From: Rhizobium binae
GTDB taxonomy: Bacteria > Pseudomonadota > Alphaproteobacteria > Rhizobiales > Rhizobiaceae
Length of the DNA stretch: 64,000 bases
Direction of reading: 5' to 3'
NCBI RefSeq assembly: GCF_017357225.1
Contig: NZ_CP071604.1
Location: 1,987,001-2,051,000, forward strand
Shown: positions 1-64,000 of the stretch, in pieces
How positions within the stretch are numbered: the stretch's first letter is position 1
How the letters are laid out: every line of letters starts with the position of its first letter
The notes under the pieces: model-generated
Databases searched by the model: none
What the model saw: only the letters and a program-made list of their open reading frames with translations
Told to the model about the DNA's origin: nothing
Translations under genes and position numbers: made by a program

Positions 1-12
1 GTTGATTGCCGA

Positions 13-270
13 TTATCTATTGTTCAGCTGTGATCTGACCAACTTTAACCCTCTTTCGGTTATCCGGTAGGGCTGGCCGCCTGACGATTTAATCGCCTTC
101 AGCCGCTTCAGCCTGCGGAAGAGATCGAGGTCGACGCCGGGATAGAGCCAGCCGTCGCGGGTGAAGCAACTGACTGCCTCGATCTTCCTGTCGTCGTCGC
201 GGGTGATTTCGATGCGGCCGCCTTGGGCCATAAGATGCAGGATGCGCTGCTCCGTGCGAGAAATGTCCAT
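13..270 (-). CDS. YjhX/TopAI-family toxin homologue
   Basis: 85 residues of the YjhX (UPF0386) family. E. coli YjhX (TopAI) is described as a toxin that inhibits topoisomerase I. The family pattern is visible end to end: an SRTEQRILH start, a central TRDGWLYP segment, then GGQPYRITERGL and a closing R-x-Q-x-NR. ATG 270 is chosen because it matches the family N-terminus; the frame is open 12 codons further upstream but those residues look unrelated. The gene is transcribed away from a GNAT acetyltransferase at 578, which is notable because the E. coli partner YjhQ is itself a GNAT-type protein. Toxin activity here is inferred from family only. Confidence 0.85.
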   Translation of the reverse strand: MDISRTEQRILHLMAQGGRIEITRDDDRKIEAVSCFTRDGWLYPGVDLDLFRRLKRLKAIKSSGGQPYRITERGLKLVRSQLNNR

Positions 271-577
271 GTATTTAGATCCGGTATCGCGCCCGGCAGG
301 GCGCACAAAAACGGTCTGACGCTCGATCGAACATCAGGGCTTCGTTTTTTCAGGCCCATGCGCACAAGAAACTTGCGGGCAGGGCCTTTACCGGGTCTCA
401 GACAGGTTCAACATAAACACCTCGATAGGGTTTTGTATTGAGGTCGCAAAAGGCGGTCAAGAGCGCCTTTGTCGTTCAAAACCCGTCGAAAATCATGGTT
501 TCCACCCGTCATCCTTTGGGGGCACTGGTAAAATCCGCGACTCAATGGTCTAGTTGAGGGGTAACGCGGAGGTGTCT
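271..577. other. Divergent intergenic region with small hairpins
   Basis: No convincing gene lies between the divergent yjhX-like and GNAT genes. A 7-bp stem (AAAGGCG at 449-455 with CGCCTTT at 464-470) and a short ACCTC/GAGGT repeat (about 419-444) suggest local RNA or DNA structure. The stretch should carry promoters for both flanking genes, but I could not pick them with confidence. Confidence 0.3.
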
Positions 578-1084
578 TTGATCCACATTCGCAATGCCCG
601 CGACGGGGAAGCGGAACTGTTGAGTGAAATCGGGCTGAGGGCCTGGCAGAGGGCGATGGCGTCGATCGGCGAATCGGACGCGATGATCGACGCAGCGCGT
701 AGCGCCTTTCGCAACTTTGTGGAAAACGACTGGCTGACCATCACCGTCGTCGAACAGAACGGCCAGGTCGCCGGCTGGGCGGCGCGCGAGGGCCTGGATG
801 AAACCATCTCGGATTTCTGGATCGACCCCGTCTTCACCGGCCAGGGGCTGGGTTCGGCGCTTCTCGAGCGCATCGAAAAGGAGATCGCCGAACAGGGCTT
901 CGACAAGGCAGCGATGCAGACCCATTCCGGCAACGGCGAGGCGATCGGCTTTTTCCGGAAACACGGCTACAGCATCCACTGGCTCTCGGTCGCCTATAAT
1001 CCGAAGCTCGACCGCGACGTGCCCTCCGTCGGGCTGACGAAGCAGCTCGTCTCCGACGGCGGCGGATACGGAGAGGAATTCTGA
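578..1084 (+). CDS. GNAT-family N-acetyltransferase
   Basis: 168-residue single-domain GNAT protein, expected to transfer an acetyl group from acetyl-CoA to an amine. The acetyl-CoA binding segment is the GQGLGSALLERIE stretch (an R/Q-x-x-G-x-G/A-like loop) and the C-terminal half has the usual N-x-x-A-I-G-F-F-R-K-H-G-Y motif. I chose TTG 578 because GGAGG at 568-572 sits five bases upstream; an upstream TTG at 554 is in frame but has no such site. It is divergent from a YjhX-type toxin gene; E. coli YjhQ, partner of YjhX, is also a GNAT, so a functional link is possible but unproven. Substrate unknown. Confidence 0.85.
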   Translation: MIHIRNARDGEAELLSEIGLRAWQRAMASIGESDAMIDAARSAFRNFVENDWLTITVVEQNGQVAGWAAREGLDETISDFWIDPVFTGQGLGSALLERIEKEIAEQGFDKAAMQTHSGNGEAIGFFRKHGYSIHWLSVAYNPKLDRDVPSVGLTKQLVSDGGGYGEEF

Positions 1085-1088
1085 CGTT

Positions 1089-1400
1089 TCAAAGGCTCTG
1101 GAGAAGGTACAGGCTCCATTGCGGCGCGAAGATTAGCACCGCAGTCAAAGCGCCGTGCATAACCAGGATTCCCATGAGGACCGAACGGAACGGTTCCTTT
1201 CGCGTCTTGTGCCGCAGCAACTGCTGTGCCGCCACGGCGCCAATGCTGCCACCGACCAGCGCAAGCATCAGAAGTGTGCGTTCGCTTATGCGCCACCGGC
1301 CGTGGCGCGCCGCCTGCTTGTCCAGGAAATAGACCCAAAAGGCCAAGAGGTTCAGCGCCAGAAACAATGCGGCCAATTTGGTGATATCGGTCATCGTCAT
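1089..1400 (-). CDS. DUF1294 small membrane protein
   Basis: 103-residue hydrophobic protein of the DUF1294 family, function unknown. Three membrane segments are readable: roughly residues 8-27 ([19 protein letters not shown]), 42-60 ([19 protein letters not shown]) and 74-95. The family hallmark [18 protein letters not shown] between the first two segments and the following GGSIGA and HKTRKEPF elements are present. It converges on the GNAT gene with only a few bases between the stops. The start is one of two close ATG codons (1400 or 1394); neither has a strong ribosome site. Confidence 0.8.
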
Positions 1401-1546
1401 GCCGCAACTCTATCGTGACCCGGTTAACTCATGCCAAATGTCGCCAAGGCCGCCGAACCGCACTGCGCTCATGGCGAAAGCCTTGCACCGGCACGCCATT
1501 TCCTTTACCTCACCAGTGGAAAAGAACAGCCTGCAAAGAGTATCAG

Positions 1547-3049
1547 ATGACCCTTGTCGACGTCCGCACGCCTGATCCGAAACGCTTCATCCCCGGCGCC
1601 ACCGGCGACTGGGAAGTCATCGTCGGCATGGAAGTCCATGCCCAGGTGCTGTCGAATTCGAAGCTCTTCTCCGGCGCCTCGACGGAATTCGGCAAGCCGC
1701 AGAATTCGAACGTGTCGCTCGTCGATGCCGCCATGCCCGGCATGCTGCCTGTCATCAACGAGGAATGCGTGAAACAGGCGGTGCGCACCGGGCTTGGCCT
1801 CAAGGCTCAGATCAACAAGCGTTCGCTCTTCGACCGCAAGAACTATTTCTATCCCGACCTGCCGCAGGGCTATCAGATCTCGCAGTTCAAGGACCCGATC
1901 GTCGGCGAGGGCAAGATCGTCATTTCTCTCGGGCCGGACCGTCAGGGCCAGTTCGAGGACATCGAGATCGGCATCGAGCGCCTGCATCTGGAACAGGATG
2001 CCGGCAAGTCGATGCACGACCAGCATGCGACCATGTCCTATGTCGATCTGAACCGGTCCGGCGTGGCGTTGATGGAAATCGTCTCCAAGCCCGACATGCG
2101 TTCATCCGACGAAGCCAAGGCCTATATGACCAAGCTGCGTTCGATCGTGCGTTATCTCGGCACTTGCGACGGCAACATGGACGAGGGCTCGATGCGCGCC
2201 GACGTCAATGTCTCCGTCCGCCGCCCGGGCGAGGCTTTCGGCACCCGCTGCGAGATCAAGAACGTCAACTCCATCCGCTTCATCGGCCAGGCGATCGAAT
2301 ATGAAGCCCGCCGCCAGATTGGAATCCTGGAGGATGGCGGCACGATCGAGCAGGAGACGCGCCTCTTCGATCCGAATAAGGGCGAGACGCGCTCCATGCG
2401 CTCCAAGGAGGATGCGCACGACTATCGTTACTTCCCCGATCCGGACCTGCTGCCGCTCGAGTTCGACGATGCCTTTGTCACGGCGCTGGCAGCCGATCTG
2501 CCGGAACTGCCGGATGACAAGAAGGAGCGCTTCGTGCGCGAACTCGGCCTGTCGGTCTACGACGCCTCCGTACTCGTCTCCGAAAAGGCGATCGCCGACT
2601 ATTTCGAGGCCGTGGCTGCGGGCCGCGACGGCAAGACGGCGGCAAACTGGGTGATCAACGACCTGCTCGGCGCGCTGAACCGCACCGGCAAGGATATCGA
2701 GCAGACGCCGGTCTCGCCGGCCCAGCTCGGCGCCATCATTGACCTCATCAAGGCCGGGACCATATCAGGCAAAATCGCCAAGGACCTCTTCGAGATCGTG
2801 CTGACCGAAGGCGGCGATCCCGCCGAGATCGTCGAAGCGCGCGGCATGAAGCAAGTTACGGATACCGGAGCGATCGAGAAGGCCGTCGACGAGATCATCG
2901 CTGCCAATCCCGATCAGGTGGAAAAGGTCAAGGCGAAGCCGACCATGGCCGCATGGTTCGTCGGCCAGGTGATGAAGGCGACCGGCGGCAAAGCCAATCC
3001 GCAAGCCGTCCAGGCGCTCGTCAAGGCAAAGCTCGGCATCGAGGAGTAA
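1547..3049 (+). CDS. gatB: Asp/Glu-tRNA(Asn/Gln) amidotransferase subunit B
   Basis: 500-residue GatB, the kinase/amidating subunit of GatCAB, which converts misacylated Glu-tRNA(Gln) and Asp-tRNA(Asn) to the amidated forms in the cytoplasm. The N-terminal catalytic domain is recognisable by [21 protein letters not shown], the PGMLPVIN and [17 protein letters not shown] segments and the [11 protein letters not shown] motif; the C-terminal tail is the YqeY-like tRNA-binding domain ending [20 protein letters not shown] 1547 is chosen because the reading frame upstream, open to 1415, is not conserved-looking. gatA and gatC are not in the window. The stop is followed after three bases by a GNAT gene, suggesting cotranscription. 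Confidence 0.97.
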
Positions 3050-3052
3050 GCG

Positions 3053-3556
3053 GTGTACTTCGTCCGCACCGCCGGCGAGCGCGACCTGGAGAAGGTTCGC
3101 GCCTTGCTGCTGGAGAGCTTTCACGCCACCTATGACGATCTGCACGGCAAGACCAAGGTCGATGAACTGATCGCCCATCTATTCACGCCGGCGGCGCTGA
3201 AGGCGCGCCTGGTGCGCAAGGACGCCGAATTCCTTGTTGCCGACGACGGCCGCAAGATCGGCGGCATGGGTTATGCGGCAATGTCGCAGGCATTGACGAA
3301 AACCGTCATACTGCATCTCCTTTACGTCAGCCCGGCGCTGCAGCGCCAAGGCATCGGCCGCGACATCTTCTCTGAGCTCGAAACCTGCTTTCCCGATGCC
3401 GAAATCATGCGTCTCGAAGTCGAGCCGCAAAATGCGGCGGCCATCGCCTTCTACCAGGCGCATGGCTTCACCGAAGTCGGCCGCAACGAGTATAGCGCGC
3501 CCGGGCAATCCGGCATCCCGGCGCTGATTTTCGAAAAAACGCTCGAGGGGCATTGA
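3053..3556 (+). CDS. GNAT-family N-acetyltransferase
   Basis: 167-residue GNAT protein. The acetyl-CoA loop reads RQGIGRDIFSELE and is followed by NAAAIAFYQAHGFTEVGRNEY, the standard beta-4/beta-5 region. The start is GTG 3053, with AGGAG at 3042-3046 overlapping the end of gatB, so the gene is probably translated from the gatB message. It is followed within three bases by another GNAT gene. The two neighbouring GNATs differ enough in sequence that they are not a recent duplication. Substrate unknown. Confidence 0.9.
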   Translation: MYFVRTAGERDLEKVRALLLESFHATYDDLHGKTKVDELIAHLFTPAALKARLVRKDAEFLVADDGRKIGGMGYAAMSQALTKTVILHLLYVSPALQRQGIGRDIFSELETCFPDAEIMRLEVEPQNAAAIAFYQAHGFTEVGRNEYSAPGQSGIPALIFEKTLEGH

Positions 3557-3559
3557 GCT

Positions 3560-4033
3560 ATGCTGGTGGAGATGCCCGATATTCTCGTTCGTCAGGCGCG
3601 GGCGGACGATCTGCCGGCTCTCGTGGCAATCTTTGCCGCCGATGCCCTCGGCGGTCACGGCGATACGACGGATCCTGAGGCCTTTGCCGATTATGTCAGG
3701 GCTTTCACAGCCATCGAGGCTTCGCCCAACCAGATGCTTTACGTTGCGGAGCGTGACGGCGAAGTGGTCGGCACGTTCCAGACGATGGTGACGACCTCGC
3801 TGACCGGCCGCGGCTCCTCGGCGATGATCATCGAGGCGGTGCAGACGCGCTCCGATGCGCGCGGGCAGGGGATCGGTGCTCGGATGATCGAATTTGCCAT
3901 CGCCGAGGCAAAGGGCCGCGGCGTGCGCCTTGTGCAATTGACCTCGAACGCGATACGCAGGGACGCCCATCGTTTCTATGAAAGGCTTGGCTTCAAGCCT
4001 TCGCATCTGGGCTTCAAGATGGCCTTGAAATGA
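3560..4033 (+). CDS. GNAT-family N-acetyltransferase
   Basis: 157-residue GNAT protein, third in a run with gatB and the preceding acetyltransferase. Recognisable parts are the N-terminal VRQARADDLPALVAIF, the acetyl-CoA loop DARGQGIGARMIEFAIAEA and the C-terminal RRDAHRFYERLGFKPSHLGFKM. A G-rich site (GAGGGG, 3545-3550) nine bases before ATG 3560 supports that start over the ATG at 3572, which lacks spacing to a site. Substrate unknown; resistance-type or protein N-acetylation roles are equally possible. Confidence 0.9.
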   Translation: MLVEMPDILVRQARADDLPALVAIFAADALGGHGDTTDPEAFADYVRAFTAIEASPNQMLYVAERDGEVVGTFQTMVTTSLTGRGSSAMIIEAVQTRSDARGQGIGARMIEFAIAEAKGRGVRLVQLTSNAIRRDAHRFYERLGFKPSHLGFKMALK

Positions 4034-4135
4034 ACCTTGGCTGTCGTGGAATCGCTGGACAATTCGGCTTGGCGACGGCATAAGCGAGAAAAGAAATTCT
4101 GGTTTGGTCCGCACTGGCGGGCACAAGGAAAAGAC

Positions 4136-4534
4136 ATGTGGAATCTTCTGGTTCAGACCTTCACCTGGTGGAACAGTCAGACGATGGGCACGCGTTTTGC
4201 GACCTGGCGTTTCGGCAAGCGCGTCGGCGAGGATGAATTCGGCAACGTCTATTATGAAGGCGGCATGTCCTCCTACGGTCTGCCGAAGCGTTGGGTGATC
4301 TACAAGGGTTATGCCGAAGCCTCTGCCATTCCGCCGGGCTGGCACGGCTGGATGCACCATCGCACCGATGTTCCTCCGTCCAAGGAAAACTACGTCGCCA
4401 AGGAATGGCAGAAGACGCACCGCCCCAACCTCACCGGATCGCCACAGGCTTACCGCCCGCCGGGCTCTCTCGCGGTTCCCGGCGAGCGTCCGCGCGTCAC
4501 CGGCGATTACGACGCCTGGACGCCGGGCAACTGA
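4136..4534 (+). CDS. NADH:ubiquinone oxidoreductase NDUFA12-type subunit
   Basis: 132-residue homologue of the mitochondrial complex I subunit NDUFA12 (B17.2), one of the supernumerary subunits that alphaproteobacterial complex I shares with mitochondria. Diagnostic parts: TFTWWNSQTMGTRFATWR at the N-terminus, GEDEFGNVYYE, KRWVIYKGYAEASAIPPGWHGWMHH and the closing KTHRPNLTGSPQAYRPPGS. ATG 4136 with AAGGAA upstream matches the family start; the frame is open to 4037 but the added residues are not family-like. It likely sits on the complex I peripheral arm next to the iron-sulphur subunits. No nuo genes are adjacent. A stem-loop with a short T-run follows. Confidence 0.92.
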   Translation: MWNLLVQTFTWWNSQTMGTRFATWRFGKRVGEDEFGNVYYEGGMSSYGLPKRWVIYKGYAEASAIPPGWHGWMHHRTDVPPSKENYVAKEWQKTHRPNLTGSPQAYRPPGSLAVPGERPRVTGDYDAWTPGN

Positions 4535-4545
4535 GACGGCTGACC

Positions 4546-4571
4546 CCGGGCGATCCCCAAGCCCGGCTTTT
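4546..4571 (+). terminator. Probable Rho-independent terminator
   Basis: CCGGGC (4546-4551) pairs with GCCCGG (4561-4566) and is followed by CTTTT. It lies just after the NDUFA12-type gene and before the DUF2155 gene, so it probably ends or attenuates the gatB-GNAT-NDUFA12 run. Confidence 0.5.
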
Positions 4572-4649
4572 GGCCACATTTGACCTTTACCCGCAGGTTG
4601 GCCGCGCTTCACCGCGGATGAAACTGAAAAATTATCTGGAGACGGGCAC

Positions 4650-5090
4650 ATGAAGCTCTTCACGCGGAACATGGTCCTGCGTGCCGCCGGATCGCTGCTG
4701 GCGCTCTCGGCTCTGCTTCCGCCAGTTGCGGCAAATGCCGCACGGATCGAAAATCCCGTTGCCGTCTTCTCCGGCCTCGACAAGATCACCGGCCGCATCA
4801 CCACCTTCGATGTTTATGTCAACGAGACGGTCCAGTTCGGCGCACTCCAAGTGACCCCGAAGGCCTGCTACTCGCGCGACCAGGCGGAAGCGCAGAAGAT
4901 CGACGGTTTTGTCGAGGTCGACGAGATCACTCTCGACCGCAAGATCCGCCGCATCTTCACCGGCTGGATGTTTGCCGCCAGCCCCGGCCTCAATGCCGTC
5001 GAGCACCCGATCTATGACGTCTGGCTGAAGGACTGCAAGATGAGCTCCGACGTCCCGGCGCCTGACGGCACCAAGGCGACGGCCCGCTGA
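4650..5090 (+). CDS. DUF2155 exported protein
   Basis: 146 residues with a clear signal peptide (basic start, hydrophobic core to about residue 25, cleavage near ANA-ARIE), so it is periplasmic or secreted. The mature part matches the alphaproteobacterial DUF2155 family: LDKITGRITTFDVYVNETVQFG, LQVTPKACYSRD, FVEVDEITLD, RIFTGWMFAASPGLNAVEHPIYDVWL and a late Cys (DCKM). Two cysteines about 80 residues apart could form a disulphide. Function unknown. It converges on aat; the same order around aat is common in related genomes as far as I recall. Confidence 0.88.
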   Translation: MKLFTRNMVLRAAGSLLALSALLPPVAANAARIENPVAVFSGLDKITGRITTFDVYVNETVQFGALQVTPKACYSRDQAEAQKIDGFVEVDEITLDRKIRRIFTGWMFAASPGLNAVEHPIYDVWLKDCKMSSDVPAPDGTKATAR

Positions 5091-5250
5091 TAGTGTCGCG
5101 CGAAGCACCGCAGCGTCAGCGCGTGTGCTCGAGACGCGCAAGAAACGCCGCAACACGTTGATGCCCTCGCGCCCCTAGGCGGTCGGTGTTTTGTTCCTCT
5201 TGAAAAGGGCCTTGGCAAAGCGAAGCGCACCGCCGTCTAAACGATCGCGT

Positions 5251-5865
5251 TTAAAACTTCAGGTGTGGCGATTCCATCGCGGCGGCAAGCAGCAGGGCAT
5301 AATCGGCCTTCGGAACGTCGATTGCGCCAAACGTCTTCAGATGCTCGGTGGTGAACTGGGTGTCGAGCAGGGTAAAGCCCTTGTTCCTGAGCCGGTCGAC
5401 GAGGTGCACGAGGCAGATCTTCGAAGCGTCCGTGCGGCGTGAAAACATGCTTTCGCCGAAGAATGCCGAGCCGAGCGAAACGCCGTAGAGGCCACCGACC
5501 AGTTCATCGCCGTCCCAGGCTTCAACGGTATGGGCGTGGCCCATGTCGAAGAGCGTCGAATAGAGCGATCGGATTGTCTGGTTGATCCAGGTGCTCGGGC
5601 GACCCGACGTCTCCTCCGCGCAGGCCGCGATGACCGATTCGAAGGCGTGGTCGAAACGGATCTCGAAAGGATGGCGGCGCACCTTCTTGGCGAGACTCTT
5701 CGATACGTGGAAATGATCGAGCGGTAAGACGCCGCGCAATTCCGGTTCGACCCAGAAGATCTCCGGGTCGTCCGCGGATTCGGCCATCGGGAAGAGGCCG
5801 ATGGAATAGGCGCGCAGGAGAATGTCAGGGGTGATGCCTGGTGACTTCCTGCGCGATCCTGCCAT
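5251..5865 (-). CDS. aat: Leucyl/phenylalanyl-tRNA-protein transferase
   Basis: 204-residue Aat, which adds Leu or Phe from charged tRNA to proteins with N-terminal Arg or Lys, creating primary N-degrons for ClpS/ClpAP. Family features: [15 protein letters not shown] near the N-terminus, [49 protein letters not shown], and [15 protein letters not shown]. It starts eight bases after the accC stop and so probably shares that transcript. clpS and clpA, which act downstream of Aat in the N-degron pathway, are in the same window at 44.5-47.4 kb. Confidence 0.96.
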
Positions 5866-5872
5866 TCCTGTC

Positions 5873-7222
5873 CTATGCCGCCGGTGTGTTGGCGAGGTGG
5901 TGTTCTAGCCAGTGTATGTCGTAATCGCCGTTGGCGATATCCTGATTCGAGACGAGTTCCTGGAACAGCGGCAGCGTCGTCTTGATGCCGTCCACGACGA
6001 ATTCATCGAGCGCGCGGCGCAACCGCATCATGCACTCGACGCGGGTGCGGCCGTGCACGATCAGCTTGCCGATCAGGCTGTCGTAATAGGGCGGGATCTT
6101 GTAGCCCTGATAGGCGCCGGAATCGATGCGCACGCCAAGGCCGCCCGGCGCATGGAAATGCGTGATCGTGCCGGGCGAGGGTACGAAGGTGCGCGGATCC
6201 TCGGCATTGATGCGGCACTCGATGGCGTGGCCGGAAAAATGCACGTCGTCCTGCGTCACCGACAGGCCGCCGCCGGAGGCGACGCGGATCTGCTCGTGCA
6301 CCAGATCGATGCCGGTGATTGCTTCGGTGATCGGATGTTCCACCTGCAGGCGGGTGTTCATTTCGATGAAATAGAACTCGCCGTTCTCATAGAGGAATTC
6401 GATCGTGCCGGCGCCGCGATATTTCAGCTTCTTCATGGCGTCGGCGCAGATCTGGCCGATCTTCATGCGCTGCTCGACATTGAGCGCCGGCGAATTCGCC
6501 TCTTCCCAGACCTTCTGGTGGCGGCGCTGCAACGAGCAGTCGCGTTCGCCGAGATGGATGGCATTGCCTTCGCCGTCGCCGAATACCTGGATTTCGATGT
6601 GGCGCGGCTTGCCGAGATACTTTTCCATGTAAACGGCATCGTTGCCGAAAGCGGCTGCCGCTTCGGTGCGCGCCGTCGACCAGGCCTCGATCAGGTCGGC
6701 CTCGCTCCTGGCGACCTTCATGCCGCGCCCGCCGCCGCCGGCTGTCGCCTTGATCAGCACGGGATAGCCGATTTCGGCGGCCGTCCGCAGCGCATCCTCT
6801 TCGGTCTTCACTTCGCCGTCCGAGCCCGGCACGACGGGAATGCCGAGTTCCAGCGCCGTCGTCTTGGCGGTGATCTTGTCGCCCATGATGCGGATGTGAT
6901 CCGCCGTCGGCCCGATGAAGGTGATGCCATGGGCTTCGAGAATATCGGCGAACTTGGCGTTCTCGGAGAGAAAGCCGTAGCCCGGATGCACGGCGTCGGC
7001 GCCGGTGATCTCGCAGGCGGCGACGATCTGATGGATATTGAGATAGCTCTCGCGCGAGGAGGGCGGGCCGATGCAGACACTTTCGTCGGCAAGGCGCACA
7101 TGCATGGCATCGGCGTCGGCGGTTGAATGCACCACGACGCAGGCGATGCCGAGCTCCTTGCAGGCCCGGAGCACGCGAAGGGCAATTTCCCCGCGATTGG
7201 CGATGAGGATTTTCGAAATCAT
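5873..7222 (-). CDS. accC: Acetyl-CoA carboxylase, biotin carboxylase subunit
   Basis: 449-residue biotin carboxylase, which carboxylates the biotin on AccB using ATP and bicarbonate in the first step of fatty-acid synthesis. Seen: [20 protein letters not shown] at the N-terminus, the ATP-grasp glycine-rich loop [15 protein letters not shown], the HIEIQVFGD and [16 protein letters not shown] motifs, [19 protein letters not shown] and the C-terminal AEDP/PSPGTI region. ATG 7222 matches the standard start; the frame continues 20 codons upstream without conserved sequence. It follows accB by ten bases and precedes aat by seven. Confidence 0.98.
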
Positions 7223-7232
7223 GGGCATGGGC

Positions 7233-7709
7233 CTATTCGATGACGACGAGGGCTTGGCCGTATTCGACGGGATGTCCGTCATCGACGAGAATCTCGGTCA
7301 CCTTGCCCGACTTCGGCGAGGGGATCTGGTTCATCGTCTTCATCGCTTCGATGATGATCAGCGTCTGGCCTTCCTTGACCGTGGCGCCGATTTCGATGAA
7401 GGGGCGCGCGCCCGGAGCCGGCGCCATATAGACGGTGCCGACCATCGGAGCATTGACGACATTGGCTGGGTTGCGGGTCGGTGCTGCGGCCGGCGCTGCG
7501 CCCGCTGCTGCCGGAGCGGCGGCGCCCGCCGGGGCTGCGAAGGCCGGTGCTGCGATCGGCGCCTGCACGTATTGCGTCGTGCCGTTGCGCGACACGCGGA
7601 TGCGCAGATCGTCCTGCTCGACCTCGATCTCCGTCAGATCCGTCTCGTTGAGAATGTTGGCGAGATCGCGGATCAGTGCCTGATCGATACCCGATTTCTT
7701 TTCAGCCAT
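7233..7709 (-). CDS. accB: Acetyl-CoA carboxylase, biotin carboxyl carrier protein
   Basis: 158-residue BCCP. Residues 1-45 form the N-terminal domain, residues about 47-80 are an Ala/Pro-rich hinge, and the biotinyl domain holds the EAMKTMNQI motif with Lys124 as the biotinylated residue. It carries the carboxyl group from AccC to the carboxyltransferase. It lies between aroQ (20 bp upstream) and accC in a minus-strand run that is a standard alphaproteobacterial order. Confidence 0.98.
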
Positions 7710-7729
7710 GGTGTTGCCCTGTCTTCTTC

Positions 7730-8167
7730 TTATACCGTGATGTTCTTCAGCGCATGCAGCGCCAGGATGTAGCTATGTGGCCCGAAGCCGCAGATCACGC
7801 CCTTGCATGCCGGCGCGATCATCGACTTGTGGCGGAATTCTTCCCGTGCATGAACGTTGGATATGTGGAGTTCGACGACGGGAATGGAAATGGCGCGGAT
7901 CGCGTCGTGCAGCGCGACCGAGGTATGCGTATAGGCGCCTGCATTGATGGCGACCCCGACGGCCTTTTCGTCGGCCTCGTGAAACCAGTCCACAAGCGTA
8001 CCTTCGTGGTTGCTCTGACGGAAATCGATATCGAAGCCGAGTTCGCGGCCGGCAGCTTTGCAGTCCGCTTCGATGTCCTTCAGCGTCTTGCCGCCATAAA
8101 TGCCGGGTTCTCTTTTACCCAGCATGTTCAGGTTGGGGCCGTTCAGGACAAAAATCGTTTGCGTCAT
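7730..8167 (-). CDS. aroQ: 3-Dehydroquinate dehydratase, type II (housekeeping copy)
   Basis: 145-residue type II dehydroquinase, converting 3-dehydroquinate to 3-dehydroshikimate in aromatic amino-acid synthesis. Landmarks: [19 protein letters not shown] with the active-site Tyr24, RQSNHEG, NAGAYTHTSVAL, and ELHISNVHAREEFRHKS with the catalytic His. ATG 8167 fits the family start. The position directly upstream of accB marks it as the biosynthetic copy. A second, divergent type II enzyme is encoded at 56746-57195 in a catabolic cluster. Confidence 0.97.
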   Translation of the reverse strand: MTQTIFVLNGPNLNMLGKREPGIYGGKTLKDIEADCKAAGRELGFDIDFRQSNHEGTLVDWFHEADEKAVGVAINAGAYTHTSVALHDAIRAISIPVVELHISNVHAREEFRHKSMIAPACKGVICGFGPHSYILALHALKNITV

Positions 8168-8317
8168 CGAATGTTCCGTAAATGCACGACGGCAACCTAT
8201 AGACTCCGCGAAGGCTGAATGAAAGCCCTTACGGATTGGCCGGCAGCGATCGCGCCACATTTGTCCACATGGCTGAAACGCTTCGATTTTGGCGATTTGA
8301 TGAGATGGCCGCGTTGA

Positions 8318-9076
8318 TCAGCAGGCGGTCTTGCCGCAGCTGCGCATATTCTTGACCTTGGCTTCGAGATCGTCGAGCCCGACGGCGCCCGGCACCAGTT
8401 CGTTGCCGATCACGTAGGACGGCGTGCCGCTGATGCCGAGGCTGGAGGCGAGCTGGTAGGTCGCCTGAACGATGCCGTCATTCGGGCTCTTCGCCATCTC
8501 GGCGCGGATCTTGTCCTCGCTGACGCCGAGCGAGGCGGCGACGGCGATCGCGCTTTCGTCCGAGGCGCGGCCCTCGCTGCCGAGCAGGGCGACATGGAAA
8601 TCGGCGTATTTTTCAGGCGCCAGCTTGCGGAAGGCGTCCGCCACCTTGTGGGCGGCGACGGAGTCCGGCCCGAGGATCGGAAATTCCTTGAGCACGAATC
8701 GAACGTTCTTGTCCTTTTTCAGCATTGCCTGCATGTCGGGAAGCGCATGGCGGCAGTAGCTGCAATTATAGTCGAAGAACTCGACGACGGTGACGTCACC
8801 CTTCGGATTGCCGAGCGCGACGTCGTTCTTCGAATCGAAGATGTCGGTCGTGTTCTCTTCGATCGCCATATTGGCCTTCGCCAGCCGCTGGGCTTCCTGC
8901 TTCTTCTGGAGCGCCTCCTGGACGTCGAGCATGATCTCGGGATTCTCGATCAGGTACTGCTTGATGAACTCGCCGAACTCCTTCTTCTGCTGGTCGTCGA
9001 GTGCTGCTGCCGGAAACGGAAGGGCAATCGATGCTGCAAGAGCCACCGCGGTGAAGCTTTTCGGGAGAAATGCCAT
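8318..9076 (-). CDS. DsbA-family periplasmic thiol:disulphide protein
   Basis: 252 residues with a signal peptide (cleavage near PAAA-LDDQ) and a DsbA/ScsC-like layout: an N-terminal helical part with a DVQEALQKKQEAQRLAKA segment that may dimerise the protein, then a thioredoxin fold with active-site Cys105-Ser-Tyr-Cys108 and the cis-proline loop ISGTPSYVIG. Two extra cysteines close the C-terminus (RSCGKTAC). It probably oxidises or isomerises disulphides in the periplasm. It precedes aroQ on the same strand with a gap of about 150 bp. Confidence 0.9.
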   Translation of the reverse strand: MAFLPKSFTAVALAASIALPFPAAALDDQQKKEFGEFIKQYLIENPEIMLDVQEALQKKQEAQRLAKANMAIEENTTDIFDSKNDVALGNPKGDVTVVEFFDYNCSYCRHALPDMQAMLKKDKNVRFVLKEFPILGPDSVAAHKVADAFRKLAPEKYADFHVALLGSEGRASDESAIAVAASLGVSEDKIRAEMAKSPNDGIVQATYQLASSLGISGTPSYVIGNELVPGAVGLDDLEAKVKNMRSCGKTAC

Positions 9077-9287
9077 AATATCCTCGTCATCGGCGATGTG
9101 GCCGTCTCTCTGCCGAGAAGACCGTCGCCGGGTTAATGGACTTGACTGCGTCGCGTCAAGGTACGGCGCGTTCGGTTCTGCTCAAACAGGAATTTTTCAT
9201 CCCCGCGTCACGCTCGCGGGATTGTGATGAGCCGATTAATGCGGCAATTGTCGGGCCGTCATTGAAGAAGCCGAGCGAGAAACGATC

Positions 9288-10445
9288 TTGTTTTCCATAT
9301 CCAAACGCAGCGAAGTCGAGCCTTTTCACGCCATGGATGTCCTGGCGGAAGCGACGAAGCGGCGCGCCAACGGCCATCCCGTCATCTCGATGGCAGTCGG
9401 CCAGCCTTCGCATCCGGCACCCCGGGCGGCGATCGAAGCAGCGCGCGAAGCCCTTGCCGAGGGCCGGATCGGTTACACCGATGCGCTGGGAACGGCGCGG
9501 CTGAAATCGGCGCTTGCCTGGCACTACAAGGATCGCCACGGCCTGGAGATCGATCCGGCGCGCATCGCCGTCACCATCGGTTCCTCGGCCGGCTTCAATC
9601 TCGCCTTCCTGTCGCTCTTCGATGCCGGTGACGCGGTGGCGATCGCCAGACCGGGTTATCCCGCCTATCGAAATATTCTTGGCGCGCTCGGTCTGAAGGT
9701 CGTCGAGGTGCCGGTAACGGCCGAGACCCATTTCACGCTCACCCCCGAGAGCCTCGAGGCGGCGCAAAAAGAAGCCGGTGTCCGACTGAAGGGTGTGCTG
9801 CTCGCAAGCCCCGCCAACCCGACCGGCACGGTAACGGGCCGCGAGGGGCTGAAGGCGCTTTCGGATTACTGCGCAGCCCATTCCATCGCCTTCATTTCCG
9901 ATGAAATCTACCACGGGCTGACCTTCGCCGGCGAGGAGGTGAGCGCACTGGAACTGACCAACGAGGCGATCGTCATCAACTCCTTCTCAAAATATTATTG
10001 CATGACCGGCTGGCGGATAGGTTGGATGGTATTGCCGGAACGCCTGGTGCGGCCGATCGAGCGGGTGGCGCAGAGCCTTTATATCTCGCCGCCCGAGCTC
10101 TCCCAGATTGCCGCCACGGCCGCGCTAGGCGCCGGCGCCGAGCTCGATCGTTATAGGGCGAGCTATGCTGCCAACCGCGAGTTGCTGATGCAGCGCCTGC
10201 CGCAGATCGACCTTTCGATCGCCTCGCCGATGGACGGTGCTTTCTACGCCTATCTCGACGTCACCCGCTTCACCAATGACAGCATGGGCTTTGCCAAACG
10301 CATGCTCGCCGAAATCGACGTCGCCGCAACGCCTGGTCTCGATTTCGATCCGCTGGACGGAAATCGAACTTTGCGTCTGTCTTACGCGGGTTCGGAAGCG
10401 GAGATCGCCGAGGCGGTGGAGCGAATCGCTGCTTGGCTGAAATAG
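9288..10445 (+). CDS. PLP-dependent class I/II aminotransferase
   Basis: 385-residue fold-type I aminotransferase. Visible features are VISMAVGQPSHPAP at the N-terminus, ARPGYPAYRNIL, the LASPANPTGTV substrate loop, AFISDEIYHGLTF with the PLP-contacting Asp, and INSFSKYYCMTGWRIGW with the Schiff-base Lys. The start is TTG 9288 after an AG-rich stretch (GAGCGAGAAA); an internal ATG at the AMDVLAEA segment is less likely because it would cut conserved residues. The gene is divergent from the DsbA-like gene. Annotated relatives are usually called aspartate or aromatic aminotransferase; the substrate cannot be read from the sequence. Confidence 0.88.
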   Translation: MFSISKRSEVEPFHAMDVLAEATKRRANGHPVISMAVGQPSHPAPRAAIEAAREALAEGRIGYTDALGTARLKSALAWHYKDRHGLEIDPARIAVTIGSSAGFNLAFLSLFDAGDAVAIARPGYPAYRNILGALGLKVVEVPVTAETHFTLTPESLEAAQKEAGVRLKGVLLASPANPTGTVTGREGLKALSDYCAAHSIAFISDEIYHGLTFAGEEVSALELTNEAIVINSFSKYYCMTGWRIGWMVLPERLVRPIERVAQSLYISPPELSQIAATAALGAGAELDRYRASYAANRELLMQRLPQIDLSIASPMDGAFYAYLDVTRFTNDSMGFAKRMLAEIDVAATPGLDFDPLDGNRTLRLSYAGSEAEIAEAVERIAAWLK

Positions 10446-10470
10446 CCAGCGTCCGCTGTTGCCCTGTCGG

Positions 10471-11808
10471 TCAGCCTCGAGAGGAAAACAGCGATGCCAG
10501 CGTCGAACCCGGCTTGTTGTTCAGCCGCGGCACGACGACGAGCTGCTTGATGTCGCCGCGTTTGTAGGCGGCCAGAAAGCGCTTGTAATCCTTGAAGACG
10601 AGGCAGCCGTTGGAATCGCCGTTCTTGCCGAGCATGTAAGTGTGGGCGAGCAGCCCCACGCGGTCGTAGATGGCGTCCGAGCCCTCGACCGGCGTCATCC
10701 GCAGCGCTTCGACACCATGAAAGAGGGCCTCGCGCATGGTCAGGACATAGGTGTGCGGCGGCGTCGGTCCGCGCATCTTCTGGCTCACGTAACGAGGGTT
10801 GTCGCGCATCTTTCCGAGACCGGAATGAGCCTCCAGCCGTTCGCCATTCGGCAGGTAGACGGTGCTGTTTTCGATATCATAGATCGCGACACCCGCCCGC
10901 AGCTTCGGCGAGAAGACCGGCTTGTCGTAGCGCGGCACGGCATCGTCCTCATCGTCCTCGATCGGCGAGTTCGGCTGGGCATAGGCCAGGACAGGCCCAG
11001 CAGAGCGCTGCTCACCCTTGGCGGCCGGCGCCGGTTTGCCGACGAGTCCGTCCGGACGCGCCATCGGCAGCGGCACGGCACCTGCATCGGGTGAAAGGAC
11101 GAGATCGAAGGGTTGATCCTCTGCCGCTGCGACCTCCACCGGTGCGGATTCTGTTTCAGGAACCGAGGCGGTCCTGACAGGAGACGCGATCGGCTCGATC
11201 GGGGCGGGCGCAATCTGCCGGGGGCCTGCATCGGCAAGCGCGAGCATCGCCCGGAGTTGGGCCGCGGCGACGGCCTCCTTGGACGGAACGATGATCCGGT
11301 CGCCGTCGTTCTCTTCAATCTCTGCCGAGGCGAGTTCGACTGGCGGCGGCGCGATCGCATCATCCTTGCGGAACTTGGCGCTGTCGGAAATCGCGGCGAC
11401 GACCGGTTGCTCGCCAGCCATGACGAGCCGACTGTTCTTCGTAAGAGCCGCCAATGCCGTTGCGGCGGCGGCAGTCTTTTCGGCGTGAGACTGGATGAGG
11501 CTTGCGGTCAGCGGCATCTTCGGCTTCGCGTCGAAGGCGATCAGCCGATCGCCCTTGCCGACATGGATCAATCTCTCAAGGCGAGTTGACGGCGCCACCT
11601 TCGGGGTGGCCCCGATCTGTGCCAGGCTACCGGCTGGAGAGAAGGGCGCGGCGACCGAATGCATCGTTGCCAAGGTCGCGATCAGCCATGTTGAGGCTAA
11701 AAGCCCGGCGCCGACAACACCGTAAAGAAAATCGCGAGATCTGTGCGAACGCAAAGCAGATCCGCCAAGAGGGGCGACGTTATCCAACGTCCCTACCGCA
11801 AACGCCAT
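10471..11808 (-). CDS. DUF2778 (Tlde1-type L,D-transpeptidase-like) membrane-anchored protein
   Basis: 445 residues. A transmembrane or uncleaved signal segment lies near residues 28-48 (VVGAGLLASTWLIATLATM), followed by about 250 residues of low-complexity periplasmic linker rich in Ala, Pro, Glu, and a C-terminal DUF2778 domain. The domain shows AIYDIENSTVYLPNGERLEAHSG, RGPTPPHTYVL, and HTYMLGKNGDSNGCLVF, the last carrying the His and Ser-x-Gly-Cys catalytic pattern of L,D-transpeptidases. In Salmonella the domain forms the Tlde1 peptidoglycan-targeting effector; here a cell-wall role in the producer is more likely because of the anchor and the absence of secretion genes nearby. ATG 11808 is chosen over the upstream frame. 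Confidence 0.82.
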   Translation of the reverse strand: MAFAVGTLDNVAPLGGSALRSHRSRDFLYGVVGAGLLASTWLIATLATMHSVAAPFSPAGSLAQIGATPKVAPSTRLERLIHVGKGDRLIAFDAKPKMPLTASLIQSHAEKTAAAATALAALTKNSRLVMAGEQPVVAAISDSAKFRKDDAIAPPPVELASAEIEENDGDRIIVPSKEAVAAAQLRAMLALADAGPRQIAPAPIEPIASPVRTASVPETESAPVEVAAAEDQPFDLVLSPDAGAVPLPMARPDGLVGKPAPAAKGEQRSAGPVLAYAQPNSPIEDDEDDAVPRYDKPVFSPKLRAGVAIYDIENSTVYLPNGERLEAHSGLGKMRDNPRYVSQKMRGPTPPHTYVLTMREALFHGVEALRMTPVEGSDAIYDRVGLLAHTYMLGKNGDSNGCLVFKDYKRFLAAYKRGDIKQLVVVPRLNNKPGSTLASLFSSRG

Positions 11809-12016
11809 ACTACACTCGTCTTTCAAACTCGCTACGCAGGCCGGCGGCACTGACTGACTAAAACTTCGCCGGGGCCGGTAAGGGCGCAAAGGGGCCAAAT
11901 TTAGGCCGCCTGCGACTTCCGACTGTTTTGAGAGGATGACGAATTATGGTTTCTAATTTGTTTACGCGATATCGCTGTTTTTTGGGATGTCTCAAAAAGA
12001 GATGCCTGCCGGCGTC

Positions 12017-13882
12017 TCAGGTGCGTTCCATCACATAACTTCCCGGTGCTTCTTCGATCGCGTTCAGCGCATCGCCGCCGGGTTTGCGCGCCGCAACGCG
12101 TCTGCCGTCCTGCGTCTCGATCCAGGCCTGCCAATGCGGCCACCACGATCCCGGCGTCTCGGTGGCTCGCTCGAGCCAGGTCTCGTAGTCGCCCTTGGCC
12201 GGGCCACCCGTCCAGAACTGGTATTTCTTCTTGTCGGGCGGGTTGACGACGCCGGCGATATGTCCCGAACCGGTGACGACGAATTCTACCTTGCCGCCGA
12301 AGAACTGGCTGCCGAGGAAGACCGATTTTGCAGGTGCGATGTGGTCCTCGCGCGTGGCGAGATTATAGATCGGGATCTTCACATCCTTCAGCGATACGCG
12401 CTTGCCGTCGAGGATCATTTCGTTCTGCGTCAGCGCATTGCGCAGATAGCAGTTGCGCAGATAGAAGGCATGATTTGCCGCCGCCATGCGGGTCGAATCG
12501 GCGTTCCAGAACAACAGGTCGAAGGGCAGGGGCTCCTGGCCCTTGAGGTAGCTGTTGACGAAATAGGGCCAGATCAGCTCGGAAGCGCGCAGCATATTGA
12601 AGGCCATCGACATCTTCGAGCCGTCGAGATAACCGGCCGACTTCATATGCTCTTCGAGCGCGGCAAGCTGCTCTTCGTCGACAAAGACCTTCAGGTCGCC
12701 GGCATGGGTGAAGTCGACCTGGGTGGTGAAGAGCGTCGCCGTCTTGATGCGCTTGTTCTTCTCCTTGGCGTGCAGCGCCAGCGTCGCCGCCAGCAGCGTG
12801 CCACCGACGCAGTAGCCGACGGCATTGACCTCCTTCTCGCCGGTTGCCTTGTCGATTGTCTCGAGCGCGAAATCGATGCCCTCGCGGGCATAGGCCGTCC
12901 AGTCCTTCTTGGCGTGGCGCGCATCCGGGTTGACCCAGGAAATGACGAAGACGGTCTGCCCCTGGTCGACGCACCATTTGATAAAGGATTTCTGCGGATT
13001 GAGGTCGAGAATATAGAATTTGTTGATCCAGGGCGGGCAGATCAGCAGCGGCCGCTTCAGCACCGTGTCGGTCGACGCCTCGTACTGGATGATCTGGCAG
13101 ATGTCGTTCTGGGCGATCACCTTGCCCGGCGTCAGCGCCATGTCGCGGCCGACGGCAAATTTCGTCATGTCGGTCTGGCGAAGGCGCAGATCGCCATGTC
13201 CGGCGGCGATATCCTCGGCGAGCATCTTCATCCCCCGCACCAGGTTTTCGCCGTTGCTGGCGATCGTCTCGCGATAGAGCTGCGGATTGGTGGGGATGAA
13301 GTTGCTCGGCGAAAGCGCTGCGGTGATCTGCTTCACGTAGAAGCCCGCCTTGTGCTTGGTGTGCTCGTCGAGGCCGTCGGTCTCCGACACCAGCTTCTCC
13401 ACCCAGTCACTGGTGACGAAATAGACCTGGCGGAGAAAATCGAAGAACGGATTCTTCTGCCAGTCCTCGTCGGAGAAGCGCTTGTCCTTGCGGGTATCGG
13501 GCTCGGGCGGCAAGGGCTCGCCCTGTCCGCTCATGCTTTGCATGCGCTGCATCGAACGCATCCAGATGCCGAAGAACGAAGACATCAGCTGCGTCTGCGC
13601 CTCGAAGGTGCGGCGGGGATCGGAAATCCAATATTCGCTGACCTTGGAAAGCGTCTTGACCATGTCGGCCATCGGATCGATGGCGGTTTCGGTGATCTCG
13701 CCGCGTTCGCGCGGCGCAAGCCAGGCCGAAGCGGCTTGCCCGAGATTTTCGAGAGCCCGGGCGAAATTCATCGCCATGGTCTCGGGATCCTTCAACACAT
13801 AGGGATCGAGATCGGTTGCGTCGAAACCGGCCTTGCCGCCATTTTTCTGGCCGCCACTCTCCTGCTTGCTGTCGGTCACCAT
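12017..13882 (-). CDS. phaC: Class I poly(3-hydroxyalkanoate) synthase
   Basis: 621-residue PHA synthase, polymerising hydroxyacyl-CoA (mainly 3-hydroxybutyryl-CoA) into carbon-storage granules. The N-terminal helical domain includes WISDPRRTFEAQTQLM; the alpha/beta hydrolase domain contains NPQLYRETI, PPWINKFYILDL, the lipase-like box GYCVGGTLLAA with the catalytic Cys, and GSGHIAGVVNPP with the catalytic His. ATG 13882 is adjacent to GGAGGAA, which is too close for ideal spacing; the next codon, GTG 13879, has better spacing, and ATG 13924 is a further option. phaA/phaB are not nearby; a phasin gene is at 43913. Confidence 0.96.
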   Translation of the reverse strand: MVTDSKQESGGQKNGGKAGFDATDLDPYVLKDPETMAMNFARALENLGQAASAWLAPRERGEITETAIDPMADMVKTLSKVSEYWISDPRRTFEAQTQLMSSFFGIWMRSMQRMQSMSGQGEPLPPEPDTRKDKRFSDEDWQKNPFFDFLRQVYFVTSDWVEKLVSETDGLDEHTKHKAGFYVKQITAALSPSNFIPTNPQLYRETIASNGENLVRGMKMLAEDIAAGHGDLRLRQTDMTKFAVGRDMALTPGKVIAQNDICQIIQYEASTDTVLKRPLLICPPWINKFYILDLNPQKSFIKWCVDQGQTVFVISWVNPDARHAKKDWTAYAREGIDFALETIDKATGEKEVNAVGYCVGGTLLAATLALHAKEKNKRIKTATLFTTQVDFTHAGDLKVFVDEEQLAALEEHMKSAGYLDGSKMSMAFNMLRASELIWPYFVNSYLKGQEPLPFDLLFWNADSTRMAAANHAFYLRNCYLRNALTQNEMILDGKRVSLKDVKIPIYNLATREDHIAPAKSVFLGSQFFGGKVEFVVTGSGHIAGVVNPPDKKKYQFWTGGPAKGDYETWLERATETPGSWWPHWQAWIETQDGRRVAARKPGGDALNAIEEAPGSYVMERT

Positions 13883-14028
13883 TTCCTCCGGCGGCAGCAC
13901 CCTTTTTATCCGTTCGTTGTACATCGTGACCGAACGAGAAAACAAGTTCCACCCGCATCGGCTCGTGCTATTGCTTTGTGGCTACGACAAATTTAACAGT
14001 CGAAGCGGTCAGAACTGGATTTTGAGGC

Positions 14029-14442
14029 ATGACGAAGAACGGCATTCGGCGCATCGCAACCTTCAACCGCACCGCATTGATTTGCGCCGCGGCGGCGATG
14101 GCCCTTGCCGGATGCAATCTGACGGCGGAGGAGAAGGCCGCGGCCGCGGCCAAGCGAGCGGCGCCGACCGCCGTCGTCATGCCGGCCACCAAGGGCGAAG
14201 CGGTCGAAGGTGGCCTCACCAAGTCGCCGGACGGCTATCCGAATTTCGGCGCGCCGCTAACGGCCGCTAACGTCCAGATGAGCGACGAGCAGGCGGCCGA
14301 GCTGCAGCATCAGCTGACCGCCCTTGCCGCCCGGCGCAAGGCCGGCGCGATTTCGGAAGCCGAATATCAGGCCAAGGTCGCCGAAATGCGCCGCCTGGCC
14401 GCCGAGCACGGCGAGCAGACGCTCTCCGAAATCTCCAAATAA
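14029..14442 (+). CDS. Small lipoprotein of unknown function
   Basis: 137-residue predicted lipoprotein: a basic start, a hydrophobic stretch and the lipobox LAGC at about residues 26-29. The mature part begins with an Ala/Lys-rich helix (NLTAEEKAAAAAKRAA), has a NFGAPLTAANVQMSD linker, and ends with a coiled-coil-like helix (QHQLTALAARRKAGAISEAEYQAKVAEMRRLA) that resembles the short SHOCT-type helical motif. It is divergent from phaC and upstream of an aminotransferase. No function can be assigned. Confidence 0.8.
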   Translation: MTKNGIRRIATFNRTALICAAAAMALAGCNLTAEEKAAAAAKRAAPTAVVMPATKGEAVEGGLTKSPDGYPNFGAPLTAANVQMSDEQAAELQHQLTALAARRKAGAISEAEYQAKVAEMRRLAAEHGEQTLSEISK

Positions 14443-14665
14443 ACCTTGCCTTTCAGGCGATTTGGACGCAAAGCCTTCGGCAAGGATCGGAAGATGCAAT
14501 TTTCCCGATAATGCGTGCCGACGCGGCCTTTCCGTCAAAGAATTGCCGCGTCACTTGGGTCTGATGAAATACGGCGCTGCGATTCTGAAGTTCGTGTTGC
14601 AGCCGCCGGGAGACGGAACGAACTTCGACTGCGGCCCGAAATGCCGCCTTTCCATGGGGAATGAA

Positions 14666-15883
14666 ATGGAAGAGTTTCACAAAGTCCGGCGTTTGCCGCC
14701 TTATGTTTTCGAACAGGTCAACCGTTTGAAAGCAAGCGCGCGAGCGGGCGGCGCCGATATCATCGATCTCGGCATGGGAAACCCTGACCTTCCAACCCCC
14801 CAGGCGATCGTCGATAAGCTCTGCGAGGTCGTACAGGATCCGCGCACTCACCGTTATTCCTCCTCCAAGGGCATTCCGGGCCTGCGCCGCGCCCAGGCCG
14901 CCTATTATGCCCGCCGTTTCGGCGTCAAGCTCAACCCGGATACGCAGGTGGTCGCCACCTTGGGCTCGAAGGAAGGCTTCGCCAACATGGCGCAGGCGAT
15001 TACCGCCCCCGGTGACGTCATCCTCTGCCCGAACCCGACCTACCCGATCCACGCCTTCGGCTTCCTGATGGCGGGCGGCGTGATCCGCTCGATGTCGGTT
15101 GAGCCGGACGAGAGCTTTTTCCCGCCGCTCGAGCGCGCCGTCCGGCATTCGATCCCGAAGCCGCTGGCGCTGATCCTCAACTATCCGTCGAACCCGACCG
15201 CTCTCGTGGCGACGCTCGATTTCTACAAGGACGTCATCGCCTTCGCCAAGAAGCACGATATCATCGTGCTCTCCGACCTTGCCTATTCGGAGATCTATTT
15301 CGACGGCGCGCCGCCGCCGTCGGTTCTCGAAGTGCCGGGCGCGATGGATGTGACGGTCGAGTTCACCTCGATGTCGAAGACCTTCTCCATGCCCGGCTGG
15401 CGCATGGGTTTTGCCGTCGGCAACGAGCGGCTGATCGCCGCTTTGACCCGCGTCAAGTCCTACCTCGACTATGGCGCCTTCACGCCGATCCAGGTGGCGG
15501 CGACCCACGCGCTGAACGGCGATGGTTCCGACATTGCGGAAGTCCGCAACGTCTATAAGCGCCGCCGTGACGTCATGGTCGAAAGTTTCGGTAAGGCCGG
15601 TTTTGAAGTGCCGCCGCCGGCGGCGACCATGTTCGCCTGGGCGAAGATTCCGGAAAAGTTCCGTCATCTCGGTTCGCTGGAATTCTCCAAGCTCCTGGTC
15701 GAGAAGGCCGACGTCGCCGTTGCCCCGGGTATCGGCTTCGGCGAACAGGGCGACGACTACGTCCGTCTGGCGCTTGTCGAGAACGAACACCGCATCCGCC
15801 AGGCTGCGCGCAACATCAAGAAGTTCATGTCGACCGCGGACGAGACGATGCATAACGTCATTTCGCTGAACGCACACCGCTAA
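14666..15883 (+). CDS. PLP aminotransferase (LL-DAP/alanine aminotransferase type)
   Basis: 405-residue class I aminotransferase of the group often annotated as LL-diaminopimelate or AlaC-type alanine aminotransferase. Features: RRLPPYVFEQVNRLKA start, IIDLGMGNPDLPTPQ, HRYSSSKGIPGLR, the substrate loop LNYPSNPTALVA, LSDLAYSEIYFDG and SMSKTFSMPGWRMGF with the PLP lysine. ATG 14666 is preceded by GGGGA with five-base spacing; ATG 14654 is four codons upstream. It lies 62 bp before hom with a stem-loop between, an arrangement pointing to aspartate-family amino-acid metabolism. Confidence 0.9.
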   Translation: MEEFHKVRRLPPYVFEQVNRLKASARAGGADIIDLGMGNPDLPTPQAIVDKLCEVVQDPRTHRYSSSKGIPGLRRAQAAYYARRFGVKLNPDTQVVATLGSKEGFANMAQAITAPGDVILCPNPTYPIHAFGFLMAGGVIRSMSVEPDESFFPPLERAVRHSIPKPLALILNYPSNPTALVATLDFYKDVIAFAKKHDIIVLSDLAYSEIYFDGAPPPSVLEVPGAMDVTVEFTSMSKTFSMPGWRMGFAVGNERLIAALTRVKSYLDYGAFTPIQVAATHALNGDGSDIAEVRNVYKRRRDVMVESFGKAGFEVPPPAATMFAWAKIPEKFRHLGSLEFSKLLVEKADVAVAPGIGFGEQGDDYVRLALVENEHRIRQAARNIKKFMSTADETMHNVISLNAHR

Positions 15884-15893
15884 TCTTAACTCT

Positions 15894-15919
15894 CGGCAGC
15901 CGCCTTCCGACGGCTGCCG
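15894..15919 (+). other. Intergenic stem-loop between aminotransferase and hom
   Basis: CGGCAGCCG (15894-15902) and CGGCTGCCG (15911-15919) form a perfect 9-bp stem with an 8-base loop. No T-run follows, so it is more likely a message-stabilising or attenuating structure than a full terminator. Confidence 0.6.
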
Positions 15920-15945
15920 CCAAACAGACATTTCAGGATCGATCC

Positions 15946-17271
15946 ATGGCAGATGCCCTCAAAATCGGCATTGCGGGCTTGGGCACCGTTGGCGCCTCGC
16001 TTGTCCGCATCATTCAGCAGAAGAGCAACGAGCTTGCCGTCACCTGCGGGCGTCCGATCACCATCACGGCGGTCTCCGCGCGCGACAAGACGAGGGACCG
16101 TGGCATCGATCTCTCAGGCGTCGCCTGGTTCGACCGGCCGGAAGACCTCGCCGAAAAGGGCGACATCGATGTTTTCGTCGAGCTGATGGGCGGCGCCGAA
16201 GGGGCTGCCAACGTCTCGGTTCGCACGGCCCTGCAGCGCGGTCTCCACGTGGTGACAGCCAATAAGGCGCTGCTTGCCTATCACGGCGTCGAGCTCGCGA
16301 CGATCGCCGAAGATAAGGGCTCGCTGTTGAATTTCGAGGCGGCTGTTGCCGGCGGCATTCCCGTCATCAAGGCGCTGCGCGAATCGCTGACCGGTAACGC
16401 GGTCTCGCGCATCTACGGCATCATGAACGGCACCTGCAATTACATCCTTACCAAGATGGAGAAGGAAGGGCTGTCCTTCGCCGAATGCCTCAAGGAAGCG
16501 CAGCGGCTGGGTTATGCCGAGGCCGATCCCGCCTTCGATATCGAAGGCAACGACACCGCCCATAAGCTCGCGATCCTGACGACGCTCGCCTTCGGCAATC
16601 GCATCGCCGCCGACGACATCTATCTTGAAGGCATCACCAATATCTCGATCGAGGATATCCACGCCGCCGCCGAGCTCGGCTACCGCATCAAGCTCTTGGG
16701 CGTTGCCCAGCGCACCGATACCGGCATTGAGCAGCGCGTCCATCCGACGATGGTGCCGGTCGATTCGGTCATTGCCCAGGTCGACGGCGTCACCAATGCG
16801 GTAGCGATCGAATCCGATGTGCTCGGCGAACTGCTGATGGTCGGTCCCGGCGCTGGCGGCAATGCCACAGCCTCATCGGTGCTCGGTGACATCGCCGATA
16901 TCGCCAAGAGCCAGCCGGGCGCCCAGCGCGTGCCGGTGCTCGGGCATCCTGCAAAGGCGCTCGAGCCCTACCGCAAGGCCCAGATGCAGAGCCACGAGGG
17001 CGGTTATTTCATCCGCCTGACCGTGCTCGACCGCACCGGGGTCTTTGCAAGCGTCGCAACCCGCATGGCCGAAAACCACATCTCGCTCGAATCGATCGTC
17101 CAGCGTTCGAAGCAGCATCTGTCGCCGTCGCACCACCAGACGATCATTCTCGTGACCCATGCGACAATGGAGGAATCGGTGCGCAAGGCCGTCGCCTCGA
17201 TCAAGTCGGAAGGATATCTCTTCGGCGAGCCGCAGGTCATCCGCATCGAACGGCCGAAAGAAGAAGCTTGA
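15946..17271 (+). CDS. hom: Homoserine dehydrogenase
   Basis: 441-residue monofunctional homoserine dehydrogenase, reducing aspartate semialdehyde to homoserine for threonine and methionine synthesis. Residues 5-20 hold the NAD(P) loop IGIAGLGTVGASLV; the catalytic region contains TANKALLAYHG, NFEAAVAGGIPVIKALRESL, GIMNGTCNYILTKM, and AEADPAFDIEGNDTAHKL. The C-terminal ACT domain begins at YFIRLTVLDRTGVFA and probably mediates feedback control. A long hairpin with a T-run follows the gene. Confidence 0.97.
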   Translation: MADALKIGIAGLGTVGASLVRIIQQKSNELAVTCGRPITITAVSARDKTRDRGIDLSGVAWFDRPEDLAEKGDIDVFVELMGGAEGAANVSVRTALQRGLHVVTANKALLAYHGVELATIAEDKGSLLNFEAAVAGGIPVIKALRESLTGNAVSRIYGIMNGTCNYILTKMEKEGLSFAECLKEAQRLGYAEADPAFDIEGNDTAHKLAILTTLAFGNRIAADDIYLEGITNISIEDIHAAAELGYRIKLLGVAQRTDTGIEQRVHPTMVPVDSVIAQVDGVTNAVAIESDVLGELLMVGPGAGGNATASSVLGDIADIAKSQPGAQRVPVLGHPAKALEPYRKAQMQSHEGGYFIRLTVLDRTGVFASVATRMAENHISLESIVQRSKQHLSPSHHQTIILVTHATMEESVRKAVASIKSEGYLFGEPQVIRIERPKEEA

Positions 17272-17294
17272 TCCTTTCCCGTTCGGGAATACGA

Positions 17295-17373
17295 GCCGTC
17301 CTGCCTTGTTGAACTACCCGCGAAAGTTGGACATCAGACTTCGCGGCAGTTCACGATAGCAGGGCGGCTTTTT
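17295..17373 (+). terminator. Long imperfect hairpin terminator after hom
   Basis: GCCGTCCTGC (17295-17304) pairs with GCAGGGCGGC (17359-17368, one G-U). The arms continue inward with GAACT/AGTTC and CCGCGAA(A)GT/ACTTCGCGG, leaving a loop of about ten bases. TTTTT follows at 17369-17373. The stem is far longer than a usual terminator, so a stable processed RNA from this site is possible. Confidence 0.7.
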
Positions 17374-17476
17374 CTGTTGATCGTGCAACCCGCCATACGG
17401 AAGTCTATATTAACAATTGCGCAAATAGGGATATAAATAAAACCATAGATGGTGAGTCGTCGGCGTGGAGCATTTC

Positions 17477-17722
17477 ATGAGCAAGGACAGCCAAGCCGGG
17501 AAGGGGTATGGCTGCCCGAGCGAGATGCCGCCAAACCATCCTGACCTGCCCGCGGAAATTCTCAAGCCGGTCCATCGCGACATTCGGGAGGAGATTCCCG
17601 AGGACGTTGACGGCGAAGAAAACACCGAAGGCCGCAACTGGGCGATCCTGCTGACGCTCTTTTCGTTTCTGCTGGTGCAAATCGGCGGAATCGCCATGAT
17701 CATTTGGGCGATCTTCTGGTAA
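17477..17722 (+). CDS. Small single-pass membrane protein
   Basis: 81 residues: a hydrophilic N-terminal part (residues 1-52, rich in Pro, Asp and Glu) followed by one C-terminal membrane helix (WAILLTLFSFLLVQIGGIAMIIWAIFW). ATG 17477 has GGAG at 17467-17470 with six-base spacing and is preferred over GTG 17465. The orientation is probably N-in with the tail in the membrane. No family recognised; it sits between hom and recJ. Confidence 0.7.
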   Translation: MSKDSQAGKGYGCPSEMPPNHPDLPAEILKPVHRDIREEIPEDVDGEENTEGRNWAILLTLFSFLLVQIGGIAMIIWAIFW

Positions 17723-17802
17723 AAATCCGTGTCTGCACGTCCATCGCTATGTTATCTCCGCTGCTCCTGTAGAAAGAACAGATGACATCAGCGGAGTTTG
17801 GC

Positions 17803-19605
17803 ATGTCAGATCTCGTCGATCCGGTACAGCGCGCATTTCTCGGCGTGGAGAAATCCGCACTCGACAATCGCTGGGTCGCAAGACTCGACCAGGCCGGCCA
17901 GAATCGGGCGCTCGCCATGTCGCAGCTTCACGGGCTGCCGGATCTGATTGCGCGCGTTCTCGCCGGACGCGGCGTTGCGGTGGACGAGGCGATCGAATTT
18001 CTCGATCCGACGATTCGCAGCCTGATGCCCGATCCCCACACGCTGACCGACTGCGAGAAGGCGGCGACCCGCCTCATGAGCGCGATCGAGCGCGGCGAGA
18101 ACGTGGCGATCTTCGGCGACTACGACGTCGACGGCGCGGCCTCATCGGCGCTGATGTTTCGCTTTCTCAGCCATTTCGGCGTCAAGGCGAACATCTACAT
18201 TCCCGACCGGATCTTTGAAGGTTACGGCCCCAATCCGGCGGCGATCAACCAGCTGATCGACAACGGTGCCCGGCTGATCGTCACCGTCGATTGCGGCTCC
18301 ACCAGTCACGAGGCGCTTGCGGCGGCTGTCGCGCGCAATATCGATGTTGTCGTTATCGATCACCACCAGGTGACACACGAGCTGCCGCCCTGTCACGCGC
18401 TGGTCAACCCGAACCGCGAAGACGATCTCTCGGGGCAGGGGCATCTCTGCGCGGCTGGCGTCGTCTTCATGGTGCTGGTGGCGACGCTGAGGCTGCTGCG
18501 CGCGGCCGGCAACAAGCGCATCCTGGCCCTGGACCTGCTGCAATGGCTGGATATCGTCGCGCTGGCGACCGTCTGCGATGTCGTGCCGCTGAAGGGGCTC
18601 AATCGCGCCTATGTGGTCAAGGGGCTGGTCGCTGCCCGCCACCAGAGCAATGCCGGGCTTGCCGCACTCTTCCGCAAGGCCGGGCTCGCCGGCCCGGTGA
18701 CACCCTATCATTTCGGCTTCCTGATCGGCCCGCGCATCAATGCCGGCGGACGAATCGGCGATGCCGCACTCGGAAGCCGCCTGTTGACCCTCGACGATGC
18801 CGGCGAGGCTGAAATCATCGCTCAGCGTCTCGACGAACTCAATCGCGAGCGCCAGGCGATGGAGGCCATGATGCTGCAGGAGGCGGAAGCCGAGGCGCTG
18901 GCCGAATATGGCGACGGCGAGGGCGCCTCCGTCATCGTCACCGCCCACGAGAAATGGCATCCCGGCATCGTCGGGCTGATCGCGGCGCGGCTGAAGGAAA
19001 AGTTCAAACGGCCGGCCTTCGCGATCGCCTTCGATCCCTCCGGCCGCGGCACCGGCTCGGGCCGCTCCATCAACGGCTTCGACATGGGCAGAATGGTGCG
19101 GGCGGCGGTCGACGAGGGGCTGCTCGTCAAGGGCGGCGGCCACGCCATGGCCGCCGGGCTGACCGTCGAGCGCGCCGATCTCGGCAGGCTCAGAACCTTC
19201 TTCACCGAAAAGGCGGCAAGGACGGTGGCGAACCTCGTCGCCAACGAGACGCTGAAGATCGACGGGGCGATCGGCGCCAGCGGCGCCACGCTCGAACTCA
19301 TCGACCGTCTGGAAGCGGCCGGCCCCTACGGTTCCGGCCACGCCCAGCCGCTCTTTGCCGTGCCGGCGCACCGCGTGCGCGACGCCCGCCTGGTCGGCGA
19401 GAAACATGTGAAGGTGACGCTGGAGGCAATGGACGGGTCGCGGCTCGATGGAATCGCATTCCGCGCCGCCGATACGACGCTCGGCAACCTTCTCGTCAAT
19501 TCACGCGGCGCCAGCCTGCATGTGGCGGGTACGCTCGGCGCCGATCATTACCAGGGCGCCCGCCGCATTCAGATGCGCGTCTGCGATGCCGCGCCGGCAA
19601 AATAG
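17803..19605 (+). CDS. recJ: Single-stranded-DNA-specific exonuclease RecJ
   Basis: 600-residue RecJ, a 5'-3' exonuclease for recombination and mismatch/base-excision repair. The DHH phosphoesterase motifs are clear: IFGDYDVDGAASSAL (motif I), VTVDCGSTSHEAL, VVIDHHQVTHELPPC (the DHH motif), GRINAGGRIGDAALG and the DHHA1 motif GSGRSINGFDMGRMV with VKGGGHAMAAGLTV. ATG 17803 has GGAG at six-base spacing; ATG 17782 seven codons upstream lacks one. The C-terminal OB-like domain ends at DAAPAK. Confidence 0.96.
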   Translation: MSDLVDPVQRAFLGVEKSALDNRWVARLDQAGQNRALAMSQLHGLPDLIARVLAGRGVAVDEAIEFLDPTIRSLMPDPHTLTDCEKAATRLMSAIERGENVAIFGDYDVDGAASSALMFRFLSHFGVKANIYIPDRIFEGYGPNPAAINQLIDNGARLIVTVDCGSTSHEALAAAVARNIDVVVIDHHQVTHELPPCHALVNPNREDDLSGQGHLCAAGVVFMVLVATLRLLRAAGNKRILALDLLQWLDIVALATVCDVVPLKGLNRAYVVKGLVAARHQSNAGLAALFRKAGLAGPVTPYHFGFLIGPRINAGGRIGDAALGSRLLTLDDAGEAEIIAQRLDELNRERQAMEAMMLQEAEAEALAEYGDGEGASVIVTAHEKWHPGIVGLIAARLKEKFKRPAFAIAFDPSGRGTGSGRSINGFDMGRMVRAAVDEGLLVKGGGHAMAAGLTVERADLGRLRTFFTEKAARTVANLVANETLKIDGAIGASGATLELIDRLEAAGPYGSGHAQPLFAVPAHRVRDARLVGEKHVKVTLEAMDGSRLDGIAFRAADTTLGNLLVNSRGASLHVAGTLGADHYQGARRIQMRVCDAAPAK

Positions 19606-19644
19606 AAGGCCACGGCTTATGATGAGGATTTGTAGGAAAGAAAG

Positions 19645-19719
19645 TGGCACGCCCTAGGGGAGTCGAACCCCTCTTCCCAGAATGAAAATCTGGTGTCCTA
19701 ACCGATAGACGAAGGGCGC
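19645..19719 (-). tRNA. tRNA-Glu (TTC)
   Basis: 75 nt including an encoded CCA. The acceptor GCGCCCT pairs with AGGGCGT (G1-U72 wobble), the anticodon loop is TTTTCAT with anticodon TTC, the T-loop is TTCGACT and the discriminator base is G. The gene and 5' flank are repeated almost exactly at 20379-20486. A promoter with 17-bp spacing lies directly upstream at 19738-19766. Confidence 0.97.
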
Positions 19720-19737
19720 TTCCTTCGTGGTGGCGCC

Positions 19738-19766
19738 CTTATAGTCAGCAGCTTCAAAAGCCGCAA
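19738..19766 (-). promoter_or_regulatory. Promoter of first tRNA-Glu
   Basis: On the minus strand TTGCGG (19761-19766), a 17-bp spacer and TATAAG (19738-19743). The -10 ends 18 bases before the mature tRNA, leaving a leader of roughly ten bases. Confidence 0.7.
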
Positions 19767-20232
19767 GCGCCAAGGCGCGAAAAAATCATCGTTTTCGCCG
19801 ATTTTTTTGCTGCCGTGGAAAAAGGGTGGCGAACGTTATGGCGGACGCAAGAATTCAAGTTCGGCGGATCGTTTGGGCGGCGTGACACGCCCCTACAGGT
19901 GCTCTGCACGACGCCTTGCGAGACCTGCCACATCTACTCACCGAACCTCGGGACGCTCCAGGAGGCGGTCGGTCCCACCGCGCGGAGATTGTCGCGGACG
20001 TCGCCAACCATGCGGACATCGCGCCCATCGTGCATTTCAGCGAAATCGTTGGAGGGTAAGAGCTTCGGCTCGTCAGGCGTATCCGTCGAACTTTCCGGGA
20101 TCGGCCCAGTGCTGGCGCACCTGATCCAGGGTGACGCAGCCGGTGTCGAACCGGTCGACGATCGGGAACAGGTGATTGCCGTTGAAGCGAAACTACCTGG
20201 CTCTCGTCAAAATCGGTGACCTAGCCCGAATG
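19767..20232. other. Spacer between tRNA-Glu genes with decayed coding remnants
   Basis: No intact gene. On the plus strand a frame from ATG 19838 to TAA 20057-20059 is broken by one TGA after 15 codons; its second part ends with a protein-like AEIVADVANHADIAPIVHF. On the minus strand 20192 down to the stop at 20073 encodes a 39-codon C-terminus-like piece (HLFPIVDRFDTGCVTLDQV, then HWADPGKFDGYA). Both look like leftovers of genes lost near the tRNA repeats. The parent families were not recognised. Confidence 0.3.
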
Positions 20233-20307
20233 TGGTACGCCCTAGGGGAGTCGAACCCCTCTTTACAGAATGAGAATCTGTCGTCCTAACCGATAGACGA
20301 AGGGCGC
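20233..20307 (-). tRNA. tRNA-Glu (CTC)
   Basis: 75 nt with encoded CCA. The anticodon stem-loop is ACAGA-TTCTCAT-TCTGT, giving anticodon CTC. It differs from the two TTC copies in the anticodon arm and in the discriminator, which is A instead of G. A promoter lies at 20322-20350. Confidence 0.96.
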
Positions 20308-20321
20308 AGGCTGGCTTCGTT

Positions 20322-20350
20322 ATGATAAGAGCGCAGGCCGGCTTCTGCAA
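20322..20350 (-). promoter_or_regulatory. Promoter of tRNA-Glu (CTC)
   Basis: Minus-strand TTGCAG (20345-20350), a 17-bp spacer and TATCAT (20322-20327), with the same spacing as the promoters of the two flanking tRNA-Glu genes although the surrounding sequence differs. Confidence 0.65.
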
Positions 20351-20380
20351 GCGGATGCGATGGTCTCAATGTCGAGAGAG

Positions 20381-20455
20381 TGGCACGCCCTAGGGGAGTC
20401 GAACCCCTCTTCCCAGAATGAAAATCTGGTGTCCTAACCGATAGACGAAGGGCGC
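20381..20455 (-). tRNA. tRNA-Glu (TTC), second copy
   Basis: Identical over the whole 75 nt to the copy at 19645-19719, including CCA and G discriminator. The identity extends two bases past the 3' end and about 31 bases into the 5' flank, through the -10 box. Confidence 0.97.
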
Positions 20456-20473
20456 TTCCTTCGTGGTGGCGCC

Positions 20474-20502
20474 CTTATAGTCAGCACCTGCAGAAGCCGC
20501 AA
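20474..20502 (-). promoter_or_regulatory. Promoter of third tRNA-Glu
   Basis: Minus-strand TTGCGG (20497-20502), a 17-bp spacer and TATAAG (20474-20479). The spacer differs from the first copy while both boxes are the same, which supports their function. Confidence 0.7.
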
Positions 20503-20652
20503 GCGGCAAATTCGATTTTTTTCAAAAAAATGACAGATATTTTCGCGACGCCGGCATTGGAGATTACCGATGCCGAATCAACGGCTTGTACGTCTTGTCG
20601 GAAGCGCGGAAAACCAGACTGACGTAACGTGATCCAGTCCATGAGGGCGATA

Positions 20653-21723
20653 TCAGATCGCTCTGGCGGTCGTCATCGGCGCGCGTTTGCCGCTGCACCC
20701 CCAGTTCCAGTCGCGGCTCCTGCCGGTGTCGAGATGGACGGAATCCGTGTGGCAATAGGTGCCGACGCCGCCGCGATCCGGCAGGGAGCGGATATACGCG
20801 GCGATATCCCATTTCGACACGCCGTCGATCTGGATGTCAGCGGCCTCGCAGCTCTTGTGCATCGATTCGTCGGCGCCGCCGGCCAGGCGGTTATGTTCTT
20901 CGTCCCGATAGCCTGAGGTGACGATGACGGGCCGGCCAAAATGATTTTCGACCGTCTTGATCACTTTCAGGAGGTCGGGTTTGAAGCAGCCGACCTCGAC
21001 ATGATCGTTCTGGACATGGAGCCCGTTCGGCGCGACACGCGTCATGCCGGGCAGGGCGGCCTTGTGCAGGAGGCCCGAAAGGCTGCCGAGCAGGTTCTGC
21101 TTCGGCGCGCTGTAAAGCGCGTTGGTCGTCGAGGCCGGAATGCCGCCTGTCGCCAGCGAGGCGGTTTGAACGGGCACAGGCTGCGTGCCGGAGTTCTCCG
21201 AGGATTGCTGAGGCAGCACCGGGGTCACCGGCTCTGCGGGCACGGCAGGCTGACTGTAGACGCTGCTTCTCGTCGGTGCCACGCCTTCCGTCGGCGCATA
21301 GGCTTGCGGCTGGACGATGGTGGACGTGCTGCGGTCTTGCGGCAGCGGCCGTTGATCCGAAAAGATGCTCATCGCCTGCGCATTGATCCGTGTCGACTGC
21401 ATCACCAGCCCGCCGATATTGGCAGGCGCTGCCACTGCCGGATCGGCCGGCGGAACGGCGGCATTCGGATCCGCTGCGACGCCCTGCGGCGCGGCCTGCG
21501 CGCCGGAGACGTTGACGAGCCGCGGGTCGGTGTAGACGGAGCGCGGCGCAGATTTCGTCGGCGCCGTCGCGGCAAGCTGGGGCGCTGCGGCCGCCGTTGG
21601 CGGAATCACCGGAGCCGCGGCGGCTGAATCGAGTGCCTTCTTGTCCGACGCACAGCCGGACAGCGCCAGCATCGAGGTGGCAATCAGCAAAGCGCCCACT
21701 ACAGGCATCCGCATCTCATTCAT
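20653..21723 (-). CDS. Peptidase M15 / YcbK-like lipoprotein
   Basis: 356-residue predicted lipoprotein with the lipobox LSGC near residues 22-25, a long Ala/Pro/Thr-rich linker (to about residue 235) and a C-terminal peptidase M15 (DUF882/YcbK-type) domain. Zinc-ligand motifs are visible: SGYRDEEHNRLAGGADESMH, then ESMHKSCEAADIQID and GTYCHTDSVHLD. The family cleaves peptidoglycan peptide cross-links or is structurally related to D-Ala-D-Ala carboxypeptidases. ATG 21723 is used; TTG 21729, two codons upstream, has better spacing to GGAG and may be the true start. Confidence 0.85.
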   Translation of the reverse strand: MNEMRMPVVGALLIATSMLALSGCASDKKALDSAAAAPVIPPTAAAAPQLAATAPTKSAPRSVYTDPRLVNVSGAQAAPQGVAADPNAAVPPADPAVAAPANIGGLVMQSTRINAQAMSIFSDQRPLPQDRSTSTIVQPQAYAPTEGVAPTRSSVYSQPAVPAEPVTPVLPQQSSENSGTQPVPVQTASLATGGIPASTTNALYSAPKQNLLGSLSGLLHKAALPGMTRVAPNGLHVQNDHVEVGCFKPDLLKVIKTVENHFGRPVIVTSGYRDEEHNRLAGGADESMHKSCEAADIQIDGVSKWDIAAYIRSLPDRGGVGTYCHTDSVHLDTGRSRDWNWGCSGKRAPMTTARAI

Positions 21724-21894
21724 AGGCAAGCAACCAGTCTCCAGTTGATGCGGATAACGGCGAAAATCGCCATTTTCCGCGTCGAGTCAGCTGGAGATTG
21801 CCTGCGGGGCCGGATCGCGGCAAGCGCCAAGGCGCCGCCCGGAGCCGAAATCGCAAAAGCCGCAAGCTTCGCAAAAGCCTTGCGGCGAAAACCC

Positions 21895-22335
21895 TTACCA
21901 GGCGCCGGTATTTCCCATGGACGCCCAGGGTTCGGCGGCTGGAAGCGGACTTCCCTTCTGCAGGATTTCGATCGAAATGCCGTCCGGCGAACGCACGAAG
22001 GCCATGTTGCCGTCGCGCGGCGGCCGGTTGATGGTGATGCCGTTGTCCATCAGCTTCTGGCAGATCGCATAGATGTCGTCGACCTCATAGGCGAGATGGC
22101 CGAAATTGCGTCCTCCGCTGTAATCCTCTGTATCCCAGTTGTAGGTAAGCTCGAGGCAGGGCGCTTTTTCGTTGCGTGCACGCTCGAGATCGTCGCGGGC
22201 AGCCAGGAAAACCAGGGTGAAACGGCCCTTCTCGTTTTCGTGGCGGCGAATCTCCTCCAGCCCGAACAGGCTGGTATAAAAGGCGAGCGAAGCGTCCAGG
22301 TCTTTGACGCGAACCATTGTATGAAGATAACGCAT
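21895..22335 (-). CDS. gloA: VOC-family protein, lactoylglutathione lyase type
   Basis: 146 residues of the glyoxalase I / VOC metalloenzyme family. Metal-ligand regions are recognisable: RYLHTMVRVKDLDASLAFY with the first His, FTLVFLAARDD followed by CLELTYNWD with Glu, FGHLAYEVDDI with the second His, and SPDGISIEILQKG with the last Glu. It would isomerise the methylglyoxal-glutathione hemithioacetal. ATG 22335 has AAGGAG eight bases upstream. The last 20 residues are unconserved. Confidence 0.88.
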   Translation of the reverse strand: MRYLHTMVRVKDLDASLAFYTSLFGLEEIRRHENEKGRFTLVFLAARDDLERARNEKAPCLELTYNWDTEDYSGGRNFGHLAYEVDDIYAICQKLMDNGITINRPPRDGNMAFVRSPDGISIEILQKGSPLPAAEPWASMGNTGAW

Positions 22336-22530
22336 TCTATCTACTCCTTTATTGGGGCTGGCCCTTAACGGCAAGCCGTGGTCAGCTTCGGGCAAGTCAT
22401 CATCATAAAATGTGCAGCTGGGAATAACCGAAAACTAGGACTTGCGCTTATCCGTTACCAAGATGTTAATCTTGATTTCAAGAATCAGTTAACCGTAACA
22501 GTGTGACGCGTATTCGAGGGGCTGGCGACT

Positions 22531-23109
22531 ATGGCTGATAGGATTTCATCGAACGAATACACCGATCTCGACGAGCTGTCGTCAGAGACGGTCGATCTTG
22601 TTGAAATCACCGGTGTCGTCAAGTGGTTCGACGTCGCCAAGGGCTTCGGCTTCATCGTTCCGGACAATGGCATGCAGGATGTTCTCCTGCACGTAACCTG
22701 CCTGCGCCGCGACGGTTACCAGACGATCCTCGAGGGAACGCGCATCGTTGCCCTCATCCAGCGCCGCGAGCGCGGCTACCAGGCTTTCAAGATTCTTTCG
22801 ATGGATCAGTCGACTGCGGTTCATCCCTCGCAGTTGCCGCCGGTACGCACGCATGTGCAGGTCACCGCCACAAGCGGGCTCGAGCGTGCGCTGGTCAAGT
22901 GGTTCAACCGCACCAAGGGCTTCGGCTTCCTGACGCGCGGCGAGGGCACGGAAGACATCTTCGTGCATATGGAAACGCTGCGCCGTTTCGGCCTGACCGA
23001 GCTGCGCCCCGGTCAGGTGGTTCTCGTCCGCTTCGGCGATGGCGAAAAGGGCCTGATGGCCGCAGAAATTCATCCCGATATTCCGAGCCCGGCAAGCCGG
23101 TCGCATTGA
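22531..23109 (+). CDS. Tandem cold-shock-domain protein
   Basis: 192-residue protein with two cold-shock domains. The first (about 28-95) has [18 protein letters not shown] with RNP1 and DVLLHVTCL in place of RNP2; the second (about 120-185) has [18 protein letters not shown] and DIFVHMETL. The linker contains [11 protein letters not shown]. Such twin proteins are typical of Rhizobiales and likely act as RNA/ssDNA chaperones. The first domain's RNP2 is less canonical than the second, so they may bind with different strength. The stop is one base from the start of the DUF192 gene, so the pair is likely cotranscribed. Confidence 0.93.
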
Positions 23110-23110
23110 G

Positions 23111-23596
23111 ATGCGCGGTCTCGTCCTGTTTCATGCGATCAGAAGCGCCGTTTTGGCGCTTTTTTTCTTGGTCGCCCTGCCGGCCCTGGGTGAGGAGCCG
23201 CTGCGGTTCGACAAGGAGCCGCTGCTCATCCAGACGGCCGCCGGCAAGACGCTGCATTTCACCGTCGAGGTCGCGGTGACGGACGACCAGCGCGCCCAGG
23301 GACTGATGTTCCGCAAGACGATGGCCGACGACGCCGGCATGATTTTCGATTTTGGCGAGTCGCGGCGCGTCGCCATGTGGATGGAAAACACCATCCTGCC
23401 GCTCGACATGCTCTTTGCCGACAATACCGGCACGATCCGCCACATCAAGGAAAACGCGACGCCCTATTCGCGCGACATCATCGATTCGATGAGCCCGGTG
23501 AAATACGTCGTCGAACTCAATGCCGGCGTCGTCGGCAAATTGGGAATCAAGGTGGGCGACAGGATCATGAGCGCCACGACGACAAAGGCGAAGTAG
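23111..23596 (+). CDS. DUF192 exported protein
   Basis: 161 residues with a signal peptide (hydrophobic residues about 8-28) and a DUF192 domain. The family pattern is present: VEVAVTDDQRAQGLMFRKTM, AGMIFDFGESRRVAMWMENT, LPLDMLFADNTGTI and the closing VVELNAGVVGKLGIKVGD. Function unknown; some members are associated with extracellular or periplasmic stress roles. It starts one base after the cold-shock gene. Confidence 0.9.
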   Translation: MRGLVLFHAIRSAVLALFFLVALPALGEEPLRFDKEPLLIQTAAGKTLHFTVEVAVTDDQRAQGLMFRKTMADDAGMIFDFGESRRVAMWMENTILPLDMLFADNTGTIRHIKENATPYSRDIIDSMSPVKYVVELNAGVVGKLGIKVGDRIMSATTTKAK

Positions 23597-23653
23597 CGGC
23601 GCCAGCAGGCTGCGGCGCGACTGTCAGGAAACTAAAAAAATCGGGTTATTGAA

Positions 23654-23730
<77 letters not shown>

Positions 23731-23894
23731 TGCCGTGATTGGCAGGGGGAATACACGGTTCACTTCGCCCTCGCAACCCATAAATCCAGCTCTGCGCGGA
23801 GATTTCTCACCGGGCCTGTGGACGCAATATGGAAAATCTCGAAAGGCCGTCGATTTGACCATATGGCGCAAATGGACGTCAGCACGGGTCCGCC

Positions 23895-24008
23895 TCAGCC
23901 GCGGCCGAGCAGGCCGATATATTGGGCGTAGCTGATGGCGACATAGAAGAACACGGTAATGCCGGCTCCTATCACGATGGCATTGAATTCTGCCGAACGT
24001 CTCATCAT
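23895..24008 (-). CDS. Possible 37-residue membrane micropeptide
   Basis: A short frame starting with two ATG codons encodes a basic N-terminus (MMRRSAEF), one hydrophobic helix ([19 protein letters not shown]) and a short polar tail (QYIGLLGRG). Base composition and the single helix look gene-like and the stop is clean, but the ribosome site is weak. It could be a small respiratory-complex or quality-control peptide; no family recognised. Confidence 0.4.
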
Positions 24009-24391
24009 GCGCGCAAATCCATAAAATTATTTGAGCTGTAAATAATCCCGGGGGCCGGCCGCGGCAATCGGGTTGTGATCACAACATGAGACGACCGGTA
24101 ATATTGCGCAATTCGGCCGGAATTCTTGGGCTTCGGGCGGCGGCTGAACACCTGGCGGGATATCCGTGGTTGCGCCGTCCGCCGATATCGCTGTTTCCGT
24201 ATGATCACCTCATCACTGCGGCGGGAGGGCTGGGCGCGCCGCGCACCGCTTTTTTCTTGAAAAAACGGGGATTCGCGGATAAGCAAAACTCATCTCTTCG
24301 CGCCATCCCTGGCGACGAAGCGAGGCCCGGCGACGGGACTGAGATGATGAAAGGCGGGCGCAGTCCCCGCATATTCGGAGATGCCGCAGAC
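24009..24391. other. Intergenic region upstream of NDUFS4-type gene
   Basis: No gene is convincing here. A perfect 14-bp palindrome GTTGTGATCACAAC lies at 24072-24085 and may be an operator for the NDUFS4-type gene or the divergent micropeptide. Confidence 0.4.
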
Positions 24392-24697
24392 ATGCCTGCC
24401 AAGATCTATCGTCCTGCTAAGACCGCCATGCAGTCCGGCAAGGCCAAGACCCATCTCTGGGTGCTTGAGTTCGATCAGGAGTCCCCCCGCAAGATCGATC
24501 CGATCATGGGCTACACCTCCTCGGGTGATATGCGCCAGCAGGTAAAACTCACCTTCGAAACGCAGGCGCTAGCCGAAGCCTATGCCCAGCGCAACGGCAT
24601 CGAATACCGCGTCATCGCGCCGAAGGACCCGGCTCGCCAGGTCGTGGCCTATCCGGATAATTTCCGCTATACCCGCACGCAGCCCTGGACGCATTGA
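24392..24697 (+). CDS. NADH:ubiquinone oxidoreductase NDUFS4-type subunit
   Basis: 101-residue homologue of mitochondrial complex I subunit NDUFS4 (ETC complex I subunit family). Characteristic segments: MPAKIYRPAKTAMQSGKA, HLWVLEFDQESPRKIDPIMG, GYTSSGDMRQQVKLTFETQ, AEAYAQRNGIEYRVI and the C-terminal YPDNFRYTRTQPWTH. ATG 24392 matches the family N-terminus; the frame is open to 24086 but not conserved. It supports assembly of the NADH-dehydrogenase module. It ends 57 bp before tRNA-Arg and is the last core gene before the island. Confidence 0.93.
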   Translation: MPAKIYRPAKTAMQSGKAKTHLWVLEFDQESPRKIDPIMGYTSSGDMRQQVKLTFETQALAEAYAQRNGIEYRVIAPKDPARQVVAYPDNFRYTRTQPWTH

Positions 24698-24754
24698 AGT
24701 TTCTCGTCCACATATGCCGCATCCGGTCGCGCTTCTTAAACGCGGCCGCCGGAC

Positions 24755-24831
<77 letters not shown>

Positions 24832-25006
24832 TAAAATTTTTACACGTTTGTTTTTATTCCGCTTCTCGGCTTGAAGCCCGCACGACCCTCCGATGCCGGC
24901 CGCTGTATATGAGCTATCAAACCCACCTATCTCAAGCGGCCGGCGACACAGCAATAGTGCTCGGCGATGACGTTGGCTCCCGGAGTCGTCGAATGTCCTT
25001 CAATGC

Positions 25007-25306
25007 TCATTGCGGATGGTCCATTTCGTTCCATACGGCTGCCGCTCGGCAAGTGGTATCGTCGATCATCAGTCTTCCTCCAGATAGTAGCCACCGCAGC
25101 TTTCCCGCCTTTGCGCCGCATGCAACGCATTTCAGTCGCTTCTCGACATCGCTCACCTCGGCGTGCCGCCGAGCCTGCGGCAGCGATTCCTTCGAGAACG
25201 GACGGGTTTGGCCGCATGCGACACACTCGGCCATGATGTCGAGGTGACTTGGCGTGGCGTTCATGTATCCCGGCGACCAATCTTCTATTGGTTGGAAACG
25301 AGGCAT
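25007..25306 (-). CDS. Zinc-ribbon protein of unknown function
   Basis: 99 residues with two CxxC knuckles about 30 residues apart: AECVACGQTRPF and LKCVACGAKAGKLRW, the spacing of a zinc ribbon. N-terminus MPRFQPIEDWSPGYMNA; C-terminus ends in WNEMDHPQ. The start at 25306 lies two bases from the stop of the zinc-ribbon gene at 25309-25581, so the two are probably cotranscribed. Likely nucleic-acid or protein binding; no family name known to me. Confidence 0.65.
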   Translation of the reverse strand: MPRFQPIEDWSPGYMNATPSHLDIMAECVACGQTRPFSKESLPQARRHAEVSDVEKRLKCVACGAKAGKLRWLLSGGRLMIDDTTCRAAAVWNEMDHPQ

Positions 25307-25308
25307 GG

Positions 25309-25581
25309 TCAGCTCCTCGCCATCGTCATCAGGCGCGGCGGCTCGGCTTCGGGCAGGTAGGCAATCGCCACCCTTCGGCTACCGCAAACCGGGCAGCGCA
25401 TCCGCTGCGACAACATCGACAGCGGAAAAACCCGGCCTCTCGTCGCCACCAGCGTGACGATATCGAGCGGATGTTTCCAACGGCATTCACGCACGCTCTT
25501 CAGGCCCTCGCGCCTTCCCCAGGCGCACCTGGCCCTGACATCCCATCCTGCATCCATTGCCTCGCCGATCGTTTCGGCCAT
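25309..25581 (-). CDS. Second zinc-binding protein of unknown function
   Basis: 90 residues. An N-terminal part with ARCAWGRREGLKSVRECRWKHPLD and a C-terminal CPVCGSRRVAIAYLP knuckle suggest four cysteines able to bind zinc. It is upstream of, and nearly abuts, the other zinc-ribbon gene. The pairing of two different small zinc proteins in an island suggests a shared regulatory role, but nothing in the sequence identifies the target. Confidence 0.6.
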   Translation of the reverse strand: MAETIGEAMDAGWDVRARCAWGRREGLKSVRECRWKHPLDIVTLVATRGRVFPLSMLSQRMRCPVCGSRRVAIAYLPEAEPPRLMTMARS

Positions 25582-26159
25582 GCGTCCTCCTTTCCCCGTG
25601 AGAGGTTGCTCGCCGCATGATTTCGTGAATGCTCCCGCCCGAGCGATGTTGCTAATATGTTCTCATCGGATGGCGAGTCACTAACGAATATATCGCAACA
25701 AAAAATGGCCCCGCCGAAACGGGGCGGTTGGGAAACAGAGAGATGGAAAGGCGAAACCGCGCAAAGGGGCGAACCAGTTGAGAGTCTTGCAGAGCGAAGC
25801 TTCTCGCGCGCGGTCCACGTGCTAAAACGCTGGGCGCTGCGTCTGGTTTCCGTACGCGTTCGGACCGATACGCGACCGCAGTCGGTGGACCGCACGGTCG
25901 CTGCGAACAGGGGGTGCAGCAGTACAAGATACTGAAGCCGTGCGGCCCGTCGTCAAAACCGATAACTACCTGAAGAGGTTCCCGGATCCTGTGTTGATCC
26001 CAACAAAAAGCTCCGCTGGGGGCTAGTGGCTGCGCCGTGGTTGGCGGGGAGCGGTTGAAGGGCATCCTCGCGCCAAACCCGCAGCTGCCACAAAAGTCCC
26101 GCCGCACCTAATGAATATGGGCAAATTGCTTTTTAAACTTTTGCTGATGAACTTGCGGC
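25582..26159. other. Gene-poor stretch within island
   Basis: About 580 bp without a convincing gene. The frames that stay open read as low-quality translations rich in Arg, Pro and Ser. The only clear element is a minus-strand terminator-like hairpin at 25698-25727, implying minus-strand transcription from roughly 25750-26100, perhaps of an RNA. Confidence 0.35.
25698..25727 (-). terminator. Terminator-like hairpin in island
   Basis: On the minus strand GCCCCG and CGGGGC (25720-25725 and 25708-25713) form a stem with loop TTTCGG, followed by CCATTTTTTG. No protein gene precedes it on that strand. Confidence 0.5.
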
Positions 26160-26275
26160 ATGACCAGGCCGCCCCGTAAACCTTCCCTGCCGCTGCTCGG
26201 TGAAGCCGACACGCCGCTCCGGAGCCGCCCGCGCCGCCGGCGCGATCCTACCAGCATCAGCTTACGCTCGACCCG

Positions 26276-27208
26276 ATGCCGGCGCGCATCGATCCGTGCC
26301 TCGCGCTGCTGAAGCCACGGCCGCCGAAAGGCCGGCAATGGGCGTTCGAGGTGAAATGGGATGGGTACCGCCTGGCCGTTCATATCGAGCCGAACGGGGT
26401 CAGGATCCTAACCAGCGGCGGTCATGACTGGACCGATCGTTTTCCTGCCATCGTGGCCGAGGCGAAACGACTTCCTGTCTCAACGGCGATATTGGATGGC
26501 GAGGCTGTCGTATTCGACGAGCTGGGCCGGTCGGATTTCGGCAAGCTCCAGCAGTCGCTCGGAGGCCGCGGCGGAAAGCGGACATCGTGGGAATCGGTCT
26601 TGATGGTCTTCGACCTTCTCTATCTCGATGGTCGTGACCTCACGGAAACCGAGCTCACTGCGCGGCGCCATCTCCTCGAGGGTGTGGTGCCTGCCGGCGG
26701 GGAGGAGGCGATCCGGTTATCGGAGGAGATCGAGGCGGATGGTGAAACCCTTCTCCGCATCGCCTGCGAGCATGGGCTTGAAGGCATCATCGCAAAAGAT
26801 CGGAACAGCACCTATCGCAGCGGTCGGTACGGCGACTGGCTGAAGATCAAATGCATTCAGAGCGACGGCTTTGTGATCGTGGGATATCAGAAGTCCAGCT
26901 CGGCGTTCGCGAATATCGGCGCGCTGCTGCTTGCGGCCCGGAAAGCCGGCGAGCTTGTCTACGTCGGATCGGTCGGAACTGGCTTTAAGGCAAGCCAGGC
27001 ATTGGAGCTTCGCGGTGCCATGGATAAGTTCAAGGTGTCAGCGCCCGCCGTGAGGTATACCGGCCGGCGCAAGAACCTGGTCTGGATCAAGCCGAAACTC
27101 ATCGCCGATATCGAATACCGGGCCTGGACGCATGACGGGAAGCTGCGGCATCCGTCTTACAAAGGATTGCGGGACGCTGCTGATAGTGCGGCGATTTTTG
27201 AGTTATAG
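26276..27208 (+). CDS. ATP-dependent DNA ligase, LigD catalytic domain, frameshifted leader
   Basis: 310 residues covering a LigD-type ligase domain: EVKWDGYRLAVHIEP with the adenylated Lys, ILDGEAVVFDELG, VFDLLYLDGRDL, EGIIAKDRNSTYRSGR, WLKIKC, and the C-terminal OB fold ending PSYKGLRDAADSAAIFEL. It would act in Ku-dependent end joining. There is no polymerase or phosphoesterase domain. The normal family leader (MTRPPRKPSLPLLGEADTPL) is encoded from ATG 26160 in another frame, and the join near 26245 needs one base to restore frame; the catalytic core itself is intact. No ribosome site precedes ATG 26276, so expression is doubtful. No ku gene in the window. Confidence 0.8.
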   Translation: MPARIDPCLALLKPRPPKGRQWAFEVKWDGYRLAVHIEPNGVRILTSGGHDWTDRFPAIVAEAKRLPVSTAILDGEAVVFDELGRSDFGKLQQSLGGRGGKRTSWESVLMVFDLLYLDGRDLTETELTARRHLLEGVVPAGGEEAIRLSEEIEADGETLLRIACEHGLEGIIAKDRNSTYRSGRYGDWLKIKCIQSDGFVIVGYQKSSSAFANIGALLLAARKAGELVYVGSVGTGFKASQALELRGAMDKFKVSAPAVRYTGRRKNLVWIKPKLIADIEYRAWTHDGKLRHPSYKGLRDAADSAAIFEL

Positions 27209-27306
27209 GAGATGGCAATTGATGGTGATAGGCTGCCAGCAAGTCAGCGAGATGGCGCACTTTCTTTGACATTCATGCTGAGCACTTGATTCTTTGGGAG
27301 GCTAGG

Positions 27307-27612
27307 GTGACAAAGCGCCTGTGTATCAATTGTCTAGCAGGCTTCATTCTCTGTTTACTTGGTGCGTACGCCCTAAGTATTTACAGCGGTGGCGTGGAAC
27401 ACATAAACGGATTCGCGAGATACATATACAATATTTTGGGGGCGCTTCTTGCGATACTGTTCCTGCCGGGGCCGGGGAGTTATTTATTCTCGCGGTCGTG
27501 GCCGGAGGTATGCAAGGATGAAGCCAATAGGGAATTTGTGCGCAAGAGCCCCTTGTTGATGTTTCTCGTCTGGCGCGAAATCAGGGATGAGGGATTGGAC
27601 GTGCGGCATTAG
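27307..27612 (+). CDS. Hypothetical small membrane protein
   Basis: 101 residues with two hydrophobic segments, about 7-26 (NCLAGFILCLLGAYALSIYS) and 40-60 (YIYNILGALLAILFLPGPGS), then a charged tail. GTG 27307 is chosen because GGAGG at 27298-27302 has five-base spacing. Codon use is more AT-rich than the core genes, consistent with recent acquisition. No family recognised. Confidence 0.55.
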   Translation: MTKRLCINCLAGFILCLLGAYALSIYSGGVEHINGFARYIYNILGALLAILFLPGPGSYLFSRSWPEVCKDEANREFVRKSPLLMFLVWREIRDEGLDVRH

Positions 27613-27664
27613 TGGCAGTCTGCCGTCAACGTGCAGGAAATCGCGTTTGGGAGGAAACCGCAGA

Positions 27665-27996
27665 TCACGCGGTTCCATCGACCTGGCCATCCTCATCAAG
27701 CTCGTGCACCGGCAGATAGGTGTTCTGCTCCATCCACTCACGGACGATATACCTGATAGCATCCTCGCGCGTCAGCACGAGCTCGCTCGGGACGTTCCGT
27801 AGAGCCTCTTCAGTGTCGTCGTCGAGAGCGATCGAGCCGGCGTTGCGCACCAGCAGTGCGGCACGGGAACTATGATTTGCAGGTCCGGCCGAGAAATGTC
27901 CGCGATTCGGTTCGCGGCATCTTCTGGTAAGGTGGCGAGCCAATGCAGGTTATTTGCACTCCTGCAGTCCCTCAGATAGCTAAATGTCATCCTCAT
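27665..27996 (-). pseudogene. Frameshifted small gene, possible regulator remnant
   Basis: The first part, from ATG 27996, reads MRMTFSYLRDCRSANNLHWL and continues with ATLPEDAANRIADIS; its start overlaps the stop of the upstream gene, as in a coupled operon. The second part, in another frame, reads IALDDDTEEALRNVP, then LVLTREDAIRYIVREWMEQN and VHELDEDGQVDGTA before the stop at 27665. The two halves join only if one base was lost near 27850. The C-terminal part resembles small conserved rhizobial proteins. An alternative is one intact shorter protein starting at GTG 27850. Confidence 0.4.
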
Positions 27997-28198
27997 TATC
28001 GCCAGTCGGATTCGACTGCCTTATCGCAGCAACAAATAACTCGACCGACTCCAGGCCGGATGGTGGCGGTCGGATCACATAAAGGTGCCCCAATGTCCAC
28101 ACGTCAATTCCCATAAGCAGGGCGATCGCCACAACCTCCTCGGGGGTTCGCTTAACCTCCTTCCTTTCAATGAAGAACATGCCTGCAATCGAAAACAT
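27980..28198 (-). CDS. Hypothetical 72-residue protein
   Basis: Short protein with a mildly hydrophobic N-terminus (MFSIAGMFFIERKEV) and a compact middle (RTPEEVVAIALLMGIDVWTL). ATG 28198 follows an AGGG site at about five bases. Its stop overlaps the start of the frameshifted gene on the same strand, suggesting translational coupling. No family recognised. Confidence 0.45.
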   Translation of the reverse strand: MFSIAGMFFIERKEVKRTPEEVVAIALLMGIDVWTLGHLYVIRPPPSGLESVELFVAAIRQSNPTGDNEDDI

Positions 28199-28442
28199 CC
28201 GAGCCCTCTACGTGATGGTGAGCGGACTTCAAACTGCGGCGCGCCGGCTGCCGGCCGACTGCAACCGCAGACATAGCCATTACGTCACGGCGGTATTCGA
28301 ATGTCGAGTGGGGGCTATCCTCTACAAAGGAGGGTGGTCATGCACCTTTCTGTTGACTTGTAGCGTCAGAATTCAAAATTCTCTGGTTCAGCGAGGCCCA
28401 CGTTGAAACACTTCTCAATCATTGCGGGCGGAGTTGCGGCCT

Positions 28443-28784
28443 CTATTCCGACGGTTTGGAAAAGCCGCGGTAGAAGCGCGTCGGCTTCAGCAGCGAACTG
28501 GTGATGTTGGCGACGATCGGCCCATCCGCCTCGCTTCTCGCCTTCGCCTCCTGCCACTCCCGATCGGCGATGAACTCGGCCCATTTTTGCTCGCGCTCCG
28601 CCAGCGACCGCCATTCAAGCAGATAGGTCAGATCGTTGCTGGAAGAACCGATCATCGTCGTCCAGAAGCCGAGCGAGCGGATGCCGAGACGTTCCCAGAT
28701 CGCCAGCGTCGCGGTCTCGAAACGCTGTTGCAGTGCCGGCAGCTTCTCCGGCAGACATGTATAGATGCGCAATTCGTGGATCAT
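28443..28784 (-). CDS. NIPSNAP-family protein
   Basis: 113-residue ferredoxin-like protein of the NIPSNAP family. Family features are MIHELRIYTCLPEKLPALQQ at the N-terminus, LGIRSLGFWTTMIGSSSNDLTYLLEW in the middle and EREQKWAEFIADREWQEA. ATG 28784 has GGAG at six-base spacing. Members are small alpha/beta barrel proteins of uncertain function, often near catabolic genes. It is the last gene before the distal attachment repeat. Confidence 0.85.
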   Translation of the reverse strand: MIHELRIYTCLPEKLPALQQRFETATLAIWERLGIRSLGFWTTMIGSSSNDLTYLLEWRSLAEREQKWAEFIADREWQEAKARSEADGPIVANITSSLLKPTRFYRGFSKPSE

Positions 28785-28913
28785 CGGATGCTCCCAGGTG
28801 AATGTCCTTCGGAGCGTCCTCAATCCGCCATCCGAAATGACGGGCATGGTACCGCGTCGCCCCTCAGGTCAAAGCATCTTCATTGAAATTACAGCATAAT
28901 GTCAGACTTTGGC

Positions 28914-28933
28914 ATTCCTGCAGGGGTCGCCAT
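28914..28933 (+). repeat. attR-like 20-bp repeat
   Basis: Exact copy of tRNA-Arg bases 24813-24832 with no tRNA structure upstream, so it is a partial tRNA remnant marking the distal island end. No imperfect extension of the tRNA is visible upstream of it. Confidence 0.85.
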
Positions 28934-29164
28934 CATTTCAAAGAGTTTAGCTGTGCTTGTTCTCTTCGGCCACCTACTGCGGCATCTGATGGTTTTTCGC
29001 GCAGAAGGGCTTCTAGTATTGATGTATTGCCGGATTTTTTGGCCAAGGGGCTTCCGGGGTAAGATATCATTGTGGTTGCAAATTGCGAGTGAGATTACAG
29101 ACCGCACGCGACGATCAAGAGCGATTTGCGTAACGCGCCTTTGGCTATGCCTCTCGCCAGTCCC

Positions 29165-29380
29165 TCACCGCGACGAAAACCCACTCCGGCAGAATTCTTC
29201 AATCTCGGGGAAAGGCACGAGACGGCGCGGAATTGAGCTGATGTCGCAACACCACGAACGCATTGCCACGTTGTCACCAGCGGCCTTCCGTTCCACGATG
29301 CAGGGCCCTGTATCCGAGCGCCTGACCAGCGTTCTGCTGGACCGCATCAGCACGACGTCAACTTCTTCGAGATGAACCAT
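29165..29380 (-). CDS. Doubtful 71-residue frame
   Basis: A frame with a modestly protein-like sequence (MVHLEEVDVVLMRSSRTLVR) lies in the gap between the attachment repeat and the RTX gene. It lacks a clear ribosome site and a recognisable family. It may be spurious. The rest of 28934-29575 shows nothing identifiable. Confidence 0.2.
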   Translation of the reverse strand: MVHLEEVDVVLMRSSRTLVRRSDTGPCIVERKAAGDNVAMRSWCCDISSIPRRLVPFPEIEEFCRSGFSSR

Positions 29381-29575
29381 GGAAGCTTTCGCCTCGCGAA
29401 AGGCCGCGCCTGAGAGCCCGACTGAGGCCTGTGAAAAAATTGCGGCGCGCAGATGCGACCTACTCGGGCTATGCGCAGCCGGCGGACTCATCCACGCGCC
29501 GAAACAGCCGGCTTTGCGTGCCTGACATATTTCCGATTGTTGTGGCGATCGGATGACCGCCACAACGGGTATTAG

Positions 29576-31417
29576 TTACAGGAGAAAATCGCCTGCCCCC
29601 AGCGCGACGTGGCCCTTCAGCTGGATCTCGAAGTCATGAACGCCGTCGCCGTTCAAATCGGCCTGGATAACGGTATGGTCGTCCTCGTAGTGCCACGCGA
29701 GCGCACCAGCCTTCTTGTCGAACAAGGCGTTCTCCTGCGCCTGGAAATGGAAGGCTGCATCGCCCTGCGCAGAGCCATTCGCATCGATCGCCGAGAGGTC
29801 GATCTTATCGACGCCATGCTGGAAGTCGGTGATGACGTCGCGGTTCCAGCCGGAGCCGGTCTCCGTCGGGGCCTTGAAGGTAAACGTATCCGAGCTGGTG
29901 CCACCGCTCATGATGTCCCTTCCGGCGCCACCAATGAGGACGTCCGAGCCGGCGCCGCCCTTCAGCACGTCGTTGCCGCCGAGACCCTTGTAGGTTTCGT
30001 TGCCGCCGTTGGACTGACCGGTGTGTGGCAGGTAGTCGTTACCATCGGTGCCGGTGTATACCTTCGTCGTCGTAGTCGGCGTGGTCGGTTGCGTCGGCGT
30101 AGTCGGCTCCGTCGGTGTGGTCGGCGTCCCCGAGCCGGAGCTCGGTTGCGTCGGCGTAGTCGTCGGCTCTGTCGGCGTGGTTGGCGCTACCGGCTGCGTC
30201 GGCGTGGTTGGCGTTCCCGATGCCGGGGAGGAGCCCGATTCATAGGCGCCCATATCGACAGTTCCAACGACGCGAGCGTCGCCGTCCAGATCAACCGAGT
30301 CGACGCCGTACTTGGCGGTTCCGCTGTCGATTGCCGCCGAGCCGGAGGCGAGGTGGAAGTCGCCGCTCGATGCCCCCGCGAAATGCGGGTCGACGCCAAG
30401 CTTGTTGCCGTCCGCCGAGCTAGGCATTGCGTTGCCGCCATCGGTTTTGACCGAGGCCTGGCCGGCCGTGCCGTTGTAGGTGATGTTGTTGGCCCACACG
30501 ATGTTTTTGTTGGTGTAGCCGCCGTACGACGTGTTATCAACCGCGGTGTTGTTCTTGTTCACCGACGGGTCTGCTACGGCGATGTTGTTGACCCAGGTGT
30601 TGTTGCTCGACTGCGCGTTGCTGAGTTCGCCGCGCCAGGTGCCGTCGTTCAACAGGTCCTGATTGTTGTGGTATGCGGTGTTGTTCTTCACCGTGACGGA
30701 GTCGCTCCAGGTAACCTGGATGCCTTTGCTGCCGTTCTCATAGACGAGGTTGTTGTCGACCAGGGTCTTAAACGTGTAGTTCGGATGACCGCTCGTCTGC
30801 GTGCTCTGGAAATCGTCGATGATGATGCCGTTGCCATCGGTGTGCGCACCCGACTTCGTGACGTTGTCGTGCGAGATGTTGTTCCGGATGATGTTGCGGA
30901 AGCTGCCATCATCAGGCGCCCCGGTGATATTCCGGTTCTGGTAGAGGGAAATGCCTGAAAACCAGCCGGCACTCGCATTTTTGTAAGTCTCGTTCCCTTC
31001 GATCGTGATGAAGTCGGATCCGGCGAAGGCGATGCCGGACGCACCGTTGTCGTGGGAAACGTTGTTGGCGATCTTCACATGGTGGACGCCATCACCAACA
31101 ATACCGTGCGAATCGCTTCCGTAGACCTCGAAGCCCTGGACCGCCACGTAGTTAGCAGTGATGTTGATACCATTTGCGCCGCCCGATGCCGAGTGTATCA
31201 CCGCACCACCCGGTACCTCCGACCGCAAGGTAATGTAGCCGGCCGCGGAACCATCCTTGTACATGTTCACCGACTCGTTATAGACGCCCGCGCGCACCAC
31301 GACCTCGTCGCCAGGCTTGAGGTCCGCGGCCATCGCCTCATTGATCGTGTGAAAAGGAGAGGTGGCACTGCCGTTACCGCCGCTGCTGCTGCTCGCCGAT
31401 ACGTAGTATGTTGTCAT
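29576..31417 (-). CDS. Secreted RTX protein with right-handed beta-helix
   Basis: 613 residues without a Sec signal. Residues about 1-390 form a right-handed parallel beta-helix rich in N-N-I/V ladders (KIANNVSHDNGASGIAF, IIRNNISHDN), the fold of polysaccharide lyases and epimerases. A Pro/Thr linker built from PTTPTQP/PTTPTEP units follows, then calcium-binding RTX nonapeptides (GGNDVLKGGAGSDVLIGG) and a C-terminal secretion-like end closing GAGDFLL. This is the layout of type I-secreted rhizobial enzymes exported by PrsDE, such as Ply glycanases. A role in modifying surface or plant polysaccharide is inferred. No transporter genes adjoin it. The upstream 300 bp is AT-rich. Confidence 0.85.
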   Translation of the reverse strand: MTTYYVSASSSSGGNGSATSPFHTINEAMAADLKPGDEVVVRAGVYNESVNMYKDGSAAGYITLRSEVPGGAVIHSASGGANGINITANYVAVQGFEVYGSDSHGIVGDGVHHVKIANNVSHDNGASGIAFAGSDFITIEGNETYKNASAGWFSGISLYQNRNITGAPDDGSFRNIIRNNISHDNVTKSGAHTDGNGIIIDDFQSTQTSGHPNYTFKTLVDNNLVYENGSKGIQVTWSDSVTVKNNTAYHNNQDLLNDGTWRGELSNAQSSNNTWVNNIAVADPSVNKNNTAVDNTSYGGYTNKNIVWANNITYNGTAGQASVKTDGGNAMPSSADGNKLGVDPHFAGASSGDFHLASGSAAIDSGTAKYGVDSVDLDGDARVVGTVDMGAYESGSSPASGTPTTPTQPVAPTTPTEPTTTPTQPSSGSGTPTTPTEPTTPTQPTTPTTTTKVYTGTDGNDYLPHTGQSNGGNETYKGLGGNDVLKGGAGSDVLIGGAGRDIMSGGTSSDTFTFKAPTETGSGWNRDVITDFQHGVDKIDLSAIDANGSAQGDAAFHFQAQENALFDKKAGALAWHYEDDHTVIQADLNGDGVHDFEIQLKGHVALGAGDFLL

Positions 31418-32798
31418 GTCTTGTTCCTCAACCGTTGCCAGTTAATATTTTTAGTTAATCCTTGGTTACGGCGAGGGGTTATAAGGCGACGTTTTGGAGG
31501 GCGCAACAGTAGCGAGACAGTAAGTGCTTGAGAAGAATAGCCATATTGCTGCCACAATATCAGAATCGATCCATTGTTACATTTTGAAATATTTGCTGAA
31601 TTTTGAGTCGCCCAAAATGGGGCAATATATAATCTCGCTCGCCGCGAAATATTCTTTCTGCAACTACAGGGATATCTGCCCGTTGAAAACATTATGAAAA
31701 ATTGCGGGGTGCGACCACGAAAGGCAGAATCGAATTTTTTTTCGAAATTTAGCTATTTTGGACGTCGTAGGCCTAGAAAGTGATACTAATTGAGATGATC
31801 GGGGGAGCGAGGATCGCCGAATCACCGCGACTCGAACGTCAAAATAAGCCCCGATCAACGGCACGGGCGACAAGGCAATGCTCGGTTTTCGTGAGTCCGA
31901 TACCGCGATCGAGGTACTCGGAACACTGCTGCAGGCATGCTGCAAAGAGCAGCGCCGACCACTCACGCAAGCGTGCTGAACCAGGCCCCGTCATCCGCAA
32001 AGCAGCCGATCTCATCGGATCGACCGTCAACATTGCAGACCCGGTTGTTGGCTAGCCGCTCAACCCATTGCCGAAGCGACTGGCAGCAGAGGATCCCGAT
32101 GCCAAGCCTCGAAACGGCGGCGCTTGGATCGGTAGCTCGGGGGAGTCTCACTAAGAAAATGAGCTTGCTCCGTCGGACGAGCGGGACTGGGATAGCCGGT
32201 ATGCCAGCCGCCGCGCCGAGAGCAACGGCGGCGTCGTCCATACGACCTACAACGGCAATGAAACCTGCCTGAGGCATGAATCATAAAGTGCTTGCCGAAC
32301 GGACCGTCGACGGCTTGCAAGCACGAGACAGCAAGCCGACCAGCGATCCTGTTTTAACGGCCTTGGAAAAGCTTGATGATCTTCGGAGTAATGCCGTGTT
32401 GTTTGACGTCGACGACACCGTCATAGGTATGCGGCCGGAAACAACGGCTGCAACAAATCGCTCGCATGCAAGCCGTGGAGCTTCGGCGTCCGAAACATCT
32501 GTCACAAGCCCGGCGCCGAGACGGACATTTGCATCAAATCGGTCGCGCAATCTTTCACCGCTCGCTTCTCGCCCTTGAGCTGCATTGCAGCAATGTGAAG
32601 TAAGCATCGTAGTCCTGACGGGTAGGACGCAGGCGGTTAGAAGTTCCACGGCAATCATCATTGTTAGGGTACGACCGCATTTGTCACGGATCGGCGTTCC
32701 TTACCTATTTCGATCCGTGCGACGCGAAAGACGACGCGTGAATCCAATGGATTTCGCCGAAAGGATGGAAGGAATTGCTGGGGGCGTAACCACTTTTC
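31418..32798. other. Gene-poor accessory stretch
   Basis: About 1.4 kb without a convincing gene. 31430-31780 is AT-rich and probably the promoter region of the RTX gene. A frame ending at about 32282-32284 reads DWDSRYASRRAESNGGVVHT and then YNGNETCLRHES before a stop; it looks like the tail of a decayed gene. The remainder reads as low-complexity translation on both strands. Confidence 0.35.
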
Positions 32799-33110
32799 TC
32801 AGCGATCCAGGAAATGATCGAAATAAACCTTCGGAATGGGGTAGGCGTAGACGCCCCGGTCGACGAAGCCGTGTCTGTAGAGGCAGTTTCTGAGCGCCGC
32901 GTTGTAATGCAGGCTTTGCGGATCCGGGGAGCCGCGTTGCCATGAGCCGGCCTCCGGTTCGCACCACCGGAGGGCTTTGTCGTATCGAGCCAGGAGGACA
33001 GGATCGGTATCGACCAAAACACCGCCGTAGGATCGGTAGTTTGAAGGTGATTCTGCGGCCGAAATACAGCCCAAGCTAAGTGCAACGCCAACGACTGCCA
33101 TCAATCTCAT
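32799..33110 (-). CDS. Small exported protein of unknown function
   Basis: 103 residues with a signal peptide (MRLMAVVGVALSLGCISAAE; a Cys at residue 15 could alternatively be a lipobox). The mature part has two cysteines (RWCEPE and RNCLYRHGF) that could pair, and the family-like block DPVLLARYDKALRWCEPE. ATG 33110 has AGGGGA upstream at ten bases. It resembles short secreted rhizobial proteins of unknown role. Confidence 0.6.
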   Translation of the reverse strand: MRLMAVVGVALSLGCISAAESPSNYRSYGGVLVDTDPVLLARYDKALRWCEPEAGSWQRGSPDPQSLHYNAALRNCLYRHGFVDRGVYAYPIPKVYFDHFLDR

Positions 33111-33257
33111 TGGATTTAGTTCCCCTGATCGATCATCGAAGTATTCCAGCCGAAGGTTATTGGTTTCAACGCCTGCGGGCAAGAGGCATGCACTGCAAGG
33201 GCATGGCAAGATGACGGGCCGCCGCAGTGGGCGGCTGTCATCCATCCTCTCGGTGGA

Positions 33258-33698
33258 TCAATCCAGGAGATCGGCCGGCACCTTGCCGCCATTTTCCGAC
33301 AGCCGCTTCATCAGTGCCTTGTGCAACCACATATTCATTTTTGCGGAATCGCCGCTGTCGCCGACATAGCCGAGTTCGGCGGCAAGCTCCTTGCGCTCGG
33401 CGAGGCTCGCATCCATCCCGACGGCTTTCATAAGGTCGACGATCGAGTGCCGCCAATCGAGTTTCTGGCCGCTCTTCTTCACAGCCGCGTCGAGGATGGG
33501 GACGATGTCGACTGTTGCTGCCGCCGGGGCTGGAGCCGTCTTGCTCTGCGCTGGAGAAGCCGTCGGCGCCTGGCTGGGCGCCGGCGAAGGTGAGACGGGA
33601 GTTTGGACCGGTGCCGCCTTTGGTGCATTGGCGGCAGCGGGTTCGGCAGCTTTGGCTTCTCCAAAGATTGCATGTTTGATCTTGTCAAAAATTCCCAT
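33258..33698 (-). CDS. DUF3597 protein
   Basis: 146 residues. The family start MGIFDKIKHAIFG is followed by a Pro/Ala/Gln-rich linker (residues about 18-62) and a helical DUF3597 domain: VDIVPILDAAVKKSGQKLDW, SIVDLMKAVGMDASLAERKE, AAELGYVGDSGDSAKMNMWL, HKALMKRLSENGG. The domain is also found near LysM proteins. GGAGG lies before ATG 33698. Function unknown; no operon partner. Confidence 0.88.
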   Translation of the reverse strand: MGIFDKIKHAIFGEAKAAEPAAANAPKAAPVQTPVSPSPAPSQAPTASPAQSKTAPAPAAATVDIVPILDAAVKKSGQKLDWRHSIVDLMKAVGMDASLAERKELAAELGYVGDSGDSAKMNMWLHKALMKRLSENGGKVPADLLD

Positions 33699-34120
33699 TC
33701 CTGAACCTCCGGCTTCGTAAAATAGAACATGCTGAACATGGAGTTCCTGCAAGGCATATCCAGAAGAGCGGAAGTTTATTTTTGCCACTTAAATGGAGGG
33801 AGCAAAGATCTTGATAACCGCGGCCAACGTGATCGACCCGGCTTTCGCCCTGTTGGAAGCAATCCTTGTGCTAATCCTTCAGTGTGAACCATAGGGAGGA
33901 GGCGGCGGCCGCTACGTCTGATGATGCCGCCGACGCTGTCGAGGCCCGCACGCTGGATGCCTTCCGCGCCATGGCTGCCGACCAGCGGCGCAAGATGATC
34001 ATCCGTTGCGTCGATATATCCTCTGGTAGCAGCCTCTTGCAGGGCGGCCTCCCGTTGAACGTCAAAGACCCGCCGAACCGGGAGGCGCGGCGGGTCTTTT
34101 AGAAAGCTTCAGCTCGAGAC
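33699..34120. other. Intergenic stretch before aapP
   Basis: No gene supported. A plus-strand frame at 33884-34102 runs through a terminator hairpin and is rejected. The hairpin at 34064-34100 probably ends the aap transcript. Confidence 0.4.
34064..34100 (-). terminator. Terminator of aap operon
   Basis: AAAGACCCGCCG (34064-34075) and CGGCGGGTCTTT (34088-34099) form a perfect 12-bp stem. It lies about 20 bp past the aapP stop and could work in both directions. Confidence 0.75.
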
Positions 34121-34894
34121 TTAATGCAGGATCTGGCTGAGGAACAGCTTGGTGCGCTCGTGCTGCGGATTGTCGAAGAACTCGGCCGGCGAATTCTGTT
34201 CGACGATCTGGCCCTGGTCCATGAAGATGACGCGGTTGGCGACCTGGCGGGCAAAGCCCATTTCATGGGTGACGCAGAGCATGGTCATGCCTTCCTCGGC
34301 AAGACCGACCATGGTGTCGAGCACCTCCTTGATCATCTCAGGATCGAGCGCCGAAGTCGGCTCGTCGAACAGCATGATCTTCGGGTTCATGCACAGCGAC
34401 CGGGCGATCGCCACGCGCTGCTGCTGGCCGCCGGAAAGCTGGCCGGGATATTTGTTGGCCTGTTCGGGGATCTTGACGCGCTTCAGGAAATGCATGGCGA
34501 TCTCTTCCGCCTGCTTCTTCGGCATCTTGCGCACCCAGATCGGCGCCAGCGTGCAGTTTTCGAGGATCGTCAGGTGCGGGAAGAGATTGAAGTGCTGGAA
34601 CACCATGCCGACTTCGCGCCTGACTTCATCGATCTTCTTCAGGTCGTTGGTGAGCTCGGTGCCATCGACGATGATCTGGCCCTTCTGGTGTTCTTCCAGC
34701 CGGTTGATGCAGCGGATCATTGTCGATTTGCCGGAGCCCGACGGGCCGGCGATGACGATGCGCTCGCCGCGCATGACCTTCAGGTTGATGTCGCGCAGCA
34801 CGTGGAAATCGCCGTACCACTTGTTCATGTTGATGATCTCGACCGCGACTTCGGTCGTCGAGACGGTGAGCTTTTTCGCTGGAGCTTCAGCCAT
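34121..34894 (-). CDS. aapP: General L-amino-acid ABC transporter ATPase
   Basis: 257-residue ATPase of the AapJQMP system, which imports a broad range of L-amino acids in Rhizobium. Walker [16 protein letters not shown]-loop FQHFNLF, signature [14 protein letters not shown], Walker [12 protein letters not shown] and the switch VTHEMGFAR are all intact. It is the last gene of the aapJ-aapQ-aapM-aapP order, 24 bp after aapM. In R. leguminosarum the system is needed for normal amino-acid exchange in nodules, by established knowledge. Confidence 0.97.
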
Positions 34895-34918
34895 GATTGT
34901 TTCCCTTATTCTTATCGT

Positions 34919-36064
34919 TTAGCGTTTGTGGCCGGTGTCGAGGTGGCGTTCTACGAATGCTGAATAGCGCGACATGCCGAAGCAGAAAAGCCAGAAGGCG
35001 AAGCCGGCGAAAATCAGCCCGGTTAACGGCGTTACCGCGGTTGCCCAGTTCGGATCGGTGAAAAGGAAACGGACGATGCCGAGGAGATCGTACATGCTGA
35101 TGATCGACACCAGCGATGTGTCCTTGAACATGCCGATGAAGGTGTTGACGATGCCGGGGATCACCAGTTTGATCGCCTGCGGCAAGATGATCAGCCGCAT
35201 CTTCTGCCAGTAGCCGAGGCCAAGCGAATCCGCACCCTCGAACTGGCCCTTCGGGATGGCCTGCAAGCCGCCGCGAACGACTTCCGCCATATAAGCGGAA
35301 GCGAAGATCGCCACGCCGATCAGCGCGCGCAGGAGCTTGTCCACCGTCCAGCCCGCCGGCAGGAAGAGCGGCAGCACGACGCTCGCCATGAAGAGCACCG
35401 TGATCAGCGGCACGCCGCGCACGACCTCGATGAAAATAACGCTGACCATGCGAATAACCGGCATGTGCGAGCGCCTTCCGAGCGCCAGCAGAATGCCGAG
35501 CGGGAAGGAGACCGCAATGCCGACGAAGGATAGCACCAGCGTCACCATCAGCCCGCCCCAGCGCGGCGTCTCGACGATTTCGAGGCCAAATCCGCCGTAA
35601 AGCAGATAGAAGGAAACGATCGGCAGTACGATGAAGAGCAGGGTGGCGTTCAGGCGCTTTTGTGGCACCGAAGGGATGAGCATCGGCACCAGCAGCAGTA
35701 CGAAGAGGATGCCGACCAGCGTCGGCCGCCAGCGCTCACCGGGCGGATAGCCGCCGAAGATGATCTGGTCGAACTTGGCGCCGACGAAGGCCCAGCAGGC
35801 ACCGCTCCAGCCCTCCGGCTGAACGCCGCCCTGCACCGTCGTCGCGCAGAACGTTCGGTCCGGGCCGCTCCAGACCGCCTGAACGAAAAGCCAGTCGATC
35901 GCATGGAGCAGTCCCCATGCAAGGAATGCGCTCGCCAGGACGGTTAGGACGATATCTTTCGGCGTCGCAAGCAGGTTGCGGCGGATCCAGGCCAGTGCGC
36001 CTTTTTCTCCCGCGGGCGCCGGCTCCGGCGCCAGTATTGCGGTTCTGACGAAACTGTTGCTCAT
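34919..36064 (-). CDS. aapM: General L-amino-acid ABC transporter permease AapM
   Basis: 381-residue permease of the HisM/GlnP family with a long N-terminal extension. The membrane segments start near [16 protein letters not shown]; the EAA loop that contacts the ATPase reads [21 protein letters not shown] large periplasmic insert around residues 60-110 carries [12 protein letters not shown] 36064 has GGAG at seven bases and follows the aapQ stop by one base, so translation is coupled. Confidence 0.96.
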
Positions 36065-36065
36065 C

Positions 36066-37268
36066 TTATCTCTCCACCAGCGCCATCTTGGCATTGAACC
36101 AGTTCATGAACAGTGAGGTCACGATACTGAGGCTGAGGTAGATGACCATCCAGATAAAGATCACCTCGACGGACTGACCGGTCTGGTTCAGCGTCGTGCT
36201 GCCGACGGCAACGAGGTCGGCAAAGCCGATGGCGATGGCGAGCGACGAATTCTTGGTGAGGTTGAGATACTGGCTGCTCAGCGGCGGAATGATGATGCGG
36301 AAAGCCTGCGGAATGACCACCAGCCGGGTGATCGCCGAAGGGTGCAGACCAAGCGCGGCTGCCGCTTCCGTCTGCCCTTTCGGCACGCCGCGGATGCCCG
36401 AGCGCACGATCTCGGCGATGAAGGCCGCGGTGTAGAACGAGAGCGCCAGATAGAGCGACATGAATTCGGGGCCGACCACGGAGCCACCGCTCAGATTGAA
36501 CTTGCCTGCGATCGGATAATCGAAGGAGAGGGGCGCTCCGGCGACCAGGAAGGCAAGCAGCGGCAGGCCGATAAGCAGGCCGAGCGAAGCCCAGATCGTG
36601 TGGAACGGCTGACCCGTCGCAGCCTGCCGGCGATGCGCCCAGCGGGCGGTCACGACAGCGGCGACGATCGCGATCACGAAGGCGACGCCGACGAGCCAGA
36701 AACCTTCTCCGAAGATCGGTTTCGGGAACGAGAGGCCGCGATTGTTGAGAAAGGAGCCGAGGGGCAGGTGCAGCGATTCGCGGGCATTGGGCAAAATCGC
36801 CAGAACGCCCGAATACCAGAAGAAAATCACCAGCAGCGGCGGGATATTGCGGAAGATCTCGACATAGACCGTGCAGAGCTTGGCGATCAGCCAGTTCCGC
36901 GAAAGGCGGCCGATGCCGATGACGAAGCCGATGATGGTTGCCGTAATGATGCCGGTCACCGCGATCAGGATCGTGTTCAGAAGACCGACCACCAGCGCTC
37001 GTCCATAGGTCGAATCGCTGGAATAGGCGATCAGCGATTGACCGACCTCGAAGCCGGCGCGGCTGTTGAGAAAGCCGAAACCTGAAGCGATGTTGGCACG
37101 CGCCAGATTGACTGCCGTGTTGTGTGCAATCCACCAGATGATGGTGACCAGCAACACGATGGTAAGAACCTGGAAGAAAATGCCCCGAATTTTCGGGTCG
37201 TAGAGGGCGGACTGGAAGCTCCAGCCGCTTCTCGGCAATGGTGCCGAATCCGCAACATGATGCGTCAT
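36066..37268 (-). CDS. aapQ: General L-amino-acid ABC transporter permease AapQ
   Basis: 400-residue permease, partner of AapM. It has the family N-terminus ([20 protein letters not shown]), the [16 protein letters not shown] segment and the EAA loop [20 protein letters not shown]. Start ambiguity: ATG 37268 gives the 400-residue length I recall for this family, while ATG 37286, six codons upstream, has the better ribosome site (AAGGGG). It is separated from aapJ by about 100 bp holding a strong stem-loop. Confidence 0.96.
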
Positions 37269-37323
37269 GCCTGGCCAATTCCCCATGTTATGCGCCCCTT
37301 TTCGGAGCTTTTTTATAGGAGGA

Positions 37324-37347
37324 GGAAAGGCGGTCGCCCGCCTTTCC
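37324..37347 (-). other. Intercistronic stem-loop between aapJ and aapQ
   Basis: GGAAAGGCGG and CCGCCTTTCC (37324-37333 and 37338-37347) form a perfect 10-bp stem with a 4-base loop. Such hairpins after binding-protein genes usually protect the upstream message and lower expression of the permease genes. Confidence 0.7.
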
Positions 37348-37368
37348 GGCTTTCAAGCGTCGTGCCGA

Positions 37369-38394
37369 TCAGCGAACCGGCGGCGCGTACTGGATGCCGC
37401 CCTTGTTCCACAGCGCGTTCAGGCCGCGTGCAATCTTCAGCGGGCTGCCCTGGCCGATATTGCGCTCGAAGACTTCGCCGTAATTGCCGACGTTCTTGAT
37501 GACATTATAGGCCCATTCGTTGGTCAGGCCCAGATCGGTGCCGATCTTGGTGTCCGCCTCGACGCCGAGGAAGCGCTTGATGTCGGGGTTAGGCGAGTTC
37601 TTCATGTCATCGACATTGGCCTGGGTGATGCCGAACTCTTCAGCATTGATCATGGCATAGCCAACCCAGCTGACGATATCGAACCACTGGTCGTCACCCT
37701 GGCGCACGGCCGGGCCGAGCGGCTCCTTGGAAATGATTTCCGGCAGGATCGCATGCTCGTCGGGATTCTTCAGCGTCAGGCGCAATGAATAGAGACCGGA
37801 TTGGTCGGTCGTGTAGACGTCGCAGCGGCCGGCGTCATAGGCGGCGTTGACCTCATCCAGCTTTTCGAAAACAACCGGATTGTACTGGAGGTTGTTTGCC
37901 TTGAAATAGTCGGCGAGGTTGAGCTCGGTCGTCGTGCCCGACTGGACGCAGACGGATGCGCCCGACAGCTCGAGCGCCGACTTCACGTTCAGGCTTTTGC
38001 GAACCATGAAGCCCTGGCCGTCATAATAGTTGACGAAACGGAAGTTCAGGCCGAGCGCGGTGTCGCGGTTGATCGACCAGGTCGTGTTGCGGGCCAGAAC
38101 GTCGACTTCACCGGACTGAAGCGCGGGGAAGCGGTTGGCGGCGCTGAGCGGGGTGAACTTCACCTTCGTGGGATCGCCGAAGACTGCCGAAGCGACGGCC
38201 TTGCAGAAATCGACGTCGAAGCCGGTCCAATTGCCGGAAGCGTCGGGCGCGGCAAAGCCGGCCAGGCCGGTATTGACGCCGCACTGTACGAAACCCTTGG
38301 CCTTGACGTCACCAAGAGTGGTGGCCGAGGCTGCCGATGCGCCAAGTGCCAAAACCGCTGCGCCGATGGCGGCGGACAGGAGCTTATTCTTCAT
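37369..38394 (-). CDS. aapJ: General L-amino-acid-binding periplasmic protein AapJ
   Basis: 341-residue periplasmic binding protein with a signal peptide cleaved near ASA-TTLGDV. Binding-fold features: VKAKGFVQCGVNTGLAGFAA, WTGFDVDFCKAVASAVFGD, SGEVDVLARNTTWSINRDT, and DVYTTDQSGLYSLRL. It delivers amino acids to AapQM. It leads the operon; a 19-bp palindrome lies 158 bp upstream in the region shared with metC. Confidence 0.97.
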   Translation of the reverse strand: MKNKLLSAAIGAAVLALGASAASATTLGDVKAKGFVQCGVNTGLAGFAAPDASGNWTGFDVDFCKAVASAVFGDPTKVKFTPLSAANRFPALQSGEVDVLARNTTWSINRDTALGLNFRFVNYYDGQGFMVRKSLNVKSALELSGASVCVQSGTTTELNLADYFKANNLQYNPVVFEKLDEVNAAYDAGRCDVYTTDQSGLYSLRLTLKNPDEHAILPEIISKEPLGPAVRQGDDQWFDIVSWVGYAMINAEEFGITQANVDDMKNSPNPDIKRFLGVEADTKIGTDLGLTNEWAYNVIKNVGNYGEVFERNIGQGSPLKIARGLNALWNKGGIQYAPPVR

Positions 38395-38747
38395 TTTCCC
38401 AACCTTTTCCGTTGTCTTATCTTTATTTGTGGGGAGTGCGTGTCCGAACGTTGCGTCCGCCTCCCCAATCGTCTCGACACCCTCCCGGCGCGAGTGGGTC
38501 TATCACAGTCGCAAATGCCACTATGGTCAAGTGTCGCCATCGATAATTGCGGCAAAATTCAGAATTTTGCTCAATTGCGCCGCATTCATGGGCGGCTGGT
38601 CAGGAAATAGGCGTTCGATTGCGGAAAAATAACGCGAAAATCATACTTTTCGATGGGAGCCGACCCCCGGCCCAAGGGGTTGACCGGAGGCGGCGGGGCG
38701 TCCAAAAGTCTCGTTTTCGCGTCCCCTCGCCAAAGGCTATTCCCGAC
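38395..38747. other. Divergent aapJ-metC intergenic region
   Basis: 353 bp with no gene. It holds a perfect 9+1+9 palindrome at 38552-38570 flanked by AATTGCG repeats. I looked for a SAM-type riboswitch ahead of metC and did not recognise one. Confidence 0.5.
38552..38570. promoter_or_regulatory. 19-bp palindrome, candidate operator
   Basis: GCAAAATTC-A-GAATTTTGC is a perfect inverted repeat. AATTGCG(G/C) occurs just before it (38545) and just after it (38573). The position between divergent aapJ and metC and the AT-rich centre are typical of an Lrp/AsnC- or ArgP-like site, but the protein is not known. Confidence 0.5.
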
Positions 38748-39938
38748 ATGAAAGACAAAAACAGCTTGCTGCAGAATGCCGGTATCAACACCCGCCTGAG
38801 CCATATCGGCAACGATCCCTTCGACTATCACGGTTTCGTCAATCCGCCGGTCGTGCATGCCTCGACGGTGCTGTTTCCTAACGCCCGGACGATGGAGACG
38901 CGTGCGCAGAAATACACCTACGGGACGCGCGGCACGCCGACGACGGATGCGCTCTGCGAGGCGATCGACGCTCTCGAAGGTTCGGCCGGGACCATCCTCG
39001 TTCCCTCGGGGCTTGCGGCGGTCACCATTCCGTTTCTGGGTTTCGTCGCTGCCGGCGACCATGCTCTCGTCGTCGATTCGGTTTACGGCCCGACTCGCCA
39101 CTTCTGCGACACGATGCTCAAGCGCCTCGGCGTCGAGGTAGAATATTACGATCCGTCGATCGGCGCCGGCATCGAGGCGCTGTTCCGACCGAACACGAAG
39201 ATCGTACATACCGAGGCTCCCGGCTCCAACACCTTCGAGATGCAGGATATTCCGGCGATATCGGGGGTTGCCCACCGCCATGGCGCCGTCGTGATGATGG
39301 ACAATACCTGGGCGACGCCGCTTTATTTCCGGCCGCTCGATCATGGCGTCGACATCTCCATCCATGCGGCGACGAAATATCCGTCCGGCCATTCCGACAT
39401 TCTTCTCGGAACGGTGTCGGCCAATGCCGAGCATTGGGAGCGCCTGAAGGAGGCGAACGGGGTGCTCGGCATCTGCGGCGCACCCGATGATGCCTACCAG
39501 ATCCTGCGCGGGTTGCGCACCATGAGTCTGCGCCTCGAGCGGCATTATGAAAGCGCGCTTGCTATCGCCGAATGGCTGGAGGGCAGGGCGGACGTCGCGC
39601 GCGTGTTGCATCCGGCGCTGCCGAGCTTCCCCTCCCATCATCTCTGGAAGCGCGACTTCAAGGGGGCGAGCGGCATCTTTTCCTTCGTGCTTGCCGCCGA
39701 TGGTCCCGCGCAATCCAGGGCAAAGGCGCACGCCTTCCTCGATGCGCTGCGGATCTTCGGCCTCGGCTATTCCTGGGGCGGCTTCGAAAGCCTCGCTTTG
39801 CACGCCTATCTGAACGACCGCAAGGTCGCCAAGGCCCCGACCGACGGTGCGGTCATCCGCCTGCAGATCGGCATTGAAGACGTGGCCGACCTCAAGGCCG
39901 ATATCGAACGCGGATTTGCGGCGGCAAGCGCCGTCTGA
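38748..39938 (+). CDS. metC: Cystathionine beta-lyase
   Basis: 396-residue Cys/Met-metabolism PLP enzyme, cleaving cystathionine to homocysteine. Features: YTYGTRGTPTTDALCEAI, GTILVPSGLAAVTI, VDSVYGPTRHFCD, VVMMDNTWATPLYF, SIHAATKYPSGHSDILLG with the PLP Lys, and GYSWGGFESLALH. ATG 38748 matches the usual start; the frame is open 67 codons further upstream but overlaps regulatory sequence. hom at 15.9 kb and cysE at 42.5 kb feed the same methionine/cysteine network. Confidence 0.94.
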   Translation: MKDKNSLLQNAGINTRLSHIGNDPFDYHGFVNPPVVHASTVLFPNARTMETRAQKYTYGTRGTPTTDALCEAIDALEGSAGTILVPSGLAAVTIPFLGFVAAGDHALVVDSVYGPTRHFCDTMLKRLGVEVEYYDPSIGAGIEALFRPNTKIVHTEAPGSNTFEMQDIPAISGVAHRHGAVVMMDNTWATPLYFRPLDHGVDISIHAATKYPSGHSDILLGTVSANAEHWERLKEANGVLGICGAPDDAYQILRGLRTMSLRLERHYESALAIAEWLEGRADVARVLHPALPSFPSHHLWKRDFKGASGIFSFVLAADGPAQSRAKAHAFLDALRIFGLGYSWGGFESLALHAYLNDRKVAKAPTDGAVIRLQIGIEDVADLKADIERGFAAASAV

Positions 39939-39974
39939 GGCCAGGCGTGGAGCGCCGCCGCCGCTTGCGGTGCT

Positions 39975-41120
39975 CTATGGCATGGCGCGATAGCCGTAGA
40001 TCCAGTCGAGATCCGCCGCCAGGCTTTGCGGCGGCTTCAGCCCGAGCACGAGATCGCGGCCGATCCGGATCGGCCCTCTCGCATGATAGGCAAAGCGGTT
40101 GAAGGCGCCGCGCTGGCGAAGCTTGGCAATGCGCGGCACGCGATGGTTTTCGAAGAGCGCCAGCGCTTCAGCGACGGGACGAACCGAAAGGAACGCTGCA
40201 AGTTCACAGGCGTCTTCGATCGCCATCGCCGCTCCCTGGGCGGCAAAGGGCATCATTGCGTGAGCGGCGTCGCCGATCAGAACCGCCCTGCCGTCCTGCC
40301 ACGCGCCTGTTGTGGTTTCGAACAGCGGCCAGAAGGTCAGCTTCTGCTGCCTCTCGATCAGCGAGACGATCGCTGCGTTCCAGCCGGCAAGACGTGATCG
40401 CAGCTGGGCGCGCTGCTCCGCCGCCGGCTCGCTTTGCCAAGCCTCCGGCGCAATGTTGCCGGCGGTGATTGCCACCATGTTGAAACTGCCGGTTTCCTTC
40501 AGCGGATAGCTGACCAGATGCGCCGACCCGCCGAGGAAAGCGGAAACGCTTGTCCGATCGAGGAAGCCGGGGGCTTCATCCTCGGCAATGGTGAAGCGAA
40601 AGGCGATATTGCCGGAAAAACGCGGCGAGGGGCTGCCCGCAATAGATTGCCGCAGCTGCGACCAGACGCCGTCGGCGCCGATCACGACATCGGCCGGCCG
40701 GTCGGAAGGCGGTCGACCCGCTTCCATGCGCATTCCGAGACGAAGCCGGCAGAGCGGATCGGCTTCGACCGCGGCGATCAGCGCTTTCTGCAAAGTGGTG
40801 CGGTGCAGGACGCCATAGGGCGCGCCCCAGCGCTGCCGGGCGAATTTGCCTGCCGGCACCGCCGCAAGCTGGCGCAGCGAACTGCCCGAAATCAGTCGGA
40901 TGCTCTCAGGTTCGAGCCAGATCCTCGAAAGCCCGTCCAGGATGCCGAGGTGGGCAAGAATGCGGGAGGCATTCGGCGAAAGCTGCAATCCGGCGCCGAC
41001 TTCGGTGAGTTCGTCTGCCTGCTCGAAAATCTCGGAGCTGATGCCCCGGCGCGAAAGCGACAGCGCAGCGGTCAGCCCCGCAATTCCGGCGCCGATGATG
41101 ACGGCATGTTCGACCGGCAT
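39975..41120 (-). CDS. FAD-dependent monooxygenase, salicylate-hydroxylase-like
   Basis: 381-residue flavoprotein monooxygenase. The FAD loop is AVIIGAGIAGLTAALSLSRRG, the DG motif is VVIGADGVWSQLRQ and the second FAD motif is VLIGDAAHAMMPFAAQGAAMAIED. Single-component aromatic hydroxylases (salicylate, 3-hydroxybenzoate types) share this layout. The substrate is unknown; its location beside core genes gives no pathway context. It precedes the NDUFS6-type gene on the opposite end of a short gap. Confidence 0.88.
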   Translation of the reverse strand: MPVEHAVIIGAGIAGLTAALSLSRRGISSEIFEQADELTEVGAGLQLSPNASRILAHLGILDGLSRIWLEPESIRLISGSSLRQLAAVPAGKFARQRWGAPYGVLHRTTLQKALIAAVEADPLCRLRLGMRMEAGRPPSDRPADVVIGADGVWSQLRQSIAGSPSPRFSGNIAFRFTIAEDEAPGFLDRTSVSAFLGGSAHLVSYPLKETGSFNMVAITAGNIAPEAWQSEPAAEQRAQLRSRLAGWNAAIVSLIERQQKLTFWPLFETTTGAWQDGRAVLIGDAAHAMMPFAAQGAAMAIEDACELAAFLSVRPVAEALALFENHRVPRIAKLRQRGAFNRFAYHARGPIRIGRDLVLGLKPPQSLAADLDWIYGYRAMP

Positions 41121-41144
41121 TGCCTGTCCGATCCGACTGGTCGG

Positions 41145-41390
41145 TTACGCCGCCTTCACGTGGAAAACGCAGCCGGCCGGATTGGTCTGGCTGGGCTTGA
41201 GGGAGGAATTGAAGCGGTAGAGCGTCGAACAGTAGGAGCAGACCTTCTCGTTGTCGTCGCCCATGTCGATGAAGATGTGCGGGTGATCGAAGGGTGCCGA
41301 AGCGCCCGTGCACATGAATTCCTTGACGCCGACTTCGATGACGCGATGACCGCTGTCGTTCTGAAAGTGAGGGATGTTGTGGCCGGCCAT
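41145..41390 (-). CDS. NDUFS6-type zinc-finger complex I subunit
   Basis: 81-residue zf-CHCC protein homologous to mitochondrial complex I subunit NDUFS6. The zinc ligands are readable: EFMCTGASAPFDHPHIFI with Cys and His, and EKVCSYCSTLYRF with CxxC. ATG 41390 gives the family start MAGHNIPHFQND. The subunit helps insert or stabilise an iron-sulphur cluster near the NADH module. It lies upstream of the FAD monooxygenase on the same strand. Confidence 0.9.
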   Translation of the reverse strand: MAGHNIPHFQNDSGHRVIEVGVKEFMCTGASAPFDHPHIFIDMGDDNEKVCSYCSTLYRFNSSLKPSQTNPAGCVFHVKAA

Positions 41391-41548
41391 GTCGCTCTCC
41401 GAATGCTTTGAAAGGTGGGCGGACCTTATAAGCCTTCGCCGCAAATGTGTAGAGCCAAAGCGCCGCGGCAAGCACAGTTTTCAGCCACGGTTTTTGGCTT
41501 CACGCTGGCAGGCGGCTCGACTATGGTCGCGCCAAAAAGGAAGACCCT

Positions 41549-42334
41549 ATGAACCTGAACACCCCAGTTTTTTCAAGCTTCACCCATGACGGATTGCGGC
41601 TCGCATTTTTTGACGAAGGCGATCCCTCCGGTGTGCCTGTCCTGTTGATTCACGGCTTTGCCTCGACCGCCAACGTCAACTGGGTGCATCCGGCCTGGCT
41701 GAAGACGCTCGGCGATGCCGGCTACCGGGTGATCGCCATCGACAATCGCGGCCATGGCGCGAGCGACAAGCCGCATGATGCCGAAGCCTATCGTCCATGG
41801 GTGATGGCCGGCGATGCGATCGCCTTGCTCGACCATCTCGGCATCGCCGAAGCCAATCTCATGGGGTATTCGATGGGCGCGCGCATTTCCGTCTTTGCCG
41901 CACTCGCCAGTCCGCATCGCGTCCGCTCGCTGGTGCTCGGCGGCCTCGGCATCGGCATGACCGACGGAGTCGGCGACTGGGACCCGATCGCCGACGCGCT
42001 GCTGGCGCCGTCGCTGGATGCGGTGACGCACGAGCGTGGCCGGATGTTCCGCGCCTTTGCCGAACAGACGAAGAGCGATCGCACTGCGCTCGCGGCCTGC
42101 ATTCGCGGCTCGCGCGATCTCGTCGCCCGCTCGGATATGGCCAAACTCGATATGCCGGCGCTGATCGGCGTCGGCACCAAGGACGATATCGCCGGTTCGC
42201 CGCAGCAACTGGCGGCACTGATGCCCGAGGCCGAGGCGCTCGATATTCCCGGCCGCGATCACATGCTCGCCGTCGGCGATAAGGTGTTCAAGCAGGCGGT
42301 GCTGGCCTTCTACGAAAGGGTCGCCGAGGGCTGA
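41549..42334 (+). CDS. Alpha/beta hydrolase
   Basis: 261-residue alpha/beta-fold hydrolase. The oxyanion HG motif is LLIHGFASTANVNW, the nucleophile elbow is LMGYSMGARISVF (G-x-S-x-G), the acid is in the IGVGTKDDIAG region, and the catalytic His is in IPGRDHMLAVGD. A preceding segment DNRGHGASDKP is typical of esterases and haloperoxidase-like enzymes. Substrate unknown. The gene stands alone between the NDUFS6-type gene and cysE. Confidence 0.9.
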   Translation: MNLNTPVFSSFTHDGLRLAFFDEGDPSGVPVLLIHGFASTANVNWVHPAWLKTLGDAGYRVIAIDNRGHGASDKPHDAEAYRPWVMAGDAIALLDHLGIAEANLMGYSMGARISVFAALASPHRVRSLVLGGLGIGMTDGVGDWDPIADALLAPSLDAVTHERGRMFRAFAEQTKSDRTALAACIRGSRDLVARSDMAKLDMPALIGVGTKDDIAGSPQQLAALMPEAEALDIPGRDHMLAVGDKVFKQAVLAFYERVAEG

Positions 42335-42462
42335 TATCATCGTGATGTCGAAAAACCATCCTAAAAAACCATGGTGACGGCACCCATTTATGTTATGGGC
42401 GTTTTCCACTATATACTGGCATTGCGAAAACGGCATTCCTGTTGGTAACGAGGAGAGCGGCG

Positions 42463-43296
42463 ATGGTCGCCAAGACAGACATCCGTGCTTTTGAGACAGG
42501 CCATCCGCTGAAAGTGATGGACCCCATCTGGGACAGCCTGCGCGAGGAAGCTCGCGCCGCTGCCGAAACGGATCCGGTTCTCGCCGCGTTTCTCTATTCG
42601 ACGGTGATCAATCACCGTTCGCTCGAGGAATGCGTCATTCACCGCATCTGCGAACGCCTCGATCATCCCGACATGCAGGCGATCCTCCTACGCCAGACCT
42701 TCGAGGAAATGCTCGCCGACTGGCCGGAATGGAGCTCGATCCTACGTGTCGATATCCAGGCGGTCTATGACCGCGATCCCGCTTGCCTGCGCTTCATGGA
42801 GGCGGTGCTCTATTTCAAGGGTTTCCATGCGCTGCAGACGCATCGTCTGGCCCACTGGCTGCTGAACCGCGGCAGGCGTGACTTCGCCCTTTATCTGCAA
42901 AGCCGCTCCTCCAGCGTCTTCCAGACCGACATCAATCCGGCCGCCCGTATCGGCAAGGGCATCTTCCTCGATCATGCCACCGGCCTCGTGATCGGCGAAA
43001 CGGCTGTTGTCGGCGACAACGTCTCGATCCTCCATGGCGTCACGCTCGGCGGCACCGGCAAGGAGGGCGCCGACCGCCATCCGAAGATCGGCAGTGGCGT
43101 CATGATCGGCGCCGGCGCGAAGATCCTCGGCAACATCGAGATCGGCTTCTGCTCGCGCGTCGCCGCCGGCTCCGTCGTGCTCAAGGCCGTGCCGCCGAAG
43201 AAGACGGTTGCCGGCGTTCCGGCCAAGGTCGTCGGCGAGGCCGGTTGTTCCGAACCGTCGCGCAACATGGACCAGGTGATCGGCGCCGATATCTGA
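42463..43296 (+). CDS. cysE: Serine O-acetyltransferase
   Basis: 277-residue CysE, acetylating serine to O-acetylserine for cysteine synthesis. It has the N-terminal helical domain (WDSLREEARAAAETDPVLAA), the VDIQAVYDRDPAC segment and a left-handed beta-helix with IGKGIFLDHATGLVIGETAVV, ILHGVTLGGTGKEGADRHP and IGFCSRVAAGSVVLK. ATG 42463 has AGGAG at seven bases. The C-terminal tail, which binds cysteine and the OAS sulfhydrylase in relatives, ends MDQVIGADI. Confidence 0.96.
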   Translation: MVAKTDIRAFETGHPLKVMDPIWDSLREEARAAAETDPVLAAFLYSTVINHRSLEECVIHRICERLDHPDMQAILLRQTFEEMLADWPEWSSILRVDIQAVYDRDPACLRFMEAVLYFKGFHALQTHRLAHWLLNRGRRDFALYLQSRSSSVFQTDINPAARIGKGIFLDHATGLVIGETAVVGDNVSILHGVTLGGTGKEGADRHPKIGSGVMIGAGAKILGNIEIGFCSRVAAGSVVLKAVPPKKTVAGVPAKVVGEAGCSEPSRNMDQVIGADI

Positions 43297-43436
43297 GCGC
43301 CTGTTGGAAAGAGGATAGGAAAAACCGGCAGGAACCGAGCGGGGACAGCCACTGGCCAAGCGGCAGCCCCGCCTTTACACCGCTGCTTTTCCTGTGCAAG
43401 AAGCGGCCAATCAAGACCGCTTACGGAGATGACAGA

Positions 43437-43640
43437 GTGAAGCCTGAAGAAATCAAGAAGCTCGACGCCTATTTCAAGCGCATGTTCAACCCGCAGATCA
43501 TTGTCAAGGCGCGTCCGCGCAAGAATGATTCCGCGGAAGTCTATCTCGGCGAAGAGTTTCTGGGCGTCGTCTATATCGATGACGAGGATGGCGACCGCTC
43601 CTACAACTTTTCGATGGCGATCCTCGACGTCGATCTTTGA
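43437..43640 (+). CDS. DUF3126 protein
   Basis: 67-residue protein of the alphaproteobacterial DUF3126 family: MKPEEIKKLDAYFKRMFNPQ, RKNDSAEVYLGEEFLGVVYI and a C-terminal DGDRSYNFSMAILDVDL. The start is GTG 43437 with GGAG at eight bases. Function unknown. It follows cysE by 140 bp and is closed by a clear terminator. Confidence 0.88.
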   Translation: MKPEEIKKLDAYFKRMFNPQIIVKARPRKNDSAEVYLGEEFLGVVYIDDEDGDRSYNFSMAILDVDL

Positions 43641-43663
43641 TCGCGCTCGAGAGTTTCAAGAGG

Positions 43664-43692
43664 ACCGGGCGGCGCAATCCGCCCGGTTTTTT
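43664..43692 (+). terminator. Rho-independent terminator after DUF3126 gene
   Basis: ACCGGGCGG (43664-43672) and CCGCCCGGT (43679-43687) form a 9-bp stem with loop CGCAAT, followed by TTTTT. Confidence 0.85.
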
Positions 43693-43833
43693 GGTTTTTT
43701 GCGTCTCAAGCAAAATTTTTTTTAAAATCTGCGGTTGCAGCCATATGATATATATTAGCAAAATCAGTTAAAGACGTACGTGCCCCGGCGCGCGCCCTTT
43801 GTTTTATTATTGTCATGCAACCTTAGGGTTGTT

Positions 43834-43873
43834 TTGCATCGCACAAGACTACTTGACTATTTGTGCGTTGCAG
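43834..43873. promoter_or_regulatory. Inverted repeats upstream of phasin gene
   Basis: TTGCATCGCACAA (43834-43846) and TTGTGCGTTGCAG (43861-43873) are inverted copies matching at 11 of 13 positions. ATGCAA at 43815 and TTGCAT at 43834 add a second inverted pair. The TGCA-rich pattern is what is known for PhaR-type regulators of phasin genes, so autoregulatory control by stored PHB is a reasonable inference. Confidence 0.5.
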
Positions 43874-43912
43874 CTACCCTGCCGCCATCCCACAGCCCAA
43901 CGGAGGACGGTC

Positions 43913-44284
43913 ATGTTCAACTTTGACGATGCAAACAAGAAGAGCAAGGAAGCCGTCGATACGGCGCTGAGAACCTATTCCGATACGGCGAGGGGCTTTC
44001 AGGCAATCGCCGCCGAAGCTGCTGAATATTCGAAGAAGTCCTTTCAGGATGCGGTGACGCATTTCGAAACGCTGGCCGGCGCCAAGAGCTTCGAGGCCGT
44101 GTTCGAACTGCAGACGAGCTACGTCAAGTCCAGCTATGACAGCTTCGTTTCCGAAGCCACCAAGCTCGGCGAAATGTACGCCGATCTCGCCAAGTCCGCC
44201 TACAAGCCCTACGAGGCTCCGATCGCCGCTGCCGTCGCCAAGACGGGCAGACAGTCGCAGCCGGCAACGCCCGCCGCCGCTTGA
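43913..44284 (+). CDS. Phasin-family granule protein
   Basis: 123-residue helical phasin. The start MFNFDDANKKSKEAVDTALR and the repeated amphipathic helices (FQAIAAEAAEYSKKSFQDAV, VFELQTSYVKSSYDSFVSE) fit the family that coats polyhydroxybutyrate granules. ATG 43913 has GGAGG at six bases. The C-terminus is Pro/Ala-rich. PhaC is encoded 30 kb upstream. A terminator follows. Confidence 0.9.
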   Translation: MFNFDDANKKSKEAVDTALRTYSDTARGFQAIAAEAAEYSKKSFQDAVTHFETLAGAKSFEAVFELQTSYVKSSYDSFVSEATKLGEMYADLAKSAYKPYEAPIAAAVAKTGRQSQPATPAAA

Positions 44285-44330
44285 GTTAATTGCGACGGCG
44301 CAACCTGCGCGACATATTGAAATACCGGGG

Positions 44331-44360
44331 CCGGCTACGCATCTGTAGCCGGTCTTTTTT
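44331..44360 (+). terminator. Rho-independent terminator after phasin gene
   Basis: CCGGCTAC (44331-44338) and GTAGCCGG (44345-44352) form an 8-bp stem, followed by TCTTTTTT. Confidence 0.85.
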
Positions 44361-44553
44361 GTTTCCACTTTCGCCACAGCGTCCGCTTGGATCGGCCGGG
44401 GACTTTTTTAGTCTTTCCCGTGCATGCCGCCATTTCTTGATTGCAGTGTCTGACAGGGGGCTTAAAATCGGCCTATTATGAACTAAGTTAGTGTTTCAGA
44501 TATTCGGTGGGAAAAGCACCCTCCCATGCTCCGCCGGATTGATTGAGGAATGA

Positions 44554-44913
44554 ATGACAATGATCGCAAAGCCGATCCGGATGCAGAACGATAGCGAAAG
44601 GAACGGGGACAACGGAAATCGCGGAACCTCGGTCATCACGCGCACTAAGCCGAAGACCAAGAAGCCCAACCTCTATCGCGTGCTGCTTTTGAATGACGAC
44701 TACACACCCATGGAATTCGTCATTCATATTCTGGAGCGTTTTTTTCAGAAGGATCGTGAAAGTGCCACCCGCATCATGCTCCATGTCCACAATCACGGCG
44801 TCGGCGAATGCGGAATATTCACATACGAGGTAGCGGAAACGAAGGTCAGCCAGGTGATGGACTTCGCCCGGCAGCACCAGCATCCGCTGCAATGCGTCAT
44901 GGAAAAGAAGTGA
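44554..44913 (+). CDS. clpS: ATP-dependent Clp protease adaptor ClpS
   Basis: 119-residue ClpS, which delivers N-degron substrates to ClpAP. Seen: [20 protein letters not shown] with the N-degron-binding NDDYT/ME residues, [39 protein letters not shown] and [15 protein letters not shown]. The first 35 residues are a flexible tail. ATG 44554 is preceded by GAGGA. It precedes clpA by ten bases. The window also encodes Aat, so both the enzyme that makes primary N-degrons and their reader are present. Confidence 0.97.
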
Positions 44914-44923
44914 GGATCTGAAC

Positions 44924-47413
44924 GTGCCAACATTTTCGCCTAGTTTAGAGAAGGCGCTCCATCAGGCACTGACCTTTGCCAACGAGCGGCATCACGAATA
45001 TGCGACGCTCGAGCATCTGCTGCTCGCCCTGATCGACGATGCCGATGCGGCCGCGGTCATGGGTGCCTGCAATGTCGATCTCGACGCGCTGCGCAAGACG
45101 CTCGTCGAGTATGTCGATAACGAACTATCCAATCTGATCACCGGATATGACGAGGATTCGAAGCCGACTTCCGGCTTCCAGCGTGTTATCCAGCGCGCTG
45201 TCATCCATGTGCAGTCGTCCGGCCGCGAGGAAGTGACCGGCGCCAATGTGCTCGTCGCGATTTTCGCCGAGCGCGAAAGCCACGCCGCCTATTTCCTGCA
45301 GGAGCAGGAGATGACCCGCTACGACGCCGTCAACTACATCTCGCACGGCATCGGCAAGCGGCCGGGCGCCTCTGAGGCTCGACCTCCGCGCGGCGCCGAA
45401 GAGGAGGCCGAGAGCAAGCCTACCGCACGCGGCAGCGAGGAAGAGGGCGGGCCCAAGAAGCAGCAGGATGCGCTCAAGGCCTATTGCGTCAATCTCAACG
45501 AGAAGGCCAAGGGCGGCAAGATCGATCCGCTGATCGGCCGTCATGCCGAGGTGAGCCGTACCATCCAGATCCTGTGCCGCCGTTCGAAGAACAATCCGCT
45601 CTATGTCGGTGATCCCGGCGTCGGCAAGACGGCGATCGCCGAAGGCCTTGCCAAGCGCATCGTCGAAGGCAAGGTTCCCGAGGCGCTCGCCGATGCGACG
45701 ATCTTCTCGCTCGACATGGGCACGCTGCTTGCCGGCACGCGCTACCGCGGCGATTTCGAGGAGCGCCTGAAGCAGGTCGTCAAGGAACTGGAAGAATATC
45801 CGGGCGCTGTGCTGTTCATAGACGAGATCCATACGGTGATCGGCGCCGGAGCCACGTCGGGCGGGGCGATGGATGCATCGAACCTTTTGAAGCCGGCGCT
45901 GTCATCCGGCGCGATCCGCTGCATCGGTTCGACGACCTACAAGGAGTATCGCCAGTTCTTCGAGAAGGACCGGGCGCTGGTGCGTCGTTTCCAGAAGATC
46001 GACGTCAGCGAGCCGTCGATCAGCGATGCAATCGAGATCATGAAGGGTTTGAAGCCCTATTTCGAAGAGTATCATCACCTGCGTTATTCGAACGACGCGA
46101 TCAAATCGGCCGTCGAACTCTCGGCCCGCTACATTTCCGACCGCAAGCTGCCGGACAAGGCGATCGACGTGATCGACGAAACTGGCGCAGCCCAGATGCT
46201 GCTGCCGCCGTCGAAGCGCCGCAAGCTGATCACCGAAAAGGAAATCGAGGCAACGATCGCCACGATGGCGCGCATTCCGCCGAAAACCGTCTCCAAGGAT
46301 GACGAAGCGGTGCTGGCCAATCTCGAGCAGGAACTGCGCTCGGTCGTCTATGGCCAGGATATCGCCATCGAAGCTCTTTCGACCTCGATCAAGCTGGCGC
46401 GTGCCGGCCTGCGCGAGCCGAACAAGCCGATCGGCTCCTATGTTTTCTCTGGTCCGACCGGTGTGGGCAAGACCGAGGTGGCAAAGCAGCTGGCGTCGTC
46501 GCTCGGCGTCGAGCTTCTGCGCTTCGACATGTCGGAATATATGGAGCGGCATACGGTCTCGCGTCTGCTCGGTGCACCTCCCGGCTATGTCGGTTTCGAT
46601 CAGGGCGGTCTTCTCACAGATGGCGTCGACCAGCATCCGCATTGCGTCGTCCTGCTTGACGAAATCGAGAAGGCGCATCCTGATATTTACAACATCCTGC
46701 TCCAGGTCATGGATCATGGCACGCTGACCGACCATAACGGCAAGAAGATCGACTTCCGCAACGTCATCCTGATCATGACGACCAATGCGGGCGCGTCCGA
46801 AATGGCCAAGGCCGCGATCGGCTTCGGCTCGTCCAAGCGCACCGGCGAGGACGAAGAGGCGCTGACCCGTCTGTTCACGCCGGAGTTCCGCAACCGTCTC
46901 GACGCGATCATTCCCTTCGCGGCGCTGCCGACGGCTGTCATTCACAAAGTCGTGCAGAAGTTCATCATGCAGCTGGAGGCCCAGCTTTCCGAACGGAACG
47001 TCACCTTCGACCTGCATGAGGACGCAATCGCTTGGCTGGCGGAAAAGGGTTACGACGAGAAGATGGGCGCCCGCCCGCTTGCCCGCGTCATCCAGGACAC
47101 CATCAAGAAGCCGCTTGCCAACGAAATCCTCTTCGGCAAGCTGAAGAAGGGCGGTGTCGTCAACGTCACCGTCGGTCCGAAGGAAGACGGCAAGCCCGGC
47201 ATCGTGCTGGAAGCCGTACCGGATACAGCGCCGATCAAGCCGAAGCCGGAAGCCGAGGTTGTGCATCCTGAAGCCGATGACGAGGGCGACGGCGAACTGA
47301 AGACGAAGACGGCCCGCAAGACCCGCGCCAAGACGGTGCCGCAGGCAGAGCCAGAAGTTCGCGACGCCCCAAAGAAGGGAAGCACGGTCCCCAAGGTTCC
47401 GCGCAAGAAGTGA
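44924..47413 (+). CDS. clpA: ATP-dependent Clp protease ATPase subunit ClpA
   Basis: 829-residue AAA+ unfoldase. Residues 1-140 are the Clp N-domain; the first ATPase has Walker A GDPGVGKTAIAEGLAKRI and Walker B VLFIDEIHTVIGAG; the second has FSGPTGVGKTEVAKQLA and VVLLDEIEKAHPDIYN. The ClpP-docking IGF-type loop appears as AKAAIGFGSSKR. The C-terminus carries an extra tail of about 70 residues rich in Lys, Glu and Pro, beyond the usual end near GGVVNVTV. The start is GTG 44924. Terminator follows at 47433. Confidence 0.97.
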   Translation: MPTFSPSLEKALHQALTFANERHHEYATLEHLLLALIDDADAAAVMGACNVDLDALRKTLVEYVDNELSNLITGYDEDSKPTSGFQRVIQRAVIHVQSSGREEVTGANVLVAIFAERESHAAYFLQEQEMTRYDAVNYISHGIGKRPGASEARPPRGAEEEAESKPTARGSEEEGGPKKQQDALKAYCVNLNEKAKGGKIDPLIGRHAEVSRTIQILCRRSKNNPLYVGDPGVGKTAIAEGLAKRIVEGKVPEALADATIFSLDMGTLLAGTRYRGDFEERLKQVVKELEEYPGAVLFIDEIHTVIGAGATSGGAMDASNLLKPALSSGAIRCIGSTTYKEYRQFFEKDRALVRRFQKIDVSEPSISDAIEIMKGLKPYFEEYHHLRYSNDAIKSAVELSARYISDRKLPDKAIDVIDETGAAQMLLPPSKRRKLITEKEIEATIATMARIPPKTVSKDDEAVLANLEQELRSVVYGQDIAIEALSTSIKLARAGLREPNKPIGSYVFSGPTGVGKTEVAKQLASSLGVELLRFDMSEYMERHTVSRLLGAPPGYVGFDQGGLLTDGVDQHPHCVVLLDEIEKAHPDIYNILLQVMDHGTLTDHNGKKIDFRNVILIMTTNAGASEMAKAAIGFGSSKRTGEDEEALTRLFTPEFRNRLDAIIPFAALPTAVIHKVVQKFIMQLEAQLSERNVTFDLHEDAIAWLAEKGYDEKMGARPLARVIQDTIKKPLANEILFGKLKKGGVVNVTVGPKEDGKPGIVLEAVPDTAPIKPKPEAEVVHPEADDEGDGELKTKTARKTRAKTVPQAEPEVRDAPKKGSTVPKVPRKK

Positions 47414-47432
47414 GATCTTGCCACTGAATTGG

Positions 47433-47461
47433 AAAAGGCCGCGTCATCCGCGGCCTTTTTG
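47433..47461 (+). terminator. Terminator after clpA
   Basis: AAAAGGCCGCG (47433-47443) and CGCGGCCTTTT (47449-47459) form an 11-bp stem with loop TCATC and a T-run. It is symmetrical, so it can also end the converging minus-strand catabolic arm. Confidence 0.9.
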
Positions 47462-47483
47462 ATATTCCGCTCTGTCTTGCTGG

Positions 47484-48155
47484 CTAAGGGCACAATGTAA
47501 GATCGCGTACGAAATCTGCGAAAAAGGCTGAGGCATGAACGAATCTTTTATGCACGGCGATCGTCTGGGGGATTTGGGAGAATGTTCCTTCCACGAGCCG
47601 GAAGCCTGATATTCTTTCCGAAGTTTGGATCAGATATTCGGTCAGTCCAGCAGCCGCAGTGCACCGCGACTCGACAAGCAGATTGATGGCCGTTGCAGGG
47701 CTATCAGTGTGGGAGACTGAAGCTCTTTGAAGGATTCGTTCGAGCTGCTTCGTATAGGCTGCACTCCTTGCAGAGGCGATCTGGACTCCTTCGACGTCAA
47801 CATCCTGGACACTCTGGAAGGATGAACTGTCTGGCACCAGATAGGTCGCTTCGACGGAGATGTATGGAGGTGAGAAGGAGAAGCGGTCGACTCTTGATGG
47901 ATCCGAGGCAATGAAAGCGATGTCCCATTCGTCGCCGTCGGCATTGGCAAGTATGTCGGCAGCCGAGCCATATTGGATTAGAGAGAGGCCGCAATCCAAT
48001 TGTTCGGCAATCTTGTGGGCTATCTGAGCGCTGGGCCCGACCAACGCGCCCGCCTTATCATCCCATCGGACCAACGCCGCATTTGACATATTGATGGCGG
48101 CCCTGATAGCGCCGGTAGGCGCTATCTCAGCCAAAATCTGCTTGCGCGTCGACAT
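47484..48155 (-). CDS. Leaderless periplasmic-binding-protein-like protein
   Basis: 223 residues with the type 2 periplasmic binding fold: GAIRAAINMSNAALVRWDD, LVGPSAQIAHKIAEQLDCGL, DEWDIAFIASDPSRVDRFSF and SPPYISVEATYLVPDSSSF. It begins MSTRKQILAEIAPTG with no signal peptide and no upstream ATG that would add one, so it is probably cytoplasmic. It closes the minus arm of the catabolic cluster. It might sense a pathway intermediate or sequester substrate; the real periplasmic receptor is encoded at 53859. Confidence 0.8.
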   Translation of the reverse strand: MSTRKQILAEIAPTGAIRAAINMSNAALVRWDDKAGALVGPSAQIAHKIAEQLDCGLSLIQYGSAADILANADGDEWDIAFIASDPSRVDRFSFSPPYISVEATYLVPDSSSFQSVQDVDVEGVQIASARSAAYTKQLERILQRASVSHTDSPATAINLLVESRCTAAAGLTEYLIQTSERISGFRLVEGTFSQIPQTIAVHKRFVHASAFFADFVRDLTLCP

Positions 48156-48166
48156 CTTCGAACTCC

Positions 48167-48931
48167 CTAAGATGCGAACCTGGCCGCGAGCGCTTCGGAC
48201 CCTCTTGCGAGTAGGGCGACATCTACACCGACTGCGGTAAACAGCGTCCCCAGCGAAACGCAGCGGGCCGCGAACTTCTCGTCGGGGGTGAGTATGCCCG
48301 TCGGCTTTCCAAGCGCCTTCAAGCGCCGTATCGCGTCCTCGATCGCCACAACCACTTCAGGGTGGCCCGGTTGACCGGGATGGCCAAAGCTCGCCGCGAG
48401 ATCAGCCGGGCCGATGAAGATGCCGTCCACTCCTTCGACAGCGGCGATGGACTCGAGATGATCGAGCGCTTCCCTGGTCTCGATTTGAAGAAGCAGGCAT
48501 ATCTCCTGCTCCGCCATCTGTGCGTAGTTCGAAACGCGCCCGAAGCGTGTGGCCCGCGTCAAGGCGGAGACACCGCGAATCCCGCGCGGCGGATACCTTA
48601 TGGCTGCTACGGCGGCCATCGCCTCCTCTTCATTCTGCACATAAGGAACGAGCAGTGTCTGCACGCCGATGTCCAGGAACCGCTTGATCAGCACAGGGTC
48701 GTTGAAGGCAGGGCGTACGACGGGAGAAACGCTGTAGGGTGCCACCGCCTGCAATTGGGGCAGGACGGTGAGGACGTCGCTGGGAGAGTGCTCGGTGTCG
48801 AACAGCAACCAGTCGAAGCCCGCCGGCGCCACGATTTCGGCTGCGTAGCTTCCCGGAAGGCCGCACCATAGACCGATCTGGCTTTGCCCAGCCATAAGCT
48901 TCCGCTTAAAGTGATTGACGGGGAGTTCCAT
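48167..48931 (-). CDS. HpcH/HpaI-family aldolase
   Basis: 254-residue class II aldolase, relatives of which cleave 4-hydroxy-2-oxoheptanedioate to pyruvate and succinic semialdehyde. Family residues: [86 protein letters not shown] and [16 protein letters not shown] 48931 has GAGG at five bases and lies just past the hydratase stop. It follows the HpaH-like gene in the order seen in homoprotocatechuate operons. The exact substrate is unproven. Confidence 0.9.
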
Positions 48932-48938
48932 CGCCACC

Positions 48939-49721
48939 TCACACGAACGAAACGCCGATGGAGCCGACCGGCCCGTAATCAGCCTGGATGACATCGCCCT
49001 TGGCGATATCCACGGGGCGGGTGAACGAACCGGCAAGAACGATCTGGCCCTTCTTCAAGCCGCCTCCGACAGCATGGAGCTTGTTCACGAGCCATGCGAT
49101 CCCGGCGGCTGGATGCCCCATGATGGCTGCGGAAACGCCCGACTCCTCGATGATGCCATTTTTCGAAAGCGTCGCGCCGACCCAGCGGATATCGACATCC
49201 ATGGGCCGAACGATACGACCACCCACGACGATCGCTCCGAAGGCCGCGTTGTCGGCGATCGTGTCGGTGATCGCTCTTGGCACTTCGGTTCGATAGTCGA
49301 TGATTTCGAGAGCGGGAACGACAAATTCGGTCGCCCTCATGACGTCATAGATACGGGTGCCTGGGCCTTCAAGATCCTCGCTCATTACGAATGCGAGTTC
49401 GACTTCGAGACGAGGCTTGATGAACAGATCCGCTTTGATCTGCGCGCCATCATTGAAGAGAGCGTCGTCGAGAATGACGCCGTAATCGGGCTCCGTCATC
49501 TTCGAGGCCATCTGCATTGCCCGCGACGTCAGTCCGATCTTGTGGCCGACGATCCGTGCACCTTTCGCAATCCGCGCCTGCGCCCAGAGCGCTTGTATGA
49601 TGTAGGCGTCTTCGAGTTCCAGGTTCGGGTATGTCTTGCTTGGCTGGATGATTGGCTTGCGTTCGACTTCGGCCCTCAGCAGCGCGTCGGCTGCCTCCTG
49701 GCGTTCCTTTTCCGTGATCAT
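48939..49721 (-). CDS. HpaH-like 2-oxo-acid hydratase
   Basis: 260-residue hydratase of the 2-keto-4-pentenoate / 2-oxohept-3-ene-1,7-dioate hydratase family. Features: [71 protein letters not shown] and [14 protein letters not shown]. It would hydrate an unsaturated oxo-acid to the 4-hydroxy-2-oxo acid used by the following aldolase. Closest in pattern to HpaH, but the family is broad. It lies between the dioxygenase and the aldolase. Confidence 0.88.
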
Positions 49722-49741
49722 GATTTGGCTCTGCTGGTTCG

Positions 49742-50635
49742 TTATTTGATCGGAGGGCGCGGCAAGACGGCTTCGCCGGGCTCCATGACATAGGTGTAGT
49801 CAAGCGAGAACCACGGTCCTGCGACGTCTGCGTCGGACGGGTGCGGTTGTTCATGCCGGACGAAGTTGCCCGTCAACGCCGCGGTCACGCCAAACTGCAC
49901 GTCGGAGTCGATATTCGGATCGCTCGGGTCGAAGACCTGGGAGATGAGTGTCTTGTACCCGCGCTTAAAGATGAGAGCGTGCAGATGGGCGGGGCGATAG
50001 GGGTGACGGCCTTGCGCCTTGAGCAGGCGACCCACGACCCCGTCGACCGGGATCGGATAACCAACCATCTTGACCGTTCTGAACCAGAAGCGGCCTTCTT
50101 CGTTCGTGGTGAGCTTCCCACGGAGATTCATTTCTGCCTGATCGGGATCCTGGTTTTCGTAAAGACCGACAGGCGACGCATGCCACACGTCGACCTCGGC
50201 GCCTGCTATAGGCTTGCCGTCCCGATCGACCACCTTCGCATGGACGAACAAGGGCGTGCCTGGCGTCTCGGACCTGATGATGGTTCCGCCGTTCTCGACA
50301 CGCGGCGAGTTAAGCCGCCAGAATGGTCCGAGCAGCGATTGCGACGTCTCCGTCTGCCCCCTGTCCCCGTTATTGAGCAGGCAGACGAGCGAAGAGACGC
50401 CGAGCGAACCTGCCATCAGCACGAACTCGTTGTGACTGTCGGTCTGCAGTTGGCCTATTTCGTTGAGGACCGCCGTGGCCTCGCGGAATTCAGCTTCCGA
50501 AAGCCTGACCTCTCGTACGAACGCGTGGAGATGCTTCACCATTGCGACGAGTATTTCACGCAGCCTAGGATCCCTGGTGCGGTTCATCACGGCGAGGACG
50601 GCAGGCGTCAACTCGCTCTCAGTTCTGATTGGCAT
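49742..50635 (-). CDS. Intradiol ring-cleavage dioxygenase (hydroxyquinol/catechol 1,2-type)
   Basis: 297-residue Fe(III) dioxygenase with the N-terminal helical dimerisation domain typical of catechol and hydroxyquinol 1,2-dioxygenases (VKHLHAFVREVRLSEAEF, LLGPFWRLNSPR). The four iron ligands are present: Tyr in ASPVGLYENQD, Tyr in MVGYPIPVDG, and His-x-His in RPAHLHALI. It opens an ortho-diphenol ring between the hydroxyls, giving a muconate or maleylacetate. It heads the minus arm and is driven by a promoter overlapping an operator at 50666-50681. Hydroxyquinol is the more likely substrate, by gestalt only. Its pairing with meta-pathway-type enzymes is unusual. Confidence 0.88.
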   Translation of the reverse strand: MPIRTESELTPAVLAVMNRTRDPRLREILVAMVKHLHAFVREVRLSEAEFREATAVLNEIGQLQTDSHNEFVLMAGSLGVSSLVCLLNNGDRGQTETSQSLLGPFWRLNSPRVENGGTIIRSETPGTPLFVHAKVVDRDGKPIAGAEVDVWHASPVGLYENQDPDQAEMNLRGKLTTNEEGRFWFRTVKMVGYPIPVDGVVGRLLKAQGRHPYRPAHLHALIFKRGYKTLISQVFDPSDPNIDSDVQFGVTAALTGNFVRHEQPHPSDADVAGPWFSLDYTYVMEPGEAVLPRPPIK

Positions 50636-50658
50636 GCTGCCACCTCCTCATGGCGCCC

Positions 50659-50686
50659 AGTATCAAAATAATCGATTATTTGTCAA
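50659..50686 (-). promoter_or_regulatory. Dioxygenase promoter with overlapping operator
   Basis: On the minus strand TTGACA (50681-50686) and a -10-like GATACT (50659-50664) with 16-bp spacing. The perfect palindrome AAATAATCGATTATTT (50666-50681) fills the spacer, so a bound regulator would block RNA polymerase. Confidence 0.65.
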
Positions 50687-50823
50687 GCTGACTGAGTGTA
50701 TCTCAAGCGCTGTGTTTTGCTTATGCATCTGTTGGATGGTAGTTAAATTGTTAAAAATAAAGAGTAAAGTGGTTTGATGTGATGTGTTTGCTGGAAAATG
50801 AGCTGCTTTTTTGCATGGGCAAG

Positions 50824-50852
50824 TTGACACCAATAATCGTTTATTATATCGA
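50824..50852 (+). promoter_or_regulatory. gntR promoter with operator copy
   Basis: TTGACA (50824-50829), then AATAATCGTTTATT (50832-50845), which differs at one base from the dioxygenase operator, and an AT-rich -10 candidate around 50845-50852. The gntR start is about 32 bp downstream. Confidence 0.6.
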
Positions 50853-50883
50853 TCATCGAAAGTTTGATTGTCCGGGAGGAGAG

Positions 50884-51621
50884 ATGGACTCGAGCGACGA
50901 CGCCGCCCTTGGCGCACTGGCAGAAGAAGGCGCGCCGTCTGCTGCTTTCGCCGACAATGGAAAAAATACCATCGGCAGCCAGCTCGCATCGCGTCTTCGA
51001 GAGGCGATCATTTCCGGGGAACTGGAGGCGGGCAGCAAGATCAATCTCGACAAGGCGCGAAAGACGTTCAACGTCAGCCTGAGTCCGTTGCGCGAAGGCC
51101 TGGCCCGACTCATTTCCGACGGCTTGGTTGAGTTTCAGGACAATCGAGGCTATCGCGTCGCCCCGATTTCGCTTGCCAATCTCGAAGAAGTTACGACCCT
51201 CCGGGAGGAGCTCGAGGTCTTCGCGCTACGCGAATCCATTCGCGTCGGCGATGTCGAGTGGGAGGGCAACATCATGCGTGCGCTCCATCGTCTGAACCGT
51301 ACCGAGCGCGATGCCGCCCGTCCCGAAACGCTGGAATATTGGGAAGCGCTGCACCGCGAATTCCACCTCACCTTGATCTCGGGCTGTGGCAAGCCCCTGC
51401 TTCTTCACTTCTGCAATCTCCTGCTAAATCTGAACGACCGATACCGTCGCGCCTTCCTTGTCCGCACATCCGGGGACCGCAATGTAGGTCAGGAACACAG
51501 CGAGATTGCGCAGGGCGCCGTGGCACGCGACGTTGAATATGCCTGCGAGAAGCTGCGACAGCACATCCACCGCACCGGAACCAATCTTCGAAATCATCTT
51601 GCGGCGAAAGGTGTCGTATGA
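50884..51621 (+). CDS. GntR-family regulator, FCD subclass
   Basis: 245-residue transcription factor. A disordered 28-residue N-terminus is followed by the winged helix (IGSQLASRLREAIISGELEA, LDKARKTFNVSLSPLREGLA, GLVEFQDNRGYRVAP) and an FCD ligand-binding domain with metal-site residues in LREELEVFALRES, EYWEALHREFHLTLISGCG and HSEIAQGAVARD. It likely represses both arms of the cluster until a substrate or intermediate binds. ATG 50884 follows GGGAGGAG. Its stop overlaps the start of the TIM-barrel gene (ATGA). Confidence 0.92.
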   Translation: MDSSDDAALGALAEEGAPSAAFADNGKNTIGSQLASRLREAIISGELEAGSKINLDKARKTFNVSLSPLREGLARLISDGLVEFQDNRGYRVAPISLANLEEVTTLREELEVFALRESIRVGDVEWEGNIMRALHRLNRTERDAARPETLEYWEALHREFHLTLISGCGKPLLLHFCNLLLNLNDRYRRAFLVRTSGDRNVGQEHSEIAQGAVARDVEYACEKLRQHIHRTGTNLRNHLAAKGVV

Positions 51622-52442
51622 TGGCCGCCTCAAGACCAAAATCGGCGCTCCCGATCGGCATCGCGCACTTCTCGTCTATAATGCTGCCCCCCGCGGAGTT
51701 CGCGAAGATTGCCGGACGCGCAGGTTTCTCCAGGATCGGCCTCCGGCTCCATCCGGCCTTTCCCGGTGCGCCGTACTATGAACTGCCTGTCGGTAGCGCG
51801 GCCGCCGGAGAGTTGAAGTCTGTGCTTGCCGGTGAAGAAGTAGAGGTCTTCGATATCGAGTTCTTCGTCATCGATCCCTCTTTCGACGCGTCGTCGGTGG
51901 AGGCGACCCTGGCGGCGGCGGCGAACGTTGGAGCGCGACGGCTCAGCGTCTGTGGCGACGATCCCGATCATGCCAGACTGTTATCGAACTTTTCGGATTT
52001 CTGCGTCCTCGCGGAACGGTACGGCTTGGCGGTCGACATCGAAAACATGGGCTGGCGGGTGGTCAAAGCCTTTGAGGATAGCATCGACCTCGTGACAGGG
52101 GCGAGGATGGAGAATGCCGGCGTTCTCGTCGATGGCATCCATTTCTTCAGGAACGGCGCGGCCTTGGCAGACTTGCGGGCCAACCTCGACAAAGTGAAAC
52201 ATGTTCAACTATGCGATGTAGCCGGCCCAGCGCCGACAAAGCAGGAGGAAATGATCGCGGAGGCAAGAAGCGGCCGACTGCCTCCGGGCGAGGGGGAGCT
52301 GCCGCTGAGGGATTTGGTTGCTGTGGTCGGCACCGCCGCTTCCATCTCGGTGGAGGTGCCGCTGGTCGGATCCATCGCGCCGGAGACCCACCTTAAACAT
52401 CTTTTCAACTGCGCGGAAAGAATGGTCGGACCGAATCGATAG
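51618..52442 (+). CDS. TIM-barrel isomerase/dehydratase, 3-dehydroshikimate dehydratase-like
   Basis: 274-residue AP-endonuclease-2-type TIM barrel. Metal-site motifs are visible: VDIENMGWRVVK with Glu, GVLVDGIHFFRNG with Asp and His, VKHVQLCDVAG with Gln/Asp, and SISVEVPL with the last Glu. The block RLPPGEGELPL is typical of sugar-phosphate isomerase and 3-dehydroshikimate dehydratase relatives. Given a dehydroquinase and a shikimate dehydrogenase homologue in the same operon, dehydration of 3-dehydroshikimate to protocatechuate is the best guess. Isomerisation of a sugar-like acid is the alternative. It overlaps gntR by four bases. Confidence 0.8.
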   Translation: MMAASRPKSALPIGIAHFSSIMLPPAEFAKIAGRAGFSRIGLRLHPAFPGAPYYELPVGSAAAGELKSVLAGEEVEVFDIEFFVIDPSFDASSVEATLAAAANVGARRLSVCGDDPDHARLLSNFSDFCVLAERYGLAVDIENMGWRVVKAFEDSIDLVTGARMENAGVLVDGIHFFRNGAALADLRANLDKVKHVQLCDVAGPAPTKQEEMIAEARSGRLPPGEGELPLRDLVAVVGTAASISVEVPLVGSIAPETHLKHLFNCAERMVGPNR

Positions 52443-52489
52443 TCCGGCGCGGGTGCAAATAATCCGCACCGGAAGGAGGAAAATCATCC

Positions 52490-53158
52490 ATGGGTTATAC
52501 GTTCGATTTTGGTGCGGTCTTTGACCGCGCCCCGGAGTTGCTTTGGGGTTCGCTCGGCACGATAGGGCTGGCGCTCGCGGGAATGCTCCTCGCGCTTTTA
52601 ATCGGCATTCTTGGCGTTGCCGCCAGAACGTCCAAGATTCCGCTCGTTCGAGCTCCCGTCATCGGGTTCGTCGAAGTCGTCCGGAACACGCCTTTCCTCG
52701 TGCAGATTTTCTTCATCTACTTCGCGCTCCCCTTGATGGGGATACGTCTGAACCCGACCGTCACCGCGATCATCGCGCTGGGCATCAACGGCGGTGCCTA
52801 TGCGATCGAGATCATCCGCGGCGGCGTCGAGAGCGTCAGCAAAGGTCAGATCGAGGCAGGGTTCGCGCTTGGCCTCCATAAGGGCGACGTCTTCCGGTTG
52901 ATCGTGCTGGAGCCGGCTCTCCGGGCAATCTATCCGTCGCTCACAAGTCAGTTCGTGATGCTGACCCTCACGACCTCCGTCTGCACCTCGATCGCAGCCT
53001 ACGAGCTGACATCGGCGGCGCAGAGAATCGAATCCGATACGTTCCGCAGCTTCGAGGTCTACTTCACCGTAACCGCCATCTACCTCGTCATTTCGACCCT
53101 GATGATGGGTATGTTCGCCCTGATCTCCCGCCACCACTTCAACTACCCAACGCGATAG
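52490..53158 (+). CDS. Polar-solute ABC transporter permease
   Basis: 222-residue permease of the HisM/GlnP family with several membrane segments, starting with LGTIGLALAGMLLALLIGIL. The EVVRNTPFLVQIFFIYFAL segment and the EAA loop GGVESVSKGQIEAGFALGLH identify the class. It follows the TIM-barrel gene by 47 bp and precedes a second permease by ten. The class usually imports amino acids, but related systems take other small polar or carboxylated solutes. Confidence 0.92.
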   Translation: MGYTFDFGAVFDRAPELLWGSLGTIGLALAGMLLALLIGILGVAARTSKIPLVRAPVIGFVEVVRNTPFLVQIFFIYFALPLMGIRLNPTVTAIIALGINGGAYAIEIIRGGVESVSKGQIEAGFALGLHKGDVFRLIVLEPALRAIYPSLTSQFVMLTLTTSVCTSIAAYELTSAAQRIESDTFRSFEVYFTVTAIYLVISTLMMGMFALISRHHFNYPTR

Positions 53159-53168
53159 GAGGGACTTT

Positions 53169-53819
53169 ATGGGTCCCATCGGCGAAAACGAATTTCTATT
53201 CATCTTGCAGGGTCTGAAATGGACCGTACTGCTAGCGATCATCGGCTTTGTAGGTGGGGGCCTGTTCGGGATATTGATCGCCCTGGCGCGCACTTCAAGG
53301 AACCGAACTGTGCGCGTCGCGACTTCGGGCTACATCGCACTGTTCCAGGGCACGCCGCTCCTGATGCAGCTTTTCGTCGTGTACTACGGCGTGGCGCTGC
53401 TCGGTATTGATGTCAATGCCTGGATCGCGGTGGCTATCGCCTTCACTCTTCATGCGAGTGCCTTCCTCGGCGAGATCTGGCGCGGCTCTATCGAAGCCGT
53501 TCCGAAAGGTCAGAACGAAGCAGCAAATGCACTCGGCCTGCACTACGTATCGCGGATGAAGGACGTGATCCTTCCGCAGGCCCTGAAAATCTCCATGCCT
53601 GCGACCATCGGCTTCCTTGTCCAGCTCATCAAAGGGACGTCGCTCGCCGCGATCGTGGGCTTCATCGAGCTGACCCGAGCTGGTCAGATTATCTCGAACC
53701 AGACCTATCGGCCGCTCCTCGTCTTCGGGATCGTCGGCCTGATCTATTTCATCATTTGCTGGCCGCTGTCGCACCTTGGAAGCGGCCTCGAAAAACGGAT
53801 GGCGAAAGCAGTCCGCTAA
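53169..53819 (+). CDS. Polar-solute ABC transporter permease, second subunit
   Basis: 216-residue permease partner. The LFQGTPLLMQLFVVYYGVAL segment and the EAA loop GSIEAVPKGQNEAANALGLH are canonical, as is the C-terminal EKRMAKAVR. Together with the preceding permease it would form the heterodimeric channel. AGGAGG lies eight bases before ATG 53169. Confidence 0.92.
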   Translation: MGPIGENEFLFILQGLKWTVLLAIIGFVGGGLFGILIALARTSRNRTVRVATSGYIALFQGTPLLMQLFVVYYGVALLGIDVNAWIAVAIAFTLHASAFLGEIWRGSIEAVPKGQNEAANALGLHYVSRMKDVILPQALKISMPATIGFLVQLIKGTSLAAIVGFIELTRAGQIISNQTYRPLLVFGIVGLIYFIICWPLSHLGSGLEKRMAKAVR

Positions 53820-53858
53820 CTGCTTCGTTCGAAGCAAACCAAAGAGGAGGAGTAAGCA

Positions 53859-54683
53859 ATGCAGATCAACCGTAGGAAATTTCTCGGAATAGCTTTTGCG
53901 ACGGCCGCTTTCGCGACCATCGGCGCCGCCGCCGCATCGGCCGCCACTGTCGAAGAGATCAAAGCCAAGGGCACTCTCGTCGTCGGCATCCAGGGCGACA
54001 ACGCACCATGGGGCTTTGTGAATACGAGCGGCAAGCAGGACGGCTTCGACGCCGACATCGCGACGCTGTTCGCCAAGGAACTCGGCGTGAAGGTCGAGTT
54101 CCAGCCGCTCGCCGTCGCGAACCGAATTCCGGCGCTGACGACGGGGAAGGTGGATATCCTGTTCGCCACAATGGCCATGACTGAGGAGCGCGCGAAATCG
54201 ATCCAGTACAGCAAGCCGTATGCGGCGAACACAATCTCTCTCTATGCCGCGAAGGCCGATGCCGTAAAGGCGCCGGCCGATGTGGCCGGCTGGGAGATCG
54301 GTGTGCCCAAGTCGAGCTCGCAGGATAAGGCTGTGACGGACGCCGTGGGATCGACTGCAACGATCCGCCGCTTCGACGATGACGCCGCCACTATCCAGGC
54401 TCTCATTTCGGGTCAGGTGAGGGCTGTCGGCGGCAACCAGTTCTACGGACAGAGGCTCGATGCGGCCAGCGCCGGGACCTACGAGAGTAAGATTGACTTC
54501 CTGAAGACCTACAACGGCGTCGGAACGCGCCTTGGCGAGAAGGACTGGAACGAAGCCGCCAACAGCTTCATCGACAAGATTAAGGCAAGCGGGGAACTGG
54601 CGACCATCACCAAGAAGTGGATGGGCATCGACCTCCCGACTTTCCCCGAATCCATCCCCAACATCCCGTTCACCGTCAAGTAA
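53859..54683 (+). CDS. ABC transporter periplasmic binding protein with Tat-like leader
   Basis: 274-residue type 2 binding protein. The leader MQINRRKFLGIAFATAAFAT carries a twin-arginine RRKFLG motif, suggesting Tat export, and cleavage near ASA-ATVEE. The fold is clear from VEEIKAKGTLVVGIQGDNAP, WGFVNTSGKQDGFDADIATL, TGKVDILFATMAMTEERA and the C-terminal WMGIDLPTFPE. It is the receptor for the two permeases and the ATPase that follows. The ligand is unknown; the operon suggests a quinate/shikimate-like acid or an aromatic derivative. Confidence 0.92.
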   Translation: MQINRRKFLGIAFATAAFATIGAAAASAATVEEIKAKGTLVVGIQGDNAPWGFVNTSGKQDGFDADIATLFAKELGVKVEFQPLAVANRIPALTTGKVDILFATMAMTEERAKSIQYSKPYAANTISLYAAKADAVKAPADVAGWEIGVPKSSSQDKAVTDAVGSTATIRRFDDDAATIQALISGQVRAVGGNQFYGQRLDAASAGTYESKIDFLKTYNGVGTRLGEKDWNEAANSFIDKIKASGELATITKKWMGIDLPTFPESIPNIPFTVK

Positions 54684-54701
54684 AGATACAGGGAGGGCGC
54701 C

Positions 54702-55463
54702 GTGCTCAATTCTTCAAACGATCAGTCGACATTGATTTCACTTGAGAAGCTGCAGAAATGGTACGGCTCCTTCCACGCTCTGAAGAACATCAGCCTGTCG
54801 GTTCGCAAGGGCGAGAAGATTGTCCTTTGCGGCCCGTCAGGTTCTGGCAAATCGACTTTGATCCGCTGCATCAATGCGCTTGAGACGATCCAGGATGGGA
54901 AGATCGTCGTCGAGGGACAGCTGCTGGATGGCAGCACCAAGGCTGTGGACACGATCCGACGCGAAGTGGGGATGGTGTTCCAGAGTTTCAATTTGTTCCC
55001 TCACATGACCGTGCTTCAGAACTGCACGCTAGCCCCCATGCGCGTTCGCGGCACCGGCCGCGCCGACGCCGAACGACTGGCACGAAAATATCTGGAGCGT
55101 GTCAGGATTCTTGATCAGGCGGAGAAATATCCCGCCCAGCTTTCCGGCGGCCAGCAACAGCGCGTCGCAATCGCGCGTGCGCTCTGCATGGAGCCGAAAG
55201 TGATGCTGTTCGATGAGCCCACGAGCGCGCTAGACCCGGAGATGGTCAAGGAAGTGCTGGATACAATGATCGGGCTCGCACGCGACGGCATGACCATGAT
55301 CTGTGTGACCCATGAAATGGGCTTCGCCCGCCAGGTGGCAGACAGGGTCATCTTCATGGCCTCCGGTGAGATTATCGAAGAGGCTAAACCCGAGATTTTC
55401 TTCAAGTCTCCGCAGCACGAGCGCACCAAGGCGTTTCTCGGCGAAATACTTGCCCATCACTGA
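54702..55463 (+). CDS. ABC transporter ATPase
   Basis: 253-residue importer ATPase similar to AapP/GlnQ. Walker [16 protein letters not shown]-loop FQSFNLF, signature [14 protein letters not shown], Walker [12 protein letters not shown], switch [13 protein letters not shown] 54702 is the start with GGAGGG upstream. It is distinct from AapP in this window, with no sign of recent duplication. Confidence 0.94.
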
Positions 55464-55481
55464 TCCGGTAGAGCTATCAAA

Positions 55482-56330
55482 ATGGACAACAGGAAATTTC
55501 ATGTCGGGCTGGTCGGAGCGGACATTCAGATGTCGAAGTCGCCGGCTCTCCACGAGACCGAGGCATATCATCTTGGACTGGAATATCGGTACGAGCTTCT
55601 CGATCTGACCGAGCGTGGTCTGCCTGCATCTGCGCTGCCAGACCTTCTCGACGAGATCGAACGCCGGGGCTTTGCGGGAAGCAACATCACTCACCCGTGC
55701 AAGCAGACCGTCATCGCTCACCTTACCGACCTGTCGGAAGATGCCCGGATGCTCGGTGCAGTCAACACGGTCGTGCTTCGCAATGGAAAGCGGATTGGGC
55801 ACAACACCGACTGGTACGGCTTTTATAAGAACTTCGAGCGCGGATTACCCGAGGTTGCCAAAACACATGCGGTTCTGCTCGGCGCAGGCGGCGCCGGGGT
55901 CGCAGTCGCACACGCAGCCATCAAGCTCGGAATCGAGGTGCTTTCGATCTTCGACCAGGACGCAAATCGCGCCGCAATGCTTGCCGATCAGCTCAATCAG
56001 CGCTTCTCCAAAAGGTGCGCGCAGCCGATCAGCGATGTCAGCGCCACGCTCGCTTCAGCCGACGGGCTGATCCACGCCACGCCGACGGGTATGCGAAGCC
56101 ATCCTGGCATTCCAATCGACCCGGAAGCGCTTCAGTCACGTCACTGGGTCGCTGATATTGTCTACATGCCACTCGTGACCGAACTTCTGGCTTTGGCCGA
56201 AAAGAAGGGCTGCAGAACACTGCCCGGTGGTGGAATGACGGTATTCCAGGCCGCCGCGGCGTTCGAATTGTTCACGAGCGTGCAGCCGGACGCGGAACGA
56301 ATGTTGCATCATTTCGAAGAGTTGCCATGA
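55482..56330 (+). CDS. Shikimate dehydrogenase homologue (catabolic type)
   Basis: 282-residue AroE-fold enzyme. The substrate domain shows VGLVGADIQMSKSPALHE with the Ser-Lys-Ser-Pro signature, GSNITHPCKQTVIAHL with the catalytic Lys, and GAVNTVVLRNGKRIGHNTDWYG with the Asn-Thr-Asp motif. The nucleotide loop is VLLGAGGAGVAVAHAAIKLG, and the end has LPGGGMTVFQAAAAFELFT. Its sequence departs from housekeeping AroE, and together with the second dehydroquinase it points to quinate or shikimate oxidation. Confidence 0.9.
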   Translation: MDNRKFHVGLVGADIQMSKSPALHETEAYHLGLEYRYELLDLTERGLPASALPDLLDEIERRGFAGSNITHPCKQTVIAHLTDLSEDARMLGAVNTVVLRNGKRIGHNTDWYGFYKNFERGLPEVAKTHAVLLGAGGAGVAVAHAAIKLGIEVLSIFDQDANRAAMLADQLNQRFSKRCAQPISDVSATLASADGLIHATPTGMRSHPGIPIDPEALQSRHWVADIVYMPLVTELLALAEKKGCRTLPGGGMTVFQAAAAFELFTSVQPDAERMLHHFEELP

Positions 56331-56345
56331 GCCGGAGGACATGCG

Positions 56346-56714
56346 ATGCCGCACATCATCATTGACTATAGCCGGGGCGCTGCCGAGCGCGTCCTTATCG
56401 ACGAGCTCACCAGAGCAGTGCATCGCCGAGTCCGCGACGCGGGCCTGGTAAAGCCTACTATAGTTCGCACATTCGCCAGAGAAGCGACTTTCTCCTGCGT
56501 CGGTGACGAACATGCCGACAATCACTTCATTCAAATAATTGTGCGCCTGGCTCCCGGACGGACGAAGGAGATCAAAAGAGAACTGCTGAGAGCGGTTCTC
56601 GACGCCGCGCAGAATGTCGCAGCACCCGCACTGCAGGAAGGTCGGCTTGGGCTTCGCGCCGATCTCTACGAGTCCGATCCGAATTTCGCATTCCAGGAAA
56701 TAGCACTCGCCTGA
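56346..56714 (+). CDS. CHMI-like isomerase (HpaF family)
   Basis: 122-residue tautomerase-superfamily protein starting [16 protein letters not shown] with the N-terminal proline (Pro1 after Met removal) that is catalytic in the family. The length and the [20 protein letters not shown] helix fit 5-carboxymethyl-2-hydroxymuconate isomerase (HpaF) better than the 62-residue 4-oxalocrotonate tautomerases. It would isomerise an unsaturated 2-hydroxy/2-oxo acid, consistent with HpaH- and HpaI-like genes in the opposite arm. Confidence 0.8.
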
Positions 56715-56745
56715 ACTCGCCGGTGCTTTCACAAGGGTAAATGCA

Positions 56746-57195
56746 ATGAGCCTGATCTATGTTCTTAACGGTCCAAACCTCAACCTCCTGGGCAAGCGCC
56801 AGCCTCACATCTACGGCCACGAGACACTGGCCGACGTAGAGACCTCCTGCCGGAAGCTGGCATCCGAACTCGGACACGAGCTCCGCTTCCACCAGAGCAA
56901 CCGCGAATATGAAATCATCGACTGGATCCATGAAGCGCGTGAGAATGGAGCCGGCATCGTGATCAATCCAGCTGCATTCACGCACACGTCGCTTGCCATC
57001 CTCGACGCTCTGAATACGTTCGAAGGTCCCGTCATCGAGATCCATATCTCCAACGTGCATAAGCGCGAAAGCTTCCGCCATCACTCCTTTGTCTCTCATC
57101 GGGCAGACGGCGTAATCGCCGGGCTTGGAACGGAAGGCTACCAGCTCGGTATCCGCCGCGTCGCGACAATGCTGAAGACCCCGAAAAACGATTGA
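56746..57195 (+). CDS. 3-Dehydroquinate dehydratase, type II (second, catabolic copy)
   Basis: 149-residue type II dehydroquinase. All active-site segments are intact: [46 protein letters not shown] and [17 protein letters not shown]. It clearly differs from the housekeeping copy at 7730-8167 (for example PAAFTH against AGAYTH), so it is an old paralogue. In the operon it would convert 3-dehydroquinate to 3-dehydroshikimate during quinate breakdown. Confidence 0.94.
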
Positions 57196-57201
57196 CGCAA
57201 A

Positions 57202-58239
57202 ATGGTCGACCGGGTCAAACTAGCGGTCCTCGGCGCGGGGCTGATTGGAAAGCGTCATATTCGGCATGTCCTGGAAGAACCCGCGGCCGAGCTAGTCGCC
57301 GTGGTGGATCCCACGTCGCTTGGGCAGGAGATCGCACGCAACGCCGGCGTCAGATGGTTCCCAAGCTTTGGCGACATGATCAGCGCGCAGCGTCCGGATG
57401 GCGTCATTATCGCGACTCCCAACCAGATGCATGTCCGGAACGGCATGGACGCAGTGGCAGCTGGAATCCCGGCTTTGATTGAGAAGCCGATCGTCGACGA
57501 TGTCACGGCCGGCGAGAAACTGATCAAGATGGCCGAAGCCAAGGGTATCCCGCTTCTGACGGGGCATCATCGCCGACACGCGCCGATGATGCAGAAAGCC
57601 AAGCAGATCATTGAAAGCGGAGAGCTCGGTCGGATACTGGTCGTCAATGCAATGTTCTGGCTGTTCAAGCCGGACAATTATTTCGACACGCCCTGGCGGC
57701 GCGAGCGGGGCGCAGGGCCGGTCTTCCTAAACCTCATCCACGACATCGACAATCTTCGCTACCTGTTGGGGGATATCGCGGCTGTCCAGGCGCGCGAGTC
57801 CAACGCAATGCGCGGATATGCCGTCGAGGAGACAGCTGTGATCCTCATCGAATTCAAGAACGGAATTCTGGGCAGCGCGTCGGTTTCGGATTCTGTTGTG
57901 GCGCCATGGAGCTGGGAGATGACGACTGGAGAGAACGCGGCCTATCCGAAGACGGAAGAAGCCTGCTACATGATTGGCGGAACCCGCGGATCACTCGCCG
58001 TTCCCTCACTGGACATATGGCGCAACCCGGCGGAGCGGAGCTGGCTGGAGCCCTTCGCCCGGAAGCGCATCGACGTCGAGAACCAGGACCCGCTCGTCCT
58101 TCAGATACGGCAGTTCTGCAACGTCATACGAGGTCACGAAGAACCCCTGGTCAGTGGGCGAGAGGGATGGGAAACCCTGAGGGTGATCGATGCCGTTAAA
58201 CGGTCCGCGGCCACGCTCCAGCGCGTTGCGCTGCCGTGA
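57202..58239 (+). CDS. Gfo/Idh/MocA-family oxidoreductase
   Basis: 345-residue NAD(P)-dependent oxidoreductase. The Rossmann loop is LAVLGAGLIGKRHIRHVLEE, the conserved IEKPIVDDV carries the catalytic EKP motif, followed by GHHRRHAPMMQKAKQIIESG and NLIHDIDNLRYLLGDI. Members oxidise sugar or cyclitol hydroxyls; here it might oxidise quinate or a related cyclohexane acid. Last gene of the plus arm, six bases after the dehydroquinase. Confidence 0.9.
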   Translation: MVDRVKLAVLGAGLIGKRHIRHVLEEPAAELVAVVDPTSLGQEIARNAGVRWFPSFGDMISAQRPDGVIIATPNQMHVRNGMDAVAAGIPALIEKPIVDDVTAGEKLIKMAEAKGIPLLTGHHRRHAPMMQKAKQIIESGELGRILVVNAMFWLFKPDNYFDTPWRRERGAGPVFLNLIHDIDNLRYLLGDIAAVQARESNAMRGYAVEETAVILIEFKNGILGSASVSDSVVAPWSWEMTTGENAAYPKTEEACYMIGGTRGSLAVPSLDIWRNPAERSWLEPFARKRIDVENQDPLVLQIRQFCNVIRGHEEPLVSGREGWETLRVIDAVKRSAATLQRVALP

Positions 58240-58252
58240 AGCACGTCGCGTG

Positions 58253-58681
58253 CTACCTATCCAAGGCTGCCCTGATCTTTTCGGCATTGGTGGCCAGCAC
58301 CGCCCCGTCCTCCATCTTGCCGGAATGCGGCTTCAGCGCGACGCCTTCATGACGGGGAATGACGTGGAAATGCAGATGGAACACCGTCTGCCCGGCGGCC
58401 GGTTCGTTGAACTGGGCGATAAACACACCATCGGCATCGAAGACTTTTTCGAGCGCCTTGGCGACCTTCTGAACGACGGTGATGGCATGGGCGAGGGTGG
58501 CGGGATCGGCATCGAGGATATTGCGGGAAGGCGCCTTCGGAACGACGAGCACATGGCCCGGCGCCTGCGGCATCACGTCCATGAAGGCGACCGTATGCTG
58601 ATCCTCGTAGATCCGGTGCGAGGGGATTTCGCCGCGCAGGATCTTGGCGAAGATATTGTTGTCGTCATAGGCGCTGGTCAT
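58253..58681 (-). CDS. HIT-family hydrolase
   Basis: 142-residue histidine-triad protein. The triad is HLHFHVIPRH; the N-terminus NIFAKILRGEIPSHRIYED and AFMDVMPQAPGHVLVVPK are standard for HinT-like nucleoside phosphoramidase. It converges on the Gfo/Idh gene and marks the return of core sequence after the cluster. Confidence 0.93.
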   Translation of the reverse strand: MTSAYDDNNIFAKILRGEIPSHRIYEDQHTVAFMDVMPQAPGHVLVVPKAPSRNILDADPATLAHAITVVQKVAKALEKVFDADGVFIAQFNEPAAGQTVFHLHFHVIPRHEGVALKPHSGKMEDGAVLATNAEKIRAALDR

Positions 58682-58735
58682 CGCGAAATCTCCTCACTTT
58701 CCATTTGATCGGGTAGCGCGGCCGGCAGGGCGGCG

Positions 58736-59926
58736 TCAATCCTCCTGCTGGCGCTCGCCCTTGCGGAAGGGGCTGTGCTCGGCCAGCAGCTCGTTCATCT
58801 GTTCGACATCGGCGCGCTCGCGGGCGAGATAATCGCCGATCGCCCGGCGAAGGCCGGCATGGGCGACATAATGGGCCGAGTGCGTCGTCACAGGCAGGTA
58901 GCCGCGGGCAAGCTTGTGTTCGCCCTGGGCGCCGGCCTCGACCCGCTTCAACCCTTTGGAAAGGGCAAAATCGATGGCCTGGTGATAGCAGACCTCGAAA
59001 TGCAGGAAGGGATGATCCTCGGTGCAGCCCCAGTGACGGCCGTAGAGCGTATCGCCGCCGATGAAGTTGATGGCGCCGGCGACATAACGCCCGTCGCGCT
59101 TGGCCATGACGAGCAGGATGTCGTCGGCCATGCGCTCGCCGATCAGCGAGTAGAATTTGCGGGTGAGGTAGGGCCGGCCCCATTTGCGCCCACCGGTATC
59201 CATGTAGAATTTGAAGAACTGGTCCCAGATGCGTTCCGTCAGGTCGCGGCCGGTCAGCCAGTCGATGCTGAGGCCGTTTTCCAGTGCAGCCCGGCGCTCC
59301 TTGCGCAAAGCCTTGCGTTTGCGCGAAGCGAGCGTTTCGAGGAATTCCTCGTGATTGGCATAGCTGTCATTGATGAAATGGAACTGCTGGTCGGTGCGGT
59401 GCAGATAGCCGTCCATCTCGAAGACGCCGATCTCCTCGTCGGGCACGAAGGTGACGTGGGCCGAGGAGACGCCGAGCCGGCGCACGACCTCCTTCAGGCT
59501 TTCGGCGATCGCGCTCTGGATCGGCAGCCGCTGCAGCCCCTCGGCGACGAGAAGTCGCGGACCCGTCGCCGGAGTGAATGGAATTGAGCATTGAAGTTTG
59601 GGATAGTAGCGCCCGCCGGCCCGCTCGAAGGCGTCGGCCCAGCCATGGTCGAAGACATATTCGCCCTGGCTGTGGTTCTTGAGGTAGCCGGGCAGGGCGC
59701 CGATCAGCTCGCCGTGATCGGTCTCGAGAAGCAAGTGATGGCCGAGCCAGCCGGTCTCGGCGGTGGCCGAACCGGATTCTTCCAGCGACGACAAAAAGGC
59801 GTGCGAGACGAAGGGATTGTAAGCGATCGTGGTGCCGCTCTTCGACGCCCCGGAAAGCCTGGACCAGCTCTCCGGGGAAATCGCTGTGAAGGAGCGTTCT
59901 ACGCGAATGGTGAGGTCATCGGTCAT
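58736..59926 (-). CDS. FemAB/DUF482-type acyltransferase
   Basis: 396 residues of the GNAT-like DUF482 family, often annotated as peptidoglycan biosynthesis/recognition. Features: TTIAYNPFVSHAFLSSLEES, TGWLGHHLLLETDHGELIGA, HPFLHFEVCYHQAIDFALSK, RVEAGAQGEHKLARGYLPV and TTHSAHYVAHAGLRRAIGDY. Two acetyltransferase-like halves are likely. The actual substrate is unknown. The gene is about 54 bp upstream of the HIT gene on the same strand. Confidence 0.85.
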   Translation of the reverse strand: MTDDLTIRVERSFTAISPESWSRLSGASKSGTTIAYNPFVSHAFLSSLEESGSATAETGWLGHHLLLETDHGELIGALPGYLKNHSQGEYVFDHGWADAFERAGGRYYPKLQCSIPFTPATGPRLLVAEGLQRLPIQSAIAESLKEVVRRLGVSSAHVTFVPDEEIGVFEMDGYLHRTDQQFHFINDSYANHEEFLETLASRKRKALRKERRAALENGLSIDWLTGRDLTERIWDQFFKFYMDTGGRKWGRPYLTRKFYSLIGERMADDILLVMAKRDGRYVAGAINFIGGDTLYGRHWGCTEDHPFLHFEVCYHQAIDFALSKGLKRVEAGAQGEHKLARGYLPVTTHSAHYVAHAGLRRAIGDYLARERADVEQMNELLAEHSPFRKGERQQED

Positions 59927-60003
59927 GGGGCAAATGCGAAGCCTGTGGAGGAATGGTTCGGCTCTCCCTCAATCTGCGCATGATCTTGGCCAAAAAGCGA
60001 GCG

Positions 60004-60723
60004 TCAAACCACCACACGCGGATCGAAGCCTTCGAAGGTCATCTGATCTGCGTGGGCGAAGGTCCGACGGCGCGCCTCTTCGTCGCGCACCGTCCAGGTG
60101 ATGACGGGAATGCCCTTTTCGTGTTCGCCGGTAATGAAGGCGTTCGGCAGATCATCATAATAATAGGAGATGAAATCGAGACCGATCTCCATCGCTTCGG
60201 CGTGCGTTCTAAACTCCTCCGGTGTGTTGCCGTTGGCGGTCAGCCCAAGCGGGTAAGGGGCGCCAAGCGCCTTGAGATCGCGCAGCAGCCAGTGGTCGAA
60301 GCTCATCAGCGCCACCTTGCCCTCATAACCCTCAAGCACCTCGAGAACGGCCTCGGCAAACCCCTCGTCATCAGCTTCGCGGCCCTTCAGTTCCAGGACC
60401 AGCGGAACCTTGCCCCGGACGAGATCGAGAAGCTGGCTGAGCGTCGGCACCTTGTCGCTCGTGCCGCCGACGGCGATCAGTCCGAGTTCCCTGGAGGTGC
60501 GCTCCCTGACGTCGCCGGTGAGACTGCACAGGCGCTGCAGGTCCTCGTCGTGAAAGATGATCGGAACGCCGTCGGAGGCATAATGCAGATCGCATTCGAT
60601 CGCAAAGCCCGCTTCGACGGCGCGCGAAAAGGCCGAAAGCGTGTTTTCCCAGACGAGGTTATTGAGATCGTGAAAGCCGCGATGGGCGACCGGCACGTCC
60701 TTGATCCAGGCCGCATTCGTCAT
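60004..60723 (-). CDS. Glycerophosphodiester phosphodiesterase
   Basis: 239-residue GDPD TIM-barrel enzyme, hydrolysing glycerophosphodiesters to glycerol-3-phosphate and alcohol. The catalytic region is VAHRGFHDLNNLVWENTLSA, then GFAIECDLHYASDGVPIIFH with the metal-binding Glu and Asp and the second catalytic His. There is no signal peptide, so it is cytoplasmic. Its start overlaps the ridA stop by four bases. Confidence 0.92.
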   Translation of the reverse strand: MTNAAWIKDVPVAHRGFHDLNNLVWENTLSAFSRAVEAGFAIECDLHYASDGVPIIFHDEDLQRLCSLTGDVRERTSRELGLIAVGGTSDKVPTLSQLLDLVRGKVPLVLELKGREADDEGFAEAVLEVLEGYEGKVALMSFDHWLLRDLKALGAPYPLGLTANGNTPEEFRTHAEAMEIGLDFISYYYDDLPNAFITGEHEKGIPVITWTVRDEEARRRTFAHADQMTFEGFDPRVVV

Positions 60724-61190
60724 TCTGCGATTTCCATGATAGCATCGATCTCGACGGCGGCGTTCAGCGGCAGGGCGGCCATGCCGACGGCGGCGCGGGC
60801 ATGTTTGCCGGCCTCGCCGAGCACGCCGGCAATGAGGTTCGACGCGCCGTTGATGACGAGATGCTGCTCGACAAAGTCGGGCGCCGAGGCGACGAAGCCG
60901 TTCAGCTTGATGACGCGCCGGATGCGGCCGAGATTGCCGCCAAGTGCAGCCTTCGCCTGGGCGAGGATGTTGATGGCGCAGAGCTCAGCGCCGCGCTGGC
61001 CGCTTGCAACGTCAACCGTCTTGCCGAGATGACCGGCGACGGCGATCTTGCCGCCTTCGAGGGGCAGCTGGCCGGAGATGTAGAGAAGATTGCCGCTGAT
61101 AACGTAGGGAACGTAATTTGCGGCTGGGGCTGCGGCTTCGGGAAGGGTTATCCCCATCTCAGTCAGGCGCGCTGCAATTTCATCGGACAT
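60720..61190 (-). CDS. RidA/YjgF-family protein
   Basis: 156-residue RidA-superfamily protein, whose members hydrolyse reactive enamine/imine intermediates. Seen: ISGNLLYISGQLPLEGGK, GQRGAELCAINILAQAKAAL, GRIRRVIKLNGFVASAPDF and the C-terminal VGMAALPLNAAVEIDAIME. The Arg that contacts the carboxylate in canonical RidA (in GXXXRXXVG-like context) is replaced here by an Ala-rich ARAAVGMAALP, as in the longer YjgF subgroup. ATG 61190 has GGAG at six bases. Overlaps the GDPD gene, so coupled. Confidence 0.9.
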   Translation of the reverse strand: MSDEIAARLTEMGITLPEAAAPAANYVPYVISGNLLYISGQLPLEGGKIAVAGHLGKTVDVASGQRGAELCAINILAQAKAALGGNLGRIRRVIKLNGFVASAPDFVEQHLVINGASNLIAGVLGEAGKHARAAVGMAALPLNAAVEIDAIMEIAE

Positions 61191-61326
61191 TTTCGTCTCC
61201 GCTTTTGTTGTCAATGTTTCAAAAATTATGCATCAAGACTAGAATCTTTAATATGACAGCTTCGAGCCTCGATTTGGCCGAAAGAGTTCATATAACATCG
61301 CGGCCGAGTCCAACAGGAGTGAATGA

Positions 61327-62163
61327 ATGTTCCGATCGAGTCTTGCCGCTCTGCTTCTTGCCGGCGTATCCGCCAATGCATGGGCGGGGGCGCCTGCGGC
61401 AAGCGCTGCGGCCGCGACCGGCCTCATCGCCCATCGCGCCGTCTACGATCTCGAATTGAAGGACGCTTCGGACCGCTCCGGCATCGCCGGCATGTATGGC
61501 CGTATGGTCTATGAGTTCGACGGCAGCTATTGCCAGGGCTTTACCACCAATTTCCGCTTCGTGACGCAAATCGACACCGGCGACAGCGTGCGCGTCAGCG
61601 ACCAGCAGACGAAGACCTTCGAGAATTTGAAGGACGGCAAGTTCACCTTCGACACAAAATCCTTCACCGACGACCAGCTCGACAAGGAGGTCAACGGTGC
61701 CGCTCAGGACCAGCCTGATGGTGTCAGGGTCGATCTCAAGCAGCCGGCCAGCCGCGAACTGCAGCTGGCCGAAAGCCGCTTTCCCACGGAACACATGCTG
61801 GACGTGATCCAGAACGCCAAGAACGGCAAGCGCTTCTTCGAGGCGCGCGTTTTCGACGGTTCCGATGACGGCGACAAGGCGCTGGTGACGACGACGATCG
61901 TCGGCAAGCAGCAGACGCCGGTTGCCGAAGAAGCCGATGCCGGCAATGCCGGCGCGTTCTCGAAGACCGCGTTCTGGCCGGTGACGATCGCCTATTTCAA
62001 CGAGAATGCGAAATCGGACGCGCTGCCGGTCTATCGCATGTCCTTCAAGCTCTATGAGAACGGCATCACCCGCGACCTGACGATGGATTACGGCGATTTC
62101 GTCCTGACCGGCAAGCTTGCCAAGCTGGAACTGCTCGAGCGCAAGGCCGAGACTTGTCAGTAA
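61327..62163 (+). CDS. eipB: EipB-type periplasmic cell-envelope protein (DUF1849)
   Basis: 278 residues with a signal peptide (cleavage near AWA-GAPA) and a DUF1849 beta-spiral domain. Features: GLIAHRAVYDLELKDASDRS, YEFDGSYCQGFTTNFRFV and the C-terminal ERKAETCQ. The two cysteines sit where the Brucella EipB disulphide joins the two ends of the fold. EipB supports envelope integrity under stress, by established knowledge in Brucella. It is divergent from ridA. Confidence 0.92.
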   Translation: MFRSSLAALLLAGVSANAWAGAPAASAAAATGLIAHRAVYDLELKDASDRSGIAGMYGRMVYEFDGSYCQGFTTNFRFVTQIDTGDSVRVSDQQTKTFENLKDGKFTFDTKSFTDDQLDKEVNGAAQDQPDGVRVDLKQPASRELQLAESRFPTEHMLDVIQNAKNGKRFFEARVFDGSDDGDKALVTTTIVGKQQTPVAEEADAGNAGAFSKTAFWPVTIAYFNENAKSDALPVYRMSFKLYENGITRDLTMDYGDFVLTGKLAKLELLERKAETCQ

Positions 62164-62207
62164 GCTGCGGCTTTTTCACTGTCATAAAACTGTATGGCCG
62201 ACCACCG

Positions 62208-62684
62208 ATGATTGAGTCGCCTTTGTCGTCCTGCGCTTCGGAACGGTGCAATCCCAGCGGCCAGTACGTCGCGACGGGGCCTTTCATTGCAAAATATCTG
62301 GCCGGGGGCCTCGGCGGCGAGCCGATGATCGTCGGTTATGAGAATCAGCTGGTCGAATGGATCCTCGCCGATCCCACGCGCTGGGATCGCATCAAGGCGA
62401 GCACGGGCGCAAAGCCGGTGGTGCTCTATCCGCGCCCGACCGTCTATTCCGCGCATCCGCTGATCGTCGTCGACGAGAATGCCAACCGGCTGATCGAGGC
62501 CCTGACCAGCCCGCGGCTACAGGAACTTGCCTGGACCAAACACGGCTTCCGTGGTCCCTTGGGCACCGCGACCGGTAATGCCCACAGCGCCATCGCCAGC
62601 CTGCTGCCGGCCGAGGTCGATGCCATTCTGCCGATGCCGGACGCAGGCGTCATGCTGTCGCTGCTGTCGACGCTGGCCGGCTGA
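62208..62684 (+). pseudogene. 5'-truncated substrate-binding protein
   Basis: Only the C-terminal lobe of a type 2 solute-binding protein is readable: FIAKYLAGGLGGEPMIVGYE, QLVEWILADPTRWDRIKAST, KPVVLYPRPTVYSAHPLIVV and RLIEALTSPRLQELAWTKHG. No signal peptide or N-terminal lobe precedes it; the frame begins just after eipB with unrelated residues (MIESPLSSCASERCN). The break lies around 62210-62260. A short intact protein cannot be excluded. Confidence 0.6.
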
Positions 62685-62853
62685 GCGGCGGCACTTGCAG
62701 GGCAGGCAGCGTCGGGATGCGCGGCGGAATCCTTGTTTTTATGCCCAATGGAATCTTTTCCTTGCTTTTATGCAGAACGGAATGTATGGGCACCGGCATT
62801 CCACACGCAAGGCATGGGATTGTCCGGGAGAAATCCGGGCTGTTCCGCCGGTG

Positions 62854-62872
62854 GCGTCCTCGAAGAGGATGC
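62854..62872 (+). other. Stem-loop in rpsB leader
   Basis: GCGTCCTC (62854-62861) and GAGGATGC (62865-62872) form an 8-bp stem (one G-T) with loop GAA, 43 bases before the rpsB start. It may be part of an S2 autoregulatory leader. Confidence 0.45.
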
Positions 62873-62915
62873 TGTTCGCCTTGCGGGGGTTCAACCGGAA
62901 AAGGAGTAACAAGGC

Positions 62916-63683
62916 ATGGCATTGCCTGATTTTTCTATGCGTCAGCTTCTTGAAGCAGGCGTTCACTTCGGCCACCAGACGCATCGCTGGAACCCGAAGA
63001 TGAAGCCGTACATCTTCGGCGATCGTAATAACATTCACATCATCGACCTGGCCCAGACCGTTCCGATGCTGTCGCGCGCCCTTCAGGTCGTCAGCGACAC
63101 CGTTGCTCGCGGCGGCCGCGTTCTCTTCGTCGGCACCAAGCGCCAGGCCTCCGAGATCATCGCCGACAGCGCCAAGCGCTCGGCCCAGTACTACGTCAAC
63201 TCGCGCTGGCTCGGCGGCATGATGACGAACTGGAAGACGATCTCCAACTCGATCCAGCGCCTGCGCAAACTCGATGAGATTCTCGGCGGCGAAGCACAGG
63301 GCTTCACCAAGAAGGAACGTCTGAACCTCGAGCGCGAGCGTGAAAAGCTCGACAAGGCTCTCGGCGGTATCCGCGATATGGGCGGCACCCCCGACCTGAT
63401 GTTCATCATCGACACCAACAAGGAAAAGATCGCGATCGACGAAGCCAAGCGCCTCGGCATCCCGGTTGTCGCCATCATAGACTCGAACTGCGATCCCGAC
63501 ATGATCGACTATCCGATTCCGGGCAACGACGACGCATCGCGCGCAATCGCTCTTTACTGCGAGCTGATCTCCCGCGCTGCCATCGACGGCATCGCGCGTC
63601 AGCAGAGCTCTTCCGGCCGCGATCTCGGCGCATCCTCCGAAGTTCCGGTCGAGCCGGCTCTCGAAGAAGCAGCCGAAGGCTGA
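62916..63683 (+). CDS. rpsB: 30S ribosomal protein S2
   Basis: 255-residue S2. Landmarks: [97 protein letters not shown] and [28 protein letters not shown] lies nine bases before ATG 62916. It precedes tsf, the usual order, with 238 bp between holding a hairpin. Confidence 0.98.
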
Positions 63684-63730
63684 TGAAAGCGGGCGGATCG
63701 AAAACTCCGCCAAAGCTTGCATAGACTGGG

Positions 63731-63766
63731 AAGGCCGCTCGCGACTCATCGAAGTTCGGCGGCCTT
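63731..63766 (+). other. Stem-loop between rpsB and tsf
   Basis: AAGGCCGC (63731-63738) and GCGGCCTT (63759-63766) form a perfect 8-bp stem with a 20-base loop and no strong T-run. It could attenuate readthrough from rpsB into tsf. Confidence 0.5.
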
Positions 63767-63921
63767 ACCTGTTTCAGGCGGAGGCATCAGCGCTTCGCCA
63801 GACAAGTTTTCGTTGTGACGCGTCTTCATCACGCTGTCATACATACAGGTACATTTCGTGCCTCAATCCGGTGCCGCGCCGCGCTTTGCGGTCCACCGTT
63901 TGAACCGACAAGAGGAAGATA

Positions 63922-64000
63922 ATGAGCGAGATTACGGCTGCAATGGTGAAGGAACTGCGCGAAAAGACCGGCGCAGGCATGATGGACTGCAAGAAGGCGC
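63922..64000 (+). CDS. tsf: Elongation factor Ts, partial
   Basis: The first 26 codons of EF-Ts, beginning [20 protein letters not shown] followed by MDCKKA, run off the window end. AGAGGAAG precedes ATG 63922. EF-Ts recycles EF-Tu. Confidence 0.95.

Follow-up and report, generated by a model that had tools for sequence, protein, structure and literature searches.

A divergent gene cluster in a genome of the Rhizobium group and a possible route for quinate/shikimate-type acids through a vicinal triphenol

Layout, recurrence and regulation of the cluster

The cluster spans positions 47484-58239 and consists of two divergent arms with 14 genes in all; it lies in the window (the whole 64,000-nucleotide stretch of DNA that was analysed), which belongs to a 7.06 Mb genome of the Rhizobium group. 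All genes named in an earlier sequence-only reading were found with the same coordinates and order, and profile scans of ten of the 14 proteins agree with the families assigned there; for the remaining four (two permeases, an ATPase and the dehydroquinase), identification comes from reading the sequence and from conserved position. When the same gene set was sought in other genomes, the block recurred across several genera, in loci of Rhizobium, Sinorhizobium/Ensifer, Mesorhizobium and Shinella, and in rearranged or reduced form in Aureimonas, Bosea, Methylobacterium and Paracoccus. The grouping thus exceeds chance, in support of a single divergent catabolic cluster. A full-text literature search found no paper on this gene combination and no named pathway, in line with the earlier remark that it matches no textbook route.

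HpaH adjoins the dioxygenase gene in 73 of 103 distinct dioxygenases that are at least 70% identical. These 73 HpaH-type loci include genes for HpaI (67), the GntR regulator (69), the TIM-barrel protein (68), AroQ (58), the 223-aa PBP-fold protein (52), the Gfo/Idh/MocA oxidoreductase (46) and CHMI (45), counts that come from loci partly cut and from a sample of our own choice. Neither the TIM-barrel gene nor AroQ is seen in the plasmid locus L089. Among the 30 loci without HpaH, eight have an AroQ gene close to the dioxygenase. At least 15 of these 30 clade members have pcaHG as neighbours of the dioxygenase, and no adjacent lower route for oxalomesaconate is present in them.

The GntR/FCD regulator (50779..51621, plus strand; PF00392, PF07729) probably starts at the ATG at 50884 rather than at the GTG at 50779. 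The palindrome AATAATCGATTATT (50667..50680) precedes the dioxygenase arm, and a second copy with one mismatch (50832..50845) precedes the likely GntR start; with at most one mismatch, the sites at 50667 and 50832 are the only ones in the genome. Allowing up to three mismatches, the palindrome occurs upstream in 70 of the 73 HpaH-type loci, compared with 4 of 73 upstream regions for the reversed motif. The three loci without it (L063, L147 and L084) are all among the four with no detected GntR gene, and of the 30 loci that lack HpaH only L050, which is cut off by the end of its contig, has the palindrome. This distribution is consistent with a role of the palindrome as an operator.

The intradiol dioxygenase and the lower-pathway enzymes

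The intradiol ring-cleavage dioxygenase (49742..50635, minus strand) has the N-terminal Dioxygenase_N domain (PF04444) followed by PF00775 that characterises hydroxyquinol dioxygenases, and by sequence it is a distinct clade within that family. Its Fe ligands, two Tyr and two His, are kept in all 104 distinct clade sequences, as is Arg218 (1tmx numbering) in the clade. The same 104 sequences share four changes, D83 to G, V107 to L, F108 to L and V251 to Q, at positions whose residues in 1tmx we take to be functional pocket residues of hydroxyquinol 1,2-dioxygenase. The protein could in principle still be a hydroxyquinol 1,2-dioxygenase, with the Hpa-type enzymes acting on another branch, and its closest PDB matches, 1tmx (the best) and PnpC 3n9t, are hydroxyquinol dioxygenases; this is nevertheless highly improbable given the changed pocket, and the genome's other dioxygenase on contig C4, adjoining an iron-type alcohol dehydrogenase, retains all four residues. 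Moreover, no maleylacetate reductase-like gene is found among the 14, and on chemical grounds a pyruvate aldolase cannot use maleylacetate. The dioxygenase has a match at E 1e-100 in 151 of 242 Bradyrhizobium genomes sampled, a figure that includes matches about 60% identical.

On the same arm, the HpaI-family class II pyruvate aldolase (48167..48928, minus strand) scores 404.8 bits against the NCBIfam equivalog TIGR02311 (cut-off 368.8), with HpaI structures 2v5j and 4b5s as best PDB matches. The HpaH-family 2-oxo-4-enoate hydratase (48939..49721, minus strand) is barely above the cut-off of the equivalog TIGR02312 (357.8 against 351.5 bits) and has the 2-oxo-hept-3-ene-1,7-dioate hydratase 2eb4 as its best PDB match. 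The CHMI-family tautomerase lies on the opposite arm (56346..56714, plus strand) and scores 67.8 bits against PF02962 (cut-off 26.5), while the NCBIfam scan gave no match for it; its Met-Pro start is present in 48 of 48 sequences.

Related systems occur elsewhere in the genome. A homoprotocatechuate set on contig C2 has HpaD (420.1 bits, cut-off 321.4), HpaH, HpaI and CHMI, and its HpaH reaches 440 bits against TIGR02312; the cluster's HpaH and CHMI are 49% and 31% identical to the genome's other copies. A quinate-type set on contig C3 is read as a TRAP importer, an AroE-like protein and a QuiC-like protein of 629 aa, in which all ten active-site residues of QuiC1/QsuB are retained. Since homoprotocatechuate, hydroxyquinol-type and QuiC-like quinate sets all exist elsewhere, the cluster would represent a further route. 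No match to the LigB family (PF02900), that of the gallate-pathway dioxygenase, is found in this genome. The TRAP/AroE quinate genes of S. meliloti, as described in an excerpt of PMC3454389, resemble the C3 set.

The importer and the upper enzymes

The ABC importer is encoded on the plus strand by a polar amino-acid-type permease (52490..53158), a second permease (53169..53819), a periplasmic binding protein (53859..54683; PF00497, 122.4 bits) and an ATPase (54702..55463). The binding protein keeps its carboxylate residue Arg111 in 59 of 59 sequences, and position 193 is Asn in 57 of them, with Ala and Ser once each. AncQR has Asp at the column of Asn193, presumably the contact for the alpha-amino group in PAAT binding proteins, and the ligand of the importer would be a hydroxylated carboxylate that lacks an alpha-amino group.

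The 223-aa protein of the other arm (47484..48155, minus strand; SBP_bac_3, PF00497, 29.7 bits) had been called a binding-protein-like factor; the PBP fold holds, and no signal peptide is visible by eye. Its model has a pLDDT of 92.5, and a structure search with it placed amino-acid SBPs and cyclohexadienyl dehydratases, which are decarboxylating enzymes, as tied nearest folds. Among the cluster genes it has the lowest identities in distant loci. It may be a sensor or an enzyme resembling cyclohexadienyl dehydratase.

The quinate/shikimate dehydrogenase-like protein of the AroE family (55482..56330, plus strand) scores 443.5 bits against NF009201 (cut-off 235), and its best PDB match is the quinate/shikimate dehydrogenase 3jyo. 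The type II 3-dehydroquinate dehydratase, AroQ (56746..57195, plus strand), is recognised by homology, with conserved NGPNLN and HISN.HKRE-type stretches, and is indeed a second dehydroquinase, the other copy (50% identical) lying at window positions 7748-8158. A quinate/shikimate dehydrogenase-like protein and, by homology, a dehydroquinase, the pair expected of qui/qsu systems, occur together here. A Gfo/Idh/MocA oxidoreductase (57202..58239, plus strand; PF01408, PF02894, PF22725) closes this arm.

The xylose-isomerase-like TIM-barrel protein of dehydroshikimate dehydratase/IolI type (51618..52442, plus strand; PF01261) keeps the catalytic half and differs in the substrate half. Its residues E142, D172, H175, Q197, R220 and E246 align with the metal/catalytic residues E134, D165, H168, Q191, R210 and E239 of QuiC1/QsuB and are invariant in 26 sequences. 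It scores 21.1 bits against NF042435 (cut-off 1200), a model built on a two-domain protein, for which the genome's own QuiC-like protein is also below the cut-off (691.1 bits). The TIM-barrel protein might be a true dehydratase feeding pcaHG-like genes on another contig, so that 3-dehydroshikimate would have two exits and the dioxygenase, CHMI, HpaH and HpaI would clear gallate arising as a side product or by uptake. We regard this as rather unlikely, because the active-site Ser206 of QuiC1/QsuB is replaced by Ala216, no counterpart of Arg64 is seen in an N-terminal half that aligns poorly and has R43, D79 and E81 as invariant residues instead, and C3 already encodes a QuiC-like protein with the full residue set. 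The E/D/H/Q/E set is also common in the TIM superfamily, which further weakens this explanation.

A possible route via a vicinal triphenol

The sequence-only reading placed a hydroaromatic acid upstream, an intradiol opening of the ring and an Hpa-type finish, an outline that stands as an interpretation, with intradiol opening retained and the proposed diphenol corrected to a vicinal triphenol. A 1,2,3-triol opened between two hydroxylated carbons gives a 2-hydroxydienoate, which is a 2-oxo acid after tautomerisation, whereas intradiol opening of 1,2-diols and 1,2,4-triols yields no such product. With a vicinal triphenol as the ring, the mixture of an intradiol enzyme with meta-pathway enzymes would no longer be contradictory, as the resulting 2-hydroxymuconate could be used by a tautomerase, a hydratase and a pyruvate aldolase. 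Intradiol opening of protocatechuate leads to a carboxymuconate instead, and because HpaH and HpaI could not take it, a plain qui/qsu route to protocatechuate by dehydroquinase, dehydratase and dehydrogenase finds no support; such a set is already present on C3.

The reading that we favour, at a probability of roughly 0.4, is a locally regulated, self-contained route for a quinate/shikimate-type hydroaromatic acid that avoids protocatechuate and has a vicinal triphenol, in all likelihood gallate, as its aromatic intermediate. All substrates and products and the order of the upper steps are inferred. After import of the hydroxylated carboxylate, the AroE-like dehydrogenase and AroQ would yield 3-dehydroshikimate, the Gfo/Idh/MocA protein would oxidise a further ring hydroxyl, and, with the TIM-barrel protein as a putative isomerase or dehydratase, the ring would aromatise to gallate. 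The dioxygenase would then cut gallate between two hydroxyl groups to 4-carboxy-2-hydroxymuconate, the CHMI-family protein would ketonise this to oxalomesaconate, the HpaH-family enzyme would add water at C4, and the HpaI-family aldolase would release pyruvate and oxaloacetate.

The more specific proposal of a second bacterial gallate pathway, with oxidation to gallate inside the cell, intradiol opening and replacement of GalD, GalB and GalC by CHMI, HpaH and HpaI, is more doubtful. Several points weigh against the favoured route itself. The cleavage for which the HpaI family is known yields aldehydes, so that a keto acid would be an unusual product. For the TIM-barrel protein, which is similar to dehydratases that form protocatechuate, a gallate route offers no obvious step, and CHMI, Gfo and AroQ were found in only 45, 46 and 58 of the 73 loci; the clade members next to pcaHG also count against it. 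In six Bradyrhizobium loci oxalomesaconate genes lie near the dioxygenase, but their presence has another reason, since five of the eight Bradyrhizobium genomes searched for a LigB-family extradiol gene have one on that contig at a distance of 7-9 kb. In favour of the route, a shikimate dehydrogenase can form gallate from 3-dehydroshikimate, according to the portion of PMC6836501 consulted, and gallate degradation in P. putida is finished by an OMA isomerase, a hydratase and an aldolase (PMC10512348, in part). Against the gallate route, a fungal intradiol enzyme that converts pyrogallol to 2-hydroxymuconic acid is described as inactive on gallate in the sections of PMC9204233 consulted.

This precedent speaks for pyrogallol or another decarboxylated vicinal triol as the ring substrate, which we consider unlikely, if less so than the other alternatives. 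It would be opened to 2-hydroxymuconate, converted by CHMI to 2-oxohexenedioate, hydrated by HpaH and cleaved by HpaI to pyruvate and malonate semialdehyde, the carboxyl having been lost in an unrecognised step, perhaps through the cytosolic PBP-fold protein. The tie of that protein with cyclohexadienyl dehydratases would fit, but it was found in only 52 of 73 clusters, with the low identities given above, and no decarboxylase is recognised among the 14 genes (nor is a monooxygenase). On Rhizorhabdus wittichii pSWIT02 an FAD monooxygenase and a SnoaL-domain protein precede the dioxygenase-HpaH pair, and an extract of PMC10512348 likewise uses the term SnoaL-like for a fungal protein that resembles a gallic acid decarboxylase; however, the RW1 SnoaL protein had a single PDB match, at E 0.096.

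Import of a hydroaromatic acid with one extra hydroxyl, rather than quinate, would allow a trihydroxybenzoate to form directly, through a single oxidation followed or preceded by dehydrations by AroQ and by the TIM-barrel protein. The formula balances, a separate quinate-type system is present, and these two are the most constant upper genes (58 and 68 of 73), but one of the two dehydrogenases would be surplus and we know of no abundant natural substrate of this kind; the idea carries very little probability.

Comparison with known pathways

If the favoured route is correct, it is where the ring carries its hydroxyl groups, rather than the class of dioxygenase, that sets the lower pathway, and protocatechuate can be bypassed in the breakdown of shikimate-type acids. 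A function would be assigned to a group of dioxygenases with matches in many of the Bradyrhizobium genomes sampled, and there would be candidates for enzymes that convert gallate or pyrogallol. The second gallate pathway, if real, would be widespread in plant-associated Rhizobiales.

The cluster shares the CHMI-HpaH-HpaI chain of tautomerase, hydratase and aldolase with the homoprotocatechuate (hpa) meta pathway, but its 14 genes have an intradiol enzyme in place of the extradiol HpaD and include no HpaE-type aldehyde (CHMS) dehydrogenase. The proposed intermediates and reaction order are like those of the gallate (gal) and protocatechuate 4,5-cleavage (lig/pmd) pathways via 4-oxalomesaconate, whereas the enzymes belong to other families, with CHMI for GalD, HpaH for GalB/LigJ and HpaI for GalC/LigK. 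A quinate/shikimate dehydrogenase-like protein, a dehydroquinase and a DSD-like TIM barrel are common to the qui/qsu systems, to which the cluster adds ring opening and lower enzymes, a PAAT-type ABC importer and a GntR/FCD regulator, and its TIM-barrel protein is single-domain and without some DSD residues. Compared with hydroxyquinol 1,2-dioxygenase (1tmx, 3n9t), the dioxygenase has the same domains and Fe ligands, but differs in the four replaced pocket positions and in its linkage to HpaH and HpaI. In the yeast gallate/pyrogallol route of Blastobotrys a vicinal triol is likewise opened in intradiol fashion, giving 2-hydroxymuconate, but with a fungal catechol dioxygenase, a separate decarboxylase and a later enzyme that was not identified there, as far as the consulted part of PMC9204233 describes.

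Organisation of the cluster

The genome holding the window comprises 7,055,288 bases and the window lies on its contig C1. The divergent two-armed cluster proposed in the sequence-only reading was recovered as 14 genes (window 47484-58239), with clpA (44924-47413) on one side and a HIT gene (58253-58681) on the other. The left arm, on the minus strand, encodes an intradiol dioxygenase (49742-50635), HpaH, HpaI and a 223-aa protein with a PBP fold. The right arm, on the plus strand, begins with a GntR/FCD regulator, a TIM-barrel protein (51618-52442), two permeases, a binding protein (53859-54683) and an ATPase, and continues with an AroE-like dehydrogenase, a CHMI-like tautomerase, the dehydroquinase AroQ and a Gfo/Idh/MocA protein. 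The Pfam and NCBIfam scan covered ten cluster proteins, that is all except the permeases, the ATPase and AroQ, and a PDB sequence search with the TIM-barrel and CHMI-like proteins gave no match at E 0.001. The cluster is here called an aromatic ring-cleavage pathway.

A second type II dehydroquinase is encoded at 7748-8158 on the minus strand of the window; it is 50% identical to the AroQ of the cluster and is presumably the biosynthetic copy. Three tRNA-Glu genes are clustered at 19645-20455.

Conservation of the gene set

Dioxygenases with 95-98% identity to that of the window are present in Rhizobium croatiense, R. bangladeshense, R. sophoriradicis, R. phaseoli, R. ecuadorense and R. lentis, and clpA also flanks the cluster in four loci (L004, L005, L006 and L009). 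A dioxygenase match was found in 11 of 398 genomes sampled across the phylum (E 1e-80) and in 8 of 385 genomes of a class-level sample, the own genome being counted in both, as well as in 151 of 242 Bradyrhizobium genomes (E 1e-100).

Related loci numbered 163, of which the best 80 were retained, and the genes of the window were mapped onto 83 loci (L001-L083). Together with plasmid matches, the phylum and class samples and 20 hand-picked Bradyrhizobium stretches, the best 80 yielded 103 distinct dioxygenases with at least 70% identity to that of the window, its own included. The association of the dioxygenase with Hpa-type enzymes, first noted in the window, recurs in other genomes: HpaH lies within 10 kb of the dioxygenase in 73 of the 103, a proportion that is not a natural frequency because the sample was partly hand-chosen. 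Neighbours were counted by tblastn (at least 40% of length, an identity floor set per gene, within 10 kb) at loci many of which end at a contig or fetch boundary. Among these 73 HpaH-type loci the most constant companions are GntR (69), the TIM-barrel protein (68) and HpaI (67), followed by AroQ (58), the ATPase (56), the binding protein (55), the PBP-fold protein (52), Gfo (46) and CHMI (45); the AroE-like gene is found at 46 loci at 65% identity or more and at 55 when the floor is lowered to 25%. Some clusters are devoid of CHMI, Gfo, AroQ or TIM. At L147 (9986-11000) the HpaH next to the dioxygenase matches as two pieces and is possibly a frameshifted gene.

A palindrome between the two arms

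The palindrome AATAATCGATTATT occurs at 50667-50680 and is repeated with one mismatch at 50832-50845. The window on its own holds three matches at 3 mismatches, an unremarkable number that was reached in 14 of 100 shuffles, and the support for the palindrome is therefore comparative. Distinct upstream regions of HpaH-type clusters contain it with up to 3 mismatches in 70 of 73 cases and with up to 2 in 68 of 73, compared with 4 of 73 for the reversed motif; these counts are not independent events, as the regions are interrelated, and the motif itself was built from sequences within this set. It is missing in L063, L147 and L084, three of the four loci in which no GntR gene was detected, while the fourth, L069, does carry it. 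Among regions without HpaH it is present in 1 of 30 (L050, where the contig stops at the dioxygenase). The GntR protein is likely to bind this palindrome.

Genome-wide, sites with 0-1 mismatch amount to two, both within the intergenic region of the cluster. Sites with 2 mismatches are found at four other places (reversed control, 1 site); a wider regulon that might point to missing steps was considered and set aside.

The pocket of the dioxygenase

By sequence the dioxygenase falls in the hydroxyquinol dioxygenase group, its best PDB matches being 1tmx and 3n9t (PnpC). The four iron ligands and Arg218 are retained in all 104 distinct sequences of the clade. In the same 104 sequences, positions 83, 107, 108 and 251 of 1tmx are replaced by Gly, Leu, Leu and Gln (Gly76, Leu101, Leu102 and Gln247 in the window enzyme), and the substitutions extend to 112 of 112 sequences when duplicates are included. 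Asp83 and Val107 of 1tmx are residues which presumably matter for hydroxyquinol; no source for such a role of the pocket residues was found among the matches listed in the open-licence full-text literature. The loss of an acidic and a bulky pocket residue would suit a substrate bearing a carboxylate. A paralogue on contig C4 retains Asp, Val, Phe and Val at these positions. Hydroxyquinol was accordingly rejected as the ring substrate of the cluster, given the changed pocket and the separate enzyme with a hydroxyquinol pocket on C4.

Ring chemistry and the proposed route

Intradiol opening of a ring with three adjacent hydroxyl groups leaves a hydroxyl beside a new carboxylate, that is, a 2-hydroxymuconate. 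This is also reached by extradiol routes and is the entry point for a tautomerase, a hydratase and a pyruvate aldolase. Intradiol cleavage of catechols and hydroxyquinol gives no 2-hydroxymuconate, and protocatechuate was rejected as the ring substrate on these chemical grounds, since its intradiol product is without the 2-hydroxy group that the pyruvate aldolase route requires. The favoured candidate for the ring substrate is a vicinal triphenol, with gallate put first. HpaH acts on a 2-oxo-4-ene diacid, an arrangement shared by oxalomesaconate, and because of this match it is proposed that CHMI would replace GalD, HpaH would replace GalB and HpaI would replace GalC.

In the bacterial gallate chain an OMA isomerase, a hydratase and an aldolase lead to pyruvate and oxaloacetate (PMC10512348). 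Gallate itself is reported to be formed from 3-dehydroshikimate by plant shikimate dehydrogenase (PMC6836501). Pyrogallol is a rival triphenol: a fungal study describes an intradiol enzyme that converts pyrogallol to 2-hydroxymuconic acid and does not convert gallate (PMC9204233), which cuts against gallate as the substrate. The absence of CHMI, Gfo, AroQ or TIM from some clusters likewise weakens the gallate reading.

Bradyrhizobium loci

In Bradyrhizobium loci such as L080, the neighbourhood of the dioxygenase includes a LigJ-like amidohydrolase and two genes that score over cut-off, for oxalomesaconate tautomerase (NF033377) and for LigK (TIGR02798). These genes were considered as proof that the dioxygenase makes oxalomesaconate, but the argument is weakened by LigB-family genes, which are present in all eight Bradyrhizobium genomes searched (G865, G972, G931, G841, G816, G969, G749 and G942) and in five of them (G972, G841, G816, G969 and G942) lie 7-9 kb from the dioxygenase on one contig. 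This proximity explains the oxalomesaconate neighbours at least in part. The LigB-family gene of L172 scores over cut-off with the model for the class III extradiol beta subunit (NF009903) and below cut-off with those for gallate dioxygenase and for protocatechuate 4,5-dioxygenase; its row is read as a protocatechuate 4,5-cleavage operon.

Among the 30 loci without HpaH, oxalomesaconate tautomerase, LigJ, LigK and a flavoprotein dehydrogenase are found at 6 each, AroQ at 8 and HpaI at none. pcaH and pcaG are near the dioxygenase in at least 15 of the 30, and three further short loci, outside this count, show pcaHG in the longer stretches L112-L114. That half or more of the clade members lacking HpaH keep company with pcaHG also cuts against the gallate reading.

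The dioxygenase is located, as a second intradiol enzyme, between pcaF and pcaHG in many Bradyrhizobium (L073, L075, L112, L113, L114, L139, L141 and others). In L080 (5308-14238), L131, L133 and L134 the flavoprotein, AroQ, a 224-aa protein and the dioxygenase stand in a row near the oxalomesaconate genes. The flavoprotein is 3-ketosteroid-dehydrogenase-like (NF009477, over cut-off), its likeness to 4-oxocyclohex-2-ene-carboxylate dehydrogenase being below cut-off, and could aromatise dehydroshikimate.

Variant loci and more distant dioxygenases

On pSWIT02 of Rhizorhabdus wittichii RW1 (L084, 9922-13682) an FAD monooxygenase, a SnoaL-domain protein, the dioxygenase (71%) and HpaH stand in a row, separated by a few genes from an HpcH/HpaI aldolase. 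Given the monooxygenase and SnoaL protein upstream, this relative, if no other, is fed by a different route, which also cuts against the gallate reading. A role of the SnoaL protein as a gallate decarboxylase was dismissed, as it drew on a single PDB match at E 0.096. pSWIT02 is typed as conjugative and L084 is ringed by IS4-family transposases.

Nineteen distinct dioxygenases of 45-70% identity stand in a different setting, with an SDR (11), BKACE (10) or zinc alcohol dehydrogenase (6) nearby, HpaI in none and HpaH in one; the latter, L101, is borderline (70% in one comparison) and resembles the main cluster. Those with BKACE (3-keto-5-aminohexanoate cleavage-type; 46-60%; L085, L086, L087, L117, L118, L119, L122, L124, L125 and L145) mostly also have an SDR, a zinc alcohol dehydrogenase and a cupin, and apparently belong to a different ring-cleavage route. 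A Bradyrhizobium group of 60-61% (L116, L143, L146 and L149) lies near a clpA homologue, a neighbour it has in common with the Rhizobium cluster of the window. In L120 (9001-14333) the dioxygenase (70%) shares a row with AroQ (79%), an AroE-like gene and three genes whose products look like a CoA transferase of the CaiB type, a hydratase of the MaoC type and a reductase of the PanE type; HpaH is absent.

Comparison with other aromatic systems

The enzyme families are each known. For their combination, for the subclade of the dioxygenase and for a triphenol route of the implied kind, no account was found among the matches listed in open-licence PMC full texts.

Contig C2 (L170) encodes CHMI, HpaD (TIGR02295, 420.1 bits), HpaH (440 bits), HpaI (405.9 bits) and aldehyde dehydrogenase-like genes; the cluster proteins are 49% (HpaH), 50% (HpaI) and 31% (CHMI) identical to these paralogues. 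On C4 the dioxygenase with the hydroxyquinol pocket adjoins an iron-type alcohol dehydrogenase (L127), and pcaHG-like genes (L128) are 51 and 43% identical to Bradyrhizobium pcaHG. A LigB-family search of the R. binae genome gave no match. C3 (L129) carries genes that read as TRAP-type and encodes two further proteins, one AroE-like (54-55%) and one QuiC-like (629 aa). In the latter all ten QuiC1/QsuB active-site residues are present, and it scores 691.1 bits against an NCBIfam cut-off of 1200. SMb20034-37 of S. meliloti are reported to be a TRAP system for D-quinic acid with AroE (PMC3454389). With the HpaD set on C2, the hydroxyquinol-type enzyme on C4 and the QuiC-like set on C3 all encoded elsewhere, the cluster therefore represents an additional route.
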